From NCBI GenBank assembly GCA_037974665.1, contig CM075766.1, positions 46,241,569 through 46,305,568 of the forward strand: 64,000 nucleotides of DNA. The letters are read 5' to 3'. Each line of letters opens with the position of its first letter. The stretch's first letter is position 1. Shown piece by piece: positions 1-64,000 of this stretch. The position numbers and the translations under genes were made by a program. The DNA is from Ehretia macrophylla. Lineage: Eukaryota; Streptophyta; Magnoliopsida; Boraginales; Ehretiaceae. The notes below the pieces were generated by a model that made no database searches, was not told the DNA's origin, and saw nothing but the letters and a program-made list of their open reading frames with translations.

Positions 1-1626
1 ATTGCTGTGTGAAATGCCTACATACTACTAGCTATGCAACACAACACAGCTTTTCTAATATCATTATAGACAATGCTGCAAAATAAGTTTTCTATACTAT
101 CAACAACCAAGGTAATAATATTGTGCACTGGAGAGTTAAACTTGTGGATAAAGATATCTATCATCAAGCTTGCAGTTGATTGTCCATCTCTAGATTAGGA
201 GACCAAGAAATAAGTCAGAGGATTTACTTGCAAAGAAATTATATTTGTAACATTACCATATTGTTGTGTAACCTACTTAAAGCCGACTTTTTACCAACTG
301 ATATTGGTTCACACTTGTTTAATTCTGAATGAGGACAAGATAAAATGATTTCTATTGAATTGATGTGGGGGATGACCACAGAATTTCCCAACAGGCGGAT
401 AAGGGCCATGAGAAATTGATGGTTCAACTTGTTTTGACCATACACTGCCCAGAATGCTCTCGGCCGATTGATTGGCGTGCATACAAAATGCCAAAAGGTC
501 TATGTAAGAATTATGGCATGTTAGCATAGTAAGTGGTGGGACATTGTATGTGAGAGGTATGTGGTAGACAGATAGTCAAATGGTTATGGAAACGAAACAA
601 CCTTGGAAATGGATGTCCATATGGGCGGGTGTTGGATAGGGGTATTGTTTCTTTTGTTCACCACTAGTACTCGAATGGTCGTGGATTCTCCACTATTTCT
701 TCTTCGATTACGGCTATAGATGCATTTACTATTATGTATATAGTGTAAGATAATTATTTTTTATTTTTTTAGATTTTGATAACCAAATACTCCGTAAGAA
801 AATTATGAAAGATACTCTTTTAATCCCCTAGACTCTCTTGGGATGGATATTAATTAATAGATTTTTTAGTACTCTTACTTCAATGTCGGGGTTTGAAAGA
901 GAAAACATTCGACCTAATTTAGGTTGCTCGACATAAGATGAAAATGAAAAATTTTGAATGCAGTAAACAATATTAAACTAGCAAAAATTTATGTGTCTCA
1001 AAGTTTTAGAGAAAGATGTTCCAGTTTCCGATTGAGGCATGGCCAGGGCATATTGAATCCTTTGTTGGCATTTCAATCTGAAGATATTTCTAGCACTCGA
1101 GATGGCAACAGTTCTGGCACACAAATATTGTTGTGCCCTTTTCAGGCAATTTCCAGATTAACTAAGAAGATTAAGGCTTTAGCTGAAGAGGTTACTTTAT
1201 CACTTTGATCAAGTTCAGCTTAGCTTCATGAAAATATCTGGAAATAAAGTTGCTCATTGGATTTTTCTGAATGTTTAGTTCCCATAACCCTCCCTTAGAT
1301 TGGTATTTCAACCCCCAAGGGCTATTCTAATATTTTTATTAAGTGAGAGTTAAAAACGTACAATTTAATATTCATATATAAACAATTTCTTTCAATAAGA
1401 ACTAAATTAATTTTTCAATCTAAAAATACCTTACATATACACAAACTTTCAAAAAATACAACTTCAATCACTCTATGATAATTTCGCTCTTGAGGTCAAT
1501 AGAAGATGCAATCTGTTGGCTCGTGAATTAGTCCTCCCATGCTAACAGTCCTGATTTGCAGTCCATTCTAAATTTGTATCATCTGCTACAGTTGGATGAT
1601 TGTTTTGATGTCCTTCATTTGGTATC
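1..1626. other. Intergenic, no recognisable gene
   Basis: AT-rich sequence up to the first transposon. The only ORF of note is 954-1208 (+, 84 codons). It matches no family I recognise and has no visible domain, so I do not call it a gene. Short ORFs on the minus strand at 239-527 overlap each other and look like chance. No RNA gene or promoter signature was seen. Confidence 0.6.
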
Positions 1627-2267
1627 TAAGGCTATCCTCAATGGAGTCTTTATAATGGGTCTCTATCCATTATTTTAGAGACCCATATAGAGACCAAATA
1701 GTGTTTTAGAGACCCACTTAGAGACCAAGGTAAAAAACTATTTTAAAGACTCATTTAAAGACCAAGATTAAAAAAAACATTATCGGTGACGGTCTCCATA
1801 AAATTGAGTTTCTATATTGTGTTAATTTTAATTTTATATCATAATTTGATTATGTGTTTTTTTTAATTAATTGTTATTTAGATTATTTCAACTTGTTTAA
1901 TGAATATTTCAACCAAAAAATAAATAAATTGCGACGAACATAACATTTAAAAAAAACTATACATAAGAAAGATCTTAATTAAATTTACCCATTAATTAAT
2001 TTTTTCACCTAAACTAAAAATAAAGTAAAAAATTTTATTTTTTCAACAAGTAGTAATATCAGTTAAAAAAAAAAAACAAGCAGCAATAAAAAAGTTTACC
2101 GAACTAAAAAAACTAAAATAAAAAAATAAAATACAAAACCATAATTAAAAAAAAAATGTCTAATTAAAAAACCTTAAATGCAAAACCTTAATTAAAAAAG
2201 CTTAATTACAAAATACCTTTTAAAAAACTCTAAATAAATATATATATATAAAAAATAATAATAATAA

Positions 2268-2560
2268 CCCTCCACCCACCCACCCACCCACCCACTCACT
2301 CACTCACTTTTTCCCTTTTTCCCTTCTCTGCACAGCAGCCCTTCTTCTTCCCCTGCGCAGCATCAGCGCTCGCCCCCCCTCCCACCCACCCACCCACTCT
2401 TTCCATTTTTCCCTTCTCTGCGCAGCAACCCTTCTTCTTCCCCTTTTTTCCTTGCAGCGCATCAGCGCCCGCCCCCCCCTCCTCCCCACCCCTCTTCTCC
2501 GCTGCATCCCACCCCCCCCCCCCCCCACACCATCTTCTACGTTGCCACCCCACCACCAAC
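2268..2560. repeat. C/T-rich low-complexity block of element A
   Basis: Runs of CCCA, CCCT and CTTCTT with long C homopolymers. It produces several overlapping minus-strand ORFs rich in Gly, Arg and Lys that have no coding character. A similar block sits at the matching place in element B (9532-9830). Confidence 0.8.
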
Positions 2561-2711
2561 ACAAACTTTATGTTTTTTTTTTTTTTTCAGATCTGTGTTT
2601 ACCTTTTTTTTTTGTTATTTGTTGAAAAAAATATTTGTATTGTAATTTGTTTATGTTTGTTAAATTTTTTGTTGCTGTTTGTGCTCTTTTTTGTACTTTT
2701 TTTTTTTTTGG

Positions 2712-2752
2712 CAGATCTGACGATGTCAGACAATCTGACATCGTCAAATCTG
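2712..2752. repeat. Palindrome in right arm of element A
   Basis: Two 19-bp arms (2712-2730 and 2734-2752) are inverted copies around a 3-bp loop, centred on the motif TGACGATGTCAGA. The same hairpin recurs in element B at 9905-9948 with small changes. It is probably a family feature of these non-autonomous elements; its function is unknown. Confidence 0.7.
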
Positions 2753-4190
2753 ATATTGTTTATTTTGGAGACTCATTTTTGTCTTCTTGTATAGTCTCCA
2801 TTTTCTTCAACAAATTTATTGAAGAAAATGGAGACTAGGTGTTATTTTGGAGACTCAAAGCTTAAGTGTTGTCATAATGTTGCCAAAAACCATCAAATAG
2901 TATTTTAGAGACCCCCATTGATGATGAATTTTGATCAATAGAGTCTCTAAAATAACAATTATTAGGTTATCCTCAATGGAGTCTCTATAATGGGTCTCTA
3001 TCCATTATTTTAGAGACTCATATAGAGACCAAATAGTGTTTTAAAGACCCACTTAGAAACTAAGGCAAAAAAACTGTTTTAAAGACCTATTTAGAGACCA
3101 AGATAAAAAAAAAAATCCCGGGTGACGGTCTACATAAAATTAAGTCTCTATATTGTGTTAATTTTAATTTTATATAATAATTTGATTATATTTTTTTTTT
3201 CGTGTGTTGTTTTTTTTTAATTAATTGTTATTTAGATTATTTCAACTTCTTTAACGAATATTTCAACCAAAAAATAAATAAATTGCGACGAACATAACAT
3301 TTTAAAAAAAACCATACGTAAAAAAAATCTTAATTAAATTTACTCATTAATTAATTTTTTCACCTAAACTAAAAATAAAGTAGAAAATTAACCAAAAAAA
3401 ACTAAACTAAAAAATTAAAATAAAAAAATAAAATACAAAATCATAATTAGAAAAAATGTCTAATTAAAAAACCCTAAATGCAAAACCTTAATTAAAAAAT
3501 CTAATTAAAAAATCGTGTGTTACCTTTAATTAAAATTGTGCGTTAATTTTAATTTTATATAGTAATTTAATTATGTGTTATTTTTTCTCGTGTGTTACCT
3601 TTTTTTTAATTAATTATTATTTAGATAATCTTAACTTTTTTAACGAATATTTCAACCAAAAAATAAATAAATTGCAACAAAGATAACATTTAAATAATTA
3701 GAATTATTCATAAAAACAACTATAAAAAAATATCTTAATTACAAAAAAAAAATTACAAGTATATTTTTAAAAAACTACAACTATAAAAAAAAAGAAAAAT
3801 TAGATTTAAAAAATCTATAAATTACAACTATATTGAAAAGAATAATTATTAAAAAAAACTCAATTACAATCAGAATAGTAGAATAAAACCTAAACTAAAA
3901 AAAGTATAATTAAAAAACATAAAACAAATAAAATTAAAAATTAAAATAAAATACAAAACCTTAATTAAAAAAAAGTATAATTTAAAAGCCCTAATTAAAA
4001 AAATCTATTTAAAAAACCTGCTTGACATTTATCATGTTATTCAAGTTAACCTACATTCAAGGGTAAATGCCTATATAATTAAAAAATTCTAATTAAATCA
4101 ACCCTAATTAAATATATAAAATAATTTAATTACAAAAACAAAAAAACAAAACCTAAATATAAAAGCCTATTATCTCACTTCCAACCCTCC

Positions 4191-4792
4191 TGTTGATATA
4201 TGTCAATATCCACCTCTTCATAATAAGTATCGTTAATTATATGGTAGCATAAATTAATGATTCCGACTTAAACGTCGATGAGGTCAAAAGAGATCGCGAT
4301 GGCTACAAGAAAGAAGTTCGGGAATTTGGAATTACCTAAGATGACGTCGGGTTGATGCAATGCTAAAGTTAGCCAATTTGACCAAAGGAAACTTCCTAGA
4401 AGTTGACTTGGATGCTAGCCACCCATGTGGTCAATTGTAGCCACCCATGTGATAAATATGGGTGGCTAATACTTTGAACATGGTTGGTAAAGCCAACCAA
4501 GATTGAAATGTTTGATAGGAAAGTCTCCTATGGCGGGCTAGCTGAATTCTATAAATAGGCATGCATTAGTTCATCATTTTCATCCACAACACAATTCCAA
4601 ACACAATCCTAAGTTAGTCTTTCTTTCTTGTATTCTTCTTGTAAGTCCAGAAGCCATTGAAGCTCTAATCTAGAGAGCGCACGGTGGAACAATTATATTG
4701 TAAGTGTTATATTGAATTGTTATAAAGAGTAGTGTTGTCTTTGTACTTGATTGTTGTTAAGACGTTTCTGGGAAATTGGTTATATTCTTACA
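4191..4792 (+). repeat. 5' LTR of the copia element
   Basis: Begins TGTTGATATATG and ends TTACA, 602 bp. It carries a TATA box at 4550-4557 and a repeated motif TAGCCACCCATGTG at 4416-4429 and 4438-4451. That motif is followed by an inverted partial copy (4458-4468), so the region can fold. The 3' copy at 8930-9531 is nearly identical. Confidence 0.95.
4550..4557 (+). promoter_or_regulatory. LTR TATA box
   Basis: TATAAATA within the 5' LTR, repeated at 9289-9296 in the 3' LTR. Its position about 240 bp before the LTR end is suitable for the U3/R boundary. This is a sequence match only; transcription start is not shown. Confidence 0.6.
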
Positions 4793-4804
4793 TGGTATCA
4801 GAGC
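4793..4804 (+). other. Primer-binding site, initiator tRNA-Met type
   Basis: TGGTATCAGAGC directly follows the 5' LTR. This is the standard plant copia primer site, complementary to the 3' end of initiator methionine tRNA. It fixes the LTR boundary at 4792. Confidence 0.85.
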
Positions 4805-4850
4805 TTAAGGGGCTCTTAACAACAATCTTGTCTAGTAAAGCTCAACAACT

Positions 4851-5897
4851 ATGACTACTCAAGGTGCTAGTTCTTCTTCTACCAGTTCTAGTTCCGGTTT
4901 AGTACCGACAATTCGTATCCGTCCCCCTACCTTCACAGAAGGAAAACTTGATGGCACGAACTATCTTTTGTGGAAGTTCAAAATCACTACAGTTCTGGAC
5001 TCCTACGAACTCCTTGATACAGTGTTAGGCACAGATGCAGAACCAGTTGCAGTCCGTGCTGAAGATGACACAAAAAAGGTCACACCTCCAGATCCTCAGC
5101 TTGTCAAAGAATGGAGGAGACGAAATGATGATGCACTTTGTGCAATTGTAACAAGTGTTCAGGATTCTGTCCTTACTTTAATTCAATACACAACCAAGGC
5201 AACTGAAGCTTGGAACATACTGAGAAATCAGTATGAAACAAGGAACCAGACTCGCATTCAAAACTTGGAGAATCAGTTAGCTGCTGAGAGATTAAGTGAA
5301 GATGAAGCAGCTGAGTTATTTATCAGTAGGATGAAAAACCTACGTGATCAAATGGCTGCAGTTGGTATTGCCAAATCAACCGAGGAACTAGCTCGAAGGT
5401 GCATTAGAGTGTTGCCTCCAAAATTTGACGGCCTTGTGACAGCACTCAATACACAAGTTCGCATTCCTCCTTTGACGTTTGAAGAATTCACTGCCATGTT
5501 AATGGAGGAGGAGATGAGGCTGAGGAGCAGAGAAAATCAACTTGACTCTGCCTTTACAGCCAAGGCGAGGAGTAACCAAGAAGAAAAGAAGAAAGCAAAG
5601 AAGAAAACGTTCTCTGGATCGTGCTACTACTGCAATAAGAAAGGTCATGCTGTCAAAGATTGCAGGAAACGAATCCATGACGAGAAGAACGGAACTTTAA
5701 AGCCAAATTGGAGAAATAAAGAATCTGCCAATACGGCTGAAACGGAAGTGCATCTGTTTACTGTAACAGATGTATCGGAGGAAACGTGTACTAGCGCACA
5801 TGTACATCAAACAAGTGCATGGGTGTTAGATAGTGGAGCTTCCCGACACATGACCAGCAAGAAGGAGTTATATGACTCCATAAAACCTCTACAATAA
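4851..5897 (+). pseudogene. copia gag and start of protease (broken)
   Basis: Opens with an ATG 58 bp after the LTR. The N-terminal part is a copia Gag (UBN2 type), with a tryptophan-rich start near LDGTNYLLWKFKI. A basic segment precedes a CCHC zinc knuckle (C-Y-Y-C-N-K-K-G-H-A-V-K-D-C, about residues 262-275). The aspartic protease active site DSGAS lies near the C-terminus (about residues 327-331). An in-frame TAA at 5895-5897 stops it just after the protease active site. That is not a place where copia elements use a programmed stop, so I read it as damage. Confidence 0.9.
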
Positions 5898-7230
5898 CCA
5901 ATGAATGTTGTCGTCGGGAATAATGCGAGGTGTCCTGTTGAGGGCACTGGAACCATCTCGCTCGTGTCTCAAGATGGAGGAAGCAAGAAGCTGTCCAACG
6001 TACTCTTTGTACCCCAGATCACCAGAAATTTGCTATCTGTAGCTGCTATTATAGATAATGATCTAGAAGTGCGGTTCAAGAAGACGGAAGCTTTGATTCT
6101 TGACAAGGATCAAAATATCGTAAGTAAAGGTATTCGCAAAAATAATCTTTACGAAATCAGCTCTCTTTCTGCTGTCGTGGATGCCAAAACAAGTCAACTT
6201 TGGCATGAAAGGTTCGAGGACATTTCCTAGCCTGTGTTAGAGGAAATGCAAAAGAAGAAGATGGTGGCCGACTTGCCTTCAATTGAAGAAATTGAAGGAC
6301 CATGTGAAGCTTGTATGCTGGGCAAGCAACATAGACAGTCATTTCCCAAAGAGAGTCATAACTGATCAAAGGCTCCTCTAGAGTTGGTACATGCTGACCT
6401 CTGCGGAAAAATGACTACGACGGCGTTGGGAGGATCTTCCTACTTTATGCTGTTAGTCGACGATTATAGTAGGAAGATGTGGGTGTACTTCCTTCGGGAC
6501 AAGGCTGATGCTCTTGAAAAGTTTAAAGTGTGGCACAAACTTATGACAAATGAGAACACAACTCAGTTGAAGAAACTTCGTACCGATCGTGGGGGGGGAA
6601 TTCTGTTCTACAGAGTTCACCAACTACTGCAACAAGCTTGGGATTAAGCGCCAATTGACTGCTCCATACACACCACAACAAAATGGAGTTGTGGAACGAA
6701 GAAATCGAACAATTGTAGAAATGGCTCGATGCATGTTGAAAGGTGCTGGCCTACCTGACACATTCTGGGCTGAAGCAGTCAACACAGCGGTATACATCCT
6801 CAATCGGTGCTCAACCAGGGCACTCAACGATAAGACTCTTAATGAGGCTTATTATGGTACGAAACCTTCTGTGTCTCATTTAAGAAAATTTTGGTGTGAA
6901 TGTTTTGTACACATTCCAAATGAAAATCGAAAGAAATTGGATGACAAGAGCAAGAAGGGCATTTTCTTGGGATATAGTGAAGAGTCTAAAGCATACAGAC
7001 TCTATGATGTAGAGGCCAAGAAGGTGATCATAAGCCGAGATGTGGTGTTTAATGAGCGACCACACTCAATAGAGGATAGCGGTCCTGCCATTTCGTCATC
7101 AATGGATGAAGTAATTCACCAAGTGCCTAAACAACGACCGTTGAACAATGAAGAAGTTTCTAATGATGAAGAGACTGAAGACCAACCTGTTGTATCCACA
7201 AGGAAGCCACAACCGAAGTGGTTCCAATAG
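5898..7230 (+). pseudogene. copia protease remainder and integrase (broken)
   Basis: The same frame continues after the stop at 5895 and is interrupted again at 6228-6230 (TAG) and 6363-6365 (TGA). The gag-pre-integrase zinc-binding region (LWHERF and CEACMLGKQ) and the integrase core are readable: the first catalytic Asp in VHADLCG, the second in LRTDRGG and the Glu in NGVVERRNRT. Within the run of eight G at about 6591-6598 one extra G shifts the frame, so the second half is read in another frame. A further TAG lies at 7228-7230. Confidence 0.85.
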
Positions 7231-8901
7231 CTCTTTGATGGAAGAAATCTAGGAATTACTGATGATAGTCCACGTCCTGATGGACTAAAACGATCAAAGA
7301 GAATAGAGGAGCAGAACAGATCAGGACAACAACTAGTAAACATGGCTTTGATGACCCAAATCATCAAGACGGTAAAAGAACCGGTAACTGTGGAGGAAGC
7401 CATGTCAGATCCAAATTGGAGAGCAGCTATGCAAGCCGAGTATGATAGTATCATGAAAAATGATACTTGGGAGATCGTTGAAAAGCCACCGAATAGAAAA
7501 ATTATCGGCACCAAATGGATCTGGAAAGTGAAGTACAAGGCAGATGGAAGTCTTGAAAAATACAAGGCACGCCTTGTAGCACAAGGATTTTCGCAAGTCG
7601 AAGGTTTCGATGTATATGAAACCTTTGCTCCAACAGCAAAAATGTCAACAATCAGGCTAGTTGTTGCAGCTACCGCGCATTATGAATGGATTGTACATCA
7701 AATGGATGTCAAGTCAGCTTTTCTTAATGGGCAACTTGAAGAAGAAGTCTACGTTGTACAACCCCCTGGCTTCCAAATACCAGGTGAAGAAGAAAAAGTC
7801 TGCAAATTGAAAAAGGCTTTATATAGGTTAAAGCAAGCACCACGAGCTTGGTACAAATGTATAGACTCTTTCTTCTTGCAACATGGTTTCTGTAGAAGCA
7901 AATCAGAGGCCAACTTGTATGTTCTAAGTGAACAAGGAAAGAAGGTAATTGTAGTCCTATATGTGGATGATCTTGTAATCACTGGTGACCATGAAGATAA
8001 TATTCGGAAGACGCAAGAATGGTTGAGCCAAGAATTTGAAATGACAAATCTTGGTCTTCTTCATTATTGCTTGGGAATCGAGGTATGGCAAAAACCTCAT
8101 ACTATCTTCATCTCGCAGCAACGATATGTTCGTGAGCTTCTGATTGCATTTGGTATGTCCGAGTGCAAATCAGTTGTCACCCCGATGGAAGTGAATACAA
8201 AGTTATCAATTGACGATCCTTCAGAACAAGTTGATAACAAGCTCTACAGAAGATTGGTGGGAAGTTTAATCTTCCTTTGTAACACAAGACCTGATATTAG
8301 TTATGCTGTGGGAGTTCTCAGTCGGTTTTCAAATAAACCGAAACAAAGTCACTGGCAAGCAGGGATGCGGATCCTCAAATATCTCAAAGGCACGTTGGAG
8401 TATGGGATATCATACAAGTCTGGAGATACTTTATCTGGGTACTGTGACTCAGACTGGGCTGGTGACATTGACTCAAGAAAATCTGTTACAGGTTACGTAT
8501 TCACATTCGGTGGTGGAATCATCTCATGGGCTAGTAAGAAGCAACCCACCGTTGCACTTTCATCAACGGAGGCAGAATACAAGGCTGCTTGTGTAGCATC
8601 CTGTGAAGCTGTTTGGCTACGACGCATCATGATTGATATTGGCATTCCAATAGAGGAAGCAACAATGTTGAAATGTGACAGTCAGAGTTGTATAGCCATG
8701 TCAAAGAATCCGGTATTTCATGCTAGAACAAAACACATAGAGATTCAGTATCACTATGTGAGGGAACTGATCGAGGAAGGTGAAATCTACATGGAGTACT
8801 GCCCTACAGAAGATAATTGTGCAGATATCTTCACTAAAGCGTTAGGGAGCGTCCAATTGAGCAAGCATCTTCAAACATTGGGTGTTGGCCCAATAGTTTA
8901 G
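7231..8901 (+). pseudogene. copia reverse transcriptase and RNase H
   Basis: Open through to 8901 once past the stop at 7228-7230; the first ATG is at 7342. Reverse transcriptase motifs are in order: KARLVAQGF, MDVKSAFLNG, and the YVDD catalytic box in LYVDDLVITG near 7960. RNase H follows (SDWAGDIDSRKS and SSTEAEYKA near 8560). It ends 28 bp before the 3' LTR. The domain is intact by eye but cannot be expressed as part of an unbroken polyprotein from this copy. Confidence 0.9.
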
Positions 8902-8929
8902 TCAATATGAGGTGAACATTGAGAGGGGG

Positions 8930-9531
8930 TATTGATATATGTCAATATCCACCTCTTCATAATAAGTATCGTTAATTATATGGTAGCATAAATTAATGAT
9001 TCCGACTTAAACGTCGATGAGGTCAAAAGAGATCGCGATGGCTACAAGAAAGAAGTTCGGGAATTTGGAATTACCTAAGATGACGTCGGGTTGATGCAAT
9101 GCTAAAGTTAGCCAATTTGACCAAAGGAAACTTCTTAGAAGTTGACTTGGATGCTAGCCACCCATGTGGTCAATTGTAGCCACCCATGTGATAAATATGG
9201 GTGGCTAATACTTTGAACATGGTTGGTAAAGCCAACCAAGATTGAAATGTTTGATAGGAAAGTCTTCTATGGCGGGCTAGCTGAATTCTATAAATAGGCA
9301 TGCATTAGTTCATCATTTTCATCCACAACACAATTCCAAACACAATCCTAAGTTAGTCTTTCTTTCTTCTATTCTTCTTGTAAGTCCAGAAGCCATTGAA
9401 GCTCTAATCTAGAGAGCGCACAGTGGGACAATTATCTTGTAAGTGTTATATTGAATTGTTATAAAGAGTAGTGTTGTCTTTCTACTTGATTGTTGTTAAG
9501 ACGTTTCTGGGAAATTGGTTATATTCTTACA
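8930..9531 (+). repeat. 3' LTR of the copia element
   Basis: 602 bp, preceded by the purine tract GAGAGGGGG. Its second base is A where the 5' LTR has G, so the canonical TG terminus is changed to TA. The TATA box is at 9289-9296. About eight substitutions separate it from the 5' LTR. Confidence 0.95.
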
Positions 9532-9904
9532 CCTCCCCCCCCCTCTTTTCTCTCTCTTCCTTCTTCTTCCCGTCCCTTCCTTGTTGCACTTCCCCCTTTC
9601 TCTCTCTTCCTTCTTCTGTCTCTTCCTTCTTCTTCCCGTCATTTCCTTGCTGCACCTCCCTCTCTCTCTCTCTTCCTTCTTCTTCTCGTCTCTTCCTTGC
9701 TGCACGCTCCCCCCCCTACCCTACCTCTTCCTTTCCCTTCCCCGTTGCACCCCACCCACACCCCCCCACTTTCCCCGCTGCACACCCCCCCCCCACACCC
9801 CTCCCACTTTCCCCGCTGCACAATTGTTTTGTATTTTTTTTTTTCTGTTTGTTAATTTTTGTTGTTGTTGTTTGTTAAATTTTTTGTAACTTTTTTTTTT
9901 TCTT

Positions 9905-9948
9905 CAGATCTGACGATGTCAGATTGACAATCTGACATCGACAGATCT
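9905..9948. repeat. Palindrome in right arm of element B
   Basis: This is the counterpart of the hairpin at 2712-2752. The left arm (9905-9923) is identical to that of element A, and the right arm (9931-9948) differs by small changes. Conservation in both copies suggests it was present in their common ancestor. Confidence 0.65.
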
Positions 9949-10242
9949 CACATTTTTTTTAGAGACTCGTTTTTGTCTTCTTGTATAGTCTCCGTTTTCT
10001 TCAACAAATTTGTTAAAAAAAATGGAGACTAGGTGCTATTTTGGAGACTCAAAACTTGAGTGATGTCATGATATTGCCAAAAACTATCAAATAGTGTTTT
10101 AGAGACTCCCATTGGTGATGAATTTTGATCAATAAAGTCTCTAAAATAGCAATTACTGTTATTTAGAGACCCTTTAGGGACTCCATTGAGGATGTCCTTA
10201 GTGTTTAGAGACTCCTTAAAGACTCCATTGAGGATGCCCTAA

Positions 10243-11930
10243 TAGAAATCATATATTTTCCTACAGAACTCGACCCACGACCCACCTCTGCTTCAAACGC
10301 TCCAAAAAACCAAAGCAAATCCAAAAAAAAAAACATTTTTTTCCAATCAAAACGTGCTTTAGGCTCCGAAACGGCCCAAAACTTCGCGTTTATTCTGTAA
10401 CCGCATCGACTTCTTCTATTCCATTGACCAAAAAAAAACATTTTGGAATGATGGTACTTGATTCTTTTTTTTTTTTGGTCAAAGGCATTGCAGTAGGGGC
10501 AGATTTAGAAATTTTTTCTTAATAGAAGTTAAAACACATTATTTTTTAATTATATGAGTATATATATATCTTTTCAACGGGAGTTATTAAATTATCTAAT
10601 TTTAAAAAAAAAGATACAAGGATTTTTTTAACACATTATTCTTTTCAAAAGTAATCATATTTTTCTGGAAATGTCCTTTATTTCTTCTTATTTCCTTAAG
10701 GTTCGTTTGGTCTGAATGTTTTTATTTTTTATTATCTTTATAATTTTATTATATGAAAAACACCATTTGGCTATCGCTCTAGATAATGATTCACAGCATA
10801 TGATTAGATACACCTCACCTTGAAAATTGATTTTTAGACGAGTGTTTTTGCCGAATTTAAAAAATTATCTTAACCTAAGACAAACTAAAATTTTAAGATT
10901 GATTTCATAAAAAAAATTAATTAATCGAGTAAAATAATCTAAACCAAACGTCAAGCCTCTAAGTATGAAATATATTACTATCAACTTATTATTACATGCA
11001 GCACTAGACGTTTTTTTTTAGTATTATTATTTAAGGGAGGTCAAAACATACATCACTTAGGATGTTATATATGAGAATTGATCTTGAGACTTCCGAGAAG
11101 CATACCTGGTACTAATGGCATTTTCTCAATTTGCAACATACCTGGGGGTATCTGGATGGAATGTTTTTAGCTTTAATTTATTTGTCTGTATTGATGGGGA
11201 TGTAATATCTTCCCCTTGTGCTCAGCTCAAGCTTTTAGGGCATTAGACTCGGAACCTAAAAAGTTCAAAACTTAATTGCACAAAAAAATTTAGACTAAAA
11301 ACTAGAATAATTCTCCAAATAATAAATACCCTAGGCAACTATGTTATAGAGATTATTTAAACATATACGAATAATTCTCAAAATAAATACCCTAGGCAAA
11401 TATATCGTAGAGATTAGTTAAACATATATAGTACAAGAAAGCAAATTACTCTTGGACCTCTAAAAACTTAGCTGTAATAATACTTTGTGAAAATAGATTA
11501 TCCAGCTTTTCTGAGGACATGTGAGAACTTGTATTTTTTTCTCTCCTCTCTTAGATAGAGTTATTTTTACTAACTTGTTAGATTTGTTTAGTCTTTCCGT
11601 ACTCTAATATATAATCCTTGGTTAGTAACATTTCTTTCCGCGTGCTCTAGCTTCTAGCTAAGAAAAGAAAAAATCTTTCCAGTCTCAAAACATTCTTTAC
11701 TTATAAATTCATCATGCATATTCCCTACCCATCCCATTTTACAGTGGGGCATAGTAATGGTATTCTCATCTTAGGAAAGTAGTGAAGGTTAATTATTTGA
11801 TTTAGCCACCAGGACTTGGTCCCGTGGTATCACGTACCTCGCTCAGGTTGAGAAATTGATTCTCATTGATTATATTATGTGTTGTACGATTTTATGGTTT
11901 TCTTGTATCAAAAAAAAAATTGTTTGATTT
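10243..11930. other. Intergenic between the two transposon clusters
   Basis: No gene recognised. The ORF at 10205-10441 (-) straddles the transposon end and has no domain. A possible diverged miniature element spans about 10697-10970, with imperfect inverted ends around the motif GTTTGGT. Near 11800-11915 a stretch ending in poly-A resembles a degenerate tRNA-derived SINE, but no box or target duplication is clear enough to call it. Confidence 0.45.
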
Positions 11931-11935
11931 AGGAT

Positions 11936-13167
11936 TGTTGAGTATATTATTGATATATGATTTCAGTACCTTTTCACTTAAACTTTGTTAGTTTTTGAGT
12001 AATTTATAAGCAATTTTATTGGTTTTGTCTTTGATTTGCATTGTAGGTAATTTCCAAGAGACAAACTGAGTTTTGAGGCAAAGATTGAAGAGAAATTGCA
12101 AAGGATTGGCTTTTATGCAATTTGTGGAGAAATTGAAGAACAAATAGAGTAGCGCAGTCATAGTGCAGCTGCGCAGTGTCGCAGAATTTTTAAGGGTAAT
12201 TTTGTAAAAGGCGTGAAAAAAAGAAACCCTATGTTAAAAAGAATGCATCAGACGTTAAAAAAGGGAGAGCTTTTGGAGGCAGCTGGTTTTAGGAGAGAAA
12301 AGCAACGTTCCAGAGAGGGAGAAAGTGAGGATTCGCGAGTTGAAGACGGAGGAACGATCCGGAGACAGACTTCTGCCCCAATTCTTCTCCAAATCCTAGT
12401 TTTCTCTATCTCTGTTATCATGTTTTACGTTACAATTGAGATTTTATTTATTTTCATAATTATGTTTTAAGCTATTTTTCTAGGGCTACGATGTAGCCGG
12501 ATTTTGAATATTTGAAGCTTTTGATTTGAATTAATTGATGAACTATTTCATATCTGCGTTGAGTATTTTATGTTGAGTTTAATGCTTGTGGTTGCCTGAT
12601 CAACAATTACATGAGTCGTGATTTAGTTTGAGACTGAGAAGTGATAACTAAATTAGACCACGTATAAAATACCATTAAATCGTCATAAGTTAGAGATAGT
12701 TATGAGATCTAATGCAGCATTTGAATTTCTAGGGCTTAATGCGTTCCATAAGTTCACAGTTATCACAGAGATGTAGTTAGTTTGCTTATTGGGATAGGTT
12801 ATTGATGCTTGAGAAAGATTAATATATACCTTAGCAAAATTGCTGGCAACGTAAGGAATAGATGTCAATTTATTTAAATTACTAGTTTCAAATATGATTA
12901 AGCTTGGTGAAATCGGAATCCCTAGAGCCTTTTTATTATTGAATTACCATCTTTTGTTAATTTCGTGATTGTGTTATTTTTTCTATTTTGTTAAGTCTAT
13001 AATTTATTTAGTCATTAGTTACAAATTCTCAATTTTTGATTGTCCGAATAAAGTTAAAGCTAAATTAATTTCGGTAGTTAGTAATTATAGTCCTCGTGGG
13101 AACGATCTTTACTTATCAGTTTATTACTTGTTGCGATACGTGCACTTGCGTTAGAATTCACTCAACA
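11936..13167 (+). repeat. 5' LTR of the Athila-like element
   Basis: 1232 bp and matched along its length by 18116-19348. The short ORFs inside it (12213-12470, 12969-13154 and the reverse ORF 12683-12868) recur in the 3' LTR. They are repeat sequence, not genes. Confidence 0.92.
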
Positions 13168-13173
13168 AGTTTT

Positions 13174-13191
13174 TGGTGCCGTTGCCGGGGA
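13174..13191 (+). other. Primer-binding site, tRNA-Asp type
   Basis: TGGTGCCGTTGCCGGGGA begins 6 bp after the 5' LTR. It complements the 3' end of plant tRNA-Asp with one mismatch (T for C at the fourth base). This primer is characteristic of the Athila lineage. Confidence 0.75.
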
Positions 13192-13427
13192 CTGTGTCAA
13201 TTATTAATATCGATACGAAATAGCTTTAATTTTACTTTGGATTTTATTTAATTTTGTGTTATTATCTTATTTTTGTTACGTGTGTTTCAGGAACATATTC
13301 CTTTAGGTGTATGCGAAAGTTGGGAGATAGCAATTTGTTGTCTTTCGATCCTGAGATAGAACGAACCTGTCGGAAGAACAAAAAGGAGAAAATAGCTACT
13401 ACAACTACCCATCATTTGCAAGGAAAT

Positions 13428-14509
13428 ATGGCTGACATGTAGCACAAGAAAGAAATAATCAGGAAAATACGCCTAGAACACTGCGAGAGTATGCTTTGCC
13501 ACCCACTGGAATTCAACCTGTGATTAGAAAGCCAGCGATTCAAGCGAATAATTTTGACTTGAAGACAGTGACGCTGCAGTTGATTCAGAATATTCCATTC
13601 CATGGACTGCCTTCTGAAGATCCTAACTAACACATAGTGAATTTTTTAGAAGTCTGTGGAACAGTTAAGTACAATGGAGTCACTGATGAAGCTCTGCGCC
13701 TTCGCTTGTTTCCTTTCTCTTTAAGGGATCAAGCTAAGGAATGGTTGAACTCGCTGCCTTCAGATTCAATCACTACTTGGGAGGATTTGGTGCACAAGTT
13801 TTTGTCAAGATTTTTCCCACCTGGAAAGACAGCGAAGCTGCGCATAGAAATCAATAATTTTGCGCAACATGAAGGAGAAACTCTATGTGAAGCATGGGAG
13901 AGGTATAAGGCGTTGTTGAGGAAGTGTCCTAATCATGGTGTACCAAGGTGGATGCAAGTTCATAATTTTTACAATGGGTTAATTAGCTCCACAAGAACTT
14001 TGATAGATGCATCAGCAGGAGGAGCTTTAATGAACAAGACAGCAGATGAAGCTTATGCGTTGCTATAGGATATTGTTTTGAACCACCAGCAGTGGTCAAG
14101 CGAGAGAGTCGCACCAAAGAAGACAACTGGAATCCATGAGATTGATGCCATAACCGCCTTGACAGCGAAAATTGTCAATCTCGCGAAACAGTTGCAAAAT
14201 AATCAAATGACTGCTAATGTTGTTCAGGTGACAGTGGTGTGTGAGTTTTTTTGTGGTTCACATCATAGTATAGAATGTCAAGTTGGAAATCCATTTGCGC
14301 AAGGCACAGCAGAACAAGCACAGTATGTGGGAAATTTTAATGGGCAGCAGCGCAATCCGTACTCTAACAGATATAATCCAGCATGGCGTAATCATCCAAA
14401 TTTCTCCTGGAGAAATAATCAGAATGTGTTGCAACCTGAGCAGAATAACCCACCACCAGAGAAGAATGTAAATTTGGAGGATGCATTGGCTCAGTTGGCG
14501 ACTTCGTAG
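13428..14509 (+). pseudogene. Athila-type gag, broken
   Basis: The likely start is ATG 13428. The frame shifts near 13440, then runs on with stops at 13628-13630 (TAA), 14066-14068 (TAG) and 14507-14509 (TAG), all in the same frame. The retrotransposon Gag domain is clear at 13640-14060 (LFPFSLRDQAKEWL, then FLSRFFPP). Near 14230 a degenerate zinc-knuckle-like C/H cluster (CEFFCGSHHSIEC) is followed by an Asn/Gln/Pro-rich tail. These lesions show the copy is not functional as it stands. Confidence 0.85.
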
Positions 14510-14518
14510 ACTCAATTC

Positions 14519-15991
14519 ATGAATGAAACAAGGACGAATTTCCAGAATCAATCCGCACAAATCAGAAACATGGAGATGCAGTTGAGCCAAATGGCTACGA
14601 TGTTCTCTGAAAGGCAACAAGGAAACTTACCTAGTACTTATGAGGTGAATCCTAGAAAAGATGACATGGAACATTGTAAAGCGATCACCTTGAGAGGTGG
14701 TAAAGAGTTAGAGAAGCCAGTGAGAGCCAAGAAGGTTGAGAAAGGTGAAGCAAAAAATGAGGAGAAAGATGAAGAGAAAACAGAAGAACAGGCACAATCT
14801 CCTCAAGAAACACATATGAAAGTCCCTTTTCCACAATGCTTGAAGAAAAATAAGCTTGATAAGCAATTTGTTAAATTTCTTGAAGTCTTCAAGAAACTTC
14901 ACATCAATATTCCATTTGCAGATGCGCTTGAACAGATGCCTAGCTATGTGAAGTTCATGAAGGACATCGTTTCAAATAAGAGGAAGCTTGGAGATTATGA
15001 GACAGTTGCACTTACTGAAGAGTGCAGCGCAATCCTACAGAAGAAGCTACCACAAAAGCTCAAGGATCCAAGGAGTTTTACTATTCCTTGTGAAATTGGC
15101 AATGTTGTTTTTGAGCGAGCTTTGTGTGATTTAGGTGCTAGCATTAATTTAATGCCTTTGTCTATTTTCAGGAAGCTTGGATTGGGAGAGGCAAGATCTA
15201 CAACTATTACACTACAGTTAGTTGATCGTTCGCTAAAGCACCCCAGAGAAGTTATTCAAGATGTGCTAGTCAAAGTCGATAAATTCATCTTTCCTGCAGA
15301 TTTCATAGTGCTTGATATGGAGGAAGACAAGGAAATTCCTATCATTCTTGGAAGACCTTTCCTTGCAACTGGAGGAGCACTTATTGATGTTCGAAAGGGT
15401 GAGCTTAGGTTGCGAGTACAAGATGAAGAGGTAACCTTTAATGTGTTCAAAGCGTACAAGTACCCAGAAGCTAGCGACAGTTGTTTGCGCATTGATGCCG
15501 TAAAAGCTATAGGGTGTAACCATGGGGGTCAATTGGATCCCTTGGAGGTGAGCTTGTTAAAAGATAATTCTTTTGTTTCGGGGGGATTGGAGCACAAGGA
15601 ATATTGGTCTATTAAACAACTAAACATGGGTGTGCAAGCAACGGGTGAGAAAGAATTGTTGAAATTGAATGAGCTAGAAGAATTAGGTGATAAAGTGAAT
15701 GAGAAAGCAAAAAGTTACAAGGAGATGACAAAAGAGTGGCATGACGAACCCATTTTGGGAAAAGATTTCTCTCCTGGGCAACAAATACTTCTTTATAACC
15801 CACAGATTCCAGGAAAACGCAAGTCAAGATGGTCAGGTCCTTTTGTCGTAACGAAGGTATTTCCCTATGGAGCTGTTGAAGTAAAACATTCAGAGAAAGG
15901 AACATTCAAGGTTAACGGACAACAACTGAAGACTTATTGGGATGATGAGTTTGATAAGCATAAGACTATTGTCCACCTCAATTTGTCGTGA
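14519..15991 (+). CDS. Retrotransposon ORF: Gag tail, protease, integrase C-terminal tail
   Basis: 490 codons, uninterrupted. It starts with a coiled, Gln- and Lys/Glu-rich Gag tail (residues 1-110). An Athila-type retropepsin follows, with CDLGASINLMP (Asp about residue 204) and the flap/second-half motif IILGRPFLATGGALIDV near residue 275. From about residue 361 it resembles the end of integrase: KLNELEELG, then GQQILLYNP and KSRWSGPFVVTKVFPYGAVEV. The roughly 1,000 or more residues of RT, RNase H and integrase core expected between are missing, yet the frame is kept. The deletion junction must lie near 15490-15600. It belongs to the preceding gag frame, separated only by a stop codon. Confidence 0.85.
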   Translation: MNETRTNFQNQSAQIRNMEMQLSQMATMFSERQQGNLPSTYEVNPRKDDMEHCKAITLRGGKELEKPVRAKKVEKGEAKNEEKDEEKTEEQAQSPQETHMKVPFPQCLKKNKLDKQFVKFLEVFKKLHINIPFADALEQMPSYVKFMKDIVSNKRKLGDYETVALTEECSAILQKKLPQKLKDPRSFTIPCEIGNVVFERALCDLGASINLMPLSIFRKLGLGEARSTTITLQLVDRSLKHPREVIQDVLVKVDKFIFPADFIVLDMEEDKEIPIILGRPFLATGGALIDVRKGELRLRVQDEEVTFNVFKAYKYPEASDSCLRIDAVKAIGCNHGGQLDPLEVSLLKDNSFVSGGLEHKEYWSIKQLNMGVQATGEKELLKLNELEELGDKVNEKAKSYKEMTKEWHDEPILGKDFSPGQQILLYNPQIPGKRKSRWSGPFVVTKVFPYGAVEVKHSEKGTFKVNGQQLKTYWDDEFDKHKTIVHLNLS

Positions 15992-18115
15992 AAAATTGCT
16001 CTGTCGGGCTGTCGACGTTAAAACAAGCGCTTTTCAGGAGGCAACCCGCAGTTTCTTACTTTTTCTTGATTTAATAGTTAGTTGTTTTTAGTTAATTTTT
16101 GAGTTATAGTTGTCGTAGTTAATTGTTGATTTTTATTGTCATGATAGGTTCAAGACTAAGTTTGGGGGAAGCCAAGGCAAAGAGAGGTTCTACCAAGTTA
16201 TTTAGAGGAGAAAATTGAGAGAAATTCGTGTCTGGAGTGAAGAGGTTGCGTGCATGGAAGAGGAAAACAAGAAGAAACAATGTTGTGCAGTAGCGCTGTT
16301 GTGCTCAATTTTAGCGCAGCTGCGCTGGCGTCCTTAAAAGTTACGTTTTTGCAATAGCACTGTTGCGCTAAATTTTAGCGCTACTACGCTGGCGTCCTTT
16401 GCATTGACGTTCGAAAAAAAAAAAACAATAGCGCTGTTGCGCTAAAAGAAGCGCCGCTGCGCTAGCGCTGTTTGAAGTTATGTTTTTGAAATAGCGCTGT
16501 TGCGCTAAAAAATGGCGCAGCTGCGCTGGTGTCTACAGTGATGTGAAAGAAAAAAAAAATGAAAAAGAAAAAGAAAAAGGAATCACCATGCCACCGAAGA
16601 TGCAGTACCACCTCGGGCTCACGTCGACGATGATACTACTCAGGGAAGTCCTCTGGTTGCTTTAATTTCTTTATTTTCGCCATTGAGGACAATGTCTCGT
16701 TTAAAGTTTGGGGGTGATTATTATATGTTTTTCTGTGTGAACTTGTTCTTTTAGTATTCGTATTATGTGTTTTTCTTTTGATGTGTTGTGTTATTTTTAA
16801 TATGTTCAAAAAAAAAATGATGAAAAAAAAAATTAAAAAGCTGAAAAAAAATTGAAAGTGATGTTGGAAAGATAAGAAATAGGCCGATGATAAGTAGCTT
16901 ATGAATTGCATGATAGTGATGAGGATAGTTGACTGAAGCATAGTTTGTTTTATGAAAAATCTCCATCTAATGCGCACTTAGCCTCGCCTAATTATGTTGT
17001 TGCTTAGAGAAGGTTTATGTGAGTTTAAGTGAATAGGAAAATGAGTATAGGACTTTAGAACTTGCTTGATTGTCACTCGAGGCAAAATCCTAGGTTGCAT
17101 AGCATTAGAGAAATGATTTAGGCCATTTTTGGATCGTTTGAGCCTTTCAAGTCAACCCTTGTAGTAATTAAATATCGCTAGTCCACCAATTTGAGCCTAA
17201 TTAGCCTTTTCTTTCATGTACAACATACAAATTCTTCCTTAACTTGTCAAGTTGATTTCCCCATATTATAACCCTTCTACCTATAACATATGATTGTTCT
17301 AGGATGATTATATGGAGCCATATTTTGTATTGAATGATGAAGGTTTGATGATTTGGTGATGTGTTGTTTTGTTTCAAAAAAAAAATGAATGAAATATTGA
17401 GAAAAACAAAAGAAAATAAAATAAAAAGAAAAGAGAACAACCACATTCCTTGTAGTTAATATCAAAATGCAAGTTTGGGGGAGTATGGACTCTGTGTTTT
17501 TTTAAATGTTTTGAATGACTGTTGAAGAAGTGAAATGAAAGATGAAAGATGAAAGAAAAGAGATATGTTGAATAGTTTTAGTGGTAAGAAGTAGACTTGG
17601 CATGTGCTCCATTGAACATCCTTGAATAGTTGTATGCTTGCAGGTAGTTTAGCCTTATATTATATCCATTATCCTACCTTGACCCTTGCCACGCGTTGCA
17701 ACCAAATGTAAAGTCCTATTGATCTCTAATGCTATGATTAACCTACATTAGTAGAGAGTGGCATGAAAAGTGGGCTTATGAAGTCCTAAGTGATTGAAAA
17801 TAAAATATCCATATTGATAATTCACTTAACTTGCATAAACTCATCCGGGGACAATTGATTAGGATAGAGGCTATTCACACACTCACATGGGGGATTTGAA
17901 GTAAAATGGAACTTATGTGAAGTTATTATTTCTCATGCTTATGATTGAAAGTTACCTCTTGAGTTGGGAAAAAGCTACTGAGGCCGTGAAAAATTTATTA
18001 TCCTACGGCATTGCTTTCATGAGTTATTTTGTATTGAGTCTTTAGTTTTAGTTTGTTTCTTTCTTTAGTTGTGTCTTTTGCTTGAGGACAAGCAAAGCTT
18101 AAGTTTGGGGGTGTT
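15992..18115 (+). other. Long 3' noncoding region of the Athila-like element with repeated PPT-like motifs
   Basis: No ORF with coding character. The motif AAGTTTGGGGG occurs four times: 16158-16168, 16704-16714, 17471-17481 and 18101-18111. The last lies 4 bp before the 3' LTR and is the expected polypurine tract. The second and fourth are both preceded by TTGAGGACAA, as if a tract module had been duplicated. Confidence 0.75.
16288..16540. repeat. Imperfect tandem GCGC-hairpin repeats in the Athila 3' noncoding region
   Basis: About four diverged units of 50-75 bp, each containing TAGCGCTGTTGCGCTAA-like sequence followed by GCGCAGCTGCGCTGG-like sequence. GCGCAGCTGCGC is a perfect 12-bp palindrome, and a related motif occurs in both LTRs near 12165 and 18345. 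The GC-rich units stand out against AT-rich surroundings and could form hairpins in RNA. Confidence 0.75.
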
Positions 18116-19348
18116 TGTTGGGTATATTATTGATATATGATTTCAGTACCTTTTCACTTAAACTTTGTTAGTTTTTGAGTAATTTATGAGCAATTTTATT
18201 AGTTTTGTCTTTGATTTGCATTGTAGGTAATTTCCAAGAGACAAACTGAGTTTTGAGGCAAAGATTGAAGAGAAATTGCAAAGGATTGGCTTTTATGCAA
18301 TTTGTGGAGAAATTGAAGAACAAATAGAGTAGCGCAATCATAGCGCAGCTGCGCAGTGTCGCAGGATTTTTAAGGGCAATTTTGTAAAAGGAGCGAAAAG
18401 AAGAAACCCTATGTTAAAAAGAATGCATCATACGTTAAAAAAGGGAGAGCTTTTGGAGGCAGCTGGTTTTAGGAAAGAAAAGCAACGTTCCAGAGGGGGA
18501 GAAAGTGAGGATTCGCGAGTTGAAGATGGAGGAACGATCCGGAGACGGACTTCTGCCCCAATTCTTCTCCAAATCCTAGTTTTCTCTATCTCTGTTATCA
18601 TGTTTTACGTTACAATTGAGATTTTATTTATTTTCATAATTATGTTTTAAGCTATTTTTCTAGGGCTACGATGTAGCCGAATTTTGAATATTTGAAGCTT
18701 TTGATTTGAATTAATTGATGAACTATTTCATATCTGCGTTGAGTATTTTATGCTGAGTTTAATGCTTGTGGTTGCCTAATCAACAATTACATGAGTCGTG
18801 ATTTAGTTTGAGACTGAGAAGTGACAATTAAATTAGACCATATATAAAAAAACCATTAAATCGTCATAAGCTAGAAATAGTTATGAGATCTAGTGCAGCA
18901 TTTGAATTTCTAGGGCTTAATGCGTTCCATAAGTTCACAGTTATCACAGAGATGTAGTTAGCTTGCTTATTGGGATAGGTTATTGATGCTTGAGAAAGAT
19001 TAATATCTATTTTAGCGAAATTGCTGGCAACGTAAGGAATAGATGTCAATTTATTTAAATCACTAGTTTCAAATAGGATTAATCTTAGTGAAATCGAAAT
19101 CCCTAGAGCCTTTTTATTATTGAATTACAATCTTTTGTTAATTTCGTAATTGTGTTATTTTTTCTATTTTGTTAAATCTATAATTTATTTAGTCATTAGT
19201 TACAAATTCTCAATTTTTGATTGTCCGAATAAAGTTAAAGCTAAATTAATTTCGGTAGTTAGTAATTATAGTCCTCGTGGGAACGATCTTTACTTATCAC
19301 TTTATTATTTGTTGCGATACGTGCACTTGCGTTAAAATTCACACAACA
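18116..19348 (+). repeat. 3' LTR of the Athila-like element
   Basis: 1233 bp, beginning TGTTGGGTATATT and ending CACAACA. It carries roughly 38-40 differences from the 5' LTR by eye. It ends 313 bp from the stop codon of the ZHOUPI-like gene on the opposite strand. Confidence 0.92.
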
Positions 19349-19660
19349 AGGATCAAGAGAGAGAGAGGAAACTCTAATCACCATAGATGATAAACTTTCC
19401 AAGGTTCAAAAATCTAGCACACTAGCTATGTCCAAATGATGCATAAGAAGTTGTAAATTAAACAGAAATTAGAGGTCTATCAACAAACTATTGAGCTTCC
19501 TCAAATATTGAGATATAAATCTTTGATAAAAACTTGTCTCCATTCAAATAGAACCATAGAGGAGCTCATGCATCTGCAATGCTGCATGTTTGCCTATGCC
19601 ACTGTACATAAAAGTAGTTGTTGCATTGTTGTCTTCTTAAACTGAAATATGGTGCAGAAT

Positions 19661-22600
19661 TTAGGAATTCAACCAGAACATTATCTCTCCTGCAGCTTGT
19701 TTGTATATTTCTTCCACTGGAAATGGCTCAGGGAATTGTTCACGAGCTTCATTTGCCTAACAGACAGAGCATATTTTTTAATTAGTAAGAATTACAAAGC
19801 TTATATGCCGCCAAAGTACCATATGAAGTAGTAGACTAAAATCGAGCCATTTGCCACTAGGTGGGATCAGTTATGCCGAACAAAAAAAAAAAAGTAGTAC
19901 GCTAAATGATATTGTTAATTATAACCCTTTCTCTTGAGCGCTAATTTTACAATGTAGAATTTATTTTTTTATTTTTTTATTTTTTGGCTAAGCAATACAA
20001 TGTGGAAAATTCTTTACTAGACATCTGGCTATTTGGTTCTTTTTTTCAGTTCTGCACACTCAACTTATCAAGATGATTTGAGGAATAGTAAGGCAGGAAA
20101 TTTTTAATTTGCAAAGAAGGTTCCAAACTATGCATTTTTCTGTTGATATTCTGAAAACGAATTTCATTTTGAGTGGCGTACGACATTAAAACATGCTAAT
20201 AGTTATGAAGAAGAAATATATAATAAATCATAATTTACTCATAAGTAAGAGAAATCATGCATATCATCACCGAATAAGGCTTGACTGGTCTTTGTTGACT
20301 AGTTACCAAATCTTAATGAAATATATATATTTATATATATATATGCTTCACAATGATTGAAAATTTTAGATCCAAGCTTGATATTTTTCTATTGATAATT
20401 AATCGTAAGACTAGATCGCCATTTACCTTAAATGGCATCATTGTCACATTCTAACAAATAAGAGAAAAGAGACCCAAAAAAAAAAAAAAAAAGATATTTA
20501 CACATTTTCTTTTATAATTCTAGGTCTAGCTAACCTTAAGGGGTATCATTATCACATTCTAACAAATAAGAAAAACAGATAGGTGATGGAAACGATAAAT
20601 TACATTATCGATTGGTCGCTTTTAACAACTTACTATGTTTTGATAAGAAAACGATAAATTACATTAATGTCCCATTACTTGCGCTACTCGCGTGTTCCAT
20701 GACAACTAATAATGATTAATAAGAGCGTGGCAATAATTTAATTTGACGAACAAGGTGAAAAAAGTTTATGCAAAGAATATTTATACAAATTTCTTTTTCA
20801 TAATTTCTAGGTCTAGTTCACCTTAAGTGGTATCATTATCACATTCTAACAAATAAGAAACATGAATAAAAACTTAATTTGCTTATAGCTAAGACATAAT
20901 TTTCATATCACCAAGTAAGACTTTACCGATTTCTTTTAACAACTTACCATAAATTACAGTCTCATTCCTTGTGCAATCGCGTGTTCCATGACAGCTAATA
21001 ATGAATAATAAGGGTGTGACAGTGATTCGACAAACGAGATGGAAAAAATTTATGCAAGCAAGATCTATACATTTTGTTATTGATAATTCCTAATCCTAGT
21101 TCACATTGCAATCTAATTCATGAAGAATAAAAAGGGTAGTGGATAAACTATAATTTGCCTATAACTAAAACAATGAAATATATTTTTTGGTAAAAGAGTT
21201 CACTGGTTTTTTCACTTCTCCCCTGCATGAAAAGAATATCGAGCATTGCATGCTCAGCACCCAATCCTTATTATATGAACAAAGGGAAAGCTTTGTTCAA
21301 TGTCATATATAGCATCCTTTGTAACCAAATGTGGTATAATTGTTGGAAATTTTAAATAAATTAATAAATTAATGTATGCCATAACTCAAGAGTTGGGTGG
21401 AATGACTAAGTAGTGATTATAGTAATCTGATGTTCTGAGTTAGAACTACTGCTTCGACCTCTATTATACCAAAAGAAAAAGACAAAAAAGACAAAAAAAA
21501 GAACTAATTGTATGCCGTAAATTAGAACTTTAAAACTTACATGGGCTTGAATCATGTACATGCTCCTATGATGATCTGATGAAATTTGAGCAGATACCAC
21601 CACCAATCTATGCTTCTCCAAGACATAGCAAATGGCACTCAATAGCCCTGGCTTCTTTGGAGAGCACACACTAATGTGTGCATCATCTCCACATATATTA
21701 AGGGTGACATTGGGTGAAGTCCATGTCTGAAAGTTGATTTGAAATCGAGGAATCGAAATCGAGTTTCCAGGGTTCGCTGAATTAGTACTTGTAGATCCTT
21801 GATCAGCTAAAAAAGCTTCCCTTGTTGTCTCCATAGATAGCTTTTGTGGGTTGATCATGGGTGCATTGTAATTGATTGCTGCAGCACCATAGAGCCTTTC
21901 CAGCTTTTGTTTCTGAAGCTTCTGCAGAGTGTGTTGTAGCGTTCTGATGTAATTCACTGCTTCATCAACAACGGTGGATTTGTCAGCCTGCGCAAAAATA
22001 GTCAAATTGCATATTCTTAAACTTCATATTCTCAAATTAACTAGCAAAGTAAGCTTTTAACAATTTCCAGACCATTCTCACACTGCTTAATTTGTTGTTA
22101 TGCAAACAACTAAGCAAATTACTCGGCCGGAAACCTAGTTATGCGTGGGAAGATAAAAACCGTGAGAACAATAGAAGTTTTTTTTTTTTTTTTGGGTGAA
22201 AGGAACAATAGAGTTAAATCTTGAGAAATTTGGATATGTAATTCTTTTGTTTTTGTTTTTTGTTTGATATGATAAAGACCGAAATCATGATTCGAACTTA
22301 GAATATTTGATTACAACAAGTTGTTACCCGACTACTTAGTCATGTATAATAACCATTCCATAGTATATGTTGATAGATCTTGGAGAAATAAGTGCATGTT
22401 GTATATATAGTTGCATGTATGCCTTAAAGCGTTGGGAAATTTGTGTACTAAAACCCTCTCCACACTCCCCAACCCAGAAAAAAAAAAAGGAGAAAAAGAA
22501 ACGGAAAAGAGAAGGAAAGAAATCTCGCGAAAGATTCTTGATTTTGATAGAGAACCAGGTTTGGTAGCTGAACTGGATAAGAAGATTCTATTGAAGCTTA

Positions 22601-23337
22601 CTTGATTTGGAAGAGCAAAAAATGGAAAGAATGAAAAGGACCATCTTCTTTTGAATTATATATATATATTAGAGGATTGATCAGATGAACATAGCTTAAG
22701 AAAACTATTCGACATGTCGTAAAAAGGTGACTTTTCGAAAACGTAAGATAACGAAAAGAGAAATAAAAAACACAGAAAAAAAAAGTGAAGAAATTATATT
22801 GATGATTTGTCTCTATGATCACCACGCCATGGAAGATCCATCGGAAAGGTGGCAAAAAAGAAACGTGTTGAACATATGAGAAGCCCTAGCATGAACGAAG
22901 TGACACTCATCATAATTTATGTCTTTACAAAAAATAAAAGAAAATAAAATTTAGAAAAAAAGAAAAAATTAAAATGTTTGATTTACCTTAGGAGGAAGCT
23001 GAGGAAGCAAAGCATGAAGATTAGAAAACATGTTCCTCATCTTCTTCCTCCTTTCTCTTTCAGTCCATATATGTATCTCATGATCTGACTCACCACCACC
23101 ACCTTTTCCTTCATTCACTTGTTCAACCTTTCTTTTACCATTCTTGCTTCCGCCAGCCCTCTTGTTTCCGTCGGCCGACGCCACCCCTTTCTCCCTCCCT
23201 TCCTGCCTGTTAGGCACACTCGAATCCGGCAACTTGTCGCCGGATTTTTCCTCACTCCCTCCCGAGTTATCTGAATTTGAAAATGGCCATGAATTGTTTT
23301 CCCAGAAAAAACCTTCATGGTCACCTGCTTCAGACAT
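19661..23337 (-). CDS. bHLH transcription factor, ZHOUPI/bHLH95 (RGE1) type
   Basis: Three coding exons on the minus strand: 23337-22987, 21987-21541 and 19756-19661, 297 aa. All junctions are GT-AG (donors GTAAAT and GTAAGT) and phase 0. The bHLH begins near residue 89 with the H89-E93-R97 DNA-contact pattern in [12 protein letters not shown]; its loop is interrupted by intron 1 after LPQLPPK. Helix 2 is [17 protein letters not shown]. The C-terminal half is the ACT-like fold of this subfamily, finished by exon 3 ([20 protein letters not shown]), which lies 1.8 kb beyond exon 2. ZHOUPI acts in endosperm with ICE1-type partners to drive endosperm breakdown and embryo cuticle formation; this role is by homology. 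Length is close to the Arabidopsis protein. Intron 2 holds degenerate repeats, and an Athila element sits just downstream of the gene. Confidence 0.85.
20384..21130. repeat. Degenerate repeats within intron 2 of the bHLH gene
   Basis: A block containing CACATTCTAACAAATAAG and an upstream CCTTAA-TGGTATCATTATC stretch occurs at about 20455, 20555 and 20845, with a weaker copy near 21100. A second block around CGCGTGTTCCATGACA occurs at about 20690 and 20980. The larger period is near 280-290 bp. It looks like an old tandem duplication; no element family is recognised. Confidence 0.6.
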
Positions 23338-25382
23338 GACTAAACTAGAAAATAAACCCAGATTTAGATAAGATAAAAATATATATATGTGTACTAGGAT
23401 TTAATATGTGTGTATATGTGAAGAGATCGAGAAAGAGGTAGTGCAATGGTTTATACATATAGTAAGGGAATGGAAGAAGAAGGCGGCTTTTTAAAGGGTG
23501 GCAGAGGTTGTAGATACAAAGGATGATTCGTTTGGGTTTAGGAACAAACCAAAATACAATCATAAGCCAAAATGCCGTTACTGGCTTCAAAACAAAAAAC
23601 GGTAGAGCTAAAGCACATTGAACATAAAATTTCTTTCACTCATGAGGGTCCCACTCGGGGATGATGGTGGATTTTTTTGGTTTTTTGGTTTTTTGGTTTA
23701 CCCCATAAATATCCTTACCTCATCTAGCTCATCACGATATATAGATCGAATTAAATACCATTATGGGATATTTAATCTTTATGATAGAAACGTCGGCATT
23801 CCACTCACTGGCCTAACGGTTGGGTGTAAACCAAAACCTAGGTTTACAATTATTCGTCTTCTTCCACTTACCACTGGAGTGAGCCCTTGGATCAGATGAT
23901 GATGGATCTTACTTAGCAAAAATAAAAATGCTTTAATCCCGATTTTACTCTATCATGCCAATCCTACGCGGTGGATAAGATATACGGGGGTTTCATACAA
24001 TTACATGGTATCATAATCATGTAACTAAAATGATAATTATGAGCTCTAGTCCTACAGGTATGATCTTATTTATCGCGTGCATAATTCAAAAAAGACCTCG
24101 TTTAATTTGTACGTAAAAAAACGTATTATAATTCAATATAAAACTAATTAATTATACACTTTCTAACATTTTAAATTTTTAGAAGAATTGACATTTCACT
24201 TTCCATTTTTTGACAAGATTGTAATGTTCTCTCTGTTTAATTGTGACTAATTCTAAGTGTAATAATTAATCAAGAGCCAAAAACACGAGCGTTACATTTT
24301 ACATGTAATGATTCACTGTTAAAGTTGTCTTTACCACCCTCACTTTTGTAAAGTGACACTGCTTTTACATGAGTTTATTTAGCTCGATGAAAAGAAAAAA
24401 GACAAGTGCATGCAAATAATGTACATGCACCACCACCTTCATCCTCTTGAGGCTTGATGATGAAACATACTTTTATTTATAATTGCAAAACAATAGATAA
24501 AAACAGAAAAAATACATCATATATTGTGAAGCATAGAAGAGTGGCGTCTGTGTGAAAATTTGACACTTGAGAAGCTGCCTTAGTTAGCAATGCAGAAAAC
24601 AGTTTGTCTTTGCGTATTTCAAAATCTAAAACTTCATATCCACTACCACATTTTTTATCTATCACGATATTTAAAAAATTATTACAAAAAAATAAAAAAT
24701 CTTTACAAATAACTTTAACCGTTACATATGACCTCATTGTAAATTTTCTACTGCAACAGTTTTTATAAATAACAAGCAACGGTATAAAAAACTAATATTG
24801 TAATTAAACTATAATTTTGAAATTGGTGTGAAAAAATAATCTCATGAGCAAGTATTAATAAAATAGAGTAAAAAAAAGAATTTAAATGTTGTAATTAAAT
24901 AAAATCGTGATAAAAGGTTTTAGTTTATATAACGGTTAAAAGACCGTTGCAATAAAATACCTATTGTAACAATTTTTTTTTTTTTTAATTGAAGTACTAC
25001 AAAGATCTAAAATGTTGCAGCGATTCTTAAGTCAAAATATTTCTTATACGAGCGATAAATTGTTATTATAGATATCATACTCAACAATGAATCTCTGCTC
25101 AAATTAATTCGCAACTTCTGTTACAATTATAAGGAGAAAAAATGCTAATGGACTTAAAAGATGTGGACTGCCCTTGTAGAATATACATATTGAAGAGTAC
25201 TTCTCTAGATTAAGAACAGGCTCTCATCTAAACTCAATATTAATTTGTTAAGGAAAAATGAAATGTCGAGTATATATATATATATATATATATATATTGC
25301 TAGAGTGTTTACAACTTTTTCTTGCTACCGTGTTAAGCACCCCATCCACCTTATTTATGCATGCTTGTAATATCACTTAATT
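23338..25382. other. Upstream region of the bHLH gene and intergenic DNA
   Basis: The first 150 bp should hold the minus-strand promoter. A TATA-like stretch (complement reads TATATGTATAAAC) lies near 23452-23464, about 120 bp before the ATG. The ORFs at 23345-23590 (-) and 23618-23899 (+) have no domain. 24470-24980 is AT-rich with several AACCGTTGC/GTAACAATT-like motifs in both orientations, perhaps old transposon remains. A (TA)n microsatellite runs at 25271-25297. Confidence 0.5.
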
Positions 25383-25396
25383 ACTGCTAAGATATT

Positions 25397-25589
25397 TTTT
25401 TTTTTGTTGACAAGACAAATCAGCTGGCGGAGCCAAACCACTAACTGATAAACCCCAGATGTAGCGATACATCCCCAATATGTGCACCAATTCAGTCAAG
25501 ACTCTCAACCTAAAACAGGGGCGTAAATCGAATTCGAAAACACACCGCATTTGAAATACGCTTTTATCGTTAGGACGTCCTTGAGGGAC
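25397..25589 (-). mobile_element. Candidate tRNA-derived SINE
   Basis: Read on the minus strand, a 193-bp unit starts GTCCCTCAAGGACG. It has a possible B-box around TTCGAATTCG about 55 bp in and ends in a 9-base poly-A. It is flanked by 14-bp imperfect direct repeats (TACTGCTAAGATAT at 25383-25396 and TACTGCTACAATAT at 25590-25603, 12 of 14 matching). Length, A-tail and duplication fit a plant SINE. The A-box is weak and I cannot name the family. Confidence 0.5.
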
Positions 25590-25603
25590 TACTGCTACAA
25601 TAT

Positions 25604-25642
25604 TGTTTTTCTTATAACTCACTCTTAATAATATTCTTACCA

Positions 25643-25674
<32 letters not shown>

Positions 25675-28497
25675 GAACGGTTTAATTTTTACAACTGACT
25701 ATTTATGTGAGAACTAACAAGTGTGCTCATTACACTAACATATATAGAGTGTACCAATTCTTGGTGAAATACCACACCAAATCCTTTTAATTTTGTAATC
25801 GGGTAAAGAAGGGGAAGGTTTTGGTTCAAGATCAAGATGAAGAACAATTCGGTGCAACTATTTACACGACTCGAATTTGATCTCGTAATTTCTCACACTT
25901 ACAATAAAAAGTGTTTCCGATCATCAATTGCTGCTAAAATTACAACCAGAAAGGGTTACTTGCAATTTGTTCGCGAGGCTACCGACTCGCACATAATAAA
26001 TAGATTTTATTTTCTTGGTTTTCTTAGTAAGCTTTGAGATTTAAAAAAAAAACTCGAACATCTTCAAGAGAAAGGAATGGAGTATTTGGTTTGTTATCTT
26101 ACTATGTGACTTGATGACGTCCAGTTCCATTGGCGTAAAGCTGCCATGTCCAGACCAAGAAAAAATAAAATAAAACGACGTAAAACTATATATGGTTTGC
26201 GGCGCTCGAGCAATTATTCAGTTCAACACCTCAAGTTTGGAATTGGTTATATTTCCTCAGTTAATTTTATATTTGCGAGATGTTGTCAAATTTTCTTTAT
26301 ATATACAGTTCATCTTATGTCTTTTTTTACTTTTTTTATAGTGTACTATATTCATACTTTCACATCTACTAAGTATAAGTGTCTCTATGAAATGTCTCTT
26401 AATATTTTCGAACTATTTCAAATAGATCATCATCATTTGTCTTCAATTGGAACCAATCTCTTGTCTCTTGTATCTTGCCTCGGCACAATATCTTAAGCTC
26501 GAAATGTATTTTTGCTACAAGGAGAATGTCGCCCATCTTAAGTATTTTGCATCCGAAATGTTATCAAATAGTATTCAAATACATATATACGCTTAGTAAA
26601 TCTTGGAACAAATTAAATACAATTACATATGAAAATATTTTTTTATTTAAAAGAAATCTAAATTATAAAATATAAATTAAAAAATATCATCAATAAAAAT
26701 AAATTTAACGATCTCTAGAATTACAAGCGAGTAGTGGAGGCGTTATAAGGCTTTTGATAAATAATTAAATATAATTGGAATAGTTGTCTGGTGGCGTGAC
26801 GTATTTGATTACAAATTGTGGTTGGCAGAATCCTAACCTTTTTCGTTGTTAACCGGGTCTTTATGGCTAATGCTTGCGTCTTTGTAATCATAACAAAGTG
26901 TCCATTTGTGGTTTTTGGCTCTTTTCTTCTCCCAACAAAGGATGGCCCCACCTCTTGTAAGGAAGTAAAACAACACCTCCAAAAGTTGATTACGTGGCAT
27001 ACATGCAATCACGGGACCCACACTCATTTTTTTTTTATACTTTAGACTTGAAATATATAATCAAATAAAAATTTATTATAATTAAAAATTTTAATTTTAA
27101 ATCACAATTTTAACTTTTATTCAAAAATATTATGTTAGAGTTACAAGTGATTTCATTACCATCCTCACAATCACATTCCTATACTAATACATCTCAGTTA
27201 ATATGTAGTCAAAATCACAAAAGAAGTGGGCTAAGACAACCACTTTGTTTTCATTCGATGGAGCATGTCACGGCATTTTAAAGCCATTATAAGGCTTCTA
27301 CATGGGACTCGAGCCCAATGGGCCTAAAAAAACCTGTGATACTCAAAACATATGATAGGAGAAAAAAAAGATGGTGGTGCTAGTTAACAACAATCTTTTT
27401 CCTTTGTAATTTTGGGCAAGGGAGTTGTTGGAAGGATTTGGATCCCCTCCTTGTGATGTTATAAATTAGAATTTAGAATTTAATAAATTTAAATCATCTG
27501 AGTGTTTAATATAATGGTAATCAAGTGATGATAATAAAAAATATATATTACCATTTTTATAAAAGTATCAATTATTTTACCATCGTTAAACCAAATAATT
27601 AATGATCAAGATCTCTTAAATTCTCTCAAACATCAAAACATGTTAAGAAAATCCTTATCTGAGCAAGAGAAAGGGAAGGAAGGAACGAAATGAGGGGGGA
27701 GTAAAGCAAGTGTTGAAGCTCGTCCAACTCTTAGTTTAGACCCAAACTGAAACTATCGTCACACTCTTCTTTTTATCCCTAACTCTTCCATAACCAGAGA
27801 AGCAAAAAAAAAAAAAAAAAAGCTCTCTGTTAAGATCAATCCTGTCTAGATGTAGTAATAGTTAATCAGTGGGAGATAGACAAAGTGCAACAGTAATATC
27901 TCAATTCAGATCAGAAAATTCTAGTTTTCATATTAGCCTTAAGCTAAGTATATGTTAGTTGCTTATCTTTTCCTCTCAAGTGTCTAGACCGGTTGGACGG
28001 ATCCATTCGCCTCTAACACAGAGTAAGCTTCTTGTCCACTCACAGAGTTTTGGAAGAGTTTTCAAAAAAAAAAAAAAAAAAAAACATTAATAAATGACAG
28101 TCATCCTAGCTTCAAATCATCGTGCAAAAATACATAAATGTGTAAGCCAGAACACAACCATGCACAATCATACACTGCAATTTGCAAATCAACAAAAGTC
28201 CATCAAATATTGTCGATAAATAAGTCTTTAAACCATTTTATTTCAGCAAAGGTCAAATATCATCCAATGCCTTTTAACTTATCTAAGACCAAGTTTTTCA
28301 TCCTTCGAGCCCACGCAGTTCATGAGCCAGGAAAGGAAGCTCCAAATATGAAAAAACCATCATGTCTTACAAGAAGAAAAACTTCTCTTTTTCTTTCTTA
28401 AGTTTTTTTTGCTTTTTTCTTTTGTAGGGACTTGTGGGGATTTGGGGTATTTCATTATCTAGGAAGGGAAAGTTTTTAGACAGGAATGAAAACGTCG
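25604..28497. other. Intergenic, downstream of the MBR-like gene
   Basis: No gene recognised. ORFs at 25837-26037, 26146-26496, 26475-26675, 26721-27008 and 28138-28401 are short, overlap on opposite strands or lack domains. The final few hundred bases (about 28100-28497) should contain the 3' UTR of the minus-strand gene. No RNA gene was seen. Confidence 0.5.
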
Positions 28498-31400
28498 TCA
28501 AATTTCCAGGCCCGTCATTTTACATATGGGACACAGATTCTTCAGCGATAACCACTGTCTGATGCAATTGGTGTGGAACTCGTGCCCGCAATCCAATGTT
28601 CCAACATCATCCCCAGCAACATATTCTTCCTGAGAAAACATAGCAACTTAATTAAGCAAAAGAGAACAAAAAGGAGGAAACATGACTTTGTTCATTCTCT
28701 CCCCAGCCCCGGTGATTGTTTGCCGGCATTTTCCTTTCCTTTTTTTTTTTTTTTTGAGTGACCCCTTCTCCATCTCCTTTCTATTTTGGGGGCAAGATCA
28801 ACAAACAAAAAGCAAGCTTCCACCCTTCATTCCCAATCGAACATAAATAGAAAAAGAAATCTCACCTGACATATACAGCATGGCTCAGAGTTTGATGAGG
28901 ATCCCGCAGATTGATATTTGCACTGCTTCATAGACCTCATAACAATCTCCTCACTCAATCCTGTGTTCACATTTCCTATGCGTTCTTCCAATGCCAATAA
29001 TTCCTGATACACCATGATTTAGGAAACAACCTTCTGTAAAAAAATAAAAATTGAATAAAAAATCTAAAGATGGAAACTGAATTAGCTGACCTCATAAGAC
29101 ATATTATCGACATCAAGCCTCATGTTGCTATGCCTGTCATGCAACTCTGCTACACCACTGATAAATGGATCAAACACCGTGAAGTCCTGTAACATCAGCA
29201 CATGCAATGTATGGAATGTAAGGCATCATTAGATGATCTGTGTCAATTTGAAGTGCCAAGAAATTTCTCATTCAGTTCTACATCGCAGAACAGGACAACC
29301 CTGACAAACTGAGCTGTTCAGTATAAAATTAATAGGAGATACGTATAAATATCCAACCAAGTATCCTTTCATGAAGCATTCAGAATAATGTATATATATG
29401 TACATGGCTGGTAGCAGTGCTGGCTGTACTCTATAGAGGACAACATATCTCTATCCTTATACCCACAACTTCCAATTTATAAAGGAGAGAAAACACATCT
29501 GTGAGAGCACCCATCTGTGTTAGGATCAATGAAATGCATCAAATTTGTTGAAAACATAATACCAAACCAAATCAAACCAAACCAAACTAAACTTTGTCCC
29601 ACTAGGTGGGGTCGGCTATATGAATCATGCGACGCTATTCGTTCCTGTCAAGAGTCATCTCTTCTATAAGCTCCATATACGCAAGGTCTCGTCCAATTGT
29701 CTCCGTCCAAGTCATCTTAGGTCTACTTCTACCCTTCTTCTGGTGTACTATTTTTAAACATTCGCACCTTCTAAGAGGCCTCTCGACAGGTCCTCTCTTG
29801 ACATGATCAAACCATCTCAGACAATTTTCCCTCATCTTATCCTCAATCGGGGCCACTCCTACTCTTTCACGTATCACCTCATTCCTAATCTTGTCCTTCC
29901 TAGTTTTGCCACACATCCACATCAACATTCTCAACTCAGCCACCGATATTTTATGAACATGTTGATATTTCACCGCCCAACACTCTGAACCATATAATAT
30001 AGCTCGCCTAATGGCTATCTTATAGAACCTCTCTTTTAGCTTAAGTAGTATTTTTTAATCACACATGATTCCTGACACATTTCTCCACTTCGTCCATCCT
30101 GCTTTGATTTTGTGATCAACGTCCGCATTAATCTCTTCATCTTGTTGGACCATAGAACCCAAGTATCTTTGTTGAAAACACGATGATGTTTTAAAAAGTT
30201 TTCCTTTTCTGGGTAAAAGTTTCAATTCTTATTTGTATAACAAAATGTCATTTTCCTGTCAAAAGATGAGACAGATAAGAACAAATGTATATGACGGATA
30301 GTCGTATCACCAATTTACTAGTTGCAGAACAGGTTGGAGGTAAGGAAAAGGAATTCCAACCACGGAGAGAATGGCAAAGGTTCTTTTAAAAGCTCTGCAA
30401 CTATCAAATATGGTACGACAAAAAACCTGTATAATTATATCATTTGATGGGCTCCTTCCGCCCAAACCCCCTCTTTACTAGTCAGATACGAGTTCCAAGG
30501 TGATATGGATAAAGCTACAGAAAAGTACACAGAAATCCAGTTGACATTAAAGAAATTGTCGATGGCCAGCACCAAGATGAAATCAAGGACCAAATTACAT
30601 TTATTTTTAGAACTATAGAGTTCAAGATCAAACCTGCATTCGCAAGTTATCGCCCCTCCGCACGGCATTCAGCACTTGGCGAATCTGTTGTACATAAGAA
30701 GAATAAAAACAATTATCATTTTCAATTTTTGTTCATCTATTATCAAAAGATCATATTTACTGCAACTGGAAGCATGCACACAAACCTAGACAAGGGGCAA
30801 CAGCTTTTTTGCACAATTGTTGTGCATCACATATAAACATGAAATTCAAATAAACATGTCACGTGATTTTTCTTACCTAGAAATTCACAGCTTGAACTAA
30901 TTCTGGAAAAGAGTGTACAAAATCATCAATAAAAAATCCAAGGAGGACTTTTAAATCCTTATGAACTTCATTTTTTTGTTCAACCATGTCTCCCCTCAAA
31001 GAATTCAACTTTAATCTTACAATGCATATTTATGTCAGAAGTGGAACTTCAAAGCAAGTCTATCAATATTTGTACTGTATAGACATAAACCTTATATTCT
31101 CATGTACAGTCAGTTTTCTCAATATCTTACATCTATATTTGTAGTTTCCTCTTTGCCGTCTCCCTGCCACACCCCCACTCCCCCCAAAGAGAAGACTTTT
31201 ACATATCCTTGTGGTCTTCATTTTTGTTCAACCATGTCTCCCCTGGCCCTCACAAAATTCACAAGCACCAATTCAACCTCAATACAATGCGTTTTTTGTC
31301 AGAACAGAAACTACAAAGCAAGTGCATCAATATTTGTATTATATGGATATAAACCTTGTACAGTTGGTTTTCTCACTATCTATTATATAAACAGACAATT

Positions 31401-33929
31401 TTTCTTTCCATCATAGTATATCTAATAATAACCTAAATTACATCTATATTTGCTTTTTAACACCTTGCCCTGCCCCTGCCTGCTCCTCCCACCACACACA
31501 CATACAAAAACTCTCAAACAAAGAAAACCCTTTTCTCATTGAGACAAAACAGCATATCCAAATTCTTTAAAACACTACAACAAGAAAAATAAAAAATTCT
31601 TGAAGAAGATCACTAAGGAACTCCAATTGCAGGAGTGTGAAGATGAAAGCTTCTCAAATGATAATGCAGAAACCACACAGGTCTAAATGAATGTTGATAG
31701 GATGCTCAAAACAAAAACCTGCATTTGCGCACAGTCATTACGCCTTCTTAGCTAGGTATGCATGGAACAAATAATAAAATTGATACAGAATTCAGGTTAT
31801 GGAGGGTGCTTATGCCTGTGAGATTCTGTACACTTAATCATAAAAATAGTGACAAAGCATCACCATGCAATAACTCAACAGTAGCACTGAGATATCCGAC
31901 TGCGTACAAAATAATATTTGATATCACCAGAGGACAATCAAGTAGCCAAAAATAAAGAAATTCTGAAGATACAAACAAGAAGATGATAGAGTATATGAAA
32001 TGAAAATTCCAGGATTAAAAGGATTTTCCCCCCCTCATATCAGAGGAAAGACTCACCCCCCAACTGGGAGCATGTGGAAAATCCAAGCTGAAGAGGGATC
32101 CATGTATTTAATTAGATAGAAGGGCATATCAAACAAATGCATGAAAAAGAAAACGAGCTAGTAACAGAGAAAATGGAGGGTTAAACCTCACTTACCAATC
32201 TGTGTCTCCCTTCAATATCTACTGCCAGGGCACGCCACCCATTTATAGCATCACCTGGTGCATCCATTAACAAAGCTGATCTGGAATGTTGTTGATGACG
32301 TCTCCGACTGCTAGAAGATAACATCACTGCCTCCTCAGAAGAAGAGGCGGGTGGCATCAATGGAGGATGACCTCTCTGAACCCCATACTCAGGTTCAAGT
32401 GGTGGAAAAAGAGTCCAAGGAGCATATTCAGTTATTCCTTGCTGATTGTGTGTCGTCAGGTTTTGATGAGGTGTCCAAGCAGTAGGAAGAGTCCTCATGC
32501 TGGAACTAGGGCCACTTCGAGAACTGGAAGGCACACTTCTGGAGGAACGTGTATTCCCTGTAGTTAAATTCCAGGTAGTTGGATCTTGGACCAAATTTCT
32601 CGTCTCAGAAGCAGAAACAAATGCAGGATTTTCTAAATTGTTTCTCAGGGAATTCCTCAAGTTCAGTTCATCACGCAACCCAGCAGCTCTATCGCCAGAA
32701 AACATAAAAGAATTTGATGAACTGCTGCCTAGTGAATCAAGAGATCCATTCCAGGGAAATGGAAGCAAACCTCTTGCATATCCTGGAACCTGCGTTATAT
32801 GAGACTGGTTGAGAGGATTAGGTGAATTCATCAAGATAGAAGAATCAGTAGCTGAGAAAGATCTTGATGGCTGGTGGCTTGAGCTACTGCTGGAAGGCCT
32901 CAAAGTAGTTTCAGTGAATGGTAAACTGAACAAATCCGGTTCCTGATGTTGTCCAAGATTCAGCCTTCCATTGACATTCCCGGCAGAGCTTTCTGCAATT
33001 CCTGTCATGCTTAAAGGAGGGAATATTTCAGAAGTTGTTCTCATACCACTACCAATTCTTGAATTTAGCTGCTCCAGCTGGCTAGCACCGACGTTCACAG
33101 GAGATGAAGAAATATTGATGCTGTTGGAAGCATTATAACGAGCAGGAACAGTATGCTGCAAAATGATTTCAGCCTGTGGATTGGAGCTTGAACTTCCACC
33201 TGGATAGGACTGTGCAGAACTACCTTCAAGGGCCTTTCTCTTGCAGGATGAACCCCAAGCACCCAAGGAAGACCCTGATCCATCACCAGTCTCCTCCAAG
33301 TAACCAGAACTACCGGGAGAGGCACCAAAGTTTTCAGAAGAAGTACCATATGTTGAAGTCTCCTGTGTCTCTGATCTGCCAGGCCAGTAATAATTTGAAG
33401 ATGCAGTTCCTGTACCCTGTCGACGACCATCATTGTTACTCATATAACCACCACATAAATCTGTATTTAGAGCAGAACCATTAGAACCAGAATCAGGCAT
33501 ATTTAGGACCCTTCTGGTCACATGATTCCTCCCATAACTATTCTCACTTTCACGGCGAAGGACACTAGATGGTTCAGATCGAAATGCTTGCATTCTGATA
33601 TCAGGGTTTGCAAATGTACTCATCGAAGTAGACCAACCATGTCTTATTTTGAAATCATCGTCATAGCTCCGGTCTTGTAAATTTGCACTGGAGCTAGATT
33701 CACCTGGATCCCATCCACTGAAACTCCTGGCATTGTGACTAGAAGTATTTGTGCAACTGATGCTTCTCTCATTAGAAGAAAGCATCTGATTCGAGAACCT
33801 ATTTTCTACAGGATTTAGCAGGTTATCCCCAGTAGCTGACTGATTCATAGCAGTGTTACTAGAAACAGATCCCTGGTTGAGATCCATGGTTTCAGGAAAG
33901 GAATTCGGCGTACTCCTTCCCCCTTGCAT
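28498..33929 (-). CDS. RING-H2 E3 ubiquitin ligase, MBR1/MBR2-like
   Basis: Five coding exons: 33929-32187, 30684-30634, 29186-29091, 29003-28866 and 28629-28498, 719 aa with all phases consistent. The first exon (581 codons) is a long Ser/Asn-rich disordered region containing short segments such as GHPPLMPPASSSEEA. The C-terminus is the conserved block VSE-IRQVLNAVRRGDNLR, then DVDNMSYEELLALEERIGNV, then a RING-H2 with C672, C675, C690, H692, H695, C698, C709, C712. The start is ATG 33929; the frame extends upstream only to a non-ATG codon and a stop. Arabidopsis MBR1/MBR2 bind Mediator subunit MED25 and target it for degradation, affecting flowering; transfer of that role is inference. The end of exon 1 was set after GTGAG (32187) to keep VSE; a GTAAGT donor 9 bp earlier in transcript order is the alternative. 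Confidence 0.85.
29557..30167 (-). mobile_element. 5'-truncated RTE-type LINE in intron 3 of the MBR-like gene
   Basis: The reverse strand encodes the typical C-terminal end of a plant RTE reverse transcriptase (29635-29973; MLMWMCGKTRKDKIRNE, then GVAPIEDKMRENCLRWFDHV). It is followed by the conserved 3' end with CCGACCCCACCTAGTGGGA and a TTTGGTTTGG-rich tail. A 13-bp target duplication TTTGTTGAAAACA flanks it at 29544-29556 and 30168-30180. The insertion is in the same orientation as the host gene. It is too short to be active. Confidence 0.88.
30957..31455. repeat. Diverged tandem duplication in intron 1 of the MBR-like gene
   Basis: 30957-31145 and 31208-31455 share TTGTTCAACCATGTCTCCCC, then a GTCAGAA block, TATCAATATTTGTA-like, ATAAACCTT and ACATCTATATTTG in the same order. 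The copies differ by small insertions and substitutions. No coding content. Confidence 0.65.
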
Positions 33930-35453
33930 CTGGGCCAGTTTTACACCCTTAAGAATGCAAGGGGTCCAACAATATGTGACCACCGACTTGCACAATCTAG
34001 TTTCTCAGGTAGATCTGGATTCCCACACCCACAAGAGGTAAGATATGAAATCCTAAACTGAATGTTTGAGAAGAAAGATCAGACTTTGTATATTCACAGA
34101 ACCTTTCAAGTATGACTAACACCAGATTAGCTTCTTAAATTCCTCGCACAAAGAAACTTAAAAGTTCTATCCTCTACAACACCAGAACATTGATTAAAGC
34201 AAAATAAAATTATTAAGTGACGAAAATAACTAAACAATCAGATGTTTAGTAGTATAGAACACACACAAGTTACTCTCCAGAATTAGCACATAGAATATAC
34301 TAAAGAAAACAACTGTTGAAGAACCTCTCTTTGTTAGTTCAAGTCACCGGAATGGTGAATATTTAGATTCCCAGCTGAAATGAGGAACAGCATCTGAATT
34401 TAAAAGTACTAGCCATATTTAGCTCCACTAGAAATTAGATTAATATTTGAAGAAAATCGATAAGAATTTGGTTTTGAATAGTTCCAAGGAGCTCTGTTAG
34501 GCATTCAGAGCCGTCCAGGTACAACGACATGCTATCATGAAGTAGATGTCCTGAAAGTTCGTTCACCACTTCAGAAGATGAGTAGTAATCAAGACACTCA
34601 AAGAGAAAAAAAAACACCAGAAACTGTCAGTTCATTTACAAGCTAGGAGGTGGAAAGAGGAGTAGCAATCTGAAATAGTGGGCAATGAACAATTTTGCTG
34701 GCAGCAAAAGAGTCATAAACAAGATAATTGGTAATGGATATTGATCGAAAATAAAGCAACAATCCTTTAGCACAGAAATCACAATCCAAGTAGACCTAGA
34801 GAAAATCTTTTGAAGAGCAGAAAGGCTAACATATTCACAGCTCATTGGATGGATTAGTTATCTCAGAAATCTAAAATTTATACATCAAGCTCACTTTTGT
34901 GCCTTTATGCCGCATCTTGCTCGGAGACGTTACATGATATGGGATTTATATGTAAAGATTGCAATGCCCAACATTTAAGATGAGACCTAAGTTAGGTGCA
35001 AAGGTGCTTAACTAATAAAGTATAATGTGAAGAGATATGCAAACTCACAAATGCAGTTCAATATTTTTAAACCAAATCAGTTGCAAAGCAGCTCTCAGAT
35101 AGACCAAATCGAACAGCCTGGCCTGAAGCCATTGACACGATGGATGACAATAACAGGATGGAATTTAGGAAGTAAATAGTGATATCAGTCAAATGAAAGG
35201 TCCAATTAAGCATCAATAGGCATAAGGAAGGTCAATGGCATAAGGAATGACCTGCAGATGATTTCTAAGAGTAGTTGCTTATGATGATGGCAAGCCAGAG
35301 AGAATGAGCCCATTCTTCTGGTAAATTATGGCGAACTCCTATTTAACCAGGCTTCCCTTCTATATCATTGAAACTTGCACTGACATCCCTCGCAACTTAC
35401 CCTTTTCAGTTTTTGCTCTAACACTTTCCTGGTGCACTCTGTAATATCAACAA

Positions 35454-35807
35454 ATTGATCAGGGCCTGTTCATTTGCGGAGATAGATTTACCACTTTCTT
35501 TTTCTAAAATCAATGTAGTAGAGGAAGATAATGCATGCAATAGGACTTCAATAGACTAAATTCTTTTTCTTTTTACTTCTCAAAGAAAAATCTTTTTTGC
35601 CTATAAAATACAACTTTATAAAATCAATAAATTGATCAGGGCCTGTTCATTTGCGGAGATAGATTTACCACTTTCTTTTTCTAAAATCAATGTAGTAGAG
35701 GAAGATAATGCATGCAATAGGACTTCAATAGACTAAATTCTTTTTCTTTTTACTTCTCAAAGAAAAATCTTTTTTGCCTATAAAATACAACTTTTTACCC
35801 CTGTCAA
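35454..35807. repeat. 177-bp perfect tandem duplication
   Basis: 35454-35630 is repeated at 35631-35807. I see no difference over about 164 bp, from ATTGATCAGGGCC to AATACAACTTT. Perfect identity means a very recent duplication or an assembly artefact. Confidence 0.9.
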
Positions 35808-35904
35808 TCCCACATTTCCCTCCCCAAGTAATGTCACCAACAACCATGTAGGAAATTGTCCTTTAACAAATAAACGATAGTTCTTAGATTTGAATCCTAT
35901 GTGC

Positions 35905-36860
35905 AGTCCCAGATTTGATGTTAACAAACATGAAAAGTTTGGACCAATGGAAGAAACATTTTAATGCAATTTAGATTTTACTCGATGCAAGAGAGGGAAA
36001 ATACCAACAAATGCATAGTTCGGTGTATATTCATGAAACTTGCAGGCAAAAAATGTAAAGTCACATTTAATGAAAAAGTACAGAGTAACAGATAAACAAA
36101 ATACAAATGCATGCCAGATCGACATCTGCATTTTTAAATTATAAAAGGGAGTGTGCGTTTGTGTTGGCTGTCAATAGCAGAAGACGACTTGTCAGTGGCC
36201 ATTATTGATGAAGCTAGGTGTGGAGATGGATAGTGGACACGTCAAAGGGTCAAATTTTTGGAGTCACCAAAACCCAGCCAGAAGAAAATAAAAAAATAAT
36301 AAAAGTAGATATTTCAAAAAAAATTGGTAAATGGAGAAATCTTAAACATCAAGGAGAATTTAGAGATCCCTCTACTCCGTCGCACAACTGCAGAACATGC
36401 AAGCCAAAAAAATTGAAACTCATAAAAAATAAAAGAAAATCAGATAACCATAGTTATACAGCAACAAAGAAAAATCAAAAAGAAAAGCCAATAGAAGAAC
36501 CTGATCGCCTTTTATTGGGATAAATTCCACAAAGCAGTTGGTTTACCAGAGCTAATATAATATATACGTGTGTGTGTGTTATGTGTTTATATGTGTGAAT
36601 AAAAAAGCAAAGTTTCATTCAGATGCTGAGAGATAGTAAAACACACACAACAAGGCCATCGAGCAAAGATGGATGTTAACAATAAGGGTGCCTGGATATA
36701 GAGAGAAATGTAAAGAAAGCTGTGTGTGTGCGTGAGAGAGAGAGAGAGAGAAGAATAAAGGCTTCAAGCGGTGGTAACGTCTAACGTATTAAAAGGCTTG
36801 CTGAGGTAAGCAAATAAATATCCCAAGTCGGTTGAGGATGATACAGGCACTACTTAGGCT
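35905..36860. repeat. Upstream duplication of the MBR-like gene, proximal copy
   Basis: Colinear with 38172-39247 through many shared blocks: CGATGCAAGAGAGG, ATTTGCAGGCA-like, CATCTGCAT, GAACCTGAT, the GAGAGAG/GTGTGTG leader tract, CGGTGGTAA, and GTTGGTTGAGGATGA-like at the end. Similarity is moderate with indels, so the duplication is old. It covers the presumed leader and promoter of the ligase gene. Confidence 0.7.
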
Positions 36861-36879
36861 TGGTCTCTCGAACCTTTTT

Positions 36880-38160
36880 GACGTTTTCTCTCCTTTTGGT
36901 TAATCGAAAAATATTTCCTAGCATCTTTTATAATTGTCATGTAAGCAATCACTGCGATTTGGATTGCCTCAATCTATTCATTTCAATGAGATCGCGTATA
37001 TTTGTAAGGTTAAAATGATTAATGATGCGGTTTTTCTGTTGAGTCCAAGATATATCGAATCTGATGTAAACAAATCAGATTGCACCATTTGGTCAAAAAT
37101 TGTCTTAATGATCTTGAATTTTTTTACATAGTTGAAAAACTCAAACATAATTTGCAAAATGTGTGAAATTCTTAAATCTGAACACTCGGTGGATATAACA
37201 CGGTGGATATAACAATGCATACCCCCTATTCTAAATATGACTTAATCAATATGATTATATATAAATGGACGTTGAAAGAAAAGACAGTAGCACAAAAGGA
37301 AAAAGAAAATGAAAAAGTTATAGCTTTAAAGATGGAAGAGGCAGAGTATCATCAAGATGAGAAGATAGCATCGCTTACTTTTTGTGTAAATAAAGAGAAA
37401 GGGACATGCTTATAGAGAAGAGATAGAAAAGAACTTATAATCAGCCCAAGCCAATCACTTTTTAAGTTACGCTTACCTTCTCTTTTTTGCTGGAAAATAC
37501 TATAAACATGACCTTCTTTCAAGGGCCAATAAAGAGAAGGTAAAGTCTAATATTATCTATTAGTACTTATCTCCATATTACTATGCTTAGATGATAGTTC
37601 CCCAACAAGTCAATTTGTACATTTCCTTGATAAGAGTTATAAGATTGATTCTAATGTATCAATGTGCAATTTCCCAAGAGATCAGTTTAATGAGCAGTTT
37701 CCCAGGGGATCAGTTTGCTAATACTAAACAGGACATTAATATCAGACTTTCAAGCATTAAATGGTCATCTTCCAAAATCTCATGTCTTAAGAAAGTAATA
37801 TCGATGAATTTTCAAGGGAAATAGGTAAACCTAAAACTTTCTCTTGCTCCGCCATAACCACAGAATAGAGGGAAGGCCAATGGTGTTTACACTGTTCTTA
37901 CTGAACACTTTTGCTTACTTTGACACGAAAATGTAACAATAAAACAGACTTTCACTAGAATTAGATTTCTGCATATCTGCAACCCAAATAAATAAAATAA
38001 AAACCGACGAGGAAAACCCAAGACGATAAACAAAAACAAATCATTACTCGCTTGAGAATAAAAGGACTAAAATTGTAAGAACATTAGCAACGCGTGATGG
38101 TGGTTCAACTTACAAAATAAATAAATGTGTGTATGTATGTGTATTTCTAACTCTGAAGAA
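36880..38160. other. Spacer between the two duplication copies
   Basis: AT-rich. ORFs at 36934-37131, 36978-37220, 37203-37415 and 37591-37824 are short and without domains. No gene or element boundary recognised. Confidence 0.5.
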
Positions 38161-38171
38161 GCTTATATTCA

Positions 38172-39247
38172 GTCCTATAGGGAGCTCCAAATTCAATACT
38201 AACAAATACAAGAAAAATTGCACCGAGAAAGGAAACTTCTTAGTGCAATTTAGACCAGATTCGATGCAAGAGAGGTAAATTACCAACAAGTATCTGCTTC
38301 ACTACACATTCATGATTTGCAGGCAGGTAATAAAAGTCACTTTTAATAAGAAACTACACACAAAAAGTGCAAGTAAATACAAATCCATGCAACATCAACC
38401 ATCTGCATCTCCAAATTGCAGGCGTGCGCGTTTATACAGAGTTTTTTTTATGAAAATAAAAATAATAATTTTTGAGCAATATGTTATTCAAATGGACACA
38501 TAAAAGGGTCACCAAGAACCAAGCCAAACTTAAAAAAAAAAAAAAAAAAAATACACAATCTTTTAGTAATTCAAGAAAAACATAGCAAAATTGTTAAATA
38601 GAGACATATTAAACTACATTGCATAATTTCCAGATCCCACTTTTGTGTCTCACAATTGTACAACATGCATGCCAAAAAAAATAATTCAAAAAAAAAAGAG
38701 AAAAAATATATTTAATCATAATTATACTTAAAACAATACAGAGCATTATCACACCAGACAAATATATATAAAAATAAATAAATAACTGAAAATGAAATGG
38801 TGGGTCAAGACAAGAACCTGATAAGCTGATCGGCCCTTATCGGTCGAAATTCAACGATGCATCACTTGGTCCCAGATTATTAGAGCTGAAATATATGTAT
38901 TTATATTTATTTATATCAATTATATATACATGTATATGCTTTTTATTTATGTTATGTATAGAGAAAATGACGGTTTCGTTTAGGTGCCGAGAAAGAGTAA
39001 AAAACACACATGAAATAGCCACTGAGCAAATATGAATATGTAAACATAAGGGTGGTGTGTGTGTGTGTGTGTGTAGAGAGAGTAATATAGCGAAAGAGCT
39101 GTGTGTGTATGTGTGTGCGCGTGAGTGAGGGAGAGAAAAAAGAGATTAAAAGCCCTTAAACGGTGGTAATCTCTTATTTCTTTAAGGGTGTGTTTGGCTA
39201 AGCATGTAATTATCTCGAGTTGGTTGAGGATGACACAAGTCACTACT
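38172..39247. repeat. Upstream duplication of the MBR-like gene, distal copy
   Basis: Second copy, about 2.3 kb further upstream. It includes an equivalent GT/GA-rich leader-like tract (39050-39140) and the AAACGGTGGTAATCTC block. It could be an alternative promoter/first exon or a decayed relic. Confidence 0.7.
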
Positions 39248-39249
39248 TT

Positions 39250-41085
39250 ACTAGTGTTTTTAGAATTTTTTCTTTCTTTTTCTTTTGGCTGTGGAAAAAG
39301 TATTTTAATTTGGAAGTAGTGATGAGATATGGATTCTTCCAATCGACTCAATATAAATACGATTGTATATATGTGATCTACTCAATGCAAATGCAATTAT
39401 GTATATGTGAATGATCAAAATGATTATTGTTATGGTTACTCTCATTGCCTGTAAAATAAATCGAATTTGGTTGATACACATTCAGTTATTTTAGACGATC
39501 AAATATTATTTTTTAAAATATTAACTATTGTTTAAATACTTGAACAAGTATGGAAAATTGTTAATGCTATTGAATTTGATAAATCAACAGTAACAACAAT
39601 AATGTCCTCTGATTCTAGCTTACCTAATTGATATGACGGTAAGTAATTGGAAGATAAAATAGAGGGTAATAACACATACAGAAGAATACAAATGCGTATT
39701 GAGCTCATGCGAAGGGTTTGATTAAAAAGATAATTAAAATAAAAAAAAGCTAATACTTCAAGGATGGAGGTTGAAAAGAATCAGGATATGATAAGATAAC
39801 GCGATTTTTTTTTTTTTAGTGTAAATAGAGAAACAAAGAGAAAACTCATAAAGAGAAAGAAGAAGAAGAAGAAAATATAATTTACTGAAATCATTGTATT
39901 TTAACTTATACTTTTTTTTTTGTTAATTGAAAAATATAACAATTGTAACTTTATTTTATTTTCTTCTTTTTCATTAAGAACTAGGATTATGAAGTAAGAA
40001 GGTAGAACATTAATTAGTGCATTACTCCACACTACTTTTGCTAGGTAAACATTTTTTTATTTTTTATTTTTTTTTGGTCAAGTGGTTAGGTGAAGTCAAA
40101 TTGAAGAATTTCATATGCTTTATGGGTGCTTCCCAAACAAGCCCTATGATTTTAGGTGGATTTGTAAGTGGTATAACAAATACGAGCCTAGGGAATAGTG
40201 ATAAAGAGTGATTAAGCAAAAGTAAATAAATGCGTTTGACAAAATGAGAAGGGCCATGAATTCCAACGGTTAGATTTAAATGGTGTTGAAAAAGCAATGC
40301 GCTTGAGGTGATTGGAGCCGTACGTTCCGAATTTAACAACAGTAGATTCTGACTGAAATGAAAACATTGAATGAGTGCAGCGACGTGGTCTTGGTACAAT
40401 GACAGAATCTAATGCGGTATGTCCTGCAGAGACTTTTAGCCAGATACTAACTACTCGCTGTATCTAAGCATCTTGTTTTTGTGTACGTAAAAAAACATTG
40501 ATGATATCAAATATATATATATATATATATATTTTTTCATAAGTAAGAAAGGTTTGGGCCTGGTCCAATATAGTTTGGTCTCAATTTTTGCGATTTATAG
40601 ACAAATATGAAATATATTACCAAAAAGTTGAAGTATTTTTTGGGATGGAATTTTGACATTAATTCTTACACTTATTTCCTAGACTAGCCATAGAAAAAGT
40701 TGGAAAAGTCAGTTTCAAGGAGAAATATTTTGCGTTCATTGTGCTACTGTTATTTTTTCTCGGTCATGAAGTCATTTACATTAATAAGAGAAAATAATTA
40801 CAAAGGAAGAGGTCTAACAACACATACAATAAGGGCCAACCCAAAAATTAAAAAAAAATATATATATTATGAGCAACGGTTCAAATCAAAAACTAACATA
40901 CTAGGCCCAGATAAACTTAGAGCATGTCAAGACTATAACAAAACAGAACCAGAGCAATTAGGACCAAATATAGAAAATTGAAAACCGCTATAGTGATAAC
41001 TAACCCACCTAAGTGGCTCGAGCCCCAAGACCAAAAGTGTAGTCGAATAAAATCGTGTTATCGCATTAATTGTGCAATTATGTCA
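39250..41085. other. Intergenic
   Basis: No gene recognised; ORFs at 40017-40211, 40064-40399 (-) and 40700-40981 overlap low-complexity or AT-rich DNA. An (AT)n microsatellite runs at about 40510-40532. Confidence 0.5.
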
Positions 41086-41095
41086 TTACAAGAAT

Positions 41096-42483
41096 GGGTT
41101 TAAACTATTTTAATCTCTGAGGTTTGTCTTAAAAACCAAATTGGTTCTTGAAGTGTGTAAAAAGCCCAATTCAATCTCTGTCGTTAATTGCATGCCATTA
41201 GAATTAACTATTTAGAGGGTAGTAATGTCATTTTGCATTAAAAAAAAAAAAACTGAAATGATTCACACTTTTACCTTAAAAGTGGGTGGTAACATGATCA
41301 TTCTTTGGTTTTATTTTTTATTTTTTTGGTCCTTATTCCAACACCCACCGCTCCCTTCTTCTTCTCTCTCTCTTGGACATACATACACACACAGACGGAA
41401 AAATGGATATGGATGATCAGACATAAATATATATATATATATTCTTGGCGAGCGTGAGTATCACTTCGCATTTAGATCATTCCGATTGGTTTTTTGGCCT
41501 CCGAAATTGCATAAAAATATATTTTAGACGGACATGAGTGCCTCTTTACATTTAATAGTAGTACTTATGATTATTGATGGGTATAATTATTTTTATTTGT
41601 TTTGCCTCGCAAAATGGAACAATTGTGCATTCTAATGCCTTGATTGTTGTTTAATTGAGCTCCGTAAGTGTGAGAAGTTTTTCCATTTCGAGCATTTTGC
41701 TTTTTTCTGTACTGTGAGAATGACATAGCATTAACCAAATCAAATTATATTTTATTTCGCTAAGTGTGGTCGGCTTGAAATGGCACACAATGAATAGAAA
41801 AAAATTAAAAAAAATAAGTGCTTTACTCGTTTATCTCTTTGTTTGTCTGAGTATGTATATTTCTTTATCAAAATAAAGATGGACAGTTATTGGCTCATGT
41901 CTAGAGGTGCACACACACATATATATATAATTTATATGTAGATTGTGGTGTAAATGTCAGTTGGATCTGCTATTGAAAAAGTTAAACAGAAGTGTTTATT
42001 TTAAAATAAATGTGAATAGTTTTCTTTCCTGCAAATTTTGTGTTTTAGATGGAAAAGTTGTGTATGAAAGTTTATTTAATAATTTCCACAGAGATGAAAT
42101 GCACTGAAAATTACTACGTTGTTATTGCGTCTATGGGATTGGTTTTTTTTTTTTTTTTTGGTTGGCCATGCTTGGCAGGTGAAATAGCTGTCTGTGTGTG
42201 TATGTCGAAGAGAAAGAGAGAAGAAGAAGGGGGTGGTGGGTGTTGGAATAAGGAACAAAAAAAAAAAAAACAAAGAATGATCAAGTTACCATCCACTTTT
42301 CCAATAAAAGTGTGAATCATTTCAGCTTTTTTCTTTTTAAATGCAAAATGATATTACTACCCTCTAAAAAGTTAATTCTAATAGCATGCAATTAACGACA
42401 GGGATTGAATTGAACTTTTTGCACACCTCAAGAACCAATTTGGTCTTTAAGACAAACCTCAAAGACTAAAATGATTTTAACCC
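41096..42483. mobile_element. Mutator-like (MULE) non-autonomous element with long TIRs
   Basis: Inverted repeats of roughly 300 bp (41096-41400 against 42180-42483) begin GGGTTTAAAC and, on the opposite end, GGGTTAAAATC. A perfect 10-bp target duplication TTACAAGAAT lies at 41086-41095 and 42484-42493. Long TIRs with 9-11 bp duplications are the mark of Mutator-like elements. The 780-bp interior has no transposase and no recognised captured gene; near 41732-41785 it resembles the tail of an RTE LINE (minus strand). 1388 bp in all. Confidence 0.85.
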
Positions 42484-42493
42484 TTACAAGAAT

Positions 42494-43686
42494 TGTATTG
42501 GATATTTATGAAGTGAAGTCGAAAATTATCACGTGTGTTTTTTCGATTTCTTTTTATTTTCTTCAATGAAATAATTGTTTATCTAACCATCTATATTTAG
42601 TGCAAGAGAATAAACAATTTAAGTGTACAAATACATATAATTTATAATGATCCAGTATATAGTAAATGACATTATGATTGTTGAACCCTAGTCTTGACCA
42701 CTAATGAAATCATGATAATAATTTTTTCTGTTTTGGATCTACGTGAAATCACGATAATAATTTTTTCCATTTTGGATCTACATTTTCTCATTCTTATTGT
42801 AGCGCCCTGATTATGCTTTTTTAGTTTTAAATATAATAGTTATCCAAATAATGATTGATTTTCCGCTAGGTTTCATTTGGACAAATTTAAGTAGTAGTCC
42901 TAATGTTTACTCATTTTCTTGACTTAGTCAATAATGGTACGAAAGTTACACAATTACTCCAAAATATTATAAAAAAAACAGCCCAACTAGTCTTTACTGA
43001 TAAATCAACATTAAAGTTTTAACGGTTTGAAGGGTAAAATGATACTTTCTTCATTTATTTTTTATTTTTTGCTCCCTCAATCCACCACCTACAAACTCAT
43101 ACCCAAACCCCCAATCCCCATCCCTCAACCCCCACCCCACCCCACCCCCCCCCCCCCCATACCTTTACCCTTCTCACTTTCACCAGGCCGGTCATCCCCT
43201 ACACCATTTGAACCTATATCCCATGGGTGAATTGTATGTGTATGGTGTACTATTATGTGGTGGAAGTGGTGTGTGGATTGTGTGGTATGAGTGGTGATGG
43301 TGGTGTGTATGAATAGATATGAAAGAAAGGAAATATGAATGAGAAGTAACAACTAAAAAGAAAAATTTTAATATCTAAGAGTAAATAAGTCATTTTACAA
43401 ATTAGAAAGGCATACTTGGAATTTCATGGAAGTTAAGGATATAGTCGTCATTTCACATAAATAATAATATTTTGTATTCATTTTTAACACCTCATTTAAC
43501 TAAAAGAACATTTATGCTACTTATTACAAATATTGGGGACCAATTGTCCCCTTTTTATGACATTGAACGCTAAATCAAAAATCGAGCCAACATTAAAAAT
43601 TAGCAGTGAAGTATGCCCTTTTTATTTCTCCGTACAATATAATGCACTCATTTATTTTTCACTCACCATTATTGTTAATATTTTTT
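42494..43686. other. Intergenic
   Basis: No gene recognised. A C-rich tract at 43110-43160 and TG-rich DNA at 43220-43320 produce spurious ORFs (43027-43230 +, 43125-43352 -). Confidence 0.55.
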
Positions 43687-44085
43687 GGGTAAATTATGCA
43701 TATAGTCCCTACTGTTTATACACTTTTTAAAGTTGGTCCTTAATGTTTTTAAAAAATCATATTAGTTCCTAATATTTATAAAAGTAATTCAAAATAGTAT
43801 TTATTATTTAAAATTAGCCAATTTAGTACCTTTTATTTTTCATAAATTATAAATTAGTCCCTAAATAGAGTCACATGTAATGGACTAAATTGATTTTTTT
43901 TAAAAAATAGCAGAGACTAAATTAATTTTTTTTAAAAATAATAAAAATCAAATTGGCTAGTATTGAAAAATAGAGATAATTTTAAATCATTTTTATAAAT
44001 ATTGAGGATTATTATAAATTTTTTAAAATATTAGAGATAATATTAAAAAAATATATTAATAATAGGGAGAATGTGAAATTTACCC
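43687..44085. mobile_element. Fold-back miniature element
   Basis: 399 bp whose two halves are inverted copies: it starts GGGTAAATTATGCATATAGTCCC and its right end complements to GGGTAAATTTCACATTCTCCC. Internal blocks repeat a TTAGTCC/TATTTATAAA theme. A target duplication is not clear. It ends 168 bp before the ATG of the HARBI1-like gene, so it may contribute to that promoter. It shares motifs with the element at 52142-52625. Confidence 0.65.
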
Positions 44086-44118
44086 TTCCTTTTTCTACAA
44101 TATAAAAAAATTTATAGT

Positions 44119-44124
44119 CACGTG
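44119..44124 (+). promoter_or_regulatory. G-box upstream of the HARBI1-like gene
   Basis: CACGTG lies 129 bp before the ATG, with a TATAAAA at 44101-44107 just upstream of it. G-boxes bind bZIP and bHLH factors in plants. This is a motif match only. Confidence 0.4.
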
Positions 44125-44252
44125 TCCTTATAGAAACTTCGTTACGTCTCGACCATTTAGATTCAAGGATTCTACTTTTTTCAGACAATCTCTGACAGGC
44201 TCAAATCTTGGTTGCCCAGAAATCTAAGGTCCATTTCCCGACAAAAACAAAA

Positions 44253-45599
44253 ATGCAGCGAAGCATGAGAGATAAATTCGATTCTCGCGGCTTGGCTGCT
44301 TTACTTTCCTCTCTAATTTCTCAACTTATCCTTTTGCTTACTCTCCTTTTCCCTTCCACCACCACCACCAACACCACCAATTCCTCCGCTTTCCCTTCAA
44401 TTCCTTTCCCTCTTCTTCACCATCTCCTTTACGCTTCAGAAATCGCTTCCACCATCTCTCTCCTTTCGTTTTCCAGAAAACGGAAGCGGACCCACTTCCA
44501 AGACCGCGATGCCCCGGTCGCTGACGATGACGACGAGTCCGGACTCGTTCAACTCGGCCGAGTTGACTCAGTCATCCCCCGAAGCCTCGACTCGTTTAAG
44601 AGTTTCTTTAAGATGAATTCTTCGACCTTTGAATGGCTCTGCGGCCTTCTTGAACCGCTACTGGAGTGCCGTGACCCCGTTGACTCGCCACTGAACCTCC
44701 CTGCAGAGTCACGACTTGGTATTGGCCTTTTCCGACTCGCCACCGGCGCCGATCACGGGGAAATCTCCCGCCGCTTCCGGGTATCAGAGCCTGTAGAAAA
44801 ATTCTGCGTCAAGCAATTATGCCGCGTTCTCTGCACAAATTACCGGTTCTGGGTCGGTTTTCCTAGTCAAAACGAGTTGGACTCGGTGTCGACTCAGTTC
44901 GAAACCCTCACGGGGCTGCCTAATTGTTGCGGCATTATACATTGCATTAGATTCAGGGTCAAAAGAAATAACGGGTCTGATCCAATTTCAGAAAATAGGC
45001 CTCAAGAAGAGAGCATAGCAGCTCAATTAGTAGTTGACTCATCATCAAGAATTCTAAGTATTGCAGCTGGTTTTCGCGGCGATAAGGATGATATAAAGGT
45101 CCTAAAAGGATCAACTTTGTATAAAGACATTGAAAAAGGCGTGTTATTGAATTCGCGTCGGATATATATCAATGATGTAGCTATACCTCAGTATTTAGTA
45201 GGGGATGGAGGCTATCCTTTATTCTCTTGGTTAATGGTTCCATTTGATGATTCAATGGCAGGATCGTGTGAGGAACATTTCAATAATGCATATTCAGTTA
45301 TGCGTCTCAGGATGCGGAGAACAATCGCGAGTTTGAGAAATTGGGAAATTTTGAGTCGGCCGATTGAGGCAGAGTTTAAGGCTGCAGTGGCATATATTGG
45401 TGCTTGTTCAATTCTTCATAATATGTTGCTTATGAGGGAGGATTATTCGGCTTTTCGTCACGAGTTGGATGACTCTACATTGTATGATCAGAGATTTCAG
45501 TACTACAGAGACAATGCTAATGAGGAGGCTGTTGCTGTTGAGAACAAGGCTTCAGAGATAAGAAATGCATTAGCCACAAAAGCAAAGACGTCTCTTTAA
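44253..45599 (+). CDS. Domesticated PIF/Harbinger transposase, HARBI1/ALP1-like
   Basis: Intronless, 448 aa from ATG 44253; the frame opens earlier only at a non-ATG codon, and ATG 44265 is a possible later start. The N-terminus has a hydrophobic stretch (about residues 15-35), a Thr/Ser-rich linker and a KRKR basic cluster near 75. The DDE-4 domain covers about residues 150-395. The first catalytic Asp (IDCTH-type motif) is replaced by His (GIIHCIRF, H230). The second is kept (GDGGYPL, D318). The third acidic residue, expected in the motif after HFNNAYSVMR, aligns with Arg (about R355). No TIRs or target duplications surround it. Arabidopsis ALP1 and relatives are similar exapted transposases, ALP1 acting with Polycomb PRC2; I cannot say whether this gene shares that role. 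Confidence 0.85.
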   Translation: MQRSMRDKFDSRGLAALLSSLISQLILLLTLLFPSTTTTNTTNSSAFPSIPFPLLHHLLYASEIASTISLLSFSRKRKRTHFQDRDAPVADDDDESGLVQLGRVDSVIPRSLDSFKSFFKMNSSTFEWLCGLLEPLLECRDPVDSPLNLPAESRLGIGLFRLATGADHGEISRRFRVSEPVEKFCVKQLCRVLCTNYRFWVGFPSQNELDSVSTQFETLTGLPNCCGIIHCIRFRVKRNNGSDPISENRPQEESIAAQLVVDSSSRILSIAAGFRGDKDDIKVLKGSTLYKDIEKGVLLNSRRIYINDVAIPQYLVGDGGYPLFSWLMVPFDDSMAGSCEEHFNNAYSVMRLRMRRTIASLRNWEILSRPIEAEFKAAVAYIGACSILHNMLLMREDYSAFRHELDDSTLYDQRFQYYRDNANEEAVAVENKASEIRNALATKAKTSL

Positions 45600-48100
45600 T
45601 TTGATCATCACAAGGATCAAGGTTAACTGCAGCAGGAGTGAAAGTTGTTCTTGAAGAAAGAAATTAAGGAAAATGGTGAAAACTCAGCTACAGAAATTGT
45701 TGTAGAAGCCTGGAGGACCTAAGCATTGCTTTTATGCAGTAAGAAAATTTTGACTAACCTACAAATTTTATTCTTTGATTGTTCCTGGAAATGTTATCCT
45801 AAAATGTCTCTATACTTTTCACTGTCCACTTTAGAGTTTTAGCACTTTTCAACTGTCACTGAAGGCTGTATGAGGTTTTCGGTCCAAACTATAGAAGAAA
45901 CAAGCACTTCCACGACTCCATTGTACGTAAGGTGAAATACTCTTGTCAGCCTCAGTTAGCTAATCTTAACATTGTCGAAGCCATTACATTGTCATTCTAG
46001 GCTCATACCTTCTGCAGACATTAAGATCCCGCTAAGACACATACCTATTGGCTTAATGGGAAATTTCAAATAACTTCATATTTTGCTTGCTAGTTTCTGC
46101 AAGATTCATTTGTCTTAGCAGCAAATACAATGCATTTGATGTAGATCATTGAGAGAAATACAAGGAAATCCTCTGGCTTGGCGAATGAAAATGAATATGT
46201 ATTATCACAAATATAAAGAATAATTATGGTACAATGTATCCTAGTGATGTCTTTAAGCACCTGCATTACCATAGACTCACTTCTTTGATGAAGATCAACG
46301 AAGGATTAGTCTGGTATGGCATTGTGTGTATCCATTGTCTTTCTCTAAAGAGAAAAACAAGGGTGATGAGGTGATCTCAGGTTTAACATAATGTTAACTT
46401 ATGTGTACTATGAAGGCAAATTGAGATGCAAAGCGCTTCTTCACGTTATAGGTCATAATTCCAACTTCTTTCATCCTGCGTCTTCTTCAAAACAGATCTT
46501 TCATTTTGTCTGATGCTTTTCGCTGACAAATTTCTGCACTTATAATAGACTCAACATAGAATCACACTTAAAGCAAAGATTGATATATTACTCTCAGAGA
46601 AAGCTAGAATTTGAATATGGAATTCAGGAGTTCTGCTGTAACCAAAGGGAAGCCTTGAATTTTGTCTTGTTGACGTCTACCTCTCCTTTTCTGTTAGACG
46701 AGAATAGCAACTGAAGAAGGCGTAACAAGAATGAAGAACAGGAAAAAGGTAAGGTATATGTAAATTAATAATCTTGTTTTGGTAGATTCTCTTCTTTTGG
46801 GTGTGAATTGTGTGTAATGGAGTAAAAAACTGCGAGACATTAGTTCCATTATCAGCTTCAAAGTTTAAATCATCGACACATTTGCTTGAGTTTTAGTGAT
46901 TGAGATTGACAGATGCTAGTAGAGCTCCAGGAATGTAAAGCATAAAGACCGAGAGCTTGTAAGCTTGAGAGAGCATGGTAGAATGATTTGAACATGTCCA
47001 TTAAAACTTGGAACATATTCTGACAGGCATTTCTACGATGCGCAGGCATTGTTTTCGGATGAAGAGGACAATCCTCTTGCCTCGGAGATGACTCCACCCT
47101 TCCTCCAATGTTGCCTGTACAGTGAATTCAAGAGTTGTAAGCTCTGATTATGTGAAAGACATGATACTATTTTTCTCTGATATTTTTCAAGTAGTTAGGA
47201 AGATGCTTATTTTACTAGTTGAAGTTGGCTATATAAAGTGACGTTAGATTCATATAATCGACCCATCTAGTGGGATGAAGTTTAATTTGGTTCCGGTTGA
47301 TCTTCAAGTAGTTAGGATGAGCCTTCTTAAAGTTTTGCAGCTTGGCTTATAAGTTACTATAGTTAAATCTTGAATGTAGTCCCTCGGCTTCTTTCTCAGC
47401 TAGGTCTAAGTTATTTATTTGTATATTTATTTTTTAGGAAATAATCATTATTTTATTTTAGGAAAAAAAAGAAACAATGCAGATTCACACAAATATGGAG
47501 CATGACATGTTTTCTAGTTCATAGTAATCCCTAAGACAATCACACCACTTATTTGTTTTTATTTTTATTTTTTTGGTTCAAGGTAAATGAAATTCATTAA
47601 CATTATAAACAGTTTCAGAAAAAAAAAAAAAAAAAAAACATCATTACACACTAGGGGTTGGAAATCAGCAAGGAGCAGCTCTTTAGTAGGAGCAGTAATG
47701 TTAGACCCAATAATAGGCGAGCTAGATTTTTAGTAAGTTTACATTTTAGCAACCCAATTTCAAACTTTATTTGCAGTATTCCTATTGCATTGAAATCAAA
47801 TACAAGAAACGTTAATAATCAACTTTACATTTTTTGCCATAGGCTTGATCTTTTAGTTAAAAGAGCCTTAGAAAGAGATTGTTTTGGGTATCGTTTAAAT
47901 CATTTTCAACTATGATGTTGTTAGAACTTAAAAGCTCAAAAACTTAATCAAAGTAGTTAACGAGCCCCTAACAAACCCCTATCGACATTCAGCTATCTTT
48001 AGTTGTAATAATCACTGATTGCAAAAAGTTTGGCAAAGGGTCTTCGACTCAAAGAAAAGCTCGAGTACCATTGAAGCAAACTATGCTAATAAATAAATCA
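45600..48100. other. Intergenic, including the 3' UTR of the HARBI1-like gene
   Basis: No gene supported. ORFs at 46870-47097 (-) and 47658-47915 (+) show no known domain. 47251-47293 (CCCATCTAGTGGGATGAAG) matches the conserved 3' end of RTE LINEs and is a short relic. A poly-A stretch lies near 47619-47639. Confidence 0.5.
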
Positions 48101-48121
48101 TTTGGGAAGACTGTTTTGGTC

Positions 48122-48190
48122 ACCAACCCTAGAGAAGGTTGAATTGTTGATCCAAATGGACCAAATCCATTTTACCAACATTCACCAACC
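48122..48190 (+). promoter_or_regulatory. Two AC elements upstream of CCoAOMT
   Basis: ACCAACC occurs at 48122-48128 and 48184-48190, 503 and 441 bp before the ATG. AC elements bind the MYB factors that switch on lignin genes. The match is exact but short, and the distance is larger than usual. Confidence 0.4.
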
Positions 48191-48624
48191 CCTAACCTTG
48201 TTGGCTAGTGGTAGTAATGTATTCCTTTTCAAACACTTCATTGACACGTGTGAGTAAAGATCATATCATAATATTAAAATGTTATGAACGATATTTTATA
48301 ATTATAAATTATCTATACTATTTTATTATAATTATATTAATAATTCATTATCGAATCTTATTTATAACATCATATCGGTATCAACAAATTTATTCACAAC
48401 ATTTATATACAGGCACATTTAGGTGTAGATTTTGTCAGAATGACATCATCGAAGAGTGATCCACAAGAGCCCATCCAACTACTTTCGATCGGGCCCACAA
48501 GTGGGGATCCATCAGACACGGTTTGAACCGGAAATGTACCTCTTCATATTCTGGCCTCTCCAGTGTTCAGGATCACAACTAACCAAAAATCACAATTCCA
48601 GAAACTTAAGAAGAGAATACAATA

Positions 48625-50201
<1,577 letters not shown>

Positions 50202-50362
50202 TCCCATCAACATAAACATTGGCTGGGAATATACAGCTTTTTCATTTCGATTGTATTTTTATGACTTTGTTTTATTTTCTATGCATTATGTATTTTGGCC
50301 TGATTAAATAAGATATTGTGAATGTTCTGCCTTCCATATTTTTCTCAATCGATTAAGATAAA

Positions 50363-51638
50363 TAGGGACGGAGCTAGGAATTAAAAATTGGGAGGGCCGA
50401 TTTTTTTTTTTTTGTACAATATTTTTTTTGTACAGTATTTTTCAAACCAGTAAAAAAAATATCTAAAAAATAAAATAAAATAATAAAAAAACTAATTAAG
50501 AATTCAATTAAATATAAATTATATTTTTATATTTGAATAAACCTGAAATTTTTAACATTATAAGTTAATTTGATTCAAGAAAAAATACAAATCTGACATA
50601 TACTACAAAAAAATAACAAGCACAAATCATATTCATATCAAATAATTATCCAATATATATGCAAACTACCAAACAAAAGATAGATAAGAAAGAAGTTAAT
50701 AAAATATAAACTAATCTAACAAAATGAAGCCTTGTGTATTGCGATTTTGATTTACTCATATTAGCCTGAAAATAATTTTCAAAAATAAAATAATTAGAAA
50801 GTCTAAACTTAACTAGCAAAAAATCAATAAGTTACACCTTATTAAAATTTGTCCATTAAAATTATCTATTTATTAACAAAAAATTGGCTATCAAAATATA
50901 ATTAACAAAAAATGTTATACACAAAGAAATTATTATGAGATGTATTTCAATAAAAAATTATTTACCTTAGTCACTTATTGTTGTCTTGTGTTGATATGTT
51001 CACCCACTGCAAAAAAAAAAAAAAAAAAAATCATGGTTATGCATTCATAAAATTATATAGGTAAGAAAAATTAATAAATAAGCATAATAAAATTATTTTC
51101 GTGCCCTTGGTTTGCATAACTATGTTGGTATTAAGCTTTCATAAAATAATATTGTGCAATAAACTTGTGCATATATACCTTTTAACTTGAGATTTGCATG
51201 AAGATGTTGTACAATAAAGTTGAGATTTACAAGGAGAATTTGAGAAGAAGATAAAGATGATGATATTTTTGTTTTGTTTTTTTTTTTTAAAAAAGGTGGA
51301 ACGATGTTAAGAGCTTTTAAGTTGGTTACCTGGCAAGCAATTGGCATAACACTTTCGCCCTTTTTTTTCTTTCACCAACTTTCAAGGAGACTGGCTAGCA
51401 AAAAATTATAGTATTTAGAGCCGTGAAGAATCAAACTTGCACCAACCATATGAAAACACTCATAACTAACCACCAAGTTATCCCACATGTTGTGAACTTT
51501 AACAACTTTTATAATATTTATTGGGGGGGCCAAATCTATTTTTTTTAAAAAATATATTAAATATATATATATATATTTTTAGAGGTTTGTGGGGGGGGGG
51601 GGGGGGTGGGCCCCCCGACCCCCCCCCCTCCGCCCCTG
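50363..51638. mobile_element. hAT-like non-autonomous element
   Basis: The left end starts TAGGGACGGAGCTAGG, and the right end complements to CAGGGGCGGAGGGGG. Both match the plant hAT terminus (C/T)AGGGGCGGAGC. An 8-bp duplication AAGATAAA lies at 50355-50362 and 51639-51646, the length expected for hAT. The 1276-bp interior is AT-rich without transposase; the right end has a long G run (51591-51606). It inserted 161 bp beyond the CCoAOMT stop, in or near its 3' UTR. Confidence 0.8.
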
Positions 51639-51911
51639 AAGATAAAAGTAATATGCATGTATCGCTTGCAACACGATTTATCTCAACGAGCATTACTATA
51701 CTATCACTTGGTCTATGGTACATCATGTTCAATATAATAAAAATTCTTATCGTACGAAAGAATTTGACGGCCCCCCCGCCCCTCTCTCCCTCCCTCCCTG
51801 AAGATAAAAGTAATATGCATGTACCGCTTGCAACGCGATTTATCTCAACAAGCATTACTATACTATCACTTGGTCTATGGTACATCATGTTCAATATAAT
51901 AAAAATTTTTA
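51636..51911. repeat. Tandem duplication at the right border of the hAT-like element
   Basis: About 115 bp from CTGAAGATAAAAG to AATATAATAAAAATT is repeated (51636-51750 and 51798-51911, period 162) with about four differences. The spacer is C-rich (GGCCCCCCCGCCCC), like the hAT terminus. The duplicated unit includes the last bases of the element and its target duplication, so it arose after insertion. Confidence 0.8.
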
Positions 51912-52141
51912 TTTTTGAGATTTAATACTTCAATTTTAATTGGTACGAAGAGAATGACTTATTCCTAAGTCACACAACATTAATTGTTGATAGATGTGAG
52001 ATCAATGCGATGGGGGCATTTCAACCTATTTAGTACTTTAGAATAATGGTATTTGTTTGATTAGGTGCAACCATGCATGAGACCTATTCATCTGTCAAAT
52101 GTCAAGAGTATATAGTTTGTGAAACGGGATCAATAATATAA

Positions 52142-52625
52142 GGGAAAATTTCATATTTAGTCCTTATTGTTTGTAAAATATTTTAATTTAGTTTTTTTTA
52201 TTTAAAATATTTTAATTTAGTCTTTATTATTTTATCAAAAATTTAATTTTCATTCATATCGTTTAAAATATTTTAATTTAGTCCTTATTATTTTTCAAAA
52301 GTTTCAATTTCGTCCCTATTATTTTTAAAAAGTTTCAATTTCGTCTCTATTATTTTCTTAAAGTTTCAAATTCGCCCCTATTATTTAAGGACTAAATTGA
52401 AATTTTTTGAGAAACAATAGGGACGAATTTAAAACTTTTTAAAAATAATAGAGATTAAATTGAAATTTTTGAGAAACAATAAGGACGAAATTGAGAAACT
52501 TTAAACAATAAGGACGAAATTGAAACTTTTAGAGAAACAATAGGGACTAAATTGAGATATTTTAAATAATAAAGACTAAACTGAATTTTTTTGTAAACAA
52601 TAGAGACTAAATGTGAGATTTTTCC
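52142..52625. mobile_element. Fold-back element with 9-bp duplication, Mutator-like
   Basis: The ends GGGAAAATTTCATATTTAGTCC and (complement) GGAAAAATCTCACATTTAGTCTC are inverted. The 9-bp duplication ATAATATAA is at 52133-52141 and 52626-52634. Each half is built from about 30-bp subunits of the type AGTCCTTATTATTTTTCAAAAGTTTCAATTT. The 9-bp duplication suggests Mutator-like origin. Confidence 0.8.
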
Positions 52626-52634
52626 ATAATATAA

Positions 52635-54020
52635 TGACAAACACGCGACTTGTATCAATTATTATTTTTTTCTTTTTCATGAGGCCGATTCTAATTTTTT
52701 TTTTTGGGTAAAAAAAGAGATTGTATTGATATAAAAAATTACCGACAACATCTAGATCCATCGTAAGTAACCCTTGTACATTAACAGGAATATAAAAAAT
52801 CTAATCAGTAAGTAAAAAGTAAGATTTAACCAACTTAAAAATACAATCAAACACTCGATTGATTGTTTCTAATTATTTGATGTAGTAATTTATTACTCAA
52901 TTCTTTATGAAAATGGCGGTACTGCAGCAATATAGTAACTTTGCGGTAATATTTTAATGGATTGTACTTTCATCTGACTAATCAAATTAAAATGTTTCTT
53001 ATATGTATATATATGTGAGGTCCAATCTTATTTAACTGTTCACTTGATAAGTCGAATTGAAATTTTTTTTCATCTGAGTTGGTACCTGAAAAGTAATTAC
53101 TGACTTTTAGGAAAAGATTAGGTAAGGGAGATTGGAGAAAGAGTGGAACAAACTCGTGAAAGAAAAACATCATCATGATGGTGGGGCTTACGTTTTAATA
53201 ATGAGGCATAGTGCATTAAGGTTTAGTAAAAACAGATGTTTAACGACAAGTTAACCAAAAGAAGTAAGATTCCAAATGTCAATTTCGGCAGAAGAACAAG
53301 AGGCCAATAGTGCCCTGCTGAATTAAAAAAAACAAAAAAATAGTGCCCTGCTAAATAAGAATATAAAAACTGAGCCTAGATGGTCCCGTAAACGTGGTAG
53401 ATGGGCTAGGTTTGGTTGTGTGTAAAGTCAGTGAGTTTGGGCTTGTACCATTTAGAATAAACATTGTAGGACTTTATGTAGACAAGTATATCGTGCTTCA
53501 GTACTGATGTAGAGAAGGGTATGTATTGGGCCCATCGGGAGCCCAATTCATGTAGCTCGCTAGAATTTGTAAAAGAATAAAACCACCACGAACTATCAGT
53601 TTTTGACCATTATATTGTTGTTGCTGGAATTTATTGGTTTTTAATCTCTTACGAGTTAGAGTCGGATAAGAAGGATAAGAAAACAAATTGGCAGTTAAAA
53701 GGAAAGGCAACTAGTCTTTGCGAGCTTAACTGGTTCAACTCACAATGACTACAAAATGACCTGGGTTGAACCGATTTGTGAGCCAGTCTAAATCAGATCG
53801 AATAATGAACGAGTTGAGCCGGGTGATTTTCCAGACCGTCTAGTCCATTATAACATGTTTACAAAAGGGCCGGTTCATCTGGCAACTTGTCGGGCCAAGA
53901 TTTTGTACCTAGCCCTAAGCTTAGATTGGTCTGTTACCTAAATCTGATTAGTTCCATCCATGCTATGAAGCAGGCTTGGCCGTTAAAAGTAAACTCCAAA
54001 CAGCGAACCTAATCCATGAA
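52635..54020. other. Intergenic upstream of RPS16
   Basis: No gene recognised. ORFs 52576-52761 and 52982-53176 (both minus) are short, without domains. The region nearest RPS16 should contain distal promoter. Confidence 0.5.
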
Positions 54021-54024
54021 GTGT

Positions 54025-54030
54025 GGCCCA
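54025..54030 (+). promoter_or_regulatory. Site II element (GGCCCA)
   Basis: GGCCCA (complement TGGGCC) lies 209 bp before the RPS16 ATG. Site II motifs with telo-boxes are the usual pairing in plant ribosomal protein promoters and bind TCP factors. Confidence 0.5.
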
Positions 54031-54105
54031 TTAGTACCACACTGGGTTTCCTTGGTATATCCGTGATTTATCATCTTATGAAGGGCAGTTTAGACATTTT
54101 GTCCA

Positions 54106-54114
54106 AAACCCTAA
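54106..54114 (+). promoter_or_regulatory. Telo-box
   Basis: AAACCCTAA, 125 bp before the RPS16 ATG. A reverse-orientation AGGGTTAGGG occurs near 54190. Telo-boxes near the transcription start are typical of plant translation-related genes. Confidence 0.65.
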
Positions 54115-54238
54115 CCCCATAAATTCTAATAGCGTTCACCTCACAGAGGCAGAGAGACCCCTCACTTTAGCGAGTGAGAGAAGAGAGCTAGGGTTAGGGC
54201 TTTACCTCCGCAGCAGCAGAACCAACACTCAACCAAGC

Positions 54239-54673
54239 ATGGCGGCAGCAGTCGAGTCCGTACAATGCTTCGGCCGTAAGAAGACGGCGGTGGCCGTCAC
54301 ACACTGCAAACGCGGCCGTGGATTGATCAAGATCAACGGCGTCCCAATCGAGCTCGTCCAGCCAGAGATCCTCCGCTACAAGGCCTTCGAACCAATCCTC
54401 CTTGTCGGTCGTCACCGCTTCGCCGGCGTCGACATGCGCATCCGCGTGAAAGGTGGAGGTCACACTTCTCAGATCTACGCAATCCGTCAGTCCATCGCCA
54501 AAGCACTCGTCGCTTTCTACCAGAAGTACGTTGACGAGCAGTCAAAGAAGGAGATCAAAGACATACTCGTACGCTACGACAGGACCTTGCTCGTTGCTGA
54601 TCCTAGGCGCTGTGAGCCCAAGAAGTTTGGTGGTCGTGGTGCTCGTGCTAGGTTCCAGAAATCTTACCGCTGA
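54239..54673 (+). CDS. 40S ribosomal protein S16 (uS9)
   Basis: 144 aa, intronless. The sequence shows the eukaryotic uS9 hallmarks: [25 protein letters not shown] at the start, [31 protein letters not shown] in the middle, and the basic C-terminal tail [17 protein letters not shown] that reaches the decoding centre of the small subunit. Length matches plant S16. Codon use is strikingly GC-rich compared with flanks, as for highly expressed genes. Overlapping ORFs in other frames (54194-54463, 54333-54545 and 54453-54770) are shadows. Confidence 0.98.
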
Positions 54674-55950
54674 AAAGTTGATAACTTCATCACTTTTATT
54701 AGTATTATTACTATCCAAATGTTTTGAATTAAACTGCCTTAATGTCTTGGATAATCACTGTTTTGTTTAATTAAGTCGTTTTTGGATAATGTTAGGGAGG
54801 TCTTGAATTGAGATATTTGATAATTAAATTTGAATGAATTTGGTTGGTTTACTTTACTCCATATTGCATTTTATGCTTTCATTTGTTCGGTGCATCATTA
54901 AGTTTTGCTGTTTCGTGGTTGAACTTCCACAGGTATTTAATCTGTTTATGTAATTACACGTGTTTTGTTTTTTTGGCTTTTCGGTCAGTATTATGTTCGA
55001 CTATTAATCTGTCTCTGTTTGTTTCGTTTTCATTTTGTTTTAGTTATCTATTATCTTTTACTGTCTTCCAGTAGACAACATTGTTACAACCTTTGCTTCT
55101 AATGTTGCAACTTCAACAAGTAGCTTATAGTCGTTGTAACTTTTTCATTTAATATCAACTTAAAAAATTTTGCTACTTGTTATTATTAGTTTTGAGGATT
55201 GCATAAACAATTGATAGCTTAGTGAGGTCAATAAATACATTTTATTATTTCTTTAACTTGAATGACTAGTATGTTATTCTCTTATACCATATGATCCTAT
55301 GACTTCTCCAAGGCTTCACCAAAACTATGAAATTAAGAACAAAAGTGTGTCATATGTCATAAGTTGCTTTTGGGGTGGTATTTGGATAGGGTTGGCTGTT
55401 TTTTTTTGGGTTGATTGATTGCTTTGTGTTGTTGTGGATTGTAATTTGAATCGAGTTCGTTCACGTCTTGATTATGCTCAATCACTCGTTGTTTAGGATG
55501 TATGTTGAGGGAATTTTTGGTCAACAATTTATTTGCTGGAACAGATATGATATTGAGTTTCTCTCATTTGCCTAATTGTGTTTCGATTTGGTGTTGGAAA
55601 TGCCCTCCTGCCTGTCTTATGCCTGTGATGAGTGCTTTGTTCTTGAAATAGTGCTCTCTCATTATTTGTTGTCTTTGTTATTGGGTTTCAGATATATGGT
55701 TCATCAAGTATTAAGTTTTCAATCTCAATATCTGGTAATATTGCTGTCATCTTCTCTTGTCATATCCTTTTCCTGTGCTATTTTTTACTAAAGCAGCATT
55801 ACAGATTTGTATTAATCTGTATTTGAGTATTTATACTATAAGTTTGATCCCCTTTTCCTCCATTCGTCCCCTCCTTACTATGCAAGGGAGGAAAGGGGGG
55901 AGGAGGATAACGTTTCTATCGTTTCATCCTCGTGCCATGAAATTGCTTCC
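54674..55950. other. 3' UTR of RPS16 and intergenic DNA
   Basis: No gene recognised. ORFs at 54844-55074, 55576-55791 and 55757-55954 are hydrophobic, AT/T-rich translations without domains. Confidence 0.55.
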
Positions 55951-55953
55951 TTA

Positions 55954-56581
55954 GGCCAACTCCAACAGTTTCTTTATTTTGTTTTTCTACATGTAGAGAT
56001 TTTGAAGCATTTTTCTACATTTACAGATTCTCTATTTTAGTTTCATTCCAACAGCTTCTCTCTATTTACTTAATCTCTATTTTTAGAGAATTTCTATTTC
56101 AGTTTTACTCCGGCAGTTTTTCTATTTTATAGATTCTCTATTTTTGTTTTACTTCAAATTTTTTTCTTATTTTAATTCAAACTTTATTATTACCATTTTT
56201 TAATATTTGTTCATTGTTAATAATAATTTTTATTTTAATTCTAATATTTTTTATTTTTTATTTTTAAACTTTTTATTTATATTTGTTTATTTTTTATGAC
56301 GATATTCTATTTTTTGATGTCTTGTATTATTGATAATATCAATCAGACATTTTGGAGACTTGTATTTTTTTTTTTTTCAGGCTTTAATTTTTTTTTAAAA
56401 AAGTTTTAGAGAATGGATTCAGCATCTTCACATTTAGAGATGTTGAATCCAATTCTAGAGATCCTCTACAAGTTCTCTACATTGTAGAGAATTTGTAGAG
56501 ATGTTGCTGGAGACAAAAGTCTCCAAAAGCATTTTTACATGTTGAGATTTTGGCTTTGTACATATATTGCTGGAGTTGGCC
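55954..56581. mobile_element. PIF/Harbinger (Tourist-like) MITE
   Basis: The left end starts GGCCAACTCCAACAG and the right end complements to GGCCAACTCCAGCAA. A TTA duplication lies at 55951-55953 and 56582-56584. 628 bp, AT-rich, no ORF. It belongs to a different family from the 1630-10239 elements but shares the Harbinger target. Confidence 0.85.
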
Positions 56582-56584
56582 TTA

Positions 56585-57580
56585 GACGCAGATTGGACGA
56601 AAATCGGAGAAAGTTAAGAGGGATTGCTATTCTCATCTCGCTTGTGTGGAGCTAAGTGAGGACACCATATTTATTGTCAATCCTGAAGTAGGGGTTAAGG
56701 CTTGGTTTGGTTGAGGAAGAAATCATGGTGGTTGCTTCTCAGAACTAGATCGACCACTATCTCCCTCCCAACTATTTTGTGGAAGCCGAGGTTGTTCACA
56801 GGTTTTTTTTTTTAAGAGCTTTCTTAGCATGAGCATCCCCCTCGTTCTCATGCTTGCTTGCCTTACCTGACCGTCCCTATGGAGTGTACTAACTTATACC
56901 TATCACATGCAAAAAAAAAAAAAAGAATCTATTTAGGTTAGAGAAAGAAAGTACAGAATAATCTTAAATGTTAAAGACAATTGAAGTATTATTTCCTTCA
57001 TTAATCTTTCCGTTCCCTTCGTAAGAAGCATGAATTGATCTAAACAGTATTAATCTTTTCTTTTTCTGGTCTCTGGAAGTAAGTAGATATGAATGTGCAG
57101 AACAGGTTGCTTGGGTTTACCATTTAAAAACTTTCTCGAAAAATCTGTGAACTTGACATACAATAATCTCTTACAAAAGCAATGCACGATAAAATACAGT
57201 TACAGCCCTTTAAATACGCAACGTGCTAAACGACATACGGAAACGCTACAGTGGCCAAGATTCTCCTACAATTGGCAATCCCATTCCCTTTGCTAGAAAA
57301 AGTTGTTTCACCCCAAGCTACAACCAACCAAAAGAAACAGACAACGTGTGTGCGTCAAAAGATGCCATGAATCAATACCAACTGAAGCAATAAGATTAGC
57401 TGCAACTTAGCAACTGTAGTATTATTTTTTCTTACGACTTAACTCTCTTTTAAATAAATAATAAATAAAATCGATCCTCTTGGGTGTCGTGCCTTCTTAT
57501 ATACTCCCAAAAGAACCAACTTTTCAAATACTTTAAAACTACAAGAAAAAGTTGATAACAGTGTCGCTCTCTTCTTCTTC
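56585..57580. other. Intergenic upstream of the WSD gene
   Basis: No gene recognised; ORF 57093-57296 has no domain. A TATATA at 57498-57503 lies 82 bp before the WSD ATG and is the likely TATA box. Confidence 0.5.
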
Positions 57581-57584
57581 TATC

Positions 57585-60500
57585 ATGGAGGACAACATAC
57601 AAAGAGATGAGCCACTAACGCCAAACAGCCGACTATTTCTCCGGCCAGAAATGGACATAGTCATCAACTGTGCCATTGCCGGAAAGTACCCTATCGACGT
57701 TGACGCAGTCAAAGCTGAGGTCAGCAACTCTATAATGCTTCAGCACCCAAGATTCTACAGCCTTTACGTCAAAGACTCCTGTGGTCGAGAACGTTGGCGT
57801 AAAACCCAAATCAACGCTGACCAACACGTCATCATACGTCATGAACCCGTCGCCGATGACCCCAACATTTCCGATGAAGACGCCGTTAACAATTACCTCG
57901 CCGATCTTTCTGTTTCTTGTCCACTTAGTACTGATAAACCCTTATGGGAAATTCACCTCCTCATGGCACACAAGTGCGCTGTTTTCAGAGTTCACCACGC
58001 GCTAGGAGATGGGATTTCTTTGATGTCCATGTTTCTTTCGCTGTGCCGGCGTGCAGATGATCCTAGCCAGCCTCCCACAATTAATGGTGTGGGTGCTTCT
58101 GCTGCTACTGTTGCTTCTCCACCTTGGTGGAGGAGGTGGAGCTTGTGTAGTTTGTTGAAGATGGTCTGGTTTACCCTGTTGTCAGTTTTGGAGCTTGTTA
58201 TGAGGAGCTTGTGGTTGAAGGACAAGAAAACCGCCGTGAGTGGTGGTGCTGGGGTGGAGCTTTGGCCGAGGAAGCTGGCCACTGCCAAGTTTATGCTTGA
58301 TGACATGAAGATAGTCAAGAAAGCTTTTGCTAACGGGGTAAGAACTTTTGGACCTTTTGACTTTTTGGTTCACAGTTTATAAGGCTATATTTAATGGTGT
58401 TTTTAAAATGTAATTTGGGTCTCTAAAAAATAATAATTGAGATTTTTAGAGATTTTATGAAAAAAAATAATATTAATGGAGTTTGTAAAATTTAAATATA
58501 CATGAAGTTTATTATTTTTGTTATTTTTTAATTTAAAATAGAGCCTCAGTCTCTATTTTTTTACTCGGACTCTATTTTAGTTTAAAAAATGATAAAAATG
58601 ATAGATTTTATGTATATTTAGATTTTACAAACTCTATTAGTATTTTTTTTTCTTTTTCATAGGGTTTTTAAAAATTTCAATTATTACGTTTTAAAAATTC
58701 AAATTACATTTTAAATACTCTATTAAAAATGTCCTAATAACTTACACTTAATCGATTGAGTACATAGATTTAGTAAAAACAGTTAAATATCACTGTTTGT
58801 TTGTAATTTGACTTTTAAGGTGTGGCACTTATTTATTTATTTATTTATTATTATTATTATTATTATTTTTTATTCAGTAGAGTCGTGTCGTAACCAGAAA
58901 CATATCAGTAGACCAAAAAAAAGTGTGACACTTTTGACTGCCTGATTCGCTGTTTTTACATTTGGAACTTGACTCGAGCCATCATGAAGGAAATTACTAG
59001 TTAATTAGAATAGCTATTGTGAGAGTGTTACATTGATCAAGCATATATGACTTTGTGTACTATCTCGGGACTGCCTGCGTAACCACTCGTTAGTGTGTTG
59101 TTTTATCAGCTAGACATTCTTTCGAATATATATAAAATAAAAAATAAAGAGAGAGAGAAAAAACAAATATTATAAAGTAATTAGAACAAGAGAATCCATT
59201 TTGTTATGACTATTATGATTAAAAGTGAAGGTGTGTTATCGAATCCAAACCTTAAGAATACAAGATGAAATTTACTCATAAAAATATAGCTAGGAAAAAT
59301 TAACATCTCTTTACATTTAGATTAATACATGGTGAATAGGGTGTTATGACTATTTTCTTTCTTTTTGTGGAAGTAAGGATAGGGTAATTTCTTGTTCTCC
59401 TTTGTTTGTTTTGCACACTAGACGACTATGGCTAAACTAACATGTCAAAATTTGTGGGCGAACTTGAAATGTCGGCATCAACTTCACGTAATATGCTAAT
59501 CCATCTGTGCGTTGGCATTATGAATTCCTATTCTTCTTTGATCTTTCTTTGTCTCGAACCCCATACCCTTATATATTTTGTTTGATTTACGTGCATGTAG
59601 ATCTCACAATTTATACACAACATGGTTTTAACGTTTGTAAGAAATTTCTCTAGGTCCCAGATGTCACCATCTTTGCTATGTTAGCATAGTTGGACAAGGA
59701 ACTGTGCCGTGTTTTGTTTCAATCCAAAACTTTTAAAGAAAGGGATCCAACTGTTTTCTTTAAATTTCAACAGATATTAATTTATGTCAAGAAAAATACT
59801 GAACATGACCTTGACGAAATGTCTAGAGTTAGCACAGAGTACTTTTTTTTTCCCTCTCTTTATGATGGGAAACTATTCTTCATAAGCCCTCGAGGATCAC
59901 ACGAAGTGCTAAATCATGGAACACATAACATGAGGAGGGATGGTCAAAGTTAGTTAGGGACAAAGCCTATTGAGATTAACCATAAGGAAATTAATATCCT
60001 CATTAATTCAAATCCAAAATGTGAACGAGTCTCTCGACCATACCCTAAGCGGGTACTATAGTGAGCTCAGCACTAATCAAGAATCTCCCAACGTCTCCCT
60101 GCTAGATTAATCCTTGGGAGTTCAGCACAGAGTTCTTTGTTTCCATGTTTACTGAGTTTTGTCCATTTCTTCTAACTCTCTATGTTAATTTTGAATGCTC
60201 TGTATTGAAAATTGCAGACCATTAATGACGTTCTTTTTGGGGTAGTATCCTATGGGATCTCCAAGTATCTTGATCTCCGATCACCAAAAGGTAAATATAC
60301 TATAATCTTAATCATAAACATTGAACCTTCTACAATAGTCAACTGACATAACAGTAGTTGTTTCTCCTAGCTTTGCCTGAGGGATTACAAGTCACAGGAG
60401 TCGCAATAGTCAATTTAAGACCACAACCTGGACTGCAGGTGTATTCTCTTTTCTCCGCTTATTATACTGAAAGAACCGATCCTATCTAGTGGGATAACAC

Positions 60501-61300
60501 CTTGGTTTTATATCGAAAGAAATGTTACATTATGGAAAATGAATTCCTGGATTGAACTGAGAGGATTTCTACGTCTCAGGATTTATCGAAGCTAATGCAA
60601 AACAAATCAGGAACGCGGTGGGGTAACAAATTTGGTATCCTTCTGTTACCTGTTTATTATCATAAGGGTGGTGCTGATCCTCTAGAATTTGTGAAGAGAG
60701 CTAAGGCAATGATTGACAAGAAAAAGCAGTCACTTGAGGCACTCTGTTCATACAAGATTGCAGACATAGTGATGTCTTGTTTTGGAGCAAAGGTGAAGTT
60801 TCTTTCTTCATACAACTTATGATAGTGCATCTGCTTTATCGTTGTTATTAGCCTGTGTAGTGTGTATACTGTATTGATTTACTATTTGTTGTGTTTTGTG
60901 TAGCTTGCTAGCTTAATAAACTATAGGATTGAGTGTAACACGACCTTTACAATCTCGAATGTAATCGGTCCTCGAGAAGAGATCACGATTGTAGGCAATC
61001 CTATAACCTTCATTCGAGTGAATTTGACAAGCCTACCACATGTAAAGTTACTATATATTTGCTTTCCTTTTCTCCTTTTGGCAATGATACCTTTACGAGT
61101 ACAGCAGATAATGGATATGGTACTTGTTGCTGGTAATGTAGGCAATCACCATGCACATGTTGAGCTATGCTGGGAGAGCAGACATGCAAATCTTGGTGGC
61201 CAAGGACGTTATCCCAGACCCAGAAGTTCTGGCCAAGTGTTTCGAAGATGCCTTGCTCGAAATGAAGGAAGCTGCAGAGGCAGCCAGTACCAAAACTTGA
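57585..61300 (+). CDS. WSD1-type wax ester synthase/diacylglycerol acyltransferase
   Basis: Six exons: 57585-58337, 60218-60290, 60371-60438, 60580-60792, 60904-61041 and 61142-61300; 467 aa, all GT-AG and frame-consistent. It transfers a fatty acyl group from acyl-CoA to a fatty alcohol or diacylglycerol at the ER. Exon 1 encodes the wax-ester-synthase domain with the catalytic HHxxxDG (H137-H-A-L-G-D-G143) and a hydrophobic segment at about 188-207. Exon 2 supplies the TINDV motif. The C-terminal DUF1298 region runs from exon 4 to the end (NVIGPREEITIVGNPI, then AGRADMQILVAKDVIPDPE). The start is ATG 57585; the frame upstream has no earlier ATG. Length and exon layout fit plant WSDs. Intron 1 (1.9 kb) holds a miniature element, and intron 3 a LINE tail. 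Confidence 0.92.
58383..58734. mobile_element. Fold-back Tourist-like MITE in WSD intron 1
   Basis: The two halves are inverted copies over about 170 bp each: the left starts GGCTATATTTAATGG and the right complements to GGACATTTTTAATAG. A TAA duplication lies at 58380-58382 and 58735-58737. 352 bp with no ORF. It sits 45 bp after the exon 1 donor. Confidence 0.8.
60476..60514 (+). mobile_element. RTE LINE 3'-end relic in WSD intron 3
   Basis: CCGATCCTATCTAGTGGGAT followed by AACACCTTGGTTTT matches the conserved 3' terminus of plant RTE LINEs. It occupies over a quarter of a 141-bp intron. No target duplication seen. Confidence 0.5.
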
Positions 61301-61491
61301 AAAAGGCCTTTCTGTACATTTGATTAATTGGCTTACTGATCAAGTGATTGATATACATTTTACAGTATCAGAATAGGGACAAATTGATCCTAGTATCTTA
61401 GAATATCATAGAACAAAACGGTTTTCTTCTGAAATATATATCTATTCATTCTCTTCTCCAATTATTGCTTCTTTGGTGTATTTATCGCTAA

Positions 61492-61896
61492 CTAAAATGT
61501 TGCTGGTTTAATTGTGGAAGTGATTTGATTACCGGTAAATCCCAGTAAAAGTCGTAAAGCATCTATAGAGCTGAAATAAACTATACATCTATCGTTGTTG
61601 TGCCATCCGGCAACAGCAACATTTCTGATTGCACGTTCGTGCAGGTCTTTTGCAGCTAAATGAAATGATGGCTTCTTGCTGCCTCCGATGAAAAGTAGCT
61701 TCTTCAGGAAACTAACATTTCCTCCCTGCTTCTTACTTGGTACATTTGCTTTAGCATCAACGTCTGCAGGTTCAGCTTCATCTTCAGCTTCATCAACGTC
61801 TGGCTCAGACAATGTATTACAATGGTCATGCTGCAAATTTGATGGTTTACATGTTTCTGTGGTGCTTATAATTTCTTTTCCTGTGGGAGAATTCAT
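61492..61896 (-). CDS. Hypothetical small protein, 134 aa
   Basis: An ATG-to-stop ORF convergent with the WSD gene (ends 192 bp from its stop). The N-terminal half is acidic (DVDEAEDEAEPADVD); the C-terminal half contains FLKKLLFIGGSKKPSF and an ordered-looking GWHNNDRCIVYFSSIDALRLLLGF. I do not recognise a family. The composition looks coding, unlike the chance ORFs nearby, and it may be the last exon of a gene starting in the 61.9-62.7 kb interval. It could also be noncoding. Confidence 0.4.
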   Translation of the reverse strand: MNSPTGKEIISTTETCKPSNLQHDHCNTLSEPDVDEAEDEAEPADVDAKANVPSKKQGGNVSFLKKLLFIGGSKKPSFHLAAKDLHERAIRNVAVAGWHNNDRCIVYFSSIDALRLLLGFTGNQITSTIKPATF

Positions 61897-62699
61897 ATCT
61901 TTTTGCTAGCAGTAGTATCTTCAAACAGCATTTGATCGAGCAGCGATTCGAGATTTTACATTATCATCAATCTAATACTTGCTCTTCCGACTCAAAATGA
62001 ACCGAAAATATAAGAACAGTCAGTCTGCACGAATTCAATTGTTAAGATCAAAACATATGTCATGCTTTCTCTAGTTGAATGGGGATTATACTCCTGTCAA
62101 ACTACTTGGGCCATTACTCATTCTACTATGCAAAGTTTATTCTAAAATAGCATGAAGAGAATTACGGTGATGGTACTGATGATAATATAGCCCGTAATTA
62201 CACAAAAAATATAATTCACATAATATCTCGACCCGACTCCTTCGTCTTAGGTCTCATATATTATGTGAGAGTCATTAGTCCTGATTTATAAAACATCCAA
62301 TTGTTCAAAAAAAAAAAGGGAAAAAAGAATAGTTCAGCCAAAAGAAAAAAATAAAAATAAAAATAAAAAGGAAAGCAAATAAATAAATAGATTAGATAAG
62401 ACAAATAACTTTTCGCCCTGGCAATTCAACAAGCTGAAACCAACCACAATGTTCCACGTCATCTTTTTCATTCGCCGACTTCCACAAGTCCTCGTTATTA
62501 ACAAAGCACCGTACCAATAATATTTATCACCCTCGACGGCGGGGGCACATATGCCAAAATACCCCTTCCTCGTCCTAGCAGCCTCAGCTCATCTCGTATC
62601 TCATCCTATGTCTCATCCCATACCCCCATATTTATTAATTTAAAACAAAATTAACAAAAAAAAAAATTAATTAGAACGTCGCCTGAATCTTCATAGCTC
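61897..62699. other. Region between the hypothetical ORF and the SUD1-like gene
   Basis: Probable divergent promoter space; the last 100-300 bp are upstream of the SUD1-like ATG. No TATA box is obvious and no other ORF is credible. Confidence 0.5.
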
Positions 62700-64000
62700 A
62701 TGGAGATCTCTCCGGCGGTGCCGCCGCCTCACCACGGCGGAGACGGAGACGCTGCTTCGTCTGCCGCCACCGCCACTGCGTCCTCCGTCGATTCACTAAT
62801 CGTTTCTTCTTCTTCTTCTTCTTCTTTGGTAGACAAGGAGGTGAGCAGCAAGGATGCTAACGTTGTTGCGGCGAGTGCTGGTAAGTACGGTAACGACGAT
62901 GACGATGACGATGACGAAGAGGAGGAGGATGTGTGCCGGATCTGCCGGAACCCTGGCGATGCCGAGAATCCTCTCCGGTATCCTTGCGCGTGTAGCGGCA
63001 GCATCAAATACGTCCATCAAGATTGCCTCCTCCAGTGGCTCAATCACAGCAACGCTCGCCAATGCGAGGTCTCATTATTCTCTCTGTATTTCTCACTTCT
63101 TTTTATTGTTTTTGTTTTTTCTCAATATAGATTATAGGACACGCGTGATTTAAATTGAAAATTTTGAATTTATGTTAATTGCGGAATATTTAGTGGTGTT
63201 AGTGATGATGTATAAGGTTTAATATAAATTACAGGACATGCACTTGTGTGTATATTTATGTTTTCTCATGTATAGTTTAGATACCTAAATTAAATAGTAC
63301 TTTTCAACATTATTCTTGTTTTAATTATGTAATTGCGGAAAAATTCACATGGTATGATGATATATGAGGTTTCGGTATGAGAATTTATTTGAAGATCAAC
63401 TTAATTAAGCGTGTAAATAAATGATCAATATCAGGAATTTATTAGCCTAAGATTGAGGGAGTAGGGGTAAGAATGATTGATGAAGTTGAGAAAGGTAGAT
63501 GGCGAGTGGAAGAGTTGAAGGATTGATATTGTGATGTTTAGTGGGAAACAAAGATGCTAAAAGGTATAAAAAATTTCTTTCTTCGTTTGAGACGGTGTTT
63601 TAGCGCATAATATGTATCCGATTGAAGTTGTACTAGCTGAAGAGTAGTGGAAGTAATGTATTGTGGATCAGGTGAAATTATACTTGACAATCCTATATAG
63701 TGCTACATTGTTGATGGGTAGCTAATACGGTGTAGTGGAGTGGTGGTGTGAGTGTTCAGTACCTTCTGTGTATAGTTCTTTACCCTTTTAGGGATTTACT
63801 TTTGTTTTTTCTCTTCTTTTCCAATTGCTAATGCTTTTCCTTTAGTCTAAGTTTAAGATGACTACTATACTAACCGTGGAATTCTCTTTACACTCGATGC
63901 AGGTCTGCAAGCATGCATTTTCGTTCTCTCCTGTTTATGCTGAAAATGCTCCAGCTAGGCTTCCTTTCCGGGAATTCATAGTTGGGATGGCAATGAAGGC
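62700..64000 (+). CDS. SUD1/CER9-like (Doa10-type) RING-CH E3 ligase, 5' end only
   Basis: Exon 1 is 62700-63068 (123 codons); exon 2 starts 63903 and runs off the window. The N-terminus is Ser/Ala-rich with an acidic run (about residues 65-77). The RING-CH finger is complete across the intron: C79, C82, C96, C98, H106, C109, C122 and, in exon 2, C125 (VCKHAFSFSPVYAENAPARLPFREF). This matches Doa10-family ER-membrane ligases; Arabidopsis SUD1/CER9 controls HMG-CoA reductase and cuticle lipid synthesis. The many membrane segments expected downstream are outside the window. The donor AG|GTCTCA and acceptor TGCAG are canonical. Confidence 0.9.

Follow-up and report, generated by a model that had tools for sequence, protein, structure and literature searches.

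Exploring a 64,000-nucleotide stretch of Ehretia macrophylla DNA (hereafter the window), which carries plant-type genes, we found that positions 1630-10242 hold three mobile elements, one within another: an element that we call A, a sister element B lying within A, and a copia retrotransposon lying within B. Insertion of this A/B family into its own copies is real and recurrent in the genome, and its cause is probably that the subterminal repeats of the elements resemble the target sequence of the family. We hold with considerable confidence that A inserted at a TAA, B at a TTA and the copia element into B, and that related elements elsewhere have struck the TTA of CACTTAGAG and that of the next subterminal repeat. 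The nest in the window tells a story common among plant transposons, but one whose steps can be read with unusual clarity.

Structure of the nest in the window

Element A has a total length of 1374 bp and is bordered by the target-site duplication (TSD) TAA at 1627-1629 and 10240-10242. It consists of a non-coding left arm on the forward strand (1630-2964), whose terminal inverted repeat (TIR) begins GGCTATCCTCAATGGAGTC, and of a 39-bp right stub that includes the other TIR (10201-10239, forward). Element B, 1887 bp in total, lies between them as a left arm (2965-4190, forward) and a right arm that starts in the C/T-rich block of B (9537-10197, forward), and is bordered by TTA at 2962-2964, within A, and at 10198-10200. 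The TSDs were placed by reading the junctions and the arms by the junctions together with an A/B alignment, to which the family in the genome was added for the left arm of A and the match to the end of B for the stub. All of these junctions stand where the initial annotation had put them, B entering A 39 bp from its right end. Given the local composition, the probability that the TSDs match by chance alone is 0.016 for A, 0.022 for B and 0.0012 for the copia element. The order of events that had been proposed, A, then B, then copia, follows from the way the elements are nested and from their three pairs of TSDs.

The initial annotation had further claimed that removing B restores a terminus of A that aligns with the end of B. 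When B was excised and a single TTA kept, the right end of A matched the right end of B at 109 of 124 positions without gaps, compared with 45-61 matches at the 16 shifted offsets (-8 to -1 and +1 to +8) that served as register control. The stub itself agrees with the end of B at 32 of its 39 positions, and its best ungapped match elsewhere in the window is 23/39 (110,702 positions, both strands). Aligning the arms of A with those of B, as had been suggested, gave 1271 aligned positions at 87% identity; identity reaches 93% in the leftmost 405 bp and 89% in the rightmost 245 bp, B is about 500 bp longer internally, and two short palindromes are common to A (2712-2753 and 2792-2837) and B (9906-9948 and 9986-10031). 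The annotation would have been contradicted by a family that always ends at the internal break. The point of B in A is, however, not a family end, because many copies run through it uninterrupted to an intact right end (e.g. L009, L010, L013 and L015).

The copia element spans 4191-9531 within B and is flanked by CCTCC at 4186-4190 and 9532-9536. Its 5' LTR (4191-4792, forward) is followed by TGGTATCAGAGC, which we take to be a primer-binding-site-like sequence, and its 3' LTR (8930-9531, forward) starts with TA instead of TG. The gag-pol region (4851-8901, forward) consists of three separate open frames with domain matches to Retrotran_gag_2 (gag_2; 4851-5897), SH3_retrovirus (the integrase end/SH3; 6589-7230) and RVT_2 (7342-8901), all forward; the 602-bp LTRs, the 5-bp TSD and this domain order are those of a copia LTR retrotransposon. 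With its coding region split among three frames, the element looks interrupted and degenerate. The LTRs differ at 8 of 602 positions (K2P 0.0134), which corresponds to an age of about 0.5-1 million years if 0.7-1.3 x 10^-8 substitutions accumulate at each site per year. The placement of this insertion next to the C/T-rich block of B was borne out by the LTRs and the TSD, and not by restored homology, because the alignment there crosses low-complexity C/T sequence.

Several other features were observed in the window. A related near-palindromic MITE of 352 bp, element C (58383-58734), is flanked by TAA at 58380-58382 and 58735-58737. A GTAAG that resembles a splice site, belonging to a wax ester synthase-like gene with an exon from 57552, immediately precedes it, and element C therefore probably lies in the first intron of that gene. 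An open frame of 463 aa at 44208-45599 (forward) encodes a transposase domain of PIF/Harbinger type (DDE_Tnp_4, E 2.5e-17; Plant_tran) and may represent a host gene of the ALP1-like, domesticated kind. A Ty3-type LTR element occupies 11935-19000, with repeat pairs 6180 bases apart and 97% alike and a gag at 13637-14068. The sole Rfam match of the window, snoR71 (13835-13941, reverse strand), lies antisense within this gag, which suggests that the snoR71 family matches retrotransposon sequence. At 52141-52600 an array of units of about 31 bases faces its own inverted copy (arms of 206 nt, 77% complementary, 22 nt apart), and at 51611-51912 a 140-nt direct repeat, 91% alike, recurs 162 bases apart.

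Class, genomic copies and target preference of the family

Neither A nor B is coding, and both are Tourist/PIF-Harbinger-like as judged by their TIRs and TWA duplication alone. The two ends agree in 21 of the first 24 bases in A, 20/24 in B and 18/24 in element C, and the TIRs of all three elements fit those of the superfamily; in autonomous plant PIF/Harbinger elements the TIRs measure 14-25 bp (PMC2213677). The 3-bp TTA/TAA duplication typical of PIF/Harbinger was found in A, B, C and 27 of the 38 other copies described below. The TIR of A/B reads GGCTATCCTCAATGG and thus differs from the form G(N)5GTT, which is a mining condition of one Medicago study and not as a definition of the superfamily (PMC2213677). 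Within A there is no ORF of 110 aa or longer, and the ORFs of that size in the right arm of B are of low complexity; the DDE transposase and ORF1 of an autonomous element are thus absent from A and B. The label Harbinger-type given in the initial annotation is thus upheld as to TIR and TWA duplication, but one published TIR mining motif is absent and no transposase was identified. Two other assignments were rejected. CACTA elements also make a 3-bp TSD and their TIRs start with CACTA or CACTG, whereas the TIRs here start with GG; and a TA duplication, as in Stowaway, leaves the two ends unequal, whereas TWA makes them equal. The TIR pattern had 0 matches in viral and genome contig collections, as expected for a plant family, and a search of the literature for the TIR words returned nothing relevant, only biomedical papers by title.

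The family shares with Tourist-like MITEs and other non-autonomous PIF-Harbinger elements the 3-bp TWA duplication, TIRs starting with GG, non-coding sequence and many copies; A-type copies, at 1.1-1.9 kb, are longer than usual MITEs. Nested MITEs are already known, and the A/B family with its favoured site is a new instance. Jiang and Wessler (2001, Plant Cell 13:2553) reportedly described nested MITEs of maize and rice and their insertion preference; there too the preference was read from nested elements, in another family and other hosts. In Medicago truncatula, MtPH-M-2-IIa likewise combines two related PIF/Harbinger elements with a nested LTR retrotransposon, but it is described in terms of mosaic blocks and a Gypsy-like insert (PMC2213677), whereas the junctions here are clean and the insert is copia. 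It has also been proposed that longer PIF/Pong elements pay a price in the form of self-insertion (PMC10288884).

The initial annotation had also suggested a search of the genome, and we searched the host genome (1.58 Gb, 20 contigs) with 201 bp from the left end of A. This gave 1061 first-look candidates, of which the best 40, window included, were scored; 39 other copies were fetched, and 38 had a readable left flank (L025, without one, was dropped). Complete elements with identical TWA duplications, 1146-1867 bp long, accounted for 27 of the 38. The remaining 11 do not combine a right end with an identical duplication: in L021, L034 and L035 the right end is present and the duplication letters differ, and L016, L017, L019, L026, L038, L040, L042 and L043 yielded no right end flanked by the matching letters. 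On contig C14, L012, L018, L030 and L039 have a common flank (97.5-100% over 180-200 bases), and a larger duplicated unit therefore carries the element there.

Target composition was taken from 27 unique sites, namely 24 further copies plus A, B and C. When the sites are oriented to read TTA, the base at -1 is C in 16 of the 27, that at +1 is G in 11 and C in 8 (19 together), and those at +2 and +3 are A in 13 sites each; when they are oriented by the element, the base at +1 is G in 17. Such a preference reaching past the TSD is a feature of PIF/Harbinger and likens the family to PIF and mPing, for which a 9-bp target preference is stated (PMC2836001). From 25 of the sites, all but the nested window B and L022, we built a target model; L018, L030 and L039, which share the flank of L012, do not contribute to it. 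The model ranks element position 89 first both in A, where it belongs to CACTTAGAG in the subterminal repeat (element position 86-94; 1715-1723, forward; score 16.1) and is empty, and in B, where CACTTAGAA occupies the equivalent position (3050-3058, forward; score 24.1). The site that B used in A, TTATTAGTG, scores 1.1 and is eighth in A.

The family is not richer in targets overall, an explanation that we rejected since its average target score per kb is no higher than elsewhere: it is 43 in A, 51 in B and 34-50 in 12 other copies, compared with 52 in the rest of the window and 58 in the flanks of copies. The short motif TTAGWG is found 8 times in A versus 1.34 in shuffled sequence (0 of 200 shuffles reach 8), 6 times in B versus 2.41 (4.5% of shuffles reach 6) and 58 times in the rest of the window versus 65, with no excess there. 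The 9-mer target of PIF is CWCTTAGWG; a literature search for this word returned nothing relevant. All nine bases of CACTTAGAG are kept in 31 of 36 aligned copies (L018, L030, L039, L038 and L035 being left out of this count), and no other segment of the first 201 bases is as well conserved (0.92-0.97, versus 0.985 for these nine), among copies that had been picked for similarity to A in that region.

Insertions of the family into its own copies

Among the 38 left flanks of the best-scored copies, L022 is the only self-nested case. Here a 1355-bp copy interrupts a host element that can be read up to position 91 on one side and from 89 on the other, TTA being duplicated. The insertion point is the top-ranked site of the model, from which L022 itself had been kept out. 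After shared flanks were collapsed to 33 independent loci, self-nesting stood at 1/33, with P 0.03 if the family counts 1061 copies (about 0.1% of the genome) and 0.09 with 3000 copies; this excess is suggestive only.

We then searched the genome for the host side of the CACTTAGAG site followed by an element end (up to 3 mismatches). This pattern, designed after L022 had already been seen, gave 17 matches and its reversed form 0. With the other 16 read, nests were found in 8 of the 17, L022 and seven more, at the TTA of positions 89-91 (CACTTAGAG) or of 127-129 (the next subterminal repeat). The host breaks off at position 91 in five (L022, L069, L074, L075, L076) and at position 129 in three (L070, L077, L083); the nine matches without a nest are L071-L073, L078-L082 and L084. 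At L084 (C18:42984725) a family-type end follows directly on the apparent end of another MITE (GGAGATACCC TTA), possibly an insertion at the TSD of another element. At the left junctions the insert starts with GGCTATC in four nests and with GGGCATC in four, showing that both orientations occur. Both junctions with the duplicated TTA were read in six of the eight: L022; L085, L087 and L089, with 335-bp inserts and a host that resumes at 89; and L086 and L091, with inserts of 306 and 313 bp and a host that resumes at 127. L088, whose insert is a long element in reverse, and L090 have no clean right junction, being rearranged or ambiguous. All five short inserts are MITEs, with 85-93% similarity to one another in the better or direct orientation; in L089 the ends and the interior disagree as to orientation. 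What ties these MITEs (L085-L087, L089 and L091) to the A/B family is the 46-base palindrome of A/B, which has a match at their centre.

Two comparison patterns were examined, a rough comparison since the host parts differ in conservation within the family. One at position 46 of the left end gave 9 matches, all read, with one nest and eight without; in the nest, L092, the host stops at 48, in a TTTAGAG subterminal repeat. The other, at the site of B in A (AACAATTATTA|GGCTATCCTCAATG), gave 23 matches including the window, and none of the 20 examined held a second nest (of the 22 other matches, two near-identical C13 copies were excluded). On this basis we discarded the idea of a hot spot at the right end: the site of B in A is not one. 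L019, considered as a second right-end nest, was also rejected, as its second element restores no clean junction, and a tandem-right-end pattern allowing no mismatch matched the window only, being too strict to prove rarity. Together, these data refine the earlier claim that the family inserts into its own kind: nine further nests (L022, the seven more and L092) speak for it, but the window is one event and indicates no preference.

Proposed target mimicry and the alternatives

We propose that a PIF/Harbinger-type transposase, encoded elsewhere, would move the non-coding elements by cut and paste into targets with a TWA core and a bias to C before and to G or C after it. The subterminal repeats (TTTAGAGACYC, CACTTAGAGACC) would happen to match this target, and copies would be struck there; the site that B used in A, TTATTAGTG, is a weaker one. 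Such target mimicry is the simplest account, because the occupied sites are those favoured by the target model, and one would not need to suppose that anything other than target sequence draws the family to its own copies. As a rough estimate, an assumed 10,000 insertions over about 9 x 10^7 TWA sites, with a 16-fold favoured site in about 1000 copies, would give about 2 hits by chance, and five hits therefore demand no special attraction.

The nests at 89 and 127 might instead reflect very few events, a composite having formed once or twice and then moved or been copied as a unit. We regard this as unlikely, though it deserves the most weight among the alternatives: five of the 8 inserts are MITEs of 306-335 bp, the three at position 89 are all of 335 bp, and L085 and L089 are 90.7% alike in their inner copies and 93.4% in the right parts of their hosts. 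Different kinds of element nevertheless occupy one site (the 1355-bp element of L022, the reversed long element of L088 and the short MITEs), and the MITEs of L085 and L087 are oppositely oriented (0.928 reversed, 0.877 direct), so that kind and orientation together would require at least four events at 89 and at least two at 127. As to the window, A and B are similar enough (87%) for exchange, and rearranged nests exist (L088), but it is very improbable that its nest arose when neighbouring copies recombined or underwent gene conversion, and not by transposition of B: B has both of its own ends and a TTA pair, and its removal leaves A in exact register.

A family that actively seeks its own copies, a transposase bound to the subterminal repeats tethering the excised copy, would account for insertions falling in these repeats, where binding of transposase would be expected, and for the share of self-nested flanks given above. 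The same repeats fit the target model, however, which may be explanation enough, and the excess depends on a single event; we consider such tethering doubtful. The location of the subterminal repeats suggests that they are putative transposase binding sites. It is conceivable, at similarly long odds, that they serve both for binding and as preferred landing sites, in which case insertions of kin would disable copies and brake copy number. The site most often found occupied is the one predicted by a target model trained elsewhere, and it lies in a subterminal repeat. If this pattern holds in a full census, the family would offer a tangible example with which to ask whether transposons hold their own numbers down because they contain the sequence they target.
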